The notes beneath the pieces were generated by a model, which made no database searches, had not been told where the DNA came from, and saw nothing but the letters and a program-made list of their open reading frames with translations. A stretch of 64,000 nt of DNA from Bryum argenteum (taxonomy: Eukaryota; Streptophyta; Bryopsida; Bryales; Bryaceae), in assembly GCA_037043015.1 (NCBI GenBank), contig CM073326.1, forward strand, positions 372,001 through 436,000, read 5' to 3'. This document shows positions 1 to 64,000 of this stretch, piece by piece; the stretch's first letter is position 1, and every line of letters begins with the position of its first letter. A program made the translations under genes and the position numbers.

Positions 1-430
1 CTAGAGGAGGAATGAATCCCCCTAGTGGATCCTTAATTAGAAATAGGGTTAGTTGCTTGATTAAGAGTTAGATGTTTTACCATTGGCCTTGCACAATTAA
101 CCTCGGGTGTTCATATTTGTGTTTGAGACTTGATTGTTTTGGTCTTGTCCAATTGACTTTGTGGTGGCAATTGTGAGTTACATTCGTTTGTAGGGGTTCT
201 TCAAGGTGGAGGGCCATGGAGGATGGAGCGCCATGGAGGATGGAGCGTCATTCATCCATGGAGGCCTTAGATTAGGGCCTTAGGGTTAGGGTGAGCCGCC
301 TCTTTGGCGGCTCCTCCATTTGTACTTAAGAGCTTGTTTTCAAGCTATAATCAATCAATCAATCCATTCCCCTCTTGTTCATTGATTCATGTTGGTGTTC
401 TCCCTCTCCCTCTTCTAATGCTTAGTTAGT
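1..430 (+). repeat. LTR-like sequence, 3' part
   Basis: No coding sequence is seen. The stretch holds a short tandem repeat of a GCCATGGAGGATGGAGC-type unit near 213-250. Near 300-420 the order is a GC inverted repeat (GCCGCC...GGCGGC), a run of AATC repeats, then a pyrimidine-rich tract. That order resembles the R/U5 end of plant LTR retrotransposons. No second LTR copy and no target duplication was found inside the window, so this is a weak call. Confidence 0.3.
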
Positions 431-543
431 GAAGAGAAGGAAGGCCATGGGCCTCCTTCTCTCTCTTCTTGCTCCCCTCTTTCCTTGTTTTTGCTCTTCC
501 TTGTAGATTGTTGTCATTTGCTCATCTCCTTGGAAGTGCCTCT

Positions 544-870
544 CAGTCAAATAGCCATCAGTCCCTCGGTTTTAGTCCAAATCGATTGAGATTTGGGATG
601 CTGGTAGATCTCCTCAGTAGCTTTCTTTTGGTATATGGCTCGTCCAATTCCGATCTGTAGGGAGGGAGAAATCACCTCCCAAAGTCAGTAGTGTTGAAGG
701 TGTTCTCGGCCGGATGGTATAAAAACAAGGCCCAGTCAAATGGCAATCAGTCCTAGGTTTTTTGTCCTATGCTTTTGAGATTTTCAGGGTAGATGCACAA
801 TTAAGTTGGCTTTCTAAAAAGCTAATGCACGCCCAATTCCGAGCTAGGATGGAGAAATGGCGGCCTAGAA
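544..870. repeat. Degenerate direct repeat (two copies, about 189 bp apart)
   Basis: Two related blocks start with CAGTCAAAT(A/G)GC(C/A)ATCAGTCC at 544 and 733. Each is followed by a GGTTTT..GTCC stretch, a TTTGAGATTT-like stretch and CCAATTCCGA(T/G)CT. Spacing between copies is about 189 bp. I see no gene here; it probably belongs to the untranslated 3' part of the retroelement-type gene at 932-3802. Confidence 0.5.
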
Positions 871-931
871 TCTGAAGGGTACTTAAAAATGCATCCGGCC
901 GGTGGTTTCTTCTTGTTCTTTCCCTTGTTCT

Positions 932-3802
932 TCATCCTCTCCTTGTTTCCCTTCTTCCCTTCTTCATTTCTCTTGTGATCTTGATCCTTGTGACCAATTG
1001 CCACCCCAAAGTGGTTTTTTGGCTCACAGGAGTGGTCTCCGAAGTGTGGGCTGAGCCAGGGAGACCCTCGGGGACAGGAGATCCCGCGATGGGCATTGCC
1101 GGTGCCGGTAGAGCCTGGGGTGCCTCAATCCCCTGTTTGGGTGGATGGGGATCGGTCCTCTCGTCTTCTCCTGGTTGGATCGTGGCCTCCGGGGCGGGAG
1201 CAAGGCTCTCATCCCTAGGGTCCACTATCCGATCAGGTGGAATCGGGGAGGAAGTCCTGCTATCCGCCTCTACTCGGGAAGCTCTCTCCTCAGGGGGGAC
1301 TTCTTCCTTGGCCGCCTCTGTCTCTTCGTGGGTATCCTCGGGGAGGAGAGGCAGTACGCCTGCCCCGGTCGGAACCTTTTCCGGGCTGTGGACGGGAGGA
1401 GGAACGGGCTATTCCATGGCTACGGGGTCGGCGGACTCCTCTTCCTCTACCCGGGCAGCCTCAACAGACTCGGATGCTACCCGGGTAGGAGGGTTTTCAA
1501 CTACCTCCGGCGGGGGTGCTTCTCCGGGAAAGGCCTTAGCCATTTCCCCGATGAGGGTCCTCATCTCTTGGAGGGCTCCTTCCATCCTCTCCGCGACCTT
1601 CTTCATGTATGCCGCCATCCGGGTTGGGAGATCCAATCCCGATGCCTGGAATTGGGCGTCGAGCAGCTGAGCCTTCAGCTGTGCCTCTCCGGGTGCATAC
1701 AGGAATCTCCTGAGCCCGAAAAGGTGCTGCCGAGCGTACCCCTGCTGCTTAGACAGCTCTTCCTCCAACTGCTGGATTTCCCGGTCTTGCCGAAGGATAA
1801 TGAGGGATCCCTCGTTGATGCTTGCCCGGGCTGCTGCATTCTCCTGGACTAGCTCCCGCACCATGTCGGGGTACCGCTCCACCTGGCCAGTTCGGAGAGC
1901 TATCGATATCCCGCGCAGGGCCTTATGCATTTGCAGATGCTCCTGCGTGCATACGTGCAAAGCGTGGGCGATCGGTTGCAAGGGGTGTTCCTCCGTTATC
2001 CGGAATGGGGGTACCGGGAGGCATAGGTCGATCTCCTGCCTCCGCGGGGTGAAATCCTCCCACCCGGGTAACCGGTCGGTGTTGGCCGGTGCCGTCTCTC
2101 CCTGTGCCCGGGTAGTGGGGACAGGAGAGTACTGTCCAGTCGCTCCCTCCTCCTCCGAGTCTGAGGACTTCTCCATCACCTTCTTCCCTTTTCTCCGGGC
2201 GTCTCCTTCCCCGGGCGAGGTGGGTCGCTGTATGGCCGGAATAGCCCTGATGACTGGTTCGAGGGGTTCGGCCCGGACAGCAGGGGCAGTAGCAGGGGTC
2301 GCGGCAGTGTCCTCCCTGGGCCTGGTAAGCTTCCTCCGAACCCGGGGTCGAGGGCTCTCGGAGGGGAGGTCCGCCCTCCTCTTCTTGGCGTACGTTGGGT
2401 CTCCCCACTCGATTTCTCCTGCAGCTGGCGGGGGCACGGGGTCACCTACCGGACTGTCTGCGAGGAGAAGAAGTCCGGCAGGTATGCTCTCAGCCTGTAC
2501 TTCCCGGGTCGGAGTAGGTGCTTCCGGGGTAGGATCTCCTCGAGGGGGTACTCCTTCCGCCTCAGCATCTCCTGGTTGCGCTACAATTGCTACCTCCTGC
2601 CTACCCGGGGGAGAGGAAGCCTCCGCCTCCACGAACCTTAGCACCCGCCCGGATTTTCTCCGGTGTAGGACTGGGGGTTCTTCTCCGTCACTGTCGTTCC
2701 CTTGCACTGGTCTGAGAGGTGGTGGAGAGGCGATCGCAGAGGTCGGAGGAGTTGCCATGGCTACTGGGGAGCTCTCCTCCAACCCGGGTAGGATCGGGCT
2801 CTGGTGGCTCGATCCGGCTGCAGCTCCACTCCGGGTTGCCATCTGGTGGCTGGTGGCTGGCCGGGGTGTTGTGGCTCCCTCCGGGGGGGGTAGCGGAACG
2901 ACCTCCCTCTGCCGGAGGATGGCTGCTCCTCCTGCACCAGGTCCTGGCGCTCCCTCATCTCCTGCCCGGGGTGCTTCTGCTCCTGTCCTCCGCGGTCTCT
3001 GCTCTCCTGGACCCGGCGGTCCTGGAGGTGCAGGAGGTGGGGGTGGTGGGAGAGCCCCTGCTCCGGGGGCGGGCACCCTGGGGAGCAGTTTGGCCGCAGC
3101 AGGGACTCCCACCTCGGGAATCTGCTCCACGGGAAACATGTCCCGTCTGCCCTCCATGAGCATCCTGAGGAGGGTGATCTCACCCGGATTGAGGCACTCG
3201 TAATGCGCGTACAGGTGGTACACGTATGGCGCCAGGGGACAGCCCTTCACACTGGCGGCCTTCTTTGAGGCCCGGATGATCACCTCCTCGAGGATGTGCC
3301 CCCATCCTACGCGCTTCCGCCCCAGGTAAGACTCCATGATTGCCTTCAGGAGCCGGTTTGATACAAACTGTGGCTTCTCCGGGTTGAGGATCGGTGCCAG
3401 GAACCTCAGCAGACGCCGCTCCCGAGCATTCGCGCAATCCTCCACTTGGTAGCCGTCGTGCTCGTGCGCGGGGTTGTGGAACATTCCACCGAGGGAGGGA
3501 TCGTTCCTCACCTGAATGTATCCGGTGGAGGAGTCCGGAAAGCCGTACGTCGCCCTCCAGCACGCCTCCTGCCAAAAATGCGGCTTGGCCCGGACAGGGT
3601 TGTCGGCGAAAGTCGGTGGATCCTGTCCGGACACGGCCTCCTCGATAATCCCTGCATCCTCCACATTCCAGGGCACCCAGTACAATCCTACGCACCCCAT
3701 CCGTGTCAAGTCCTGCACCAACTGCGCCCGGGCATCCACCGCCATTGGAATGCCAGCCTGGATAATCTTGCTCCTAATCCGCGAAGCTCTCTCCCCGGCC
3801 AT
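932..3802 (-). pseudogene. Large retroelement-type protein, Pro-rich with coiled coil, one in-frame stop
   Basis: The main frame runs 3802 to 1409 (797 codons). The same frame stays open beyond a TAG at 1409-1411 down to 932, so the ancestral protein was probably about 957 residues. Residues 1-230 are a compact, Trp-rich domain (VGLYWVPWNV, HFWQEACWRATYG). Residues 240-560 are Pro/Gly/Glu-rich. Residues about 620-760 form a charged coiled-coil stretch. This layout resembles the extra ORFs that accompany plant Ty3/Gypsy elements of the Tat group. No protease, reverse transcriptase or integrase lies beside it. The start is the ATG at 3802, which gives the longest frame. The TAG could come from CAG by one C-to-T change. 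The function is unknown, and host-gene status cannot be excluded. Confidence 0.55.
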
Positions 3803-3809
3803 GTCTCCG

Positions 3810-4560
3810 TACTCCTCCTCTCCGGGCTATGGTGCGCAGGACGGCCGCGTGTACAAGTTCGTGCGAGAATTGGGGGAGCAGCACGGCCGGCAATGGCGCA
3901 CGAAAAACGAGGAAGAGAGAATGGGGGGGGAGAAAATCAAAAAGGAGGGACAACGGCCTTCCCCGTGCCATTAACGACAAAAGAGAGTGGGGGAGGTGGC
4001 GGTACCTTTTGGCGGCGTGGCTTTAATCACGGGCTTGTCAGCCCGGGACTGTCGGCGCCGCCGGTGGTTATACCGCCCGGCCTGTCCTCCCACCCGGCGG
4101 CCTCTCCGGCCATTGATAACCGGCCGGGTTATAACCGGTCGGTCTTTATTCGGTCGGGCCATGGCCGGGCCGGGCCATGGCTGGCCGGGCAATAACTGTC
4201 CGGGTCATGCCCGGACAGATCGTACCCGGGCCTCTCATGCCCGGTCGGCACATGCCCGATTCGGTGCATCCCGGGTCAGTATATGCCTTCCCGGTTTGGG
4301 GCAGACCCGGGACTGGTCGGCTAAGCCCTACCCGGGCACTCAGTGGTCGAACTAGGTACGGTGAGCCCGTGCCCGAGTTTTAAAAGCAAAGACTAGGAAG
4401 CAAAAGGCGGTTTAGAAATTCCGCTATCCTATCCTGCCCACTAAGCTTTAGGATGTCTCCGGGCAGGCAGGTCCCTGGCTAAGCTAACCCTACCCGGTAA
4501 TTACCCGGATAGCCGGTTACCAGGGCGTTATTTATTCTATTTAACTACTACTAAGTACTA
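3810..4560. other. GC-rich upstream region with CCCGGG/GGCCGGG microrepeats
   Basis: No gene is seen. From about 4020 to 4520 the sequence is dominated by short GGCCGGG, CCCGGGC, ATGCCCGG and TAACCGG words in both orientations, many of them palindromic. It lies just upstream of the start of the minus-strand gene at 932-3802, so it may carry that gene's promoter or be LTR U3 sequence. No clear TATA box was located. Confidence 0.4.
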
Positions 4561-4590
4561 TCCGGACCAAATTGGGACAAAAACGAAAAA

Positions 4591-5900
4591 ATGAGGTTTG
4601 ACAAGGAGCCCTCATCGGCACAAGCAGGAGGGTACCTCGAGCAAAGCCTCAGGCCCGGCCAAGCACTCACAGCAGCCCTCATCGGCCCAAGCAGGAGAGA
4701 ACAGGAGATTTGCCAACACCCTGCACTCCGGAAATTGACACCACGATGGCAAAGAACATCACAGGATCAAAACGCAGATGGCAACAAAAAACGCAAAATC
4801 CTCCACGAGGTGCCAGACATTCGTGGACGAAGCTCCGGGCTCCTTCCCGGCTTTCACACGCAATCGGGGCCAGCCAAAATGAATCTACATCAGGCCCGGC
4901 CATTCACACACAGGAGCCCTCATCGGCACGGCACAAGCAGGAGGGGAGCTCGAGCAAAGCCTCAGGCCCAGCCATGCACACACTGGAGCCCTCATCGGCA
5001 CAAGCAGGAGGGTACCTCGAGCAAAGCCTCAGGCCCGGCCAAGCACTCACAGCAGCCCTCATCGGCCCAAGCAGGAGAGAACAGGAGATTTGCCAACACC
5101 CTGCACTCCGGAAATTGACACCACGATGGCAAAGAACATCACAGGATCAAAACGCAGATGGCAACAAAAATCGCAAAATCCTCCACGAGGTGCCACACAT
5201 TCGTGGACGAAGCTCTGGGCGCCTTCCCGGCTCTCACACGCAATCGGGGCCAGCCAAAATGAATCTACATCAGGCCCAGCCATTCACACACAGGAGCCCT
5301 CATCGGCACGGCACAAGCAGGAGGGGAGCTCGAGCAAAGCCTCAGGCCCAGCCATGCACACACTGGAGCCCTCATCGGCACAAGCAGGAGGGGAGCTCGA
5401 GCAAAGCCTCAGACCCAGCCATGCACACACTGGAGCCCTCATCGGCACAAGCAGGAGGGTACCTCGAGCAAAGCCTCAGGCCCGGCCAAGCACTCACAGC
5501 AGCCCTCATCGGCCCAAGCAGGAGAGAACAAGAGATTTCCCAACACCTTGCACTCCGGAAATTGACACCACGATGGCAAAGAACATCACAGGATCAAAAC
5601 GCAGATGGCAACAAAAATCGCAAAATCCTCCACGAGGTGCCAGACATTCGTGGACGAAGCTCCGGGCTCCTTCCCGGCTTTCACACGCAATCGGGGCCAG
5701 CTAAAATGAATCTACATCAGCCCCGGCCATGAGACACACAGCTGCCCTCATCGGCACAGCACAATCAGGAGGTGTAGCTCGAGCATAGCCTCAGGCCCAG
5801 CCATGCGCACAGGAGCCCTCATCGGCACAAGCAGGAGGGTAGCTCGTGCGAAGCCTCAGCCCAACCGTGCACACACAGCTGCACGAATAGCATCAGGCCC
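4591..5900. repeat. 380-bp macrosatellite with 67-bp subunits
   Basis: The word TACCTCGAGC recurs at 4633, 5013 and 5460. The first interval is 380 bp. The second is 447 bp because an extra subunit of about 67 bp was gained. The subunit starts GGAGCCCTCATCGGCACAAG and contains AGCTCGAGCAAAGCCTCAG. Between subunits lies a conserved block of about 250 bp (ACATCACAGGATCAAAACGC). Degenerate copies continue to about 5900. A plus-strand frame stays open at 4710-5732, but its product is only the repeat itself, so I do not call it a gene. Confidence 0.85.
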
Positions 5901-6169
5901 GCCCGTGTAGGACACTGCACCACTCATCGGCACAAGCTGGAGGAGCAAACATAGAGTGCAGAAATCAAATACCCCACTAAGTCAAGCTTTCAAGGTGCTC
6001 TGCTTCGAGCCTAGCAGTCACCAGCCCTCATCGGCAACAGGGAAGATTGACAGCACAAAGCGAAAAGTAGCCAGCAACCTCCACTCCCCGAATTCACAGA
6101 ATCGATGACCGAAATTGTCACGGTAGACTCAACAGGACGATGCACACAGGCGGCCATCTTTCAAATTAC
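5901..6169. other. Degenerating edge of the macrosatellite, no gene seen
   Basis: Scattered CTCATCGGCA words mark the fading edge of the repeat array. Downstream of about 6060 nothing recognisable remains until the small minus-strand exon ending at 6170. Confidence 0.4.
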
Positions 6170-6598
6170 CTTCAACCTTGTTATTGAGTACAAAGGTATC
6201 TGCATCAGGCTGGCCATGAAGCAACAGAAGAGCCTGTTCATGACGAAGAAGTTCTCTTCCACTAAATTTCTGAAAAAAAATTAGGGTTTACATTCAATTA
6301 GATGTAGCAGGGAGCTTTGTCCAGTACATACCAGGAATTTCTTGGAGTACCACGCCTCCAACTCCGGCCTGGTTTTCATTGCTTCACCAGGAGCATGCGC
6401 CTTGTAAAATTCCCTGTATAATTTGTTGAATATACTTGAATCAGAAGACTGGGAACTCACATTTTCTAAACCTTCTTCGACGTGCTCACTGCCTCCTTCA
6501 ACTGCCACCTCTTGCTCTACAAGATTCGCCATGAGTTCTTCTTCCTGCAATATCTTGACAGCAATGGTGTGCAAATTCATTGAATAACTCCCTCCCAC
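6170..6598 (-). CDS. Hypothetical two-exon gene fragment
   Basis: Exon A covers 6598-6332. It ends at a donor GTATGT after residues ELEAWYSKKFL. Exon B covers 6269-6170 after a TTTTTTTTCAG acceptor, reads KFSGRELLRHEQALLLLHG, and ends at a GTAATT donor. The junction keeps phase 0, which supports real splicing. The first ATG at 6598 gives an acidic N-terminus (QEVAVEGGSEHVEEGLEN). I do not recognise the family. Further exons would lie to the left, in the macrosatellite edge, and are not seen, so this may be a captured or truncated gene fragment. Confidence 0.4.
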
Positions 6599-6599
6599 A

Positions 6600-8175
6600 A
6601 TTTGACAGTGTCAAATGTACTCCTCCCATCTTGCCACTACACTTTCTGTTACTTCTACTAAAATTAGCTGCCTCCTAGCCCATCGGCGGTTCCTGCTTTG
6701 TCCTGTTCCAAATTAGCACAAACTTTTATTGTAATCGAATCTCGCAATTGATTAGCCCGACTTTGGAATGAGCCAGATTGAATGAACGGCGACCCCTGAC
6801 TCACTCAAGAGCCGGCGCCAAAAAGGAATGGCGCGTCCCACGCGATGGACATCGGCGCTCTGCGACTTCGGCAGCAACATCGGAGTACCTGGCCTCCCCG
6901 AACGCAGGCTTCGACATCGGCAACATCGGAGTAGCTGGGCTCCTTCTCGGAGGCAGCGAACAAGCAGCCGGTACCCGGCCTCGCCGGTACCCGGCCGCGC
7001 CTTACACCATGGCGGTACCCGGCCACGCCGGTACCGGGCCTTCATTGACAGGAGGGTACCTTGCCCGGACGGCAGCCCATGCCCGTGGAGGGGGGGTAAC
7101 GGGGACCGTGGGGTATGGTAGACCGAGATGGGTAACGTGGACCGTGTGGGTATCGGAGACCGAAGGGGGGGTAACGGGGACCGGGAGGGGGGGTGGTAAC
7201 GGGGACCGCGGGGGGTAACGAGTATTGTTTGGGGGTAACGGGGACCGGTTCTCAACTAATCTGGAGCGGGCCAGTAGCTTGTGAGCTCTAACATCGGGCT
7301 CAGGAACTCAAGCATCAAGCTCATGACCTCGGGCATCGTGCGAAGCCATAGACTAGTATTATGGTTCGTTTGCGATATTTTCACCAACCCTATATATTAT
7401 ATTCATTATCTCCGTACTTAGTCAATGCAATGGCCATGAATATGATTTATCTCTACGACAATTGTACATACATATACTTAATAATACATACATTTACTTA
7501 GTTCGTCTACCATCTCAAAAATGCTAAATTGGAGGGTCCATGAGCTGATTCATATTTCTTATTTTTGGTATGGAGGCCGGTCCCAGCATCATTTATAAAA
7601 AAAAGACAATATCGCCGTCCAGTCCGGCAGAACCTCTCATGGGTCCGTGACGTTAGTGAACATCATGGTCTCGGTACAAGTTGTCGGTGCTCATGTTCTG
7701 TTATAACATGGGCATGCATGAGAGCGGATGGATTGTGTCATAAAAAGTGTTGGAGTGTCGGTTTTAACGTCGCATGAAGCTGTGCCATGTCGGTGCTCAT
7801 TGTGATCGACTGGTACTGATGTGAGGAAAGATTGCTCAAGTGATTAGATTTCTTGTGAAAATGTAAGAGAAAATCAGGTCGATTGTAATGCGCATTCGTG
7901 TCGGTGCCAAAGTGTCGGTTTGTAATTCGCAGAAATGTCGGTGACTTACAATCCAGCAAAAAAGCTGCTGGTGTTGCCGGTGCTGTCGGCAGTGCCGTTG
8001 ATGGGTCGCTTGGTAGGTGCAGTTGAATGGGCCTTCAAGGTGAAATAAAGGCAATCCGGTTTGCTCCCTTGTTATAGAAGAACGGTTTTGGAGGATAGCC
8101 AGTATCTCAAAGCTCGGACTTTTGGGCCATCTTTCATTCAAAGTTTGTTAGTCTTGCAAAGTTAAAGTCGATCAA
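6600..8175. other. Low-complexity intergenic region upstream of the ADD gene
   Basis: No gene is supported. From 6960 to 7260 the sequence is rich in GGTACCCGGCC words and then GGGGTAACGGGGACCG repeats, which force several open but meaningless frames. From 7670 to 7960 the word TGTCGGTG recurs (GTCGGTGCTCAT and variants). The last 200 bases upstream of 8176 should hold the promoter and leader of the ADD gene; no unmistakable TATA box is visible. Confidence 0.4.
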
Positions 8176-8613
8176 ATGGCGGGGCATGCTGCCGATGTCC
8201 ATCCTTTGTATTTGTATTCGTGCACTGCATGTGGAGAGAGAAAAGTCCGTGCTTGTTTGATGGAGCATCCTCGTCTTGGTGTTGGAATTTGCATTTCGTG
8301 CAAACTTTTTTTGGACGACGTTGTATTTACGAAGAACGTCCAGTATGATGATGAGCAATGCAATTGGTGTGGAGGAGAGGAGTTTGTGATCCCCTGTGAT
8401 TATTGTCACAAAGCGTGGTGTTCAGCGTGTATAGCACGGAACAAGGGAGACGAGTACCTGAAGGACATGACGGGCAAGACTTGGGGGTGCTTCAGCTGCA
8501 ATGTGTATGAAATACTGCCACTACAGACGATTTGGGAGGATTTTTTAGAATTCACTTCAGAAGCTGGTGATCGCAGCAGCAGTGATACAGGGACTGACTC
8601 TAACTATGACTAG
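8176..8613 (+). CDS. Stand-alone ADD-type (ATRX/DNMT3-like) zinc finger protein
   Basis: The predicted protein has 145 residues. Residues 15-115 carry the cysteine spacing of an ADD domain. A GATA-type finger comes first (YSCTACGER, then GICISCKLFL). A PHD-type finger follows (EQCNWCGGEE, then PCDYCHKAWCSACI), and the last pair is WGCFSCN. A short helical, acidic tail follows (IWEDFLEF). In animal ATRX and DNMT3, ADD domains read histone H3 tails unmethylated at K4, with K9me3 preferred in ATRX. Here nothing else is attached: no SNF2 helicase and no methyltransferase. The ATG at 8176 is chosen because it lies just before the domain. The frame has no stop or shift, unlike most neighbours. It could be a final exon of a longer gene, but the fold appears complete. 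Confidence 0.75.
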   Translation: MAGHAADVHPLYLYSCTACGERKVRACLMEHPRLGVGICISCKLFLDDVVFTKNVQYDDEQCNWCGGEEFVIPCDYCHKAWCSACIARNKGDEYLKDMTGKTWGCFSCNVYEILPLQTIWEDFLEFTSEAGDRSSSDTGTDSNYD

Positions 8614-9960
8614 CTGATAAATAGTTATTGAAGGTGTATGGCCACGACTCACATTTGAAATGAGAGTTGGCATTGAATGTGATGAAATTTTTTAATACAA
8701 ATTACATACTACGGCATTGCCGAGGACCGTGTTGGACTGCTTGACTCCATGCTCTGAAGTTCAAGTGAAGAGTTTGAAATGCTTCCATCTGAGAATGTCA
8801 TCCTTGACGGAGCTGCTGCGGCTTCGTTTGCTGCCACTACATGCGACACTTGATAAAAGCAAAAAAATTTGCATGCTAATGGAAGAATTGGTAGGCCTAG
8901 AGTCGGTTTTCTGACACCATCCAGCTAAGATCCTCGATTGTGTTATTAATCAGTTGATAATCGTGTGAAAACCATGCGATACTCGGGTATTTTTAAAATA
9001 TTAAACCGGCAAAAAGTTTAAGCTTTCGGACCCAAATCGGCAAATTGATTTTCATTCGGCTCATTTATAACTGTCTGCTCTTGAGCAAGGAGATCTATGT
9101 TGTGGGTGATTGCTCTAACAAGTAGGTTCAGTCAAAGTACTAACAATGATGAATGGCAAGCTAGAGGACAAGTCATGTGATTGTGGAGGGAAGAATTGGA
9201 GTAGCCTATGCAGTGCCATGTGGTGGAAAGGATTGTTACTTGTACAAAGCAGCTAATCTTAACAGCTCGGATTAATTGAAGTGAAAAAGCGGGTTCTCCT
9301 TCCACTTTGCGACTTCGGGAGCGAGAGCTTTAGAAGGAGTCTGTGCAAGAAGCTCCTGCAGATCTGGTCGCACCACGGCAACCTTGTACCTAAAGAAGTA
9401 ATGACACTCCGAATCAGCAAAATGATACAGCAGCTCTTGAGCATGCAACGTTACTATTGTTGTTTCAGCACGTACCCTTGTTTCACAAAGCTGTTGAAAA
9501 AGCCGATTTCGAGAGTCTCCGGGAAGACGACAACAAGCAAGCGTTTCGGTGAAGACGAAACAGGCTTTCTAATGTGCGTTGATGTCTGGCTGTGAAGCCC
9601 CATGAAGGTCTCGCCCAGGATAGCAGCAGGTTTATATCAATTCCTTCCAGCTAGGGATATATTTTCGATGTTGTGGAAACTACAATTATTTTAGAAACCT
9701 CTTAACATTAACAAATTGTCATTTACAGTCAAGTCTTCAGCTCAAGTCTAACCAATTTCAAGGAATTTAAACCTTATTTTCACGGGTTTGGGTCACTAAA
9801 TCCACGGTTATAAGTCTTGAATATTCGAATATTCTCAAGAATATTCGAAAATTATTCTCAATTTTTTTTTTAAAAATCTATTTTTAGAAATATTTTTACT
9901 AAAAATACAAATTCAACCCTAAAAATTCTAAATCTTACCGCTCACCGCTCACCGCTCACC
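8614..9960. other. Intergenic, no gene supported
   Basis: Short open frames at 8717-8914 and 9281-9595 lack recognisable domains and codon-level support. Between 9815 and 9862 there is an AT-rich inverted repeat built from GAATATTCGAATATTC and GAATATTCGAAAAT. Near 9940-9972 CCGCTCA is repeated about four times. Confidence 0.4.
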
Positions 9961-9988
9961 GCTCAACGCTCACACGGTAGCAACGTCC

Positions 9989-10414
9989 ATGAAGGAGATG
10001 GTAACTCCGGCCTTCACGTCTACTCCTGCGAAGACTCCGAGGCCGGATCCGGTTAAAGTTGAGAGAACGGATGCTGGACCCTCCAGTCCGACCGACACGA
10101 AGGGCAAGTCTAAGGGGAAGACGGAGGATAGCGCATCCGTCCCAGCGGATTCTCCGGCCAAGAACACCCGTAACGCGAGGAGGAAGCTCACGTCCGAGGA
10201 ATACGAGAAGTCTCCTGGAGCCCAGAAGCTTCACGACATCAGCCTCGAGCATTCAGAAGAAGAAGAATTGAAGAGCGGGGACGACACGGACGAGGACTCA
10301 AGCGAGGACGAGTACATGATAACGGATACGGGCAAGAGGGTCAAGGCAGGACGGATCGCAGCCTCGCCACTGAAGCGGCCGAAGCACGGAGTTAGTTCGC
10401 GGAAGAAGAGGTAG
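9989..10414 (+). CDS. Small acidic nuclear-type hypothetical protein
   Basis: This is a 141-residue frame starting at ATG 9989. The first half is Ser/Thr/Pro/Lys-rich with SPAK-like words. Residues about 80-110 are strongly acidic (EEEELKSGDDTDEDSSEDE). The C-terminus is basic (PLKRPKHG and a final RKKR), resembling a nuclear localisation signal. There is no catalytic domain. It might be a chromatin-associated protein, the N-terminal exon of a transposase, or a gag-like leader, because MULE fragments lie 1 kb downstream. The frame is intact. The family is not recognised. Confidence 0.4.
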   Translation: MKEMVTPAFTSTPAKTPRPDPVKVERTDAGPSSPTDTKGKSKGKTEDSASVPADSPAKNTRNARRKLTSEEYEKSPGAQKLHDISLEHSEEEELKSGDDTDEDSSEDEYMITDTGKRVKAGRIAASPLKRPKHGVSSRKKR

Positions 10415-11420
10415 GACGTGCTTAGAGGTCGGCAGCTAGAGGACGCCCAGGGTTAGGAAGCCGGATTGGAATCCGGCCTAGGACAGTAGAGTATCTGTTT
10501 TTGGGGATGCGTGCCGCTTTTTGAGGAGTAGGCCTTATAGGCCGGTGCCGCAATCCAGTTAGGTTTCTAAGTCGTCGACTTAGAAGTACTTATAGGTGGA
10601 AGTTTTGCCACCTAAAACATTTCTTGCTTAAGTGTTAATCAAACCTTCTTATGCGCATATCCGGTGTGATCATTTCTCTGTCTCCTTTTTAGTTGAGTGC
10701 TTGGAAAGTCGTATCTACCGTGTTTGGGTTGCAAGTTGGGGGTTAGGAATCCGGATTCTTTGTTAGATCGTTTCTGTGGAGTTGAGGTCGGGTTGGGCGT
10801 ATTCTTGAGTGTCTTGTGTCTTGAACTGGTCTAGGTGTCTGAGAGAGGGAAACTGCTATGGTAAACACTTTACGGTCTGGGAGGGTCTGGGAGTAGAGTG
10901 TGTGAGGCCGGATTCCAATCCGACCTCCAGCTGCCACGGACTTGGGTTCCTCTGTAGTCTCAAAGGACGGATTAAGCACAGTACGTGACCGGAATACGTG
11001 TAGACGTCTTCTAGCCGGATTCAGAGCTCTTGGAGTTTGTCATTGTAGTAAGTGTGATAGGGTAACCAGGACGGCCTGCGTGACCTGCTAATTCGGACGG
11101 CTAGGACGGATTAGTTGTGAGGACGTAATGTGAACCTAAGTGGGGGTTTGTAAGAAAAGAGTCTAAGTGTGGAAGTTTCCGCCACGATAAAAATAAGGGA
11201 AAGAGTCTTTGTGCATCCCCTCTTGCAAAGGGATACTCTTGCCATGCAAGGCTAAAACATAAGTTAGGACTAGAAAAGTTTGGGGGTTTGGTTCTTTTAG
11301 CACTACTTGTCTTGGTCACTTCACAGAATCCATGGAACGATACACGAGTCACCTAAATATGGGTTTTACACCAATAAACGTGTACGGGAAGATAACGTGA
11401 ATACATGGCATCCGACAAAG
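10415..11420. other. Non-coding, clustered CCGGATT inverted motifs
   Basis: No gene is supported. The motif CCGGATT and its complement recur, often as palindromes. At 10461-10479 there is GCCGGATTGGAATCCGGCC, at 10747-10758 GAATCCGGATTC, and at 10906-10925 GGCCGGATTCCAATCCGACC. Further single copies lie near 11015. This may be the leader or long intron of the adjacent ORF or an LTR remnant. Confidence 0.4.
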
Positions 11421-11439
11421 GTGACGATTACGAATTTAC

Positions 11440-12442
11440 GATGTAAACGGTTGTCTGAAGAAGAAGGACTCTAAGCTTATCACATATATTCCTTGGGATA
11501 GAGTAGAGGACTTCGTGAGGGGAGAAGAGTTGGCGAGAAAGGATGTAGAGACGACATTCGTGCGCGACAAGTATGATCCAACAAACGTGGGCGAGAAAAC
11601 TCAGTTTCGGTGGAATCGTCTTCTCGAGCTGCAGCGGTGAGAAGATGTCGTTAGAATGTTTAGTTTAGATTGTGATATTGATTTGTGATGTGTAATTTGT
11701 TCGTGTACTAGTCTCTAACACTTATCGTTCAGTTGGCGTTGTCAATATGGGCCAGAAGACTTGAGTGATAACCATCACGATATCATGCCTGACATGATGC
11801 ATAGATCACGAGGACTCAATTGAAAAGGTAAACAGATTTATTCCGGACGCGGCCAGAAGGGTCCCAGGGCGATAGCTGCGAAGGAGGGGGGGTTGTAAAA
11901 GTTGGATGCCAATGCAAATTCTTCATGAAGAGGTACTACTTCCTACCACTTATCGCGGAGATATCATACTTCTGCGTAGATCATGTTGATAGAGATAGCA
12001 GTACCGTCCACGATAAGACGAATATGTAGAAAGGAAAACTTAGATTCCGTAGGTGCATATCGGACAAAGTACGTGATTGGATCCTTCGACAACACGATGA
12101 GTGTGTTCTACCCGAAGCCATGAAGCAAAGTATGAGAAGTTGGCTCTTAAAAAACGTGACGAAGGCACCGTACCGGAGTCCAGAGATTTGTTCTTGAGCA
12201 TTGAGGACAGACGGAATATATGTAGGGACCGTGCACAGCAATTGTACAAGAAACACGATAACGATGCAGAAAGTGTGCGGATGTGGGTTTGGGAGAATCC
12301 AAATATGGTTTTCTATTGCGAAGATCCCGGAACTAGGGTCGAAGGTGTCCTAATTTCTGAGAACGTGCCTTTCGTTATTGGTATTCAAAATAGATGGATG
12401 GAAAACAACACCACATGTGGAAATCATTCGTCGTCTATATAG
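11440..12442 (+). pseudogene. MULE-like transposase, 5' part only, truncated
   Basis: A first exon-like segment at about 11440-11638 reads TYIPWDRVEDFVRGEEL and ends near a GTGAGA donor. After an apparent intron, a CRYGPEDL-like segment (about 11740) and a longer segment at 12100-12420 follow (CRDRAQQLYKKHDNDAESVR, PFVIGIQNRWM). These match in order the region preceding the DDE core in bryophyte-type MULE transposases. The same PF(V)xxIQxxWM transition occurs in the complete MULE at 16.8-21.1 kb. Several stops and shifts lie between segments. The catalytic core and SWIM finger are absent. It is a dead fragment. Confidence 0.5.
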
Positions 12443-12845
12443 TGGACGACAACACGCTAAAGGGTTAAAAGAAATTTGATTTTAGAAAATCAAATCTAGT
12501 AAATTATTTCCTAGTACACAAATCTCCAAAAATGAAAATAATTTTCAACTATTGATTACAACTTATGAACACTAGTGAGACTAACCTTTGCGTTTAACAG
12601 TACGCACATCAATGCCTCCAAATACAGTATTCAAGTAATGTTCGTTTGATGGGTGCAAAGCAAAATTCCTACTTAGTACCCTAGTAGAGTCTCAATTTTT
12701 GTTTCATCATATTAGGTATTTAGTCATATATGTAACTCTAGGGTTCCAACTCAAGGCTCCAATTCAACTTTGTTCTCTGAAACCAAGTTACGTCCCAATC
12801 TTATTTGAATTTTACGGATAACTTTTATCAATTATAGTTCAAACA

Positions 12846-13190
12846 TAAGCAAAATAATGAACCTCGTAGAAGGCCCCTACGCAAATCCCTTTCAAAGAAT
12901 CTTAATTAAGGTTTTAATTTGTATTTCAAATGGAATATGGAAAAATAATGTTTGACATCCTACTTTCCCTCACCGGAAGCTTTAAGTGCTGGATCACATT
13001 GGCATGTTCAACCTCCATTGGCCGTGAGTTGTGCATGTACAAGTTTACATGCCTTGTGTGGCATTTAGCACTTGTTCAACAAGAAAGTCATACAAGGTAG
13101 TGACACTTCACACACATGTACATCTACTAGGCTTCATGTATTTTAACAATGAATGTCAAATATTAAAGGGCTCATTATTTTGCTAGTGGT
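12846..13190. repeat. Dispersed repeat, copy 1 (second copy at 40.55-40.94 kb)
   Basis: This block and 40553-40935 share long near-identical stretches, for example GCAAAATAATGA, TTTCAAATGGAATATGGAAA and GACATCCTACTTTCCCTCAC, in the same order and orientation. Neither copy is coding. They are two copies of an unidentified dispersed element, with small indels between them. Confidence 0.7.
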
Positions 13191-13199
13191 TTGACATAT

Positions 13200-13776
13200 A
13201 TATCCAATTGTGTGCGTGGTGTACCATTTGGTTTCATTTAACATGGCCCTTTTATGAATAACTTTTTGGGTTCCAATTTATGTGTCCAAGTCAAATTGAA
13301 AATCTCATTTATGGATTCTTTAAAGAAAAATTAGGGAAATTTATAAACGCGCTTTAAAATCTCATTCTTAAATTCATCCATGAGTGTGGTGTGACATTTA
13401 GTTTCACATAACATCCGTAGTCCTTTTCCATGAAACTTTTAGGGTTCTAGACTACGTGTCGAAGCCGGATTACAATTGCAAATCTAACTTATGGGTTCTT
13501 TAAAAATATAGGGGCAATTTGTGTGCACGCTATGATTGAGATCTCATTGATATATTCATCCATGAGCCTGGCGTGGCATCTAGTTTCACATAACAAAGTC
13601 CCTTTACATATAACTTTGAGGGTTCCAAATTACATGTCAAAGTCAATAAGAATTGCGGGTCTAACTTATGGGTTCTTTACAAAATTAGGGGCAATTCATA
13701 TACACAGTTTGGAATTCATTTTATATATGCATCCATGTGTCACGTAGTTCCATATAGTTTTATACAACATAATTCT
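13200..13776. repeat. Degenerate tandem repeat of about 175 bp
   Basis: At least three units follow one another. Each contains a GTTTCA(C/T)(A/T)TAACA start (near 13230, 13400, 13582), then GGGTTC, then CTTATGG(A/G)TTCTTTA, then an AGGG(A/G)CAAT-like word and ATTCATCCATGAG. Spacing is roughly 170 and 181 bp, close to nucleosome length. The units are diverged, so this is an old satellite-like array. Confidence 0.6.
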
Positions 13777-14901
13777 TTAACGGCCCCTCCTCCTCTTTGA
13801 TGCTAAACCATCAGAAGTCTTGGCCGGTGCCAACGCCTTGAGTTGCATGTCCTTCTCTTTGATTTCCTTCTCCTTTTCTTGCAGCACGTCTATAAAGAGC
13901 TGAAATACTTGGCTCATGCTGGCTTGCTGATTTGCATTGAAATCCCATGGCATGGAGACATTATACCTTCCACTAGGATTCCAATCTGCAAGCTCCAAGG
14001 TGGCAACTCCGACAGCATTCGCGACTAGAGGGCCATATGTCTTGCGGAGACTCGTCAGTTCCTCATCGTCGTCATCGACCACGTTCTGCAGATCATTAAC
14101 ACACAGGCACTCAAGATATTAAACATTCGTAGACAGCAAGATATTCAAGGATATGTGAGGTCAGTCTATGACCATATTGTTCAAGATATTGCATACTGAA
14201 TTTAAACAAAGAGAGATAACAGTCCTGAGCTCACAAACCTTTAGAAGCATTTCAACCAGCCAAAATCAACTTCAGACTACATTCGGAAACCATGATGGAG
14301 AAGTTAGCTCGGTGGAGGCTTTTCAAAGACTGAGGATTGTAGCAAACCTGGAATCCCCCTTTGCCGTTAGGCAGCACCTTAATTGGATTGAAGGTCATAT
14401 TTCGCAACAGTTGGTCCACCCGGCTTTGCCAAGCACTGAACTTTTCTTGATTGCCAAGGAACCTGTCTTTACACTCCTCCCACGACCCGTTTGTATTTAT
14501 CTGTCCCAACACTTTAATTCCAATCTCGGCGGTGCCATACCTGTGCAACATCTACTCCACAAAACATCATCAAGGAAATCAATCAGGTATTTGGCATGGA
14601 TTAATCTAAAAAACGGATTAGAACTTGATCTTCCTATGACGTTTGAGCAATCTGTACCAGCAACAACAAACAGTATAATCATTTCATAGCATTTATCTTG
14701 AACTTCCAATAGTAAGTGCACCGTGATACAAAACTCTAGATCGAACTTTGTTATTCCGTTCACCTGAACATGAATGCATCCCAATCTTACGTTGGTTCTA
14801 TAGTTACCAACAACGCACACAAAGGTTTTTTGAGACAGTCTAGATTGCTCCACAACTCCGAAACACTCTCCAATCAAACCGCATTCCCTCACAGACATCA
14901 C
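13777..14901 (-). pseudogene. Exons of a SANT-like hypothetical gene
   Basis: Three minus-strand segments look like exons of one gene. The segment at 14901-14700 reads LSQKTFVCVVGNYRTNVRLG. The segment at 14551-14252 reads EIGIKVLGQINTNGSWEECK and FSAWQSRVDQLLRNM, and follows a TGTGGAGTAG acceptor. The segment at 14082-13777 holds a helical, charged end (QLFIDVLQEKEKEIKEKDMQ) with a basic tail SKRRRGR. The WEECK..F..WQ pattern resembles Myb/SANT-like DNA-binding regions that accompany PIF/Harbinger transposases. That assignment is tentative. Whether the gene works cannot be told, because the exons do not chain cleanly. Confidence 0.35.
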
Positions 14902-16831
14902 AACTGGCCAACCAATATCAATGCCCCTTAAGACGCAGCCACCATTCTATGGTTTGGAGAAGGCTTAGACTTCCAAAGCCGATCGTGTCGATGTTGCTCT
15001 TGTTTGCCTCTGTCGATTCATCCCAAGTATACACCCAGCGAGCTCACTTGGAAAACATGGGTGCAAGAGCCTAAAGGCTTTTTAAACTGCGCCAGCCGTG
15101 TCATTCTCAAGTAGAGGACCGGCTGCTAGATAGGCTCTAAGACATCAAGAGGCAACATACATGATGAAGGACTCCCACCCTCTTGCAACCCTAATCCCTA
15201 AACCCTAAAACTAATGCATGCATCAGTGGTGTCCTTCAAATTGAACTATTCCCAAAAATTAAACCTGCTTCATGACTGATCAATTTTGTTAGAAGTTGGG
15301 AAAAAGGGAATAATCTGGTTACGATTTATACCCGGGTTGGGTCCAACGACCGAGACGTCAAGGGGGTCGGGTGTCACAGGGGCGGGACGCCTCGACGTTA
15401 GGGTTGGTCAGGTAGTCTTAGTGAAGGAGGTTACGACGAGAGTGAGATGAGACAAGGAGTAGGAAGTGAGCAAAGGTCGTCTTAGACTTCATAGAGAGGA
15501 AAAACAGATCTTGGAGGGCCACGGTGTCTTGGAGTCAAGGAGAATATCATTCAGATAATAAGAGAGACAAGGGAGCAGAGGTGTATACAACCAGACAGTA
15601 AACAAGCAAGCAAGAGACCAGACAAGGGAGCAAGGGTTTGGCCAAAATAGGTCTTTCGTTAGTCAAAACGTTGGAGCATGAGAGCTTACAAAAATAGGGG
15701 TCGTCCAAGTTCTAGCTAGGAATGTCTTCCTAACCTAAGACTAAGCTCTTAACAAAATTCCGAGAGACCTGCCTAGTTCTGATCCTATGCCTTTATACTA
15801 AAAGGTCGTCTTTGGAAGTCGCGGCTAACTCCCGATCCTTATCGTTGCTGCCGTCTGCGACTGCAGTGGTGTGGGCGAATGTTCGGAGTAACACTTTTAC
15901 GTTAGGAAGTTTTAATATTTAAAGGATGAGTTGTAAGAGACTCAGTGTCTTGTTTTCTTCTTTATGTTTGTTATGCTTGAAATATATTTTCTTGATGTTT
16001 TATGTGTGATGGGTCCTTGAGCCTGAAACAAGTCCCGTCTGGTGAGTTTACTCTTTTTTGTCTTGTCAAGTTTGTATATGTTTGCTGTAGAATTATGATT
16101 AGGCTAGCAAAGAGAGATCAACGGATACATGGGGCATAATAGGTTCTAGAGCAAAGGACAAGCAACCATGCACAGATGCTTTAAGAGGTGGATGATTTCA
16201 ACTCGCATTCTTAAAGAATAAGTTACACCAATGTACCTTCTTTGTAAGAAGGTGTAACTGTGTCCCCACGAATGCATTGCATTCTTGTTGTTGAGACCTT
16301 TGGGCTTTTTGTTGCACTATTGGAATCATAGTGGTCAAAAAGAGAAGGAGATAGACTCCATCCAGATCCTAACTCCCAAACCCTAAAGCCTTAGAATACC
16401 CATGCAACGCTAAACCTATAGCCCTAAAACCTTGAAATTCCAACTCCAAACCCTTGTAGGCAACTCAACCATCTGGACCTCCCAAAACTGTACACTTGTT
16501 TCAAAAAATAAACATACCACAACAATCGCAAGCACATCAAATGGTGGGGGAGATATGTCACATCAAAACTTCCAAACTCTTGGCAACCTAGTATGTCAAC
16601 CAAAACCACCTACGAGTCAAACCTCCCATATTTCCCAAAAGACACAACTCGAAATGCGAATTTCCATTGCTCCGTTGGAACTTGGAACCGTAAGGGTCAA
16701 GAATTAGGAGGAAGTTTCCATCTCAACACGTGGGGCATACACCGTAACATCCACGAAAACCCTAAACCCTTTAGGTTCGCAGGTGAGGTGGTAGTAGCCG
16801 TTCCTTCATCGCCGTAGCTGCCGAGAGCAAG
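14902..16831. other. Intergenic, LTR-like but unsupported
   Basis: No coding sequence is supported. CCCTAAACCC telomere-type words occur near 15187-15207 and 16376-16430. A segment at about 15330-16330 has an LTR-like look: GGGTGTCACAGGGGCGGGAC, then a TTTATACTAAAAGG box near 15790. No matching partner or target duplication was found, so it is only noted. Confidence 0.3.
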
Positions 16832-17300
16832 GCGGCCTGCCCTCGGCACTATCGGGCGCTGGTGCAGTGCCGCCGCCGCCGAAGAAGAAGAAAGCGATTC
16901 TGCGCGCGGCAGCCTCCTCTCACGCTTCACCGATCAAGGCTCGCGCTGCCCGCCCGCCAAGACACCCGCCACGGCCTGTTCGGCCGCCCGAACTCCTCCT
17001 ACCTGGGTAGAGACCCTGCAGCTCCTTATGTACTCTGTGCGGCAAATTCAGAATTCGGGGAGCTTGGGACTGTGAGCACAAGACCCACAATTTTCAGAAG
17101 GGCTTGTGCCTGCATTCTACACAAGCCCTCCAAACACACATATATGAAACACTCCATTTGTACCTAGTTCCAAATGGTTATAAATTATTGATATTAATTA
17201 TATATTTTATGTACTTTGAGTATAATTTTGAGGTACATACGAAGAGAAAAATTACAACACACTTTAAAACACAATATTTGGAGGAATTGAATCTCCAATT

Positions 17301-20300
17301 TCATTCCAAACTCAAAACATTTTCACAATTCTTGCATGAGACATGTTTATCTCTTTTCCCCACTACCGTGTAAACTAAACATTTGTCACAATGTACTTTA
17401 GGAATTCTAGGAAATACAGTCTTTTTCTGCCTAGAATGAGCTACCACTACATGACTTGAACGTTTTGAAGGCGGTTGTGAAAAACTCTTGTGAATGTTTT
17501 CTTCCTCTACACGTTTCTTCCCGTGTCCCATTCTTGTGCGCTTGACATTCTCTTGAATGGAGGCTATAGATCTGCGTGTTGGAAGTTCAATTGTTGAAGG
17601 TCTCTCAAAGGTTAGTGGCTCTGAAAGAGATGTTAGGAACTTCTGCACAAGTTTTTTTCTATGTATCACCTCTTCTTCACTATAGGTTTAAAGTGAAGAC
17701 TTTAACTCCTGAATTCTAATCTCGGCTTCCACTAACACATCAAACAATCCGCCATGTTAATCTATAACTTCAACAACCTCCGTAATGTTGTCATCAATTG
17801 GAACATCCATTTCTATAGGGGAGAATGGTTCCACATTGTCAACATACTCTATGATTGGCAAACTTGAACATGAAGGAAGAGTGAAATATTCTTTCACAAT
17901 TTCTTGCACTCCTAATATATGCTTACAAGTAGACACAATACTTGGGCACTCACAGAAGTAAGTGTTTAACGAAACACTATACTTTGTGGTGGGTGAACTT
18001 TCACTCACCACATAGAATAACTTGAGCTCCAAGTCCACAACCTCCAAGACTTCACTTGGATTTAATTGGTACGCTTTAAATATGCGTTCCCTTCCTTTCA
18101 AACGTCGTCAATGCTCCTTATCATTGCCTCTCTTAGAATATCTTTGAGAGTCACCTATACATTACATCAAACTTAATTAAAACCAATTGTGAATAGAATA
18201 TAAATTTCAGAATAACAAACACATATAATCAAAACATACAATGTTTCATTTAGAATAACTTACTTATAAGTTGAACCATTTGAAAATGATCAACCAAAGT
18301 GGGCCCTCCAACACGGCTTCCATCTTCCGCGCTTCCAACAATTGCGATGATAAGATCTCTTAAAGATCGATTTACCTTGGCTTGGAGTTAGGTATACTTA
18401 ATCCACTCCCAATGGCGTTCAACGTGGTTCATAGTATCCATACCACCATATGTGAAGAGTCGGCCAAATCGTGGCCACAAATTCCTCCATAAAACTCTTT
18501 GACTTGCCCATCCAGCCCCTAAATACTCTGCAACACTAGGAATATGCTCAAAATCCTCATAGAGCTTTTGAAGATTTCCTTCAAAATGCTCTTCTTTCGC
18601 ACAATGTATCAAAACATGCAAAGCATTCAAAAGTTTGTTTTTCTCGTGTAGGGGAACACGAGTTAAGAGATTCTCACTCCAAGCCTTCGTGACATGGAAA
18701 TGGCATAACAAAACCTTGCCAGCCACTTGTTCATTTTCTCCACCATTGATGCGCCAACAATGTTCGTTACTTCCAACCACGGTGTTTATAGAATTCAAGG
18801 AGGTTTTGTCCTTGTCTATGATGATAGCGGAGGGTCTTATCGCTCCCAAAGATGCAAAAACTGCCGTCAATGCCAACTCCAACGCAATTCCTTGGTGACC
18901 TTGTTTTTTGTCTTTTGTGCACAACATGTAGAAAACGGGAACTCCTTTCCCATCTTGATTTGGCACAACAGCAGCATACAATGGTAAGTCATATTGATTA
19001 GTCTTGAAAGTAGAGTCAAGAGCCCACGAGTTACCATGTGAAAATCTTCTTCCAACATCTCTCATCCAATCATCTTGAATGACTACAACAAACGGTCGCT
19101 TTCTGACATCCTTCTCCTTTGGTGCATAAAGTTGATAAAAAATAACCTTTCCTTGACTTTGTAACCTCAAAATTTCCACTTGAGCAGCATCCCAATCATT
19201 TTTGCGTACAGTATCTACAACATACACACCATCGGTTTAGTCACACATTCAAAAGTTAATTAATGGTACACAATCAAAATACAAAACAATGTATTGAATA
19301 ATTATATTAGAACGAACCATTTATTCTCATAGAATACTTGAGTTGAATCACCTCCTTCGGTATAATGAAGAAACGGTAAGTAACGCGGTCCAAGTCTCCA
19401 ACCATGGCTACTATTTTTTTTGCATCACGTTTGGATGCAAGAGAAACTGTAGATGTTGAAACCATCCTCTTCAAATTTTCTTTCGCCATGGTTATAACGC
19501 TAGGGTGCACATGTAGGAATAAAATGTCACTTTGGGAACCTGGTACATGGCCACTATGTTATGTACGCACGGAAATAGTACACTCTCTTCCTTTAGATGC
19601 TCCAATAGGCTCTACAGTTTTCAATTGAAAGGTACAATCCCGTAACCTAATTTTCCTCTCTTGTCTACTACCCCTAGTTTCAGTAGGTCTTACAGCGGGT
19701 GCCTTCACATGAGGCCTATTTTTGTTTCCACTCCTATGACAATGGTAGTACTTAACAATGTGATATTGGTATCGAAAAGTTCCACGCAACCTACGTAAAA
19801 CGACATGTTTCACGCATATTTTGTCAAGGGTGATATCTAGAAGGTCATAGGGAACATTGTGAACCTCATCCCATGACTTAGAATCCTTGCAAGTGGAGCA
19901 AGATTCCATACAACTCTCTACAAACTTAGTGTTGATCCCTCCTACTCTAAAATCCGTGCTCCAATGTGCATGAATTACTTCAAAAGTAGAAACCATGCTC
20001 AAATGTTTGCCATCAACATCAACATGAGATTTCTCTATAATTGAGCACCAATATTCGATAGGAGGAATTTGTCTTCCTTTGAGATCTTGTTTCAAGGGAG
20101 ACAAACCAATATTGTCATTCACACTAATCAATTTCACACTATTCTGAAGTTTCCTCCATCGATTAATAGTGTGAGGCACATCATTTACATCTATAGGACG
20201 GCCATGACTCTTGGGAAGAGGACAAAAACTAGGATCTACACCACAAATTTCTTCAAATGTGGGTGACAATCTTTTTCTTAAACACTCAATCATGAGGTTC

Positions 20301-20653
20301 ATACTTCCAAGAGTGAATCGAAGATACTTAGGGAAAGTCTCGATAGGGACATGTTCAAAAGAAGGAAGAGAAGGCTTATCTAATGCAAAGTCCATGTTGT
20401 CACTTGATGAAAGTGGAAGCTCCCCGCGAACACCCTCCATTTCCTTGTGCACTTCATCATCACCTTCATATTCGGATTCATAATCCGAAATGTTGAAGTA
20501 GGTTTCACCAATTGTTGAAGTGAATTCTAACTCACTATTACTTGCATAAGAACCTCCAAGAATCTCCTCCACACCTACAACATACTCTAATTCTTCTTCA
20601 AAATCCGAAGGATAGAAGTAATCATCCTCTTGCAAAGAAGTACCTTCCTTCAT
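17301..20653 (-). pseudogene. MULE transposase with FAR1-like, DDE and SWIM regions, five in-frame stops
   Basis: Segments run 20653-19318, 19214-18264 and 18154-17301, with phase-consistent GT-AG introns. The N-terminal part is acidic (about residues 1-90). A zinc-type segment reads YYHCHRSG and ends HSGHVPG. The DDE core follows (QDDWMRDVG, LDSTFKTNQYDLPLYA, IIIDKDKT). A SWIM finger CECPSIVSTCKH follows, and a Cys-rich tail (CDKCLVYT, CKNCE) ends the protein. Stops in the same frame lie at 19559, 18388, 18108, 17757 and 17688. All five can be explained by CAA or CGA changed to TAA or TGA. The transposase would cut and paste MULE DNA, and this copy cannot make a full protein. Start ATG is at 20653. 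Confidence 0.8.
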
Positions 20654-20906
20654 GAATCCTAAATCTTACATACACTAAACTTGATTGAAGAAGACTAATG
20701 TGAGAATTTGGAGTACAAACCCTAACAAAATTAAAGAAGTTGTAAAACAAACAAAAAAAAGAGTTGAAGGTACTTCGATGAGAGTGTGAGGGGTGTGAGA
20801 AGGAGGGGGGGGAGAGGAGGGGGGGGGGTGAGAAAGAAGGGGGGGTGTGAGAGACAAGCAAAATGTGAGAGGGAGGAGGAGTGAGAGAGTCGTACGGAGC
20901 TTGAGA
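20654..20906. other. G-rich leader of the MULE transposase
   Basis: This stretch lies between the transposase start and the right TIR. It contains G-run and GTGAGAG repeats (C-run on the coding strand). It would be the 5' leader of the transposase transcript. Confidence 0.4.
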
Positions 20907-21150
20907 CTTGTGCTCACAGTCCCAAGCTCCCCGAATTCTGAATTTGCCGCACAGAGTACATAAGGAGCTGCAGGGTCTCTACCCGGGTAGGAGGAGCTCG
21001 GGCGGGCGTGCGGGCGGGGCCGGGCGGGCACAGTCGGGGCTGGGCAGCGAGGGGGAGGCTGCCGCCCCGGCAACTGCCGGCTGCCGCTGGGCCGGCGCCG
21101 CCGCCAGACCCAGGCGCCGATAGTGCCGAGGGCGGCCTGCGTCGCGATGG

Positions 21151-21886
21151 GTGAGTGATTCGTGCTACTGGGCACATGTTTGTGCCGTGCTGCCAACCTG
21201 TGTTTGTGAGGTTGAATCCGTGGTTTTGTCGATGGTTTCGAAGTTGGAGTTCGACGTTTTGGGTTTGACAGGGGATTTGTGTTTTGTGTTGGGAGGTTCG
21301 CGTGTGCAGGTGCGTACAAGTTTCGGGCGGAGATGCTTGTATCGATGGCGGCCTCGTAGCGAACATTTCGACAGGAAGGACGTTCGGATTCGGCAGTGGT
21401 TTTGGACAGCGCCGTGTAGGGAGCGCGGGAAGAAAGTGTGCTTCTGTGACAATCATTTTCGAAATCTCTCGGTCGGAAAGAGAAATTTACGGGGGCATCG
21501 GCGAAGAGGACGCGGAGGTAGTCACGGAGGGCACCATATGAGCGTGAATGCTGGAATCGAGGTTGCAGCGTCCTGGCTGTTATGAGGGTTTCATCTTCTG
21601 TACTCTTTAGAGTGATTATGCTTGTGATCGATGAACGGTTTTGTACCACCAGGAAAGTGATGTAGCCGTTTCGGATAGGATCAGTTGTGGATGTGTGAAG
21701 CGGTGACAGAGGGTTCTTACATCAAGTTGATTGACATGGTCAGGGGGCAGGGCAGCCATATGCAAGCAAGCCTATGTTCTCCACTTATTGGATGGGCTTG
21801 TGTAATGGTCGAGGGGGTCAGGTAGAGAAGGTCCTGTGATTTTGTTCCGGGGCCATCGGTTTGACGCTTGTTTTGTTTTGGTGCAG
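21151..21886 (+). other. Probable 5'-leader intron of the Crinkler-like gene
   Basis: A strong donor (GATGG|GTGAGT) lies at 21150/21151. A polypyrimidine-like acceptor (TTTTGTTTTGGTGCAG) ends at 21886. The MULE target duplication ends at 21140, ten bases before the donor. The transposon therefore sits in or just before the presumed first leader exon. The open frames in this stretch are short and lack domains. Confidence 0.4.
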
Positions 21887-21972
21887 GTTTATGAACCGAA
21901 CCCGTTGATCGTGGACTGAAGTTGGAACCGCAGGAAAGTTGAATTCTGCAGAACGCCGTTGGTTGGAGCAAG

Positions 21973-24575
21973 ATGGTGGATACTCCGCCCTCTCGGCCCT
22001 CTCCTCCACCACGGAAGGATGATATGGCTTGGAAAGGCCTTGCATTCGCGTATGTTCTCCAGCATTTTCCAACCGCCGCACCGGCGGATTACGGTGCCTG
22101 GTTTCGTCAAAGCTATGATACTCTGGAGCAGTATTTGAGAAAGTGCTGCGAAGCGCAGTCTGAAGCAAACGTGTCGGCCTTGAAGTTTATGTTGGATCCC
22201 GAACCTTCTTTGCGTGGATCCGATGCCCCCCAGCTTTGCTCCAGAGAAAGAGCAGATTTGGTGAAGGCTTTCTCTGATCCGTATAAAGATGAGCGGTCCT
22301 GCGTACAGACGTTCACCGAGTTTGTTGACAAGTGTGCAGTTGGATGGGATCGCGCGATTTACATTGCCCCCTATACGTCTCTTGTGCAAAGCTCAGGTAC
22401 CGGGAAAAGCCGACTGTTGAAAGAATTCGCCAACAAGCGGTATGTGATATACTGCTGTGTTAGATCTAAAGAGAGTTCCGGCATTCCTGCGCGTTCCTGG
22501 ATAGCGGACAAGCTTCTACCGGCTCCTGGTGTAGTCGTAGACGAGGAGAAGGACAGACGAAAATGTAGCTTTCTCTATGCTTCATTCATTTGTGCCTGCA
22601 TTGATCATCTAGCCGAATCTGTGAAAACCGGCATTACTCGACAACAATGGTGTGAGAAGCAACTGGAGGAGGGGGACAATGTCAGTGGAGGTGATTTTTG
22701 GGAGAAAATCCACGATCGAATGGGAAATTTCGGAGTGCACGAGTTTAAGAATTTCGAATCTGAAAAACAAGACTCTCAGTTCTTGCAGACCACGATACGA
22801 CTGAGTTGTGAAAACTTAGTGGCAAGTTGCAGGGCCTCTAAGGTATTCAATGCAGATCAGGTTTTGCTTACCTTTGCTTTGGATGAAGCACGGTGTCTGC
22901 TTTACGAATATGGTGGCACCTCATACTTCAGCATATTTCGGTGGATGGCAAGTTATCTTAAGGAAGGCTGTGGCATCTTTATAGTACTGGTCGACACTGT
23001 TTCGAAAATCAGCAACTTTCAACCGGCGACGATTAAAGATATATCGTACAGGTATTCAAAAGTAGGAGGCACACAACTGCTTCCACCGTTTTACACGGTC
23101 AACACCTTCAATATCCTCGCTCCTGGGGAGAGAAAGTGGAATGACATACAGGATTCTACTTCGGACTTGGCATCTTTGTTGACCTCACATTTCATGAGAG
23201 GGCGGCCTTTGTTTGGAAGCTACATTCGATCTCGCCTGGGCTCCGAAGTGGTGAATGATGTGGTGCGTTCTCGCCTGGGCTCCGAAGTGGTGAAAGATGT
23301 GGTGCGTTTGGCTGTGTCGAAGTTGCTTGGGGCGTCCCACCAAATGATTTTAAGGACTTAAAGGTGGACTATAACATAGGGGTTGCATTGCTATCTGTTC
23401 GTGCCGCTGTTTTTGTTAAACCCCAGTCGGAGTTGGCATCGTCCTTGGTGGCCAGTCATCTTGGCATGTGCCTTGCAATTTCCTCTGACAGGCGCTCGGT
23501 GTTCACTGGGTATCCGTCGGAACCAGTGCTTGCTGAAGCTGCGTGTCACATCATGAATCGACGCCAGGATTCGGGTTTGGGTGAATTCTTAGAACCCCTG
23601 TTACTTTACATACGGGAGGGAATCGTCGAAGGGGGTGTACGAGGGGAGTTGGCGGCGCGACTTCTTTTCCTCTTAGCTTGGGATCATGCCTGCATGAAGG
23701 ATGCCCTTGCATACACACCACGTTTAGACATCTGCGGGGGCCATCGAGTACTCTACACCAGACCTCTAACGGTACGCCAGTTTCTACATTCTTTGGCCGA
23801 TGAACAACGATTGCATGCCGCTCTCAAAGGGCAAATTGCTGATCGAGAAATGCAGAGGTTTCTAGATGGGAAGGTATTCTTTACCCACTTTACTGCAGTC
23901 ACCTACCGTGTCGAACGGCCTGATTTGATAGAATTCTTCGAAAGTAGTGCTGCCGTCATGTGCAAGCGAGGTGAACAGAGCATTGACTTGATAATTCCAG
24001 TGAGGTTAAGACCAGGGGTTATGTCTTACATTTTGGTACAAGTCCGGAACTACAGGGACGCAGATCCAAAATATAAGTGGGCCAGCGTGGATGTTACGCC
24101 CGAAAGTGCTGGTTTAGAAAAGAGGCAGGTGGACTATCCATACCTTGCCCTCTATTTGTCCCTAGGCTACAGAGATCCGAGGGTCTACAATCTCAAATAT
24201 GAGAAGCACCATGTTGCTGATCTCAGTGCAGTTCCACTTGCAAAGAGATATCCTGAGGAGCCAACTGAGGAGCCAATCCAGGAGCTCGCTCAGGAGCCAA
24301 AGAGGACGAAGAAACGTAAAAGGAGCTTAAATGAGAGCTCCGAGGACCCTTTTCAAATGATTATTGGTCTTTTCTCACTCCAGCCAGCGATTTATCCTTG
24401 TCTTCGTGGAGATCAGTCGACGAGTTCCACGCATTTGTCAAGTTTATCTCGTGCTTGGACTGATATACTTGACTATGTTCAGAACAACAAGACTGGTGGG
24501 TTGGGTGAAGACCAGACAATGAGAGATGCCAAATCTTCCTTTGTGAAGGAGACCTGTACACTCAACTACAAATAA
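21973..24575 (+). pseudogene. Crinkler-like P-loop NTPase fused to a PD-(D/E)XK-type nuclease, one frameshift
   Basis: The first frame (21973-23361, 462 codons) has a Walker A motif QSSGTGKSR around residue 140 and a Walker B-like LLTFALDEAR around residue 300. The second frame (23364-24575) holds a restriction-endonuclease-like core: FFTHF, then QSIDLIIPV, then ILVQVRNY. A Lys/Arg tail (KRTKKRKRS) and a short C-terminus follow. This two-domain layout is that of Crinkler-type proteins described from oomycetes, fungi and other eukaryotes. Some of these act as secreted nuclear effectors, others may be transposon-derived. The frames are joined by a one-base shift near a GGGG run at about 23329. 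A 39-bp in-frame tandem duplication lies at 23229-23306. No signal peptide is seen. It could be a sequencing error in a live gene or a young pseudogene. Confidence 0.75.
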
Positions 24576-25070
24576 ATGACTAGGAGGTAGAAGCACATGT
24601 CAAGCTTATGTCGAGCTTGGATTGAATGGGTAGTCAGGAATCTAGGATTGCATTGTTTCCGCCATTGGCTTTAGGATCAGGACTGAGGTTCACATACCTA
24701 CAAACCAAATTTGTATCCAATTTTGTGATGTGATTAGAGTTGCAAACCAATTTGTGATGATGTAGAGATCAATTTTGTTAGAAGTACAGATAGGTAGGGT
24801 AATTTGTTCAGGTTAAATTCCTAGAACTTCTTTTCCACTGAATTGGCTTCTTGGTCTTTTGTCTAGACTTTAGGGGTACTCATTGCTTATCCTCCCCTTT
24901 AGGGGTACTCATTGCTTATCCTCCCCAATTTTCACAGAAGCTCAATTTACTTAAGTCAAAAAAATCAAGTTAAGTGTTGCACATAACTTCTTCACAATGT
25001 TCCATGATTGGAGTTTGAATCCTACAAGGTGTGAATAAGAGTAAACATGAATAAGAGGAAATATGCTTGT
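24576..25070. other. Intergenic with a 29-bp tandem duplication
   Basis: No gene is seen. A perfect 29-bp direct repeat containing GGGGTACTCATTGCTTATCC lies at 24869-24897 and 24898-24926. The rest is AT-rich and includes the probable 3' end of the Crinkler-like transcript. Confidence 0.6.
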
Positions 25071-25079
25071 TCTACAAGA

Positions 25080-26040
25080 CAAGCATTGTACTTTTATCCA
25101 ATATTTTGTATGTGATAAGTGAGCCAAGGGGAAGTTGTTTTTCGGGATTGCCTCGTTTTTCTAATACGAACCCGTCTAAATCATGCCATGGATATTGTCT
25201 TACCACGCATGTGCATCTGGACGGATGTTGAGGTTGGTAGTAGCATGTTAGAACAGAGGGTCGGTTGTTACTCGATTGTTGAGTGTATATTTCATTTGCA
25301 GTATCTTGAGGATTCGTAAGTAAGTTGTTGTGGCTATCTAAAATGCAATCAAGTGGTGGTGTTTCTTGGTTTTTGAAGACTTTTGTTAATTTTTTTGGGG
25401 CTTTTTTCATATAATTGTCTATATTTTGTGATGGCCTTTTTTACGCAAGTTTGGGAGTATTTTGTGGTAATTTTTCGTGCTTCTTTGTTTGCAGTTTTGG
25501 CTAGTTTTGCAAGGGTTTTTGTCCATTCTTGTGGGTCGATTTCTTGCGTGGAGGGTGGGGGATATTTATGTAGCAGTGCTTTTTTAGTTCGTCTATTATT
25601 GGGTGGTCTAGCCAATTCGGTGTGTTTTTGGTAATATATATCGCTTTTCTGATCAAATGATAGGTGGATAGTTGTTTTTTCCATTGTTTTGTAGTTTTCT
25701 AGGTAGATATCCGTCTTGTTTGTTTGTGCGCTGTGTTAGAGTGGGTATTGGGGGGGGCGCTGCAAGTTATTTCATTTTTTTGAGATATTTGTTGTATTAG
25801 TTGGTCTAGTTTTGTGCATGTTGTTTGCCATTGGTTGTTGGTTATTTGTTTGTTTGTAAGAAGTGTTGTGAGTTCGTTTATTTGGTGTGAGTTTTCTTCA
25901 AAACATATTCTTTTGAAGTTTTCTAAATTATCTTGTGAAATCGGGTTTAGAATCCTTGTGGGTTTATTTGTTGTTGATTTTATGGGTCTTGCTAGTAATA
26001 TGTTCGTTCTTTATGGTAGGTATCTCGATTGGCAATGTAC
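25080..26040 (-). mobile_element. LINE-like (non-LTR retrotransposon) remnant
   Basis: Translating the minus strand gives a Lys/Asn/Gln/Thr-rich chain with LINE-like spacing: WTKTLAKLAKTANKEARK, then LYEKSPKKINKSL, then FKNQETPPLDCILDSHNNLL with NPQDTANEIY. This resembles the linker between endonuclease and reverse transcriptase in plant LINEs. There is a frameshift near 25349-25410. Neither the reverse transcriptase core nor a poly(A) tail was found, so this is a short fragment. Confidence 0.45.
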
Positions 26041-26044
26041 AGAT

Positions 26045-26413
26045 ACCTTCCGAGCAATGTAAGTACTAGAATTCCTTCACAACAAACACAACAATGAAGT
26101 CGCCCAACCTCTTCTCAAAGAAAGGAGCTCACTCGGCGAGACCGTAATGTTCAATTGGTTTTCCGGATTGGGTAAGAGATGAAGCGGACCGAGAGAAGTG
26201 AATCAAAGATCATAGGGTAGAATGTATCATTAGGGATCTCCGGCCATGGATGTCACTCATGCGTACATATGAGTCGCCTTGTATGCACCGCATGTGAACA
26301 TTTGAGGTTTGGCCATGACCAGGTCCCTCATGCTACATGTGTCCCTCGAATGATATTCGACTTTGTTTTTAGAGAAAACAAAAATCATTCTCAATTCCAA
26401 ACAGATGAAGCTA
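26045..26413. other. Intergenic, nothing recognised
   Basis: No frame, repeat or element end could be supported here. Confidence 0.4.
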
Positions 26414-27244
26414 TTAGATAATAGATATATTCCTTGGCTCACGTGATCCTGAATGAATGAGTTTTACTACCGATCGGTACCAATTTACGCATGGAAAGTG
26501 ACAACGCAGAAAACTACTCACTCTTGAAGCCAACAATGTGGCCCTGGCATCTTCGATTTCGTCCTTGGCCACCGGTGGGGAGATCGTGAGTCGGGACACA
26601 AGGTCACGACCGTCTACATCCTCCTCAAAGTCTCTCAGCTGGTCCTCCAGCTCACAAATCCGCTTTAACAACCCATTCTCCTCGTTGAAATCCTCCTCAC
26701 TCTGAAGGTCCATTGTCTTAGCCGGTTCCACTAGTACCTTCCTAGTACCAACCTTGGCTGTCGCCACTTCCTTCGCACCAACTTTAGCCTCCCTCTTGCT
26801 CCCCACAATCTGAATCTGTTGCTTCAGCTACTTCCCCTTGTATTTTTTTGTATGATTGCTCTCCGGTTGCCCATCTAGTCCCACACAGTAACAATCTAGC
26901 CTCCCTGACGATACAAGGCCCTTGAAGCAATCCTCGCAGATTTTATGAGAGAAATGCGAGTAGGTTTTCAAATTCGCTAACAGGGGGCATGGATCTTCAG
27001 GTTTACCATAAAAAATGTCGGCAAAATACTCGTATGCCATCGCCTTCGAACGTGATGGAAACACATAAAACCCGAGAAACCTCCTTTTCTCATGCCACGG
27101 ATGCGCTTTCAGATTCTCAACCTGCGCCAAACACCCGATTGCTTTGTTCACATCGTCATATGTTATCTCAATTGCATGGTGTTGATGTAAATATTTCACT
27201 TGCACCACTCTCTGCCGGTTCACTGGTCCCGGCCTACTCATCCC
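26414..27244 (-). pseudogene. Hypothetical protein gene with one in-frame stop
   Basis: A single reading frame runs from the ATG at 27244 to 26414 and is cut once by TAG at 26828-26830. The first part (about 138 residues) has a compact region with KRRFLGFYVFPSRSK and several cysteines (HKICEDCFKG, LDCYCVG). The second part is charged and coiled-coil-like (ENGLLKRICELEDQLRDFEE). The TAG is followed by CTG and preceded by AAG and could come from CAG. I do not recognise the family. A donor-like AAGA|GTGAGT near 26522 suggests that the exon ends there in the intact gene. Confidence 0.4.
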
Positions 27245-27269
27245 TGCTCGATCACAAACAACACTCACA

Positions 27270-28074
27270 ATCCCTAGCGTGAGGATGATGCCTGGGGGCA
27301 GTGCGCTAGCTCCAGCGATGGCGATGGTGGTTGAGGAATTGGTGCAGCTGTGTTAGGGAAGAAATTAGGGTTCCAACTGCAATTGTCGTATTAACTGAGA
27401 CTCAACCCAGATGGATGTTGGAAATGGCGATGCTCCGAACAACACTAGCATTCCAAGGCGCCCGAAATCTTTCCCGGAGCTTTGAGGCGAATCCAACAAG
27501 GTAAATCAACGTATCTCAAGGTGGAGGAAGAAGAAGAAGAAGATTGACACTTTTCAAGCTGAGTGATAGTCACAATGCAACATACAATGGTTAGCAAAAG
27601 CGTTCGGACAGTAATGACAATCTTAGTTTATTAGTAACACTTGTCAAGTTTGGAAAGTGCTGATTTTTTCAGCTAATTACAACTAAAGAGACATTTGTAA
27701 ACCAAAAATAGTACCATCATTAATATTGCTGTTGTGAGAAAAGGAGAGAGACAACAAAAATAAGATATTAATGAAAAAGATGTCTTAGAAGTGTCTCATG
27801 ACCACATATTTATATGGAAGGATTGTAACCTTTTACGTTACCTAAAAAAACCTGAAGTAAACTCTATGGATGGACAGAGACGACCTTTCATCTTGTCTCA
27901 ACACTCCTCCCCGAACGATGAACTTCCTCGTTAAAAAACTTCAAGGAGATTGAAGAAAAAGAGTGAAGTCATCGTTCGCTTTCGAATTCAACTCATGTCT
28001 ACAAGTAAACTTTATGGTGGACAGAGACGGACTTTCATTCTGTCTAAGCAGAGCCACTTGCAAGGGCGGTCGTT
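27270..28074. other. Intergenic, with a 142-bp-spaced direct repeat
   Basis: No gene is seen. Two related blocks (GTAAACT(C/T)TATGG..GGACAGAGACG) occur near 27862 and 28004. Between them lies AACACTCCTCCCCGAACG followed by AAACTTCAAGGAGATTG, which resembles the polypurine-tract or promoter neighbourhood of some LTR elements. The element itself is not identified. Confidence 0.35.
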
Positions 28075-28214
28075 CATGATGTGCCAATGATGGGTGTCCA
28101 ATTCATTATGCACACAAGAAGAAAATAATCCTGAGAATCAACATGTATTAATGGAGACCTCTGACTTGCATTTCAAGATTCATTGTGATTGAGTAAGATT
28201 ACTTTTGATTAGCT

Positions 28215-28642
28215 ATGGTTTCTAGAAGGTCTCTTGTTGAACGGAAGTTAGTTCTTCAGATGCATGAGAGAGAAAATTTGTACTCTAAAATTTCAACGGT
28301 TCTAGGCATCTCTCAAAGCACTTGTCATGCTATTGTGCGGAGGTTTACAATGAGAGGTCATTTGAGAAATGCTCTTTGACAAGGGAGGCATTGAATTCTT
28401 GATTGACGTAATGATCGTGAGGTTCTAAGGTTGTACAATGCACCATCTAATGGTAAAGTGGGTAGAGAAATGCGATCTCAAGGATCGGACACGAGTGAAA
28501 ACTGAGAAGCCATTATTGTCAAAGAAGCACAAAGTACGTCAATAGGCAAAGAAGTGTAGGCATGGAAGTTGGATGGATATGAGTTATGTGGTTTCTTTAA
28601 ACAAGTCAAAAGTCAATTTGCTTGACTGAGATGGGAGCCGAT
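28215..28642 (+). pseudogene. Tc1/mariner transposase, N-terminal part
   Basis: Starts at ATG 28215. It encodes a helix-turn-helix region (ERENLYSKISTVLGISQSTC, HAIVRRFTMRG) and continues through RNDREVLRLYNAPSNGKVGR. The end reads SYVVSLNKSKVNLLD just before the retrotransposon. TGA codons at about 28377, 28392 and 28404 sit where CGA (Arg) is expected in the family. The frame resumes across the insertion at 38050. It is inactive. Confidence 0.7.
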
Positions 28643-29424
28643 TGTTACCGACGTCGTCAGGGGTAACCGGAGACCAAGCAGAACCACAAAGCAGCCCATC
28701 GGACCACCGCGGCACACTCAACGGAGGAGATAGCGGCCGAACTAGGAGATCAAGGCAACCGAGGCGTAAGACCGATCTTGACCACGCTAGCCGAGGATAA
28801 GGGCACCGCCGATTCATAGGAGTGCCGTAGTATTTAAAGTAGTAGAAAATAGGGAGAGGACTCTCTGTAGTCACCGTAGAAGCGAACCCTTGGTGGAAAC
28901 ATCACCCTCCATTGTATTACATTTGTTATCGATGAATACAAAGGCCACCGAGCCTACACTCTCTCCCATTTCTGTGTCTCCCTCTCACTCGGCATTTCAC
29001 TTGTGCGGCTAACAATGACCGCAGGGGACGCCATGAATGCCTAACGCCGTCCTCCTTCCCCAAACTTCTACACTCACCACCGAGGACACCGAGACCCCGC
29101 GGTAGTCGTAAGTTCAGTTAGGTCTCCCGTGCTCGACATCCGAGCCTCGCAGCCATACCCACCACCTGTGCTCCATGTCCACTCGTACTTCACCGGTCCC
29201 GCTCGAACCGAGAGGTTCCCACGGTAACCGGTTCACCTTCTCGACCTCCAAGGCGACTAACAGTCTTTGCCGTTGACTTAGAAAGACTTCCTCACTCCTA
29301 GAAAGTCACCTCTGTGGCCATTCGCTTACCAAGTTTGCCCGGCCACCCATCTATTCACGTTCTTCTATCAACAGACTCTCGATGAGCTCGTAAAGCATTC
29401 CATCCTCGGTAACCCAGGATAACA
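28643..29424 (+). repeat. 5' LTR of the Tat-type element
   Basis: Begins TGTTACCGACGTCG. It contains a promoter-like TATTTAAAGTAG region near 28830 and the AATACAAAGGCC polyadenylation neighbourhood near 28935. It ends GGATAACA. Compared with the 3' LTR it differs mainly by one-base gaps at C-rich or CpG positions. Confidence 0.88.
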
Positions 29425-29496
29425 TTTTGGCGACCATGCTGGGGATGGAATGTTGAGTCATCCCGAAAAACAATCAAATCATAAAATGGAAGAAAC

Positions 29497-30432
29497 ATGC
29501 CTCCACGAAAAGCAACAGAGAAGAATGCGAGAACTCAAGAGGTCGCACCCCAAGATGACCAGGATACCATGAGAGAATTGCTCCAATGGATGAAACAGCA
29601 AATGACCGATTTGGCAGCAAAAAATGATGCTACCAATGCCAAGATCGAATTGCTAAATTCTCACTATCTCCAGGGAATAGGTACGTCTACAACTATCCCA
29701 AATCCACCTCTAGTCACCATGGCAGGACCATCAGAACTCCCGTCCAACGATCCTATGATGGCTGCGTCAATGACATCCAAAGAACGAGACAGACTCATCA
29801 AGTTACCAAAAATACCTTACCCAGTTTTTGATGACTCCGGTGACCCAGATTGGCACGTGCGCAGGTTTAAAGTAATAGCACGAACTAACGGCGTTACCAG
29901 CACGGAAGATTTACAGAATATCTTCGGAACCACGCTCCAAGGCAACCACATCAACTGGTATATTGACTTTGAGGCCGAGCACTTGTTACCAACGTGGGAA
30001 GAAATGGAACGTAGTTTTCTGCAGAAATTCAGAAAACTAAAAACAAGCTCCGAAATTCTCCGAGCGTTAGGAAACATTCAGCAGGAGAGAAATGAACCCG
30101 TTGACAAATTCTACGATAGATTCAAACAATTGGCAGACAAACTCAGTCAACGACCCGAGGAAGACTACCTGTGCGAATGGTTCAAGAAAGGATTATTACC
30201 GTGGATACAGCAAGGCATTATCATCCGCGGAGTGAAAACACTACAAGACATACTAGCTGCGGCCAATGATATCAGCAGAGAGCTCACCGCTATTGATAAA
30301 TCTCAAACACCATTGTTACCACTTCCAACAACCCGAGTAACCACCCGCTCAACACTCACCCCATGCGTTACGTGTGGAAAACTTCACGCAGGGGCGCTGT
30401 TGGTTCTCCAATACGACACCGAAATCCGATGA
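29497..30432 (+). CDS. Gag capsid of the Tat-type element
   Basis: This 311-codon frame starts at ATG 29497, 70 bases after the primer-binding site. The N-terminus is polar and coiled. The capsid core follows (PDWHVRRFKVIA, TLQGNHINWYIDFE, RSFLQKFRKL, EPVDKFYDRFKQLADKLSQ), as in Ty3/Gypsy retrotransposon gag (Retrotrans_gag family). Gag would package element RNA. The zinc knuckle is not in this frame but in the next one. A frameshift at about 30380-30430 therefore separates capsid from nucleocapsid, which may be programmed or a mutation. Confidence 0.75.
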   Translation: MPPRKATEKNARTQEVAPQDDQDTMRELLQWMKQQMTDLAAKNDATNAKIELLNSHYLQGIGTSTTIPNPPLVTMAGPSELPSNDPMMAASMTSKERDRLIKLPKIPYPVFDDSGDPDWHVRRFKVIARTNGVTSTEDLQNIFGTTLQGNHINWYIDFEAEHLLPTWEEMERSFLQKFRKLKTSSEILRALGNIQQERNEPVDKFYDRFKQLADKLSQRPEEDYLCEWFKKGLLPWIQQGIIIRGVKTLQDILAAANDISRELTAIDKSQTPLLPLPTTRVTTRSTLTPCVTCGKLHAGALLVLQYDTEIR

Positions 30433-33400
30433 TGCCAGGACTACACGGACCAAAGCCGCTGCCATGTATCCAGAGGAAATCGATGTGGATGCTCTCCAAC
30501 CTGGCCGAAATGACGGTTGTTGGGAATGTGGATCTCCCCATCACCGACGGGGCCAATGCCCAGTTTTAAAACAACGCTGGGCCAACACTCGCACTGCCTC
30601 AGACACCAAGGCACACCACAGCAACACAGATCCGAGCTCCAGCAATAGGAGAGGAGGAGTCACTCTGACCGAAGTCCACGGTACCAACATCGCCACCATA
30701 AGCACTGCGGCAGTAACAACCAGGTCAAAGGCTACCGTAGACAACCATGTCGTCGAACACCGCAAACCATTTGCGGAACAGCACTGGAAGAGACTACACA
30801 ATCTACGAACAGAAATACAAGCCGACTTGGAATCCGCGGTAGTCCCAGACCTACAGCAGATATTAGAAAAGACTGACGTAAAAATCACGTTAGCAGATCT
30901 GCTCAAAATTAGTCCCGAACTTCAAACATATATACAGAACATTCACAAAACCGCGACCACGACCACGGCAACCGTGGAAATCAATGCAACCACCATCGAC
31001 ACCGAGGCAGCAGTCATACACATCCAATTGGGACAGCATCAATTAAGAAATGTGCTGGTCGACGGGGGTTCCGGGGTTAATGTAATCAGCGATCACCTCA
31101 GACAACAGTTGGGATTACCACGACCAACAACAGCGCAGTTTGTCCTACGAATGGCCAATGATGCCCCGGTGACACCATTAGGAATCCTAGCCACCGTGGC
31201 TATCACAACTCATGGCATTTCAACACCGGCGACCTTTGTTGTCATCGATATGCCAAATAGCAGCAATTTCCCTATGATATTGGGGCGACCATGGTTACGT
31301 GACATGAACGCGGTTCATGACTGGGCCAGAAATCAAATCAGGATCCGAAGATATGGGAAAACTATGATCATCCCCGTAGACAGTTGCATTACCAGAGAAA
31401 AAATCAAACAAATACGGCACCAGGCTGGTACGGCATGGGGTAAAGGACTGACGCATGAACAAGAGGCCCTGGTGTTCCATGCCGACCCTGATCTCATTCC
31501 GCTAGCCGAGATTCACTTGGCCAGCGTGGTTTCCCAGGAAGATACACTTGATATTCCCTCCAGGTTTACCACCGAAGTTGCCGAAGGCGTCGTCATTGAC
31601 AACACTCCTGCATCCAAAGCACTAAGTCAGCAAGTGATAACTGGCTGGACACATGGGTCCAAAGAACAAGTACAGCTTGTCAACCTTGGTACCGAACAGG
31701 AGCCAAAAAATGTCAAAATAAACGCAGATGCTCCTAATGACATCAAACGAGCTGCCATAGCACTGTTCAAAGAATACCATGATATCTTCGCGTGGACACA
31801 TGAAGACCTGAAGGGGATACCAAGGACGATAGCGGAACACACAATAGATTTGGTACCAAACGCTCATCCAGTCCAACAGCGCAGATACCGAATGAATCCT
31901 AACTATGCTATTAAGGTCAAGGCAGAATTGGATAAACTGCTTAATGCCAAGTTTATTTCCCCGGTAGACTCGGCACCATGGTTGTCTCCAATGGTAATCA
32001 TTCCTAAGAAAAACGGCGCTTTACGAATCTGTGTTGACTTTCGCAAACTCAACGCAGCGACTAAAAAAGACCACTACCCTCTACCTTACATGGAAGAAAT
32101 CATCGATGAAGTGGCAGGACACGAAATGTACTCATTCCTAGACTGTTTTTCAGGGTATTATCAAGTAGCAATGGCAGAGCAAGATAAAAACAAAACCGCG
32201 TTTTCCACGGAGTGGGGGCCATATCAATTCGAAAGAATGCCGTTCGGAGCCAAGAATGCGCCTATGACATTCCAACGTGTCATGGAATTAATTTTTCGTC
32301 CTTATCTAAAGAAATTTTTCCGGATTTACCTAGACGACGGCACCGTTTACGGACAAATGCAAGACCATGTTGACCAGCTGAGACAGATATTTCAGGCCTG
32401 CAGGGAAAACGGGTGAGCCTCAATGCCGACAAAATGTATGTTCCTATTTTTTGCAGGAGTCATCTTGGGATATATCGTCTGCAAGTATGGCAAACTCCCG
32501 GATCCATCTAAAATACAGACATCCTAGATATGACCCCACCCGAGAGACCAAAAAGGCGTCCAAAGACTACTTGGCATATCACAGTTCAATCGAATGTACA
32601 TAGCAAAATTAGCCTATCTAACGGCACCAATAGTCGCTTTAAATCATCCAGGCTATTCCTATCCACGAGATTGGACTCCGGCAAAGACACAAACCTTAGA
32701 CAAAATTAAGCAGCGTACTCGAGGCACCAATCCTTCTAGCACCCAACCCAGGCCAAGCCATTCCACGTACACACACGACGCCTCCAAAATCGCCGTGGGC
32801 GTGATGTTAGCACAAAACATCAATGGTAAACACGACCAACCGGTGGCGTACGCTAGCAGGTTACTAAACCAAGCAGAGCGCAATTATTCCACCACGGAAA
32901 GAGAAGCGCTAGCCATGGTGTATGCAGTAAAGAAATTCCGACATTACCTGTTAGGAAATAAATTCCGGTTCATGGTAGACCACCACAGTTTATCCTATCT
33001 GGTAAATCAGCCGTTAATCACCGGAAGAGTGGCACGATGGATCATGATTCTCATGGAATATGACTTCGAGGTAGTTTTTGTACCTGGAAAACGCCACATT
33101 GTAGCAGATTATCTCTCCAGGGACACCAACGCTACCGAAGAAGGCATAGATGACTCCTTTAACGAGCCTTATATCCAAGCTGCCTCACTGCAACTCCATG
33201 TCAGCGGCATCACAGAGGTTCAAAAAGATTGGAGATATGACATCATGGAATACTTAAAACAGGGAAGTATTCCGGAGGGGTTGACTGGCTCCCAAAAAAT
33301 CAGCTTCGTGAGAACCACATTTCCATACACGCTGATAGACAACCATTTATATCGAAAAGGCACCGATTTAGAGATACGACTCTGTGTGCCCAACAGGGAT

Positions 33401-34200
33401 CAGCATCAAATCATTACCACACTCCATGCTGGCCCCGCAGGCGGACATCAAGGACCGGAGACCACGGTCCAAAAGATATTAGCAGCCAAGTATTGGTGGC
33501 CCACGGTACACAAAGATGTCAACACCTATGTCAAAAATTGTCACGCGTGCCAGACCGCAGCTACCAATTTCCAGCATCAGGGACGAGTGCCACTAAAATC
33601 AATCCCACCACTGGGACCGTTCCAAAGATGGGGACTCGACTTTGTGGGTCCAATCAAACCGGCAACAAAACAGGGATACAAATACATCTTGGTTGCCACA
33701 GATTATACAACCAAATGGGTAGAGGCGAAACCATTACGCAACAATACTGCCATGGTCACCGCTACTTTCCTCTACGAGAACGTAATCACTCGTTTCGGGT
33801 GCCCTTTGGAAATAGTTTCGGATCAAGGCACGCATTTCGTCAATGCAGTCATCGAAGACCTTATGGACAACCATCTCATCAAACACAGAACCAGTACAGT
33901 CTATTATCCCCAAGGAAATGGACAAGCAGAATCTACCAACAAAACTATCCTGACAATGTTGCGCAAATTCGTGATCGCCAACCAAGTCGACTGGGATGAC
34001 TGTTTGCTCATGACTTTGTGGGCCTACGGTAGTAGCTACAAAAGCGGCCACCCATTTTAGCCCATTCGAACTCGTATACGGGACACGACCATTGTTACCG
34101 ACGAGTATATTGTGCCAACCTTTAAATCCATGCGACCACGTGATTACCAACCTCACCGTATCCTCGCACCCGCATGGACGATTTACACAGCTTGAAGAAT
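30374..34200 (+). pseudogene. Pol polyprotein of the Tat-type element with frameshifts
   Basis: Order: zinc knuckle CWECGSPHHRRGQC near 30526; aspartic protease LVDGGSGVNVIS near 31055; reverse transcriptase from about 31840 with APWLSPMVIIPKKNG, then FERMPFGAKNAP and the catalytic YLDD near 32325. RNase H follows with [10 protein letters not shown] near 32770 and [20 protein letters not shown]. Integrase follows with its HHCC region (GGHQG, CHACQ) and DDE residues in [15 protein letters not shown] and GQAESTN. The frame shifts at about 32417-32590 (between reverse transcriptase and RNase H) and near 34030. Gag and pol lie on the same strand between the LTRs. Without these shifts it would be a full-length enzyme set, so it is dead or needs resequencing. 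Confidence 0.8.
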
Positions 34201-34209
34201 TCCGGGAGA

Positions 34210-34930
34210 AGCTAAACTAAATATCCTACGAAGACAAGCATTAAGTGCAAAATATTTCCAAGGCACTAAACCTCCTCGGGTATTTCAAAAGGTGATCAAG
34301 TACTATGGTGCCCAAGAGACCCAAAAATCGGGAAAGCCAAATTCGGGACAATTTGGCATGGACCCTACAGTGCGATTAGTGTTACCCAATAACACAAGAC
34401 TTTTGGTAAATAATGACAACTACGACGCCTGTGCCACCATAGTTAACGCGGCAAAATTAAAGAAATATCATTCCAATACTACGAATCACCACCAACCATA
34501 AGTCCGGGACAATTACAAAATTTACTTGTCCTCGGAAGCACAGAACAAACACCAACACAAGACCTCAAAAGCGTCGCAGGGCCACCGAAAACATGGATAT
34601 CACGGATGGCAAGGATAGCGGGAGGCAAATACCCCAATATTACATGTGAGTCACATACAAGTGGCCTACATAAACGACCAAGACCATCGATGCCGTCATG
34701 CACGATTAGACACCGCAGACCTTCAAATGGAAAATAAGGCGGACCCCATCGTCACCTACACAGTCATCATGGATATCAAAGGAGCCACTACAACCGCCAA
34801 AAACGGCTCTTAACCGATGGCCACCGACAAAGACTTACTCCCACTCCGCCGACATTAACTCCCACCACCGCGGAAGCCACAGATCGCTCAAAATCGGCAC
34901 CCGCGCCCTCACTCTCTCTCTCTTTTTTAC
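34210..34930. other. Decayed integrase C-terminus and spacer
   Basis: Fragments of the integrase tail (KYFQGTKPPRVFQKGDQV, LWCPRDP) are visible in changing frames up to about 34320. Beyond that no frame is convincing. A pyrimidine-rich TCTCTCTCTC tract near 34911-34925 precedes the extra ORF region. Confidence 0.45.
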
Positions 34931-34979
34931 ACTACCGCGTGCGCCTCGCTGCTCACTCTCGCTCACGCGCCGCCATCCC

Positions 34980-36740
34980 TTGTCCCCGCGGCCAATTGCT
35001 CCGATTTTCTTGCGTGACCTCTCGGTCACACCATCCACGGTTTCCATGGCGCCGCAACCTCACTCCACGGCCGGCCGGAGAGGCTCCCTTTTTCATGCCG
35101 AAGCGGCTCCCGGATCGCGCGCAGCAGAATCGATGGAGTTTGGACACAAAACACGGGGTTGCATCGTTTTTGGGAAGATATGAAAACCTGGAGGCTCAAC
35201 ATCAACCACTGCAAGCAATTTGTTGAGACAATGGCGCCTCAGAGCTGTGGAGGCACTTACCCCACCGGTACCGTAGATGGCGTGCAGGTGCAATTTTCCG
35301 CGGCTTACCTGTATCATCAGTATGGGTGGGACGGCACGGGGCTCACACAATGGACAGAGAATTGCGGATTCCCAAGGCCGGACATCGCGCAGAGGTTGCC
35401 GGGGTTAGAGCAGAAGAACAAGGCAGGCTACGACACTTACACAGTCGGCGCAATGCTGAAGGAGCCATGGTTCGCTCGCATCCGCGGTATCATCAGCCAA
35501 ATCTATTGCAGGTGCAATGCGCAACAAAGATTTTACCAAAGACAATTAGAGTTGTTGTTTCCGGCGATCACGAGCCAAAGTAAATCGGGGATGCTTTGTT
35601 CAAGACCACCTGCGTGTTGAATTGCAAAATCACCGAGGTACACGGATTACTCAAGCCCCATTGGGCCTTTCCTCTCCACTTACATCCAAATTACCTACGG
35701 TACCACAAGGAGCACAACAGATTACCTCCCATGTCGAGCTTCGTGGAAATCCAAATCGGAAATTGCCATCGCCACCCAAGCCGGTCAAGGACGCCGCGGC
35801 ACCAAGCGCCAAAGAAAGGCCACGCACGGAGTACGAGGACACCGGAGTTGACACACACAGAGACATTGGCGGAGCGGCTCGACCGACAAGTGCGGCCATG
35901 GCCGCTGTGGGAATGTGGTGGTGCATTTACATTTACGATCGGAGGGACAAAGAGCGGCACCTAAGGGAGGAAAATGACCGATCTGGCGAGACCATGCGAT
36001 CTGCACACACAACAAGGCCAAAAAAGAACGATGAGTTAGGTCGGGCGATGCGAGAAGGTGGAGGATGCAAACCGCGCGGCCCGACTTTTTTCGAGTCAAC
36101 TAGCCGCAAAACAAATCGATCTACAGGAAGTGACTTCACAGCTTAACGGGGTCGCCAAGGAGAGGGACAACGCAAGGGAGCAGTTGGTGTCATTGACAGC
36201 ACAGAATGACGAACTTCGGCAACAATGCCGAAATCTGATAGACACCAATCCCTCCAATCCCGAGGCGCGAGTTTGGAGGAGCGACGTCAATCTTTAGCCA
36301 CCGGCCGAAAACTTTGAGGCAAACAAACAAGCTTGGGTCCATGATGCCGCAGCTGTCTTGGGCGAGATACTTTTCAAAGCCATTCGCCAAAATCCTCCAC
36401 AGACAGATGACATCGCGGTCGACATGGTGGCAGCTTGTATTGAGGAGACGCTCACCAAATTACAATTGAATGCCGATTACGATGTCGAGTGGCAAGAATC
36501 CAGCCACGAGGACGCCGGTTTCCCTCGGGCGCCCGCGGTTACCGAGGAAGAACAGCCACCACAATAGGTATCAGCCTCACGCAGTTCTCCTGAGTACATG
36601 CCCACAGGAGTCACAACCGAGGATAGCAAGGGGACGCAGGATCCGTATGAGAGCATCGACGAACCATTACAAGACAGGGTGCATATCCCCGACCACCTCA
36701 CCGACACGGAGCAGACGCCTCATCCGTCGCCCACGGCAAA
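34980..36740 (+). pseudogene. Extra ORF downstream of pol, broken
   Basis: Segments in several frames read as one decayed protein. 35159-35620 has WRLNINHCKQFVETMAP and SAAYLYHQYGWDGTGLTQW. 36058-36297 is a coiled coil with LQEVTSQLNGVAKERDNARE. 36358-36567 has DDIAVDMVAACIEETLTKLQ. A Pro/Ser-rich end runs to about 36740. Tat-group Gypsy elements often carry such an extra gene between integrase and the 3' LTR. Its general plan (globular N-terminus, coiled coil, Pro-rich part) recalls the gene at 932-3802, though I see no direct residue match. Function is unknown. Confidence 0.45.
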
Positions 36741-36744
36741 CCGA

Positions 36745-37262
36745 TGAACAATCGCAAACTCCAAATCGCCCGCCTTCACCGTCCACAACGCCCACGGCAC
36801 AGCCTTCCTCACCGGTAATCCCTAAAATCCCATTTGCCTCTCATAGACAGGCTTTAATACAGTTATCAGACGATAACACTTGGGATGTCGAACCTGCGGA
36901 TGACAGCGATGCCGATGAGGAATACCAAGACGCACATGATGAAGTATGTATACTTCAACAAACACCCCGACCTCGCACGGCGCCATGACCACACAAATGA
37001 GCGATGTCCAATGCCCGGTGTAATAAATTGCTCGGGAAAACGGTCCATGACATCCACGAGCACGCTAATACTATCCGAACCGACGCCATCGCACAGGGGG
37101 CATCGCCGCGGCCATCCGTTCAATGTATAACGACCGCCTCCGCCCGCCGACAACAAAGAAATGCCGGGGAATGACTCGTCCCGGCAGACGCCCGACCGAT
37201 CGACGCGTGCCAAACACTAAAGCAATCCGCGGACGGATTGCGCTCTCACGAGGAGGGCAAAA
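36745..37262. other. Untranslated 3' part and polypurine tract of the Tat-type element
   Basis: No convincing frame is seen. The purine-rich CGAGGAGGGCAAAA immediately before the 3' LTR at 37263 is the plus-strand primer site. Confidence 0.6.
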
Positions 37263-38049
37263 TGATACCGACGCGACGTCACGGGGTAACCGAGACCAAG
37301 CGGGAACCACAAAGAACATCGACCACCGCGGCACACTCAACGGAGGAGATAGCGGCCGAACTAGGAGATCAAGGCAACCGAGGCGCGGAAGACCGATGCC
37401 GACCACGCTAGCCGGGATAAGGGCACCGCCCATCTCATAGGAGTGCCGTAGTATTTAAAGTAGTAGAAAATAGGGAGAGGACTCTCTGTAGTCACCGTAG
37501 AAGCGAACCCTTGGTGGAAACATCACCCTCCATTGTATTACATTTGTTATCCGATGAATACAAAGGCCACCGAGCCTACACTCTCTCCCATTTCTCGTGT
37601 CTCCCTCTCACTCGGCATTTCACTTGTGCGGCTAACAATGACTCAGGGGACGCCATGAATGCCTAACGCCGTCCTCCTTCCCCAAACTTCTACACTCACA
37701 CCGAGGACACCGAGACCCCGCGGTAGTCCGTAAGTTCGGTTAGGTCTCCCGTGCTCGACATCCGAGCCTCGCAGCCATACCCACCACCCCCGCTCCATGT
37801 CCACTTTGTACTTCACCGTCCCGCTCGTAACCGAGAGGTTCCCCACGGTAACCGGTTCACCTTCTGCCAGCCTCCAAGGCAGCTAACAGTGCTGCCGTTG
37901 ACTTAGAAAGACTTCCTCACTCCTAGAAAGTCACCTCTGTGGCCATTCGCTTACCAAGTTTGCCCGGCCACCCATCTATTCACGTTCTTCTATCAACAGA
38001 CTCTCGATGAGCTCGTAAAGCATTCCATCCTCGGTAACCCAGGATAACA
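37263..38049 (+). repeat. 3' LTR of the Tat-type element
   Basis: Begins TGATACCGACGCGACGTC and ends GGATAACA, matching the LTR at 28643-29424 along its length. The target base string CCAGT follows directly. By eye, differences from the 5' LTR are dominated by one-base gains and losses next to C or CpG. Confidence 0.88.
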
Positions 38050-38590
38050 CCAGTATTGTTGGAGGAAGAGAGGAGAGCATCTTTTAGATCATCATGTGCA
38101 ACCTACTATCAAATTTGGAGGTGGAAACATTACAATTTTGAAATGTATGACTTGGAAGGAAGTTGGCAACCTTCATCTTATAGAAGGGAATATCGATAAG
38201 TTTATGTATCATAAAATTTTGGAGATGGAGCTCAGGAATACTATACACATGCATGATTTAGGAGAGGAGAATGTTATCTTTCATCACAACAATGATCCCA
38301 AACATAATCCTAAGTATGTTTCAGTTGTTAGCACATGAGTTTCAAGTAATTTGGCATCCGGCTCAGTCTCCTAACTTGAATCTTTTAGAACACCTTTAGA
38401 ATGAAGTAGATTGTTGTATGAGAATGTTTGAGAAGAAACCCACTAACAAGAAGGATTTGTGGGAGAAATTGCAAGAAATTTGATATAGCATTGAGATTGA
38501 TATTGGGAGGAAATTGATGCCTAACAGTGCTACAGGTGTTTATCGAGCAAGGTGGCTATACACAATGGTAGTCATTATGATTGTAAATTG
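38050..38590 (+). pseudogene. Tc1/mariner transposase, C-terminal part
   Basis: The frame resumes exactly after the retrotransposon with a YCWR-type word, then HHVQPTIKFGGG, MTWKEVGNLHLIEGN, and the catalytic-region motif VIFHHNNDPKH near 38280. Further on, SPNLNLLEHL-like and ARWLYTMV residues appear in shifted frames. Stops and shifts break the last 250 bases. Confidence 0.7.
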
Positions 38591-38720
38591 AAGTTTTTAG
38601 GTAGGCATCATGATTCTACATTTAAGTTTTTAGCTTCATTTTGTAACTCATAGCTTTGTTTACAATGTAAATGGATAATGACTTCACTTTTTGCATAAAG
38701 AATTGGACACCCACATCATG

Positions 38721-39738
38721 TGTTTTATTTTTTATTGATTTCTCGATTGACAATTTTTGTTATGAATATTATGCTACATCTTTGTTATAGCTATGTGATT
38801 GTATGTTTAAATTCTACAACTTGAATGTGAGTTATATAGGAAAACTAGCTCGTATTGTTCATGGAAGCGTTCTATCCAAACACTTGTCCTACCATTGTAT
38901 TTGATTCATGAGTGCGCTCGTTTGAAATTGTCATTTGGTGATAGTGTTAGGAGAATTGGAACGAAAGTTTTGTGTTTAAGTACTAATTAATAGAAAAACA
39001 TGGCCAACCAATATCTCGGTGAAATCAATTAACAAACCTGGAAACATATTGGAGAAATGCATGTGTGACCACATATGTGTGTTACATTGCATTTTGGAAG
39101 TCATTTATGCATGCTCCATGCCTTTTCACAACACTATAATAATCACGGTAGGTGGGGTTGGCCATTGCTCTCAATAAAGATGGCAACTAGTGTACGAAAA
39201 GGCTTATGCTACGAAGGGTATGTACAAACCTTGCGATAGTCTAAATACTTAATCACAACAATACACATATTTGTTTTCTGAAATATTTTAATATCTCACT
39301 TTATGATTGTCTTTTCTGATCATGGTAGTTTGTCACATGTATATGTACAATTTAGGACCTCAATTAAATAAAGAAGCATTTTTAGTTTCATTTCCACAAT
39401 ATTCAAAATATGATGAATATGTAGGTCTTTTGTAAGTGTGTGTTCCACGGGAGATTCATCTCCTCTCAAACTGAGCGGAGGTCTCATTAATCTTGTAAAA
39501 CAATTTGCTTGCATCTCTAACATGGATTGTAAATTAAATTAAATTCTCACATGAGGCTGCCATTTTCTGTGTCATTCTTTACAATTACCCATCAGTACGC
39601 TGCATTGCAATAATTCATGTTAGATATTGGTAGTCTTCCAGCTATTGAGGACTTGTACAAAATTCGTATCCTACTCCTGAGACTACTCAAAAACTCGGCC
39701 CACTCCCCTGAGATCCCACATTTCCATCGAGGCTACTG
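38721..39738. other. AT-rich intergenic, nothing recognised
   Basis: No supported frame or repeat is seen between the Tc1 right end and the MITE. Confidence 0.5.
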
Positions 39739-40252
39739 AACACCATATTCATTGAATTGGCAAATGGCCAATCTTGATGATATTGGCTCCCACACTATTC
39801 AAGTAAAGAGAGAAAATGAACTTAAATCACACTATTTGAGCCAATTTGGCCAAATAAAGTGGCCAATTTAATGAAGATGGTGGTGCTCGCACGCCTTTAC
39901 AAGCAGACATACATCCATGGTAGATTCATTCACTTTCTTTCTTGCTCATGCTTCGAATATAGCTTTTGTGAAGAGCAATCAGAGTAGTTTTTGCGCACGG
40001 GATCAATTACTCCATTTTGTTTTTTGTACCGCTTTAGTCATGGAAGGGAGCTTGTTTCCATCTTCAGCCACCTCGAGCAAAGGAGGGAATGAGACCTCAC
40101 CTGCAGCTATCCAACGCACATTAACGCCATATTCATTAAATTGGCCAAATCGGCTCGAGTAGTGTCAATGATTTCAGTTCATTTTCTCTCTTTATTTGAA
40201 TAGTGTGGCAGCCAATATCATCAAGATTGGACACTTCAATGAATATGGTGTT
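39739..40252. mobile_element. MITE-like element with TIRs of about 110 bp
   Basis: The left end (AACACCATATTCATTGAA) and right end (TTCAATGAATATGGTGTT) are inverted. The inverted match continues inward for about 110 bp (CAATCTTGATGATATTGGCT, CACACTATTCAA, AGAGAGAAAATGAACT). The interior (about 39870-40130) has no transposase. The superfamily and target duplication could not be settled. Confidence 0.75.
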
Positions 40253-40394
40253 ACATACGTTTCGAAACCCCTCTTCGGAAAAGTTTCAAAACGAGTCAAA
40301 ATGTTTTAAATTTTTTCGATAGGTTTTGAAACACACGATAATCACCTCAAATCAGTTTCCTCAGTATCTAGAACTTACACCGAATTCATGTCCT

Positions 40395-40445
40395 AAACCC
40401 TAAACCGAATTCATGTCCTAAACCCTAAACCCTAAACCCTTTCTC
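40395..40445. repeat. Interstitial telomere-type repeats
   Basis: Seven-base units CCCTAAA and close variants (CCTAAACCCTAAACC, interrupted by a GAATTCATGTC duplication) occur about six times. This is the plant telomere motif, and its short length suggests an internal scar and not a chromosome end. Confidence 0.7.
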
Positions 40446-40552
40446 GCAGTTGCGATTGAATTTGAATGAGGATGAAGAAGCATGATCGTTGCTTTTCAGA
40501 AAGAGCACACATTCTTTCTTGCTCATGTTTTGGATACAATTTTTCTAAGAGT

Positions 40553-40935
40553 AAGCATTAGCAAAATAATGAGCCCTCTATGAGCCCCTATGCAAATCCC
40601 TTTCAAAGGACCTCAATTAAGGTTTTAATTTGTACTTCAAATGGAATATGGAAAATTAATGCTTGACATCCTACTTTCCCTCACCCAAATCTTTAAGTGC
40701 AATGATGGATCACATTGGCATTTTCAACCTCCATTGGCCTTAAGTGACATTTAGCACTTGTAGGCCAATGGAGGGCTCACAAGCTTACATGCCTTCTGTG
40801 ACATTTAGCACTTGTACAACAAGAAAGTGATACAAGGTAGCGACACTTTACACACATGTACCTCTACTAGGCTTCATATAATTTTATCAATGAATGTCAA
40901 ATATCAAAGGGCGCTTGGAGGGCTCATTATTTTGC
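40553..40935. repeat. Dispersed repeat, copy 2
   Basis: Same orientation and order of blocks as 12846-13190 (GCAAAATAATGA, CAAATGGAATATGGAAAA, GACATCCTACTTTCCCTCAC, CAACCTCCATTGGCC), with an extra internal duplication around the GCCAATGGAGG words. No coding content is seen. Confidence 0.7.
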
Positions 40936-43844
40936 TACTGTATATGAATTTGTGCATCATATCCAAAGTGATAATTTTGTTCAAAGTTGCAAGAGACTAC
41001 CTGTAATAAAGAATAGGTTATGATTGTTTACATGATCATGTATAAAGTTACAGGAGATTTCCTATAATGAATAGTACGTCATGATTATTTTATGATTTAG
41101 TAATTGAGTATAATGTATTAGGTCTAGATTGGTTGTTTTAAAAGTAGTCATTGATTGCAATATCAAATGATAGTAGATCAACTTTGTTCATTTCACTTAT
41201 GAGTAAAATTATAACAAGACTATGAAAAGGTACTTTTTTCAAAGTTTGAGTCTCATATACTTCCTAAGTTATTCTATTTTATGCAAGATTTTCTATCGTT
41301 ACCATGCAAAGATCACTTTTATAAAACTTTTAACTACATTGTTAGAGTTGTATTTTTTTAGTTATCCAATAGTATAATTTAGTTATATGAGCTTATTTTT
41401 ATTTTCTCCTACTTAACAGTTTTATATGGTAATATTAAATTGGCTCACCATAAGAAACCACGACTTATAAATCATTATTTCCTTGTTCTGAAGTGATCCT
41501 TGTACAAGAAGGTGAAACAAATGTTAAATTATCATATTAATTCAAATGTTTTATATATTAAGTACAATACTTTAAATACATCAATTATTAACCAATAAGA
41601 TTCAAAATTTCAAATAGGTATGAGATTTTACTTTTTCTAGGTATTTGACCTCTAATAAAGAGTTTAAAGTAATCATAATTCAAAGACTTTAATTCTTAAA
41701 CACCATTTAGGTGATTGTATAAATTTAAATTTCTTTATTTTTATAAATCAAGTAAGTTTCTATGTCTATAACATCAGTTAATAGATGACACCAATATTTT
41801 AATTTTAACTCCAAAGCATCAAAACATCGAATGTTATTAGACAAATGAATTACTCACTTTGTTTACTCATAGATTCATAAATAAGAAAATTTGTGAAAAT
41901 TAAGTTTTCAATTTGAATACAATATTATCCACTCGGAATTTATAGACAACTTTACTACAAATGCTATTTCATTAGTGTTTGCAACTCCAATTACAAAAAT
42001 TGAAACTTAGGGACTTATAACTAAGAAAGTGTACAAAATTAGGGCATTCAATAAAAATTTAAAAATTTAATATCTAGCTAATATAGCAGACAAGTTTTGC
42101 AATGTCAAAAGCATGTATACAGATTTTAATAGGAAATGCGATAGCCACAACAAAAAATGGAAGATTAAATGCACTAAAAAGAATGAAACAAAAGTATTCA
42201 GTAATTAAAATTAGAATCCTTGTACTAGAGTTTTTTTATTCCGACGTACTTATAAACTTAAGACTTTTACCCTACTTGATCACTACATATTTATAACTTG
42301 AAATTGAAATCACCACATAAAAACCAAGTCAGAGGCTCAGAGCTAATCACATGAGAGTATCTCTATTGGACATTAACTTAGCAAAAATTATCATTTATTT
42401 ATGAATTGCTCCCTAGCTTGTAAACATGTTATAGTGATATGTCAATGTTTCATCAAGTTATGTATGAAATTTGTACAAGTGATAACAACATATAAAGACA
42501 TTTTTCAAAAAAGCCTTATGAACTAATTTTGAGAATAGATGGAACTTGTTTATTTCCTAATAATTTAATTTTATTCATTTGTCAAATTTGATTCTCATTA
42601 TTCAAAATTCAGTGGTTGTTAACTTTCAAAAAGGTATGAGGCACATGTCATGAAATTATAATATCTTTAAACATAAACCTTTTACTGTCAGTGTCCAGAT
42701 GTAAAAGTGATATAGCACAATGGCAGAACTATGGCAAGATGAAGACATGACTACTGCAAGTAGGACGAAGACGACAATGGCAGCACAAAGACGACAAGGA
42801 AAAACAACGACAGGGCACCACGACGCCGATAGGATCTATGGGCGATGACGATAGGGCACGACAACCACGATGCAATACAATTGCACGACGGTGACAAACC
42901 ACGACTTGTTAGTGCACAACGACGATATGGCAAGACAACTGCATGACCATAGTAAGAGAAGACTATAGCATAAATGACCATGACAATAAAATGATTCAAT
43001 GATAAAATTCAAGAGAATAATAAGATTAAAAATTTATTTCCTTTATGATGGTCTTAGACTATTAGTTTGTCAAAATTGAGTATCTAGTACTAGTCATAGA
43101 ATGATCATACTTGGGTACTTTTCAAAGGGTGTAAAATCTTCATATGTAAAACTAACCTTGCAGGATAAACTTCTTAGAAAACTTACAATCCCTCTGACAA
43201 ATAAAAAATGAAGAATTTTACGAAGCAGGTTGAAGTTGATTCATGAAAAGTATCATCAATTTTGAATATTATTAACTTAGCTATAATTTGATCAAACTAT
43301 TGTGTTGGCAGAAAAATATGAAAATTTTGGATGTTGCTTAGATGTGAGCCACGAGCCACGAGCCACGAGCAACGAGCGGGAACATGTGAGCGGCGAGCAA
43401 GAACATGTGAGCAACGAGCACGAACATGTGAGCAACGAGCACGAACATGTGAGCAAGTCACTGTTCACATGGAAAATTGTTCGTAAGTTCTCTTAAATTA
43501 GTGAGAAATGAACGACTTTGTAGAAATTGAAACAAGAAATTAGTCTGTGAGAAAGGGGGCCTATAAGCGTGGAATATTGAAATCCAATGGTAATAGGGTA
43601 TATAAATTGATAATTTAGGAGCCTTCAAAAACACACATATGAAAGCCACACGAAATAAAACGTACGAATAATAAAAAAGGACCACGAGAAATATCAAAGA
43701 GAAAAAATATTAATAAAAAAAAATAGAAACACACACATAAGATATGTGATAGAAAAATTTGGAATAAAAATTTGGAAACCAAAGATTATAGACAAATAGA
43801 AACAAAGGATACCAAACAGAGCGAATGGCAAGTCGAAGGAAAAA

Positions 43845-43884
<40 letters not shown>

Positions 43885-44300
43885 GAACGAAGACTTCCAG
43901 AAACAATAATAATGAAAAAATCCAAACTACGCAAATACAAGTAGAGAAATGGAGGACACATAGAGTATGGGGAAAAAAATGAAATAAGATACCCTTAAAA
44001 CAAATAAGTGCATAAAGGTGAATATGCTACACATAAGAGAATGGATGGATCTTCAAGAAACTAATGTGGTTATAGTATATCATATATAAGAAGCTCGGGG
44101 AATGACGATATATTGAAGATTTCATACATAGAGGCAGTTCCCAAGTACAGCAAATATATTAAAACCATATTAACACATAAGATGAAATACTTGCCAATTT
44201 TTGCAGTCATTAATTGAATTGAATAATAACCAAAATTGCTGCCCTCACTATACTGCTACTTTAAGGTCTATGAATATCAACTTGCAGAATAGGCTTGCAG
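40936..44300. other. AT-rich gene-free region with simple repeats
   Basis: No gene or element is recognised over 3.3 kb. Local features are an ACGACA/ACGATG-rich low-complexity patch at 42745-42960, a 21-bp tandem repeat at about 43350-43455 (units ending GAGCACGAACATGT), and an uninterrupted A run of about 33 bases near 43848-43880. Open frames across the A run are artefacts of composition. Confidence 0.6.
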
Positions 44301-44313
44301 TAGTTTGAAGGAT

Positions 44314-47300
44314 TCACTCTTTCTCTACAATTCCAGCAAGCTCTAGAATCTGCATGACCTCGTTGTAGGAATATGTAGGCTGGTGAATGAACTTCTCTGT
44401 CTCATAGTTCATCTTATATAAGTATCGGAAAACATAATAAAGGTGTTTGCAAGGCACCCACTTCCTACTCGCTGCCTTAGAACTCATACCTACAAAGTCT
44501 TCACAGTACATTGTGGAATAGTGCACACTAAAACAAGGTATGCCTTGTCTTTGTCATTGACGATGGTGATGACAACACCACACCCTGGATTCGGAACCAC
44601 AGTCACGCCAGTGATGTAGTATCCGTTCATGTAGCCCGTACTCATCCATCTATTCTTGTGATCGGCGCTAGGGGCATCTGGACTTCGACGACACTTCTTT
44701 CCAAACCTGGTACTGGGATGAGCATCCATGTGGTCGGGAGCATGGAATTGCGAACGTGGTATAGGAATATTCACCTGAGATTGGAACTTTTGCCGGGGTG
44801 ACAATGCTTCTTGTTGTTGTAACTGGAACCCGGCATCTTTGAGCTTCAGAAACTCTTCGCGTGTCAAATTGGTTCCAAACTTCACGGGCCAAGATAGAGG
44901 GACGATGGGCCAATCCAAAACAAATGGCCTTTTGCTACCCATAACACAACGATGAATGTCGTCTGGGCAGAAAAAGAACTCCGCTTCAACATTGCAACCC
45001 TTTCTAACATCTTTCTTCATGCCTACGTAGGTTGGTGCTGGAGTGCCATGTGCCCCTTGTGAAATCTTGGTTCTGCACGCCTCCCTTGATATGGCTTGAA
45101 GCGCTTGACACTGCCTCCCCGAAGACTTGGGAAGTCGAGCAATGTGCCATTGCTTGGGATCACAGTTCGACTCCATCACCCTTGTGGTGTGAGGAACATG
45201 GTGTTGGGGGCTTTTGAGAGACTCCTCAATTCGTTGCTTGGTTGACCTAGTGTTTGGCTTGGGAATGGAGTAGTTTACCTTATCTGGGCGATGTGAATCG
45301 AACTCAGACCCCGCCGGTAAATCAAGCTTCCTCTTTGTGGAACCAAAAATCTCAGCCCCTTCAAGAATAATTGGATGATTAGGGAGATCCCCAGCTCCGG
45401 GGAATGACTTCATGGCAGCGGCAATGAGTTTAGGATCACCGTTGTTTGTTGCTGCCCTAAGCATCAGAGCTGCTTTGTCAGGGCCCTTCCCTCCTTGTCC
45501 ACCTTTGAGCCATTCACAATAGTTGGTGATCAGCATAAACGCTCGAACCATGTCGTCCATCGTTGCTTCATAAATGCACTCCATGGTATTGCCGGACTGC
45601 ATCAACCACTTGTGTTGGACGGACTCTGCTAGATTACATGAAGGCATGTCTGCACGTTGTTCCAATGTCAAATCCTGCAAATCCGAATGATTTGTAAGTG
45701 CCTATTCAAGTGACAATGTGTCGTTTTTGTTGGAAGAAAGAACATGGAGAAAAGAAAATTGAACTCACCAATATCATTTGGCCGCCCCATTGCCTATATC
45801 GATGGTGCCAAAAACCTAACCATTCTGATAAAGATGCCAAACATTCTTCTCTTGCAGCTCCAGAGGTAGCCCACCATGCACGAATTGCATGGTATTTCTC
45901 GTCAGCCTCCCTTTGGGTCTTCGCATCTCTATAATCACGGCAAAGTTGCTTGTGTTGATATTGCAACTCTGGTTTGATGTACTTTGTGGTATATTTATCA
46001 AGGTTTGCAGACCAATGATAAAAGCAGGTACGTTCACGCCCCTCCATAGGCTCATCCGGTTTACCTGATCCATACACCTTCCTGACCGCAATCCAATTCG
46101 CTTGGGCACTATCCGCCATGAATCCTTTGAAGTTGACATTCAGGACGCCATTCTCGGCCATAACCTTGTTAAGGTTTTCCCAAAAGAGAGTCTGAGCAAC
46201 TGCATCTTCAGATTGCATATCGTAGCAGGCAATTGTCATTACCTTGCAGTAACTAGTGTCGTAGACATGGCATGCCAATGTCGTCCACTCTTTCACTCGT
46301 TTGACGTTGTCAAACATAATCCATGCATCTTGGAGGTTTCCTCCCGCCTGCATACGCTTCACAAGGTCCACCCCACTCCCTTCCAGGTCCACAGACATCT
46401 TGAAAATGAACACCTTGTCGTCACATTGTCCCGGAAACCTATTCTCATGCACAAACTTGAAGTGGGGATTCTTCTTGAGGTCGATAATCCCCTCCATGGG
46501 GGCACGTGAGGACTTCACAAGGCGTCTTGAAGCTGAGACTATATTCCTGCAATTAGGAGATGCAAGAGGGGCAAATCGATCCATGACTGATTCCAGACTA
46601 AGCTCCATCTCACCAGGGGTAGGAGCCTTGAACAGAAACTCCGCAAGGAAGTTCTTACTCGCTGCCATTTGTATAGCAGAGTTTATTGCTTTTGGAGTGC
46701 GTGACACCTCGGAAGCTAATAACTCATAAGTGAGATCTAAAGAGTCACGACATACTCCTTCAGCAACTAGATGACTATGATGGCCAAGATGAATAAATGC
46801 TCGGTGCAAATCAGGATTGGATGATGTGACATGGTACAGTTGGGCATCACAGAGTGCTAGGCAAGAAGGAGGTCTCAGACAAACCTTACACATAAAGGTA
46901 GATTTTAGGGGAGGAGGTCCGCCGACTTAAAATTCAGAATGAGTGATACCTGTCCACTGTATATTGTTTCGGAGACCACCATTTCGGAGAAGGTAGCCGC
47001 AGGAGTCGTTTGCACACTCTAAATGTCCGGCGCAAACAGAGCGTCGGAAAATGAGGGAGCGGTCGTTTCTGATGTTTGAGGTTTTGGTCGTGCACCACGG
47101 TTTGCTGTCATATGTCTTGTCCATCCCGTCCAGGCTCTTGCCGTATGTTGTTGGCAATCCTGCTGGTAAAGGCGGAAGCAAGAAAATAACATCCCCGTCA
47201 TAAGTGGTGGGGATGGACTTGACCACTTCGACCTTGATGTTGTCAAAATCAATATTCGATAGTGCGGATTGGGACCGTGGGCAGACAGCAGTTGCCTTCA

Positions 47301-47848
47301 AGGCATCTAACATGGAGTTGTGTTTGAGGCCTAGCTCCACTACTACATGGAGTCCTCTGAAGTTGCGGATTACTGATCGATCGAACAACATTTGATATTG
47401 GAGTTCGTTTGAAAGGGAACTGACTTGTGCTGGCCAAATCTACTGTTGGAACTATGTCATCATCTGAATCACTCAAAAGCGTAATGGGCATGGTGTCTTG
47501 TTCAATCTTCACTTGCACAAGAGGGGTGAGAAGGACTGTAGAGGTGACAGAAGCGGGAGTGAAGCAGACTGTAGATCCAGACAATGCTGAGGTAGAAAAC
47601 CCAAATACTTTAAATGACCCAGCTGAGAGCATCCAACCTTCAGAATCACCTTGCCTACTCTTCAATTGGAGAACAGTCTCCACTACTTCATTGATATCGG
47701 AGAAGAGCTCCTGCTCAACATACATCTTACCAATGTCAAAACCAAACTTAGCCTCTAAGATGGATTCGGTCACAAAGACATTGCCATCTTGATCAAGAGG
47801 CAAAGTAAAGGGAATACCCACACGGTTAGCACGAATGGATGCCATCAT
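44314..47848 (-). pseudogene. MULE-like transposase gene with SWIM finger, broken
   Basis: Segments run 47848 to about 47400, 47391-45769 and 45674-44314. A phase-0 intron lies between GTGAGT (at 45768) and TTTGCAG (before 45674). The N-terminus is acidic with SDSDDDIVP. A Cys-rich part follows (CAGHLECANDSCGYLL, CKVCLRPPSC). The DDE-type core comes next (IFKMSVDLEG, AWIMFDNVKRVKEW, FMADSAQANW, FYHWSANL, GFWHHRYRQWG). The tail ends in a SWIM finger whose WVPCKHLYYVFRYL half is clear. Damage: a frame change near 47392-47430, TAA at 46927 where CAA fits, and a one-base loss near 44534 that splits the finger's CxC from its CxH. TIRs were searched for and not found. Start ATG is at 47848. Confidence 0.7.
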
Positions 47849-47857
47849 GAAACACAA

Positions 47858-48797
47858 GGAAAGAGAGTTTGGAAGGCCCTGAAATGCAGAGTACTCTCAG
47901 GGAGGAAGAATGTAATGCCAAACACCATATGCGGCTAAACACTTGATAAGCGCATTACTGATGAAAATTAGGGAATTGCGATGAAGTTGAGCGTCTTAAA
48001 GATGGAAACCAAGCAAGTAACGAATGAACTTGGTATGAATACTTCTACAACCATAAATAGAGTGAGACTTGAATATAGTATGATGAGTAGGCAATCGCCG
48101 TCAATAAGAAATATAATGGTATTGTCATTAATTCAACCACTTAGAATAGTGGTGGGTCGACGTTCATATTGATGATGTAGATCACTAGTCTATTTTAATA
48201 AATGACCAAACGAAACTATTTATGATGATTACAAAGAATGCCGCCGGATTTCGAAGTACTTTAACAATTTTAATAGGAAGTTGTGATGCTAAGGGATATC
48301 TTTAAGTGCGCCTCAAGTATTTAGAATGGTCAGATTATAGAGCTAGTTAGTGGCGATTTTTTTTTTGAATGAACGGTTCATACTTAAAGTGTAGGTTGGC
48401 AAAGAGCCCGACAGCTATCACCTATAATGCGAAAGGGTCAATTTTTGATCTATTTATTACTAATTTTAAAAAAGTAGAATGACAATATTATACCCCGCCG
48501 TCTGTGAATATAATAGGATATATTTGCATACTAAATATTTTCATGGTGTTTGTCAGCAATTGGTGCCATGTAGTATTCGACTGTGATAGAAGATGAGTGG
48601 AATGTTAAGGTATAGATTTAGAAGGGGGCTTCTTTAGTGCTCTTTAGTGCTCAAGAGAGTAGTCTTACATATTCCAGACACATGAAGGAGGGTGAAACGT
48701 CCACTCCCTTGACTACTCTGAAACCTAGAACGAAGAGGAGGCGGGGCGAACAGACTTTTCGAACAGGAAAGCGAGACAAAGGAAGGAAGCACGCAGG
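47858..48797. other. Intergenic between two divergent genes
   Basis: No frame is supported. The stretch separates the minus-strand transposase gene from the plus-strand ParB-like gene. A T-run (48359-48367) and AT-rich sequence dominate. Promoter elements of both genes should lie here, but none can be named. Confidence 0.4.
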
Positions 48798-49355
48798 ATG
48801 GTAGAATTGGACAACAACATTCCAAGTACACCTGTGAAAGGTCGGGTAGGAGGGCCGTCTTTAGGTTTGAGGTATAGAAGCATTCGTAAACTCAATCTAG
48901 AAGCCATAGAGGAAAGAGAAGTTGATTTCGTAGAAGGCAGTATCAACGACTATATCTGTAAAGGTGAAGCATTTGAAATGTCCGAAGGGCGTCGGCTAGA
49001 GTTTGAAGACAATCTTGAGTCACCGCAGCCTCCAATCAAAACTATGGAATCTCCGTTAGTGGAGATTGATGACTCTGATTCAGAAGAAGTAAGTCTTCAT
49101 TATCATTTATTGGAAATCGTTTTGGAATCGTTTTAGATTAGAACCCTTTAGAAATGTCTCTTATGTATTTAAGGTTCATATTTATTTGAGGTTGCTCCAA
49201 AGACATGTGTGGAGAAAGTAAGTGGACTATCTTTGTTAAGAAAATTCGACAAAAAAATTAGGTTCCTCAGCGTGTGTATGTTAGTAATTTTTTAATCAGG
49301 AAGTCGAAAAAGCAGTCTCCCCTCAAATCAGTCATAACCTAATGTTTCGAGGTCA

Positions 49356-49811
49356 ATGTGGTGTGGGAGATCTAATGTACTCAAAGTAGAGTTCGTACAC
49401 ATATGTGACCGACCTTTAGAGTTGCTCGAACTTGATTACACTCATATTCGCCGTCTACTTCTTCATATGAACCAGATGACCGAAGGAGAAGGGTTTCGGG
49501 TTACAAGGCAGTTCAAAAAAGGGGGAGGGCGCAGGAGGAAGGACGACGGGGTTCAAAGTGAGGTGCAGAGCGGCTACGTGAGGCAAGGCTTCATGGTTGA
49601 GGGTAATGCGGCGGCGATGGGAGGTGATGGGAGGCCGACTAAGCAAGGCGGCACTGTCGAGGAGCAGGTGGGAGAGGACGACCGTGCGAGAGAGCAAGAG
49701 CAGGAAGGCGAGGACAAACAAGCGGATTGGGAGGAGCATGTGGACGCCGAGCTCAAGAAGAATGGAGCCGATGAAGATGAGGGCAGCGGCGAGGTAAGTC
49801 GATTCTCTTAG
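49356..49811 (+). other. Open charged frame in intron 1, not called a gene
   Basis: This frame is open for about 150 codons and encodes a Glu/Asp/Arg-rich chain ending KKNGADEDEGSGE before a GTAAGTCG donor-like site. It could be a captured or alternative exon. There is no domain, and the neighbouring antisense strand is open too, so it remains uncertain. Confidence 0.25.
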
Positions 49812-50210
49812 AAGATATTGCGACCGTAAAGAGTGGGGAGGGGTTAGACAGAGAGAGTTTGCGGCGGGTGAGCAAGAGGGAGGGGAGGGCAAGCTGGGTG
49901 GTGCGGTTGAGGCCGCGAAGCGAGGTCGGTGAGGAGGGGTCTCGTCGTCGTTCCGCGTTCCCTGGTCGTCGTTCCGCGACGATTGCATCCAAATCCTCAA
50001 GAATTGCCACCGAGCGCTTCCTGGGAGTGGGAAGCTGCTCGTTCAAGAGAATGTAATTGACCTGGCCAGAAGCTCAGCTGCCAAGACCGGCGCAGGTCTG
50101 TGCTCCGACATCCGCGTTCCCTGCAGCCGGTTTTAGAATTGAAACCGACCCTGCAAACCCACTGTCGGAGCAGACAGTGGGACGCGAGGGCAAATCCGGG
50201 GCTCTGTGCG

Positions 50211-50288
50211 GCAATTGATCTGAAGAAGTACATCAACCTTCATGGTTGTGGACCGGCCGGAAAGCCCCTTCCTCCCAAAGTTGCTCAG
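50211..50288 (+). pseudogene. Captured CDKB kinase exon, part 1
   Basis: Reads IDLKKYINLHGCGPAGKPL and then PPKVAQ up to a GTACTT donor. This matches the segment preceding the catalytic loop in plant B-type cyclin-dependent kinases (DLKKFID.....G...PLP). The rest of the kinase, including the ATP-binding lobe and PSTAIRE-type helix, is absent. The upstream flank is the hairpin repeat and not a kinase exon. Confidence 0.75.
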
Positions 50289-50584
50289 GTACTTGTCCCC
50301 ATCTGAAGCTCAGAAGTTACAATAGTATTCGAAAGAGCAACGATTGGAGGCTTTTTCTTGGAGAATAATGTTCTTGTGTCGATATGATCATTGAAGAGTT
50401 TCATGTATCAGTTGTGCACAAAAGGTTTGGCTCATTGTCATGGCTATGGAGTGATGCACAGGTCCAAGATAATGTCCGTTTTTCAACCACATTTTGTGCT
50501 GATTCTTGAAATCGGATGTTAAAGGTAGCTTTGACATGTTTTGCTCGCTCTTTGTTGTATTGATTTGCGTACTTGGCGTTTCAG
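50289..50584 (+). other. Former CDKB intron, missing-exon gap
   Basis: Sequence between the donor at 50289 and the acceptor TTTCAG at 50579-50584. In CDKB proteins about 20 residues (YQLCKG-type to the HR of the HRD motif) lie between the two recognised exons. They are not found here, so either a small exon was lost or it has decayed. Confidence 0.45.
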
Positions 50585-50675
50585 GGATTTGAAGCCACAG
50601 AACTTGTTGGTAGATAAGCAAACTCGCCGTCTCAAGATTGCAGACTTGGGTTTAGGTCGAGCTACCGTCACCGAG
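50585..50675 (+). pseudogene. Captured CDKB kinase exon, part 2 (catalytic loop and DLG)
   Basis: After the TTTCAG acceptor the frame reads RDLKPQNLLVDKQTRRLKIA and then DLGLGRA. This is the kinase catalytic loop plus the DFG-equivalent DLG typical of CDKB. The match stops at GLGRA, where the hairpin repeat begins. It cannot make an active kinase. It is a transduplicated gene fragment in the sense orientation of the host intron. Confidence 0.85.
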
Positions 50676-53600
50676 CCTGCATACCCACTGTCGGAGCAGA
50701 CAGTGGGCCGCGAGTGGGCCGCGAGGGCGAATCACCGAGCCTGCAAACCCACTGTCAGAGCAGACAGTGGGCCGCGAGGGCAAATCACCGAGCCTGCATA
50801 CCCACTGTCGGAGCAGACAGTGGGCCGCGAGGGCAAATCCGGGGCTCTCTGCGGTCTCGTCGTCGTCACGGCGTTCACCCTCTTGGGACGGTTTTTGAAT
50901 CGTCACCGAGACTGCAAACCCACTGTCGGAGCAGACAGTGGGCCGCGAGGGCAAATCCGGGGCTCTCTGCGGTCTCGTCGTCGTCACGGCGTTCACCCTC
51001 TTGGGACGGTTTTTGAATCGTCACCGAGACTGCAAACCCACTGTCGGAGCAGACAGAGGGCCGCGAGGGCGAACAAGGGGTTATGTGCGGTCTCGTTGTT
51101 GTCACCGCGTTTGCCTCGAGTAGCCGCCTTTGGAATTGTCACCGTGCATGCAAACCCACTGTCGGAGCAGACAGAGGGCCGCGAGGCCATATTTTTATAT
51201 ATTGATTTACTTCTGTAGAATGGTTCTCCCATTATAGACAATACAATGTGGCTTTCTTTACTATGCTTTCAATTGTTTTTAATATTCTGTTGATGTTCTC
51301 TTTTAGGAGTCGTCTCATCACATCACGGAGTCTGAAGACCATGCCCAGATTCCGAAGGAAACTGAGGTATTTAAAGAGATTTGAACTTTAGAATTTTGTG
51401 GGGTGGTACATTTATAGCTTCAATTTTCTTTCCGTTCACTTCTTTAATCGCTTGGTCGTTAAAAGGCGTACATGATTTGGTCATATGTGGCTCAACGAAT
51501 TTGAAATGAGACTTTTACTAACACTTTTATTAACGAGATGATTTCGTGATTCTTCCAGTATGATCTTCTCTAATGTTTTCACTTTTCGATCAGTTGAGAT
51601 TCAATATTTAATTGTATAATATTTGGCAGGAATTTCAAACTCAAGACGTGTTGCCAGCAACTTCTTGTCCCATTGACTTGAACAACGCTCTTGAAAGCGA
51701 AGTGCGGCATCGAACACAACACAAGGTGGATTCAATCAAGATTATCAATAGCCTTCGAATTCAACCCTTGAAGAAGTTGCGGTTGCTTGTTCCCTTGTGT
51801 CGGATGATATCAATGGCCAAGGTGAGGCCAATTGGTGAAATGGGAATACAGCATCTCGAGAGGGAGTTTGTGAAGGGCTATCGAGACGGAGACCGCGTCA
51901 TGTACATTTCTATGCACAACAACGAGGAGTTGTTATCGGATGTTACAGACGAGGTTAAGTCTCGTTGGAGCCCACTTTTGCAATCGGCGAACCAAGCTTT
52001 CGAAGAAGAGCTTCAAGGTGATTCTGATCTACGGCAATTCTCTGGAAAGATGTTCTTTGTTTGGGAAGGTAACCATCGCCTCCATGCATGGTTAAGACAT
52101 ATTAACAATCATCATGGCGAGGACCCGGATTGGCACATCTCTGTGCATTGCATTCTTCTAGATCCCCGTGGCAAAGTTGGCAACCTTCTTCATGCAATGC
52201 ACAATATAAACTGGTAAGTGTGTACCCCTTTCTACCTCTTACTTTTTATCTACACTCTTGAATGCGAGGTTTGTTTTAATACCAGTATTGCTAATTATCT
52301 TCTTTTCTGTGTAGGTCTATTGAAAATGATCACGTGAAGAGTAATCTCCCAGCAAAGCTTTTCCGCATTCGATCGTTTGGTTCAATGAAGTTGGAGGAAT
52401 TCAGGGATCTCCTCACTCCGGATGAGTACCGGATCTGTTTGACTAACAAGCCATCTAATCCGAGATGGTTTTCATTGACAACAAAAATATTCATTACGTT
52501 CCTTTACCGAGTAAGTATTCATTCAATACTTTGTTATCATTTGTTCCGTAGATGTATGCATTGTCTGAATTCGTTTCTAAATTTATTTTCGTTTTACAGC
52601 GGGAGATTGCCGCAGCTTCGGATGACGCCGCTAGGGCATACACTGAAAAAACACCCAAGGAGGATCAAACTGCTACTGGAATTTGGGAAGCGATGACGTT
52701 GGCAGCGGATAACATGGTCGATTCCATTAAGAAGAAAGACTTCACCAAGTATTTGGCCATCGCAAATCCCAAAAATGGCCACGACTTTCTTGGCGAGGTG
52801 ACTCTTCACACTACTACAGTAGTTACATTGTTTATAGTTTACTATCAATCAATTTATCTACGTGGTTATGTGATGTTATTCTTCCAGATCAATCGGCATT
52901 TTAGTGAATTTCAGAAACCTGAGATGACACTTGATAAGCTCCAGAAGATTGTTCCCGCTAATGTGGAAGCCAAATACAAAGCGCGTTGGCTAAGGTGGTG
53001 GAACTCTTCCCCTAGTTCGCGGGTTTTGTATAGATTTCTCCCGCCAGAATTCAAGGAAGCCGCCTCGACCCATGGTTGAACAAGGTTGCATTTTGGGCAG
53101 GGGTATAGTCTTTCAAAACCATTACTGTGATGGATATCTTTTGGCTTTTTGTATTTTTTCATCTCCTTGAACACTCTAAGTAATTGAATTGCATCTTCTA
53201 GTTGGAGGAAGCTGTTATACATGAGTTCGAGGACATATGCAAGGCGGAGAAGCTCACCATCAATTGGAAGGCATCCCCAGACGTTCAGCGAACAGATTCT
53301 TATGTCGAAAGTTGGCGTATCCTTTTATGGGAGAAGGCCTTTCCAACGTTTCTTGGTCCCCGGCCTGAGAAGGTTTTTGATAAAAAGTGCAATTTCAGCA
53401 AATTTCCGGGAACGGCTGAGGTTGTGAAGAGGGTTACGTACCGGTATGATTACTAAGACTACCTCTTCTGCATTTTGAACCTATTCGTCTTCCTAATTCT
53501 GTTACCTTTTTATGACTATAACAATCTGTCTTTGTAATTGTTCAGGTACTTCAAGAGGGAGCTAATTCCAAAAGGTGCCATTGATGTACAGGAGCTCCCA

Positions 53601-55066
53601 AAGTACTTTGCGGCATGGATTCAAAAAGGTTCAGACCAGTGTATCTACACTGCTGTTCAGCTGAAAAGGTTCAAACCACCACATTTAGAAGCCGAGTGCT
53701 GGTACCTCGATTGTAATCGTGGATTTGTCATTGATTCTGAGGCGGAAGTGAAGTCTATTCATGATGGCGGAGTTCAGTTACCGGTAGGAGTCGAAGAATC
53801 TGTGCAAGTTATAGAGGACGACGACGAATAGCAAGATCAGTCATGTGCTCCACCGCCAAAGTCTAGGAGAGGGCGTCGCTTGCGCGCTGCTTCAGAAGCG
53901 GCTCATCCTACGCAACCTCAAGCATCGGAACAAACCCAGGCGGAGTCCACCGCGCATGGGCCGGAGCAAGGCACAGAGTCGCAATTTCAAATCCTTTGTT
54001 TACCTTGTCCCTCTTCTTCCACCGTGCCTTCTTTGGTCAACGCATTAGAGTCTTCCAAAGGTCTCATTGAGCAGAGGAAGGCAAAGCAAATTCCTACGAC
54101 TACCTCTTCACCCATGATTCCAAATTCGGCTGAGATTTTTATCTCCAACAACTCAGTGGAGTCATTGATGACTTCGCACTTGAAGAACTACTAGCTCAAC
54201 GGTGGCGATCCAAGATGGGTTGAGTTTCAAGACTTCATTCGCAAGGTACGATGCAGAACTTTGATTGGTCTTGTGTGTTGGAGTTATTTGAACATTCCAA
54301 AGTATAACTTGGCTTACTGCTATCATTCAGGTTGGAAAAGGCCGCCAAACATAAGTTTCGGTACAGTGCATGAATGAGAAGCATTCTGGGATCGACTTGA
54401 TCATTGCCGACATCCCTGAGAATCTACCCGTGCCAACAATTTCTAATCCGTCTTCAACAGTTCCGTCTTGGAACTCACGGGAAGCGGGGTATGTGGAGTC
54501 CATCTTTGAGTTCGCAAGGATGTATTTGCAGAATGATGGCGCTCTCCTCCTTTTCCACTGCGATGATCGAGACGTCTTTACGAAGGTATTCAATTTGGCT
54601 AATAGTTACAACTTTGTTATGGCCAAAGACTGGTGGGACATCAACGAACTAAGTTTGGCTTCTCTAAGGGATCCTAACTCAACGGTATTGTTCCCCTTAA
54701 CTATTTCTTGATCACGTTTTCATAGTCTGTAGTGATATTCTTTACACCGTGTCCATGCTTCCTTACATCCTTTGGTGATTTCAGTCTATTCGGTTCTGGA
54801 TTCACCTCTTCGTTCGTGGTGGTGACGTGACATCCAAATTCTCCTCCCATACTGATAATTGCGAAATGTCCAACGATTTCGTTAATCTCACAAAATCTGA
54901 TGCACTCTTCAACTTTACGAAGACGGAGACTCAATTAATGAAGGAGATATTCGTTATTTTGAGACAAAATGGACATATTGAGATGTTGAAAAACACACAC
55001 GCAAGGGGGATAAGGAAAAAGTTGTTGAAGTATTTCAAAGATATGAAATTTAAATTCACATGTTAA

Positions 55067-55663
55067 GCAAAAAGAAAGAGTTGAAGGGTCCAATCACAAA
55101 GCAATAGATTTGAAAATCAGATCTTACTATAAATAGAAGGAAGAAGAGATCGATTTGGCAATTTAATATTTCTAAAAATAGACATTGAACAAAACATAGT
55201 AAAGAATCATATAGGAAGCATGTTCACATTAATTCCCATGAGAAGTCACAATTGATTCAAGTGAGATCATAGTTGGCAGACATGGTAAAGGCTGTATTGA
55301 AGTATGAAGAATACGTACAATTGTACAAGTGTACACTATATTTTGACATTGGTATATCGTGAAAGAATGAAATAAGAGAATGAATGTAGAGGCATTAAAT
55401 GTTGTGCCTTTAATAATACTAAAGAAAGAGTAATAAGAAGAATGTTTGTAGAATATACGAGGAATATACGCGGAATATACTAATCACATAAGAACTATAA
55501 ATGCATAGTGAAGGAAGGGGATAATCCTCAAGTAAGCACAACTAGGTAAGCGTTGATATCTTAGATGTACTAGGTTCCACCAAAATGCGAAACAATATAT
55601 GTTGAATATATCCCGCTGATAAAGGATATCAGACCAGAGGAGGAAGACCAGAAAGGAGGAACA
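55067..55663. other. Intergenic between converging genes
   Basis: AT-rich and non-coding, holding the 3' flanks of the ParB-like gene (plus strand) and of the minus-strand gene ending at 55664. A small duplication, AGAATATACGAGGAATATACG, lies near 55450. Confidence 0.5.
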
Positions 55664-56525
55664 TTAAGGCTTTGTCTCTTTAGACTTAGAGCCATTCAGC
55701 TTGGTTGAATTCTCCAACAACTTGGCTTCGGCCTCGTGCTGCTTCATAAGCGCGCGAATAAGATCATTGCGACGAGAGTTTGGCAAGCAATTAGTACCCA
55801 AAGTCTCACTCCGACGGGCAAACCAGGTGTCAAAACATTCCCCATCACGCCTACAAAGGAAGTCAAGAGAACGCGAAGGACGAGAAGATGAAGGAGCTGC
55901 CAATTCCCCATGCGCAGGATATGGCCGGGGTGTGCAAGAAGATCGCCTTGATGGTGGGGGTCGCGATGCTAGTGGCTTTGCAAGAGGCAAGAAATCCCCC
56001 TTTGAACGAAGTTGTCGCGGGGCACCGCCGAGGGATCTTGTTGCCCTGCTACTGTTGTAATTGTTGACTTGGATCGCGGGTTGTGATGTATTGGACGTCC
56101 CACCCACATTGATGGTGGAAGGAGGAACAACTGAATCTCGCAAAGGAACGTCCATAGCACCCACACCGGAGTAGAGCTGCCTCTGAGGTGTTTTCGAATT
56201 TAGAGGATCAGGCGACATGGAGCGCCTCCGCGATGGTGATGTACGAAGCCGCTTCAGGGGAGACGGAGAGCAAACAGGAGTCCGAACAGGACCACGACTC
56301 GGCGGGCTGTCAACAACATTGTCATCAACACTATCTCTTGTAAAATCCATCGTTGCAGATGCTGCGTCCGTAGCCGTGAACATATCAAAATGCCTCGACG
56401 CGAGAGAGGCGGCAACACTTGCTGAGAGTGAAACAGAACATTCCGGGACGAAGGTCTGATTGGAGACATCATCCTCTTCACCGGACTCGTCGAGGGTGGA
56501 AGACGCCTTGACTTGAAGAACAAAA
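55664..56525 (-). CDS. Hypothetical Ser/Pro/Arg-rich protein, last exon
   Basis: The frame is open from a TTCTAG acceptor (exon start 56525) to a stop at 55664. The N-terminal part is acidic (LDESGEEDDVSNQT). The middle is Ser/Pro/Arg-rich (SPSPLKRLRTSPSRRRSMSP), typical of nuclear proteins. The C-terminal part has a compact stretch (GECFDTWFARRSETLG) and a charged helix (RNDLIRALMKQHEAEAKLLE). Upstream exons are not identified. The frame has no internal stop, unlike its neighbours. Family unknown. Confidence 0.45.
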
Positions 56526-56996
56526 CTAGAAATGCAAGGACCCGGTCAAGAAAAGATGGACGTAGGAACATGCAAGAGTTATCCACAAACCGGGAATAAC
56601 TTAAGCAGGGGGAACTGACGTCAGGTTCACAAGCACAAAGCATACAAGAACATAAGAAGAAAACAACCACTAAAATCAAAGTCAACATAAAGAGAACAGA
56701 GGGCTGAATGCATACAAGTTTATACTCTGAAAGATTATCCCCGGGTCGGGCAAAAATGACGTCCTAACTAACAACAAAGAAAGAGTCATACAACAGAAAC
56801 AATCATCAACATCAATCCTAAGTGAAGAAGCATCCACAGATGACGTAATAAAAATTGATCACATTGCGATGTGGTACATAAAGGATGATAAAATAATCGG
56901 CTTCTTTATTTAAACCAACCTTATTCATACAATAGCAACCCATTTACATATTTTATCTACTGGGTCCTCAAAAAGGAATAAAGAGCGCCCTAAACG
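56526..56996. other. Intron or spacer with one degenerate palindromic element
   Basis: No coding sequence is seen. A half-degenerate copy of the ATTATCCCCGG palindrome lies at 56734-56757. Confidence 0.4.
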
Positions 56997-57824
56997 TCAT
57001 CGAGACAATGACTTAGGAAAGGAAGGAGTTTCGTAAGTATGTCCTAAGTTCCTATGCGACTGCGCCATACCATCTAAAATAAACCTCCCTAAATTGCTAT
57101 ACTTATTGAGAGGAGGAATACCAATCCTATGATTGTCGACATAGGACCGAAGATTCTCAGGCCTGCAAGTGGCGAGAAGAGCGAGTAGCCATGGAGTAAG
57201 CACGGTGGACAGAGTATTGTCCTCCCGGCTAGATTTTGTCCAAGGCTGGAGGAAAATGGCGTTTCCGGTGTGGTTGCAAATACTCTTCTCAGGACTGTTG
57301 TCAATGAGGAGAGTGTTATCCAACCCAAACACAACAGCACCGTCACTAAGCGGGAACACCGCGAAGGACAACGTTTTCAAAAATATCCTCTTTTGCGCAT
57401 TGGTTGGGTACGACAAATACACACCGCTGCTAACCTCAACCAATCCACAAGACTCTTGTCCGAGGATCTCAAAAGGCTTAGGAAGTCCACTGAAGAGGTA
57501 GTCGATGACGGCCTCAACAGTGGACTTCTTCATCGAACTCCATATCACAACCCTCGCAACATGGGCGGACATGGTCTCCAAGAAGTCCCTCACTCCCGGG
57601 CGGCAGAAGATCGCCTTTGGAGGCACCTTCGCTGGGATGTCCGGCACGTAGAGCCAGTCCCCAAGAGAGCACATGGGAGAATTCTTCCCGAGCGATGGCA
57701 GATGCACACACTGACAAAGGATCCCGTTGATGTCGAGGACGACATTCAACCATGGAGGCGGCGCCGTCCGCCCGAGTGCAAACCTCAGCCGCGGGACACA
57801 CTCAAATTGGGAAATCAATTCTAC
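56997..57824 (-). CDS. FCP1/SCP-like HAD phosphatase homologue with altered motif I
   Basis: The segment opens after a GATGCCAG acceptor (exon start 57824) and ends at a TGA at 56997. Motif I is VVLDINGILCQ: the first aspartate of DxDxT is present, but the second is Asn. Motif II lies in RVVIWSSMKKSTVE and motif III in LLIDNSPEK, as in FCP1/SCP (NIF) proteins that dephosphorylate the RNA polymerase II C-terminal domain. Loss of the general-acid aspartate predicts weak or no phosphatase activity, so it may be a pseudo-enzyme. The C-terminal part (RIGIPPLNK) is conserved in related plant proteins as I remember them. The N-terminal exon is not resolved; candidates lie at 57830-58000. Confidence 0.65.
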   Translation of the reverse strand, partial: VELISQFECVPRLRFALGRTAPPPWLNVVLDINGILCQCVHLPSLGKNSPMCSLGDWLYVPDIPAKVPPKAIFCRPGVRDFLETMSAHVARVVIWSSMKKSTVEAVIDYLFSGLPKPFEILGQESCGLVEVSSGVYLSYPTNAQKRIFLKTLSFAVFPLSDGAVVFGLDNTLLIDNSPEKSICNHTGNAIFLQPWTKSSREDNTLSTVLTPWLLALLATCRPENLRSYVDNHRIGIPPLNKYSNLGRFILDGMAQSHRNLGHTYETPSFPKSLSR

Positions 57825-58200
57825 CTGGCATCAAAGGAAACAATAATGTTGAGGATACATGATTGAAAGCAGAGACACGGCGATCTGAGCAAATCCACAA
57901 TGACGGCATGCATTGCATCCGTGGCATTGGGGCCAGATCGATCGGATTCTGATGCAATCTCACGGCCCGTGGGCGCAGAATGAATCCCACAGAGGTGAAC
58001 TGAGAAAGACATTAAGGAAAATCAAATGACACTCCAACTTGAAGGCAAAAATATTGATATCAAAAATAAATTTATTTACATCAATCATGTACAAGGGATG
58101 TGTTTGTCAACTTTGACCGAAACACTACGCTGGGTACTAATACTACCGAAAATCTATAATACATGACCCGCCACAGCAAACGTTGACAACTCCAGAAAAA
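57825..58200. other. Spacer between minus-strand genes
   Basis: No firm coding segment is seen. It should contain the promoter and any first exon of the FCP1-like gene and the 3' end of the gene ending at 58201. Confidence 0.4.
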
Positions 58201-58544
58201 TCATAACGAGTAAGGGTCGTCGATCTCCTGCGGGAGAAAATAGACAAATAAGCGAAGTTCAGGCAAGCGAATCGGTTTAGGTTAAGGCCAAGACAAAAAA
58301 AATCATGACGATTGTGACGACGACGAGTTATTGCAGTCGTGAGGGGGAGGGTGAAAGTACTTACGTTATCATGTGGCTCTTGCGGTTGATTCGCGTCGGT
58401 CGGGCTCGACGAGTAGTCCACCAACTCCTGGTCATCGGCATCGACCAGAGTCCTCGCCGGAGTGCTCGCAAACTCCTCGTCCTCGCACGCCGGAGCTGCG
58501 ATGGGCTTAGGAATGGTGTCCTCCACTTTGACTCTCGGCTCCGC

Positions 58545-59011
58545 ATTATCCCCGGCTCGGGGATAACTTACCAACTAGTCGTACTGAGAAAGTTCTAGAC
58601 CAGAATCAGGTGGATGAGCAGACTCAACCACTGGAGCAGCGGGTGCCACACTCGATGAATCAGGACCCAAGGCAGGATTTTCGGCGGGAGGGGACACCTC
58701 AACAGAAGAGTCTGGATTATCCCCGGGCCGGGAATAATCTCCAGACTTATTGAGCTGATCGGCAGCAGCCTGAGATTCAGCAACGACATCGGGCTGATCG
58801 CCAACAGCAAGAGATTCAGAAACGACCTGCTCAGGTTCCTTCTCAGAGGGAATGGGCTGCGCCTGGAAGTCGGAGCCAGTCGCAGCAAGATTATCCCCGG
58901 CCCGGGGATAATCTGGTGTGGCTGTGCCAGAGGACAGCGGCAAGGGCTCCACCTCGCTAATAGGTACAGCCGCGGTGGTGATGGCAGTATTATCCCCGGC
59001 CTGGGGATAAT
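58545..59011. repeat. Four copies of a 23-bp palindrome inside coding DNA
   Basis: Copies at 58545-58567, 58716-58738, 58890-58912 and 58989-59011. The copy at 58890 is perfect, with arms ATTATCCCCGG and CCGGGGATAAT around one C. The others have one to three changes. All four are in frame on the minus strand and encode the (P/S)(R/Q)(A/P)GDN motif. Confidence 0.9.
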
Positions 59012-60105
59012 CTGCACCAAGCTCGGAACTCGGGCCGCCCGAGGTGGAAGGAAGATCCGGATGCTCGCTTGCAATTATAGCAGCAACGTGGGCTTGCATC
59101 GGCTTGCCACTTCTCAGCCAATCTATGACGACGTTATGTTCTGCGAGCTTTCTTGCGTCCTTTGCTTCCTTTCTCGCCTTCTCCTTTGCCAGTCTGGCCT
59201 CCTCGGCTAGCCTCCTTCTATTCTCCAGGAAGTGTTCTTCAACCTTCACACCCGGAGCACCTGGAGGAGGCGCAACTCCTGCTGCATTCGCCATTGGGTC
59301 AGTAGAGGGGTTGCACACCACGACAACCTTCTCCTTCTTCACCGCCGTGTCATCATCAAGAGCTGGCAGGTCTGAATCATCAACTGGCCGGTTACGACGA
59401 CGGGAGCTCGAAGGTGTCGACGTCGGGAGCTCGATGGTTTCGCCTTCAGGAGCTGGGACATCGACGACATAGAATTCATCCGTCGGATCAGTGCCTTCCT
59501 CGTCACTCAGATCTATGAATATGTGGGTGGGCGCCACAAACGCATAGAGTGGCCTCCCCCGTCTGTTAAGAGCTTTACTCTGAAGGGTTGTGTCCACCGC
59601 AGGTGCCACAGTAGAAGAGGGCATGGCGCAAGATGCCCCATGCAATGGTTGACTCGGAGCCGTGGTCTCAGCTGCGAGATCGAGCCGACGTTTCAATGGC
59701 CTACGCGACTCGGAGTTGCCCGATGATCCGACGACAACATCCGCAGATGATTGAACAGGCATTGTCGTTGTCGTGGCGAGCCTCGACGGGATCACTGGCA
59801 TAGGCTCCTTACGAGGGCGCCGGGTCTCGGCATCAGGCCCCTGCGCCTGGTGCTCATCATCCATCGGAGTGGACCTAGGAGGAGATGTCTCCCTTGCCTC
59901 CGCTGATGGTGCTGTTGGTGATGCCTCCGTTGATGGTGCTGCTGGTGATGCCTCAGCTGATGGTGCTGTTGGCGATGCATGCGGAGATTGCATGACCTGC
60001 TCGCCCGCCGCCTTATAACCCAAACGATAGTCCGAGTCGTTCGAATCGTCACCGTCGGAGTCGCCGGAAGAGTCGTCACCTTTCTTCTTCTTCGAGGAGT
60101 CTGAA

Positions 60106-60709
60106 TGTCGCGACCCTAATTACTCCACCTCATTTTTTTGCTTAGTGAGCCTTACTTGGTAGCGGAATCCCGGCACACTTAGTTGGTAGCAACCGGCCAC
60201 GACTTTGCGAACACTTGCATGTGCCCACACACACAATGTTAGCACCATTTTAAGTCAAGGTGTCCAACCCACCTTGACTCCATAACTCATTACCTAAACT
60301 ATTGCTTTGCTCATCATGAGCCTTAGCATTCTTGAAAGCCCTTGTCATTAGCTTTCAAGCAATATGAAACATGTCGCCCTCCACGAAGGTCGACACAATG
60401 AGTCCCGAAAGGCAACACTCCCGACTCCCGGAGTGTCCCGGAACGCGCTCCAACTTTGGAGAGCCATATCTCATGACTCACAACTCCAAATCGCGCGTTC
60501 TTTGGACCCATGGGTGCGTGCTTGAACAAGATTTCCAACCATGTAAGGCACACCACCATGTTCGTCCCGAGCACAACGCCATTGCGTGCTGTTTGCTCGG
60601 GACTCTCCTTGGTCACCTCACCTTGTCTCTTGCCAAGCCCGGGGCGTCACTCCCGGGGTCCTCTTGGCTCACCACGGTGTTCGGGCATCCTTTCGAAAGG
60701 GATGTGACA
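60106..60709 (-). repeat. 3' LTR of the chromodomain Gypsy element
   Basis: 604 bp, with TG/CA ends on its own strand (TGTCACATCCC to GGGTCGCGACA). The inner 340 bases match the truncated 5' LTR at 63230-63566. Confidence 0.85.
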
Positions 60710-61570
60710 CTCACCTCCACCAAACAGCGTCGATGCCCTCATCGACAATCTCTCTTGTCGGCAGTACCAAGTTCTTGAGGTAGCCGCCTCCTTGGCACTT
60801 GCATTGCGTTCCAGGGTAGCTAGCCCCGCAATGCTCCAAGCATCCTTTTACTTGGAAAATGGCTTAGTCTCAAAGGTGGCACCCGATAGGTCTAAGGTCC
60901 TTTCCACCTAAGGAGACTCCTTGGAAGGACCCATATAAACTAGACCTATCTACTTTGAGACTCACTTGGAATGCTCCCAATGGCCCCAAGTTAGGCTCAA
61001 CTAGCCCTTCATACTCACATGACTTAGGATTGAATTGAAGGCTAACCAACACTTTCTTGGTCGCAACACCAAGCCCTCTTTTCAAACACTTAGGCTCTCA
61101 AGTGGTGAACTTTGCTCGCCTAGGGGTAATGCTAAGTCCCGCCCGACCTAGCCTTTGCTTCACTCTACCGAGACATGGGTGATCAAGCCATGCGTTGACG
61201 ATGGTCAACCCGCAAAGGGCACTTTTATGAGCCCGTGCCACTACCTTGCTCCCGCCCGAGCAAGTCCTAAGCTTGAGAGTCGTGGGGGTTCACCCACTCA
61301 CAACTCCTAAGCCAATGTCCCTGTTTTGCAGCATTCCAAGTATTGGCTTCGCGTATCCTTCAACCTCTTCTAACCAACCTAGCAATCCAAAATGAGATTA
61401 GGACTCATCTCACTTCAAACATGCAATCAAGGAACTTGCCAGCATCTTTATTGTCAACCAAGTATTACAACATGTGTCATTTTTACCAAATACTAGACAA
61501 AACTTAGGCCAAGTATACACAAGTGTGGCAATTCACCCCCACTTCAAAGGTTGATGTCCTCATCAATGCT
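60710..61570. other. Untranslated 3' region of the chromodomain element
   Basis: Non-coding stretch between the chromodomain end and the 3' LTR, with no firm frame. Confidence 0.5.
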
Positions 61571-61574
61571 TTTT

Positions 61575-63230
61575 CGGTGTCTTGGATCTCCGTTGGCTTT
61601 CATACCATTCCACCATCTCCTTTGCATTGGCCATGTACTTGGCCTCAACCCATGTTGCTTGCTTCTCATGGTACCCCCGCCTCTTCACCAAGTATTCTTT
61701 TGCCCTTTTTCTTGGTGATCCGGCAGTTCATAATGCCTCCAAACTCCAAGTGATCACCAAGTAGTTCGGGTGGAGGCCGCAACACTTGCTTGCGTTCCGG
61801 CCTCACCTTATCTTTATGATATGGCTTGAGTAATGACACATGGAAGGTGGAATGAATCTTGGTCTCCGGTGGTAAGTCCAACTTATAAACATCCTCAAAC
61901 AACCGTTTTGCAATGACAAATGGACTCACATACTTTGCCATGGATATGGGAGTCAAGCCATCCGGTAAGGTGAGATTTTTCTCATTCTACCACACCTTTT
62001 AGCCCTCCTCATACTCCTCATGGCGCCGCCCTTTGTTAACTTGTTTCACATATCTCTTCGGGCCTTGTCTAGGTTTTCTTGGTCCTTTTCAATAAGTTGC
62101 TATCTCTTGGCTACCAAGTCTTTTGCACCTTGGCTTTGTTCCATCTCCGATTGCAGTCCATTCAAAAGCTAGGTTGTTAGGCATAAGTGGCTTCACACAT
62201 AAGCCACCTTGGGCGGCGATTGACTCATAGCACCATGCCTCAATGCATTATGGCTACCAACCGCCAAACCCAAGTAATCACTTCGATCACTTTGGTCTTC
62301 GGCAACCCATGGTGCCGGCACCAAACACTGAAAAAGGAGCACCACCTTGTCAAAGGCGGTCGCCATCCCTTTTTTTGGCTCCATCCTTGCCAACTTACAA
62401 AACCAATCCACCACCACAAAGATGGCGTCACTTCCTCGTGACTCCGGAAGGCTTGTAATGAAATCCATGGAGACACACTCCCATGGACCATCCCGGATAG
62501 GCAAAGGCCGTAACAAACCCACGTGCTTTTGATATGGCGCCCGGTTGGCTTGATATTCAAGTGATACAAGTCTTCACATAATGGGCAATGTGTTCCTTCA
62601 TTTCGGGCCAATAGAACCTCTTTGAAACCAAACATATGGTGGACTTCTCCCCCCTATGCCCGGCCAAGCGGTTGTCATGCTCCTCCTTGAGCACACTCAA
62701 CCTCCACATGCCCTCTGGAACACACACCCTATTTTGCTTGAACTTGATCATACATTGATGAAGCCGGATACCTTTGGGCTTCATGCCACACCTAAGTTCA
62801 CTTAAGAACTTTTGAGCCTCGGGGTCTTTCATATACGCCTCCCTTATCCGCTTTGCCAAATCACCTTCTCCCGCATACATCACTCTCAGGACTTGCGTGG
62901 TATTTGGCTAATGTTCACCATTCCAACCTAGTGCATCCGGCGCCCATTCACTCGGCCCGGCTTGTGAATCAACTCCACATTTTTGAGCACTAAAGTAACA
63001 TACCACCTCAATTGCTTGGGTGTAACTTTGGCTTGTGTTTCAAAGTACTTAAATGAAACATTATTGGTGAATACCTTGATTTCATAGAGACCAAGGTAAT
63101 GTTGCCATGTCTTCAAACAATGCACCATGGCAACCATCTCCTTATCATGCGTTGACCAATTGATTTGAGTGCCATCCAATTTCTTGCTCTCAAATACAAT
63201 TGGCCTTCCTTCTTGCATGAGCACCAACAT
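61575..63230 (-). pseudogene. Pol remnant: RNase H, integrase, chromodomain
   Basis: Minus-strand order: RNase H (LMQEGRPIVFESKKLDG and HDKEMVAMVHCLKTWQHYLG, 63230-62930); integrase zinc-binding region (HDNRLAGHRGEKSTICLV, FYWPEMKEHI, 62883-62557); integrase core start (GPWECVSMDFITSLPESRG, 62522-62193); GPY/F region (KYVSPFVIAKRLFEDVYKLD, 61956 onward) and a chromodomain-like end (CRITKKKGKRILGEE, then AKEMVEWYES-type residues near 61600). Frames shift between blocks. Chromodomains in such integrases steer insertion toward marked chromatin. Without gag and reverse transcriptase this copy is dead. Confidence 0.75.
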
Positions 63231-63566
63231 GCCGCCATCCACGAAGGTCGACACAATGAGTCCCGAAAGGCAACACTCCCGACTCCCGGAGTGTCCCGGA
63301 ACGCGCTCCAACTTTGAAGAGACATATCTCATGACTCACAACTCCAAATCGCGCGTTCTTTGGACCCATGGGTGCGTGCTTGAACAAGGTTTCCAACCAT
63401 GTAAGGCACACCACCAAGTTCGTCCCGAGCACGACGCCATTGCGTGCTGTTTGCTCGGGACTCTCCTTGGTCACCTCACCTGTCTCTTGCCAAGCCCGGG
63501 GCGTCACTCCCGGGGTCCTCTTGGCTCACCACGGTGTTCGGGCATCCTTTTGAAAGGGATGTGACA
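63230..63566 (-). repeat. Truncated 5' LTR fused to RNase H sequence
   Basis: Matches 60370-60709. The junction near 63225-63235 lies where LTR (GGCGACATGTT) and RNase H (GGCGGCATGTTGG) sequences are alike, which suggests a microhomology-mediated internal deletion. Confidence 0.8.
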
Positions 63567-63852
63567 CTGAAGAAGTATCTGGAGTCTGAGTTTGAGGCGA
63601 TCTCGTACTTTCAGCTCCCAGGTCGGACTGCGGCTCGGCTGCAGAAGAAGAAGGTTGGCTTCCCTCGAATGAAGCCCTCGTTACGAGGCTGAGGTCATCC
63701 ATTTCATCAGACCATGAGTTCTTCTTGGTGTCGTAGGGACAGTCATCGTGGATGAAGTTCCTATAGTCAACCCTGGCCCTTTTATCCGCAGAGAGCAGGT
63801 AACCCCCATAATAGTGCTTGTCAACCAAGCCATAGAAGGCATGTTTCAGGAT

Positions 63853-64000
63853 CTGCATGGGAAGAGAAGTACCAATCAGTCACGGTGCACTAGGGAAAAG
63901 TTATCCCAGGCCCGGGGATAACATATAGAACGTGAAACCGGGAGATAAGCAAAATTACCAACAACACAAGACATCTATTTAAGATACATGGCCAAAAATA
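63853..64000 (-). other. Intron of the interrupted gene with a near-perfect palindrome
   Basis: Intronic sequence upstream of the acceptor TTCCCATGCAG. It contains GTTATCCCAGG-C-CCGGGGATAAC at 63900-63922, a one-mismatch version of the palindrome seen in the coding exon. Confidence 0.7.

Follow-up and report, generated by a model that had tools for sequence, protein, structure and literature searches.

The interrupted gene and its surroundings

The window, that is, the whole stretch of 64,000 nucleotides of Bryum argenteum DNA analysed here (C6:372001-436000; the genome searched amounts to 258.8 Mb in 25 contigs), carries on its plus strand two open frames that are one gene split by a frame change, with a MULE transposon at the 5' end and an LTR retrotransposon further downstream. 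The features of this region are the following, in window positions:

11436..27849, no strand: duplicated block common to the C3 copy of the gene, the MULE excepted
16832..16840, no strand: left 9-bp target-site duplication of the MULE
16841..21131, minus strand: MULE transposon (transposase domain, E 1.8e-14)
21132..21140, no strand: right 9-bp target-site duplication of the MULE
21151..21886, plus strand: presumed 5'-UTR intron, GTGAGT ... GTGCAG
21973..23361, plus strand: first frame of the interrupted gene, with the N-terminal region and the NTPase-like part, 462 aa; matches of 97-100% identity on C3, C2, C7 and C6
22387..22410, plus strand: Walker A-like QSSGTGKS, first residue atypical, in 5/5 copies
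22861..22890, plus strand: Walker B-like VLLTFALDEA, LTFALDEARCLL in 5/5 copies
23230..23308, plus strand: 39-bp in-frame tandem duplication (13 residues twice)
23364..24575, plus strand: second frame, the remainder with the REase-like core and a basic cluster, 403 aa counted from the first GTG; matches of 95-100% identity
23979..24002, plus strand: REase-like strand SIDLIIPV, in 5/5 copies
24027..24053, plus strand: REase-like YILVQVRNY, with R at the position usually held by K, in 5/5 copies
24300..24323, plus strand: basic cluster KRTKKRKR, a possible nuclear localisation signal, in 5/5 copies
28643..38050, plus strand: LTR retrotransposon inserted in the block, probably Gypsy-type (reverse transcriptase domain, E 1.6e-24)

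Two long frames without introns had been predicted, and both were found (21973-23361 and 23364-24575), the coding frame having no internal intron. The second open frame starts before its first GTG and overlaps the first one. Measured from stop to stop, the overlapping frames extend over 472 and 438 codons, whereas the longest stop-free run in any of the three frames of simulated sequences (2000 first-order Markov sequences of equal length, modelled on the coding region of the C2 copy) had a median of 105 and a maximum of 276 codons, so that the window frames are not due to chance. A real gene is confirmed by copies at other places in the genome that run without interruption over 867 and 879 codons. 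The 39-bp tandem duplication is not itself the break, since the uninterrupted C2 copy has it too.

The MULE shows a transposase domain, terminal inverted repeats and a 9-bp target duplication, and ends 20 bases before the presumed intron donor at 21151. It is missing from the four other copies of the gene; the empty site was seen in C2, C3 and the second C6 copy, and the C7 alignment also joins at the MULE site. The window copy, its frame broken and a MULE lodged at its 5' end, is a pseudogene. The LTR retrotransposon, in turn, is not found at that place in C2 or C7.

Several other features were observed in the window. An NLI-interacting-factor-like phosphatase domain is encoded on the minus strand at 57000-57818 (Pfam NIF, E 9e-15), and a plus-strand fragment at 50541-51218, followed by repeated sequence, resembles a plant CDK kinase core (RDLKPQNLLVD...KIADLGLGRA). 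A proline/alanine-rich ORF of 797 aa without Pfam match lies on the minus strand at 1409-3802, where the opposite strand is also open over 467 codons. The ORF at 4710-5732 contains long internal repeats and, judged by eye, is probably repeat DNA and not a gene. No match was found when the window was searched with Rfam at gathering scores and with ARAGORN.

Motifs and family assignment of the protein

The original prediction described a Crinkler-type (CR) NTPase/nuclease, with a Walker A motif (GTGKS), a Walker B-like motif (ALDEAR) and a nuclease core (SIDLIIPV and ILVQVRNY). All of these were located in the frames named and in every one of the five copies, but the labels given to Walker A and the nuclease core stood only as regards the presence of the motifs, not their residues. 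The textbook Walker A is GxxxxGK[ST], from which the motif found here departs by a Q as first residue. Similarly, the active site of PD-(D/E)XK nucleases is usually (E/Q)xK, and the putative core reads QVR, i.e., Q-x-R. The basic cluster falls within the final third of that second piece.

Searches of both pieces against the Pfam, NCBIfam, PHROGs and PADLOC profiles gave no match at E values up to 10, a range in which the HMMER filters discard most matches above about 0.1. The profile search of both frames had been set as the test of the original prediction, and zero matches to NTPase or REase families is formally the outcome named as refuting it; the profile libraries used may lack this protein branch. 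Of two sequence searches of the PDB, one returned no match and the other three chance-level matches (best E 0.26). Relatives were found neither in viral contigs nor in plasmid records with both pieces as queries, nor in prokaryote genome contigs or phage records with the first piece. AlphaFold single-sequence models were too poor to use (mean pLDDT 36 and 35); in that of the second piece, low-confidence strands fall at the REase-like place, and the helices bearing on a possible HTH between NTPase and REase are unreliable at a mean pLDDT of 35. The Crinkler header PF20147 (Ubl/LxLFLAK) was not detected in a Pfam scan of the gene, and a PF20147 search of the genome gave no match, its control being equally without matches. 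Likewise, no match to the retrotransposon hot spot protein family (RHSP, PF07999) appeared in the protein scan, and the genome search with PF07999 returned zero matches, with an equally empty control.

CR proteins combine an NTPase, an HTH and a REase, a layout credited to Zhang et al. 2016 in PMC5289972, and they target nucleic acids and occur in land plants, according to that source. It also reports CR proteins whose headers are of other, unrelated kinds, so that the missing Ubl/LxLFLAK header does not exclude membership (PMC5289972). Like CR proteins, the gene places an NTPase-like and then a REase-like part in one large frame, its product is likely nuclear, and CR proteins are also known from non-pathogenic land plants (PMC5289972). 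It differs from them in the absence of a PF20147 match and of a profile match to either domain, in its Q-x-R motif, and in having only five near-identical copies here.

Two further groups offer comparisons. Eudicot CR proteins carry Myb-type headers and are proposed to target invasive DNA inside the cell (PMC5289972); the present gene resembles them in having a plant host and an apparently non-secreted product, but no Myb or other header was recognised in it by Pfam. The trypanosome RHSP are relatives of CR proteins, and retroelements also lie near the gene described here, which differs from them in lacking a PF07999 match in the protein scan. RHS genes have a subtelomeric setting, as does the present gene.

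The gene probably encodes an NTP-binding protein joined to a part that resembles a restriction enzyme. Its assignment to the Crinkler type is plausible from the order and kind of its motifs, from its layout, and from a presumed likeness to fungal CR proteins whose Walker A is of the 'QSSGTGKS' type; this part of the original prediction found no counterpart in the profile searches. That the protein belongs to a family unrelated to CR, whose P-loop-like and beta-strand motifs arose by coincidence, is in our estimation unlikely: the zero profile matches, the atypical Walker A and the Q-x-R motif would fit such a family, but four motifs follow one another as expected and a basic cluster comes close to the end, and the presumed agreement with fungal CR proteins also speaks against coincidence.

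Five near-identical copies and how they spread

Five near-identical copies of the gene, with protein identities of 95-100%, were found in the genome on four large contigs, all of them less than 400 kb from a contig end:

C6, 394-397 kb: window copy, interrupted
C6, 187.6-190.2 kb: second C6 copy, with interruptions that differ from those in the window copy
C3, 120-123 kb: same interruption as the window copy
C2, about 60 kb from the far contig end: uninterrupted from ATG to stop, 867 codons
C7, about 96 kb from the far contig end: uninterrupted from ATG to stop, 879 codons

No telomere array was found in the first 10 kb of C6 or of C3, and 'subtelomeric' here means no more than that a copy lies close to the end of a large contig. 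The genome yielded no diverged paralogue, even when searched with the REase-like core alone at E values up to 10, a query that returned at least five matches, one per known copy.

The view that the gene belongs to the genome of a plant host was borne out by the five copies on four large contigs and by many type III polyketide synthase matches. The model of this enzyme matched at 56 places in the genome, exons being counted apart, and for one intact gene the closest PDB entries were three chalcone synthase sequences (824-826 bits, including 6dx7), followed by 2p0u (625 bits). Of these entries, 6dx7 is an enzyme of the moss Physcomitrium patens and 2p0u comes from Marchantia; the matches suggest that the genome is that of a moss. 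Contamination was rejected on account of the spread of five copies across four large contigs.

A more recent arrival in the lineage was also weighed. Horizontal gain from a fungus, an oomycete or another microbe, followed by amplification near chromosome ends, would account for the absence of diverged paralogues and for the intronless coding frame, but it agrees poorly with the presumed plant-style 5'-UTR intron, and CR genes have already been reported from land plants (PMC5289972); we regard such a recent gain as improbable.

The frameshift in the window had been suspected of being an assembly error. The existence of near-identical copies elsewhere, with C3 sharing the interruption of the window copy, makes both contamination and an assembly slip private to this locus unlikely. 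Systematic sequencing errors are possible given the short length differences among the aligned copies, including eight one-base gaps that only the window copy has in its flanks, and could mean that its frame is truly intact. Nevertheless, the same interruption is found in C3, whose flanks differ, C2 and C7 read through and, frame aside, the window copy carries the MULE at its 5' end, so that a sequencing error is quite an unlikely source of the interruption.

All copies sit in shared blocks of about 12-18 kb. The C3 match covers window positions 11436-16840 and 21132-27849, and C2 matches the window in separate stretches, reaching about 43.3 kb. The flank at 15541-16800 recurs at the same five places as the gene, and that at 26000-27500 at these places and in one weak fragment on C4. 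No isolated copy outside the shared blocks was found in the genome, and no inverted or terminal repeat common to the copies was found to bracket the gene. The shared blocks and the lack of a common bracketing repeat point to segmental duplication as the means of recent spread, and not to a gene that transposed.

Inverted pairs bracketing the gene at less than 9 kb from the coding region were seen in C7 (one) and in C2 (three). Three of these four pairs measure 14-17 bp and are at chance level (E 3.2). The fourth, present as a pair in C2 only, is a perfect 25-bp repeat whose arms are 14.8 kb apart, one some 4.8 kb upstream of the ATG and the other some 7.4 kb downstream of the stop; no target duplication was seen beside it. 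A single arm occurs in C7 and in the window, and none in the 30 kb read around the C3 copy and the second C6 copy. This 25-bp pair is perhaps composed of parts of a short repeat. A separate scan, which spanned 4.4 kb at the C2 copy and took in 0.26 kb of its 3' side, gave three weak inverted pairs of 19-25 nt.

The suggestion that the gene might form part of an unrecognised mobile element thus received no support for recent time: the genome search for terminal repeats around paralogues revealed none common to the five copies, and neither target duplications nor scattered copies were found for the gene. A self-transposing element was rejected on the basis of the long shared flanks and the lack of a bracketing repeat common to the copies. 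Although prokaryotic NTPase-REase pairs have been linked with transposable elements and helitron-rich regions harbour some of the CRN genes of oomycetes (PMC5289972), transposons are present in the neighbourhood of the gene and the 25-bp pair does bracket the C2 copy, the long flanking blocks common to the five copies, none of them isolated, together with a pair complete in C2 only and remaining pairs at chance level, largely refute for recent time the reading of the gene as cargo or transposase-like gene of such an element and of the copies as its insertions, which is very improbable.

The two uninterrupted copies, C2 and C7, differ at 12 of 2601 bases in the coding region and at 51 of 2498 bases in the 3' flank. 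Coding divergence was observed to be about four times below that of the 3' flank, third codon positions included. By codon position (1/2/3), the differences number 2, 6 and 4 of 867 sites each, and of the codon changes 3 are synonymous (591 sites) and 8 nonsynonymous (2010 sites), close to neutral. Purifying selection was dropped as the cause of the low coding divergence in view of these codon-position counts and of the 3:8 changes, which indicate that the low coding rate does not reflect selection at the protein level. The C2 and C7 copies show no sign of purifying selection since duplication, and the 3:8 ratio suggests that even these uninterrupted copies may be drifting. A likelier cause is gene conversion, or else faster mutation of the transposon-rich flank; among the 37 transitions in the flank, 18 fall in a CpG or CHG context, a count made without a control. 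The flank class '+2500..3900' was left out of account, as C3 and the second C6 copy, in which the shared block stops near window position 27849, are misaligned there.

Proposed role and significance

The strongest Kyte-Doolittle means over 19 residues are internal and low (1.25 and 1.35). The lack of a hydrophobic N-terminus, along with the basic cluster near the C-terminus, makes an intracellular, nuclear role likelier than secretion, as judged from the sequence. This sets the protein apart from secreted CRN effectors, since no N-terminal secretion signal was detected by hydropathy, the only criterion applied.

In the mechanism that we propose, the intact copies would encode an intracellular protein made up of an N-terminal region, a Crinkler-RHS P-loop NTPase, a linker, a REase-like domain and the basic cluster, which would probably target it to the nucleus. 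Binding or hydrolysis of NTP would switch the action of the REase-like domain on nucleic acid, as has been proposed for CR proteins (PMC5289972). The protein would do its work in the nucleus of the plant itself, selfish or invading DNA being one example of a target, and not as a secreted effector. The gene would have multiplied by segmental duplication of subtelomeric type without transposition of its own, and the copy in the window would have decayed through the frame change and the 5' MULE insertion. As a whole, a decayed copy of a gene for an intracellular CR-type protein, spread by segmental duplication, is the best explanation of the locus and one that we hold to be reasonably likely.

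The Q-x-R form suggests that the REase-like domain may not be an active nuclease, binding nucleic acid rather than cutting it. A bolder reading, distinctly doubtful at present, would see in the gene a plant-resident CR-type protein whose REase-like domain lacks the usual active site in every copy and which, retained for NTP-driven DNA binding or sensing in the nucleus, was amplified near chromosome ends; it would be a domesticated relative, with altered catalysis, of a family known above all for pathogen effectors. Returning to the preferred explanation, a decayed copy of an intracellular CR-type gene, the locus in the window most likely represents a decayed member of a gene type that is already known, and is mostly an ordinary new example, since such genes have already been reported from land plants. 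No moss CR gene was described among the literature matches listed, which consist of titles and the beginnings of abstracts and leave subscription journals mostly outside their scope, and absence of such genes from the literature is not asserted.

Being a pseudogene, the window copy is of little importance by itself, and it is the uninterrupted C2 and C7 copies that merit study. If the CR assignment holds, they would provide a bryophyte case in which a family famous for its effectors is present as an ordinary intracellular gene, in one genome that keeps uninterrupted and broken near-identical copies together, and thereby a simple setting in which to test the action of plant CR proteins on the plant's own selfish DNA.
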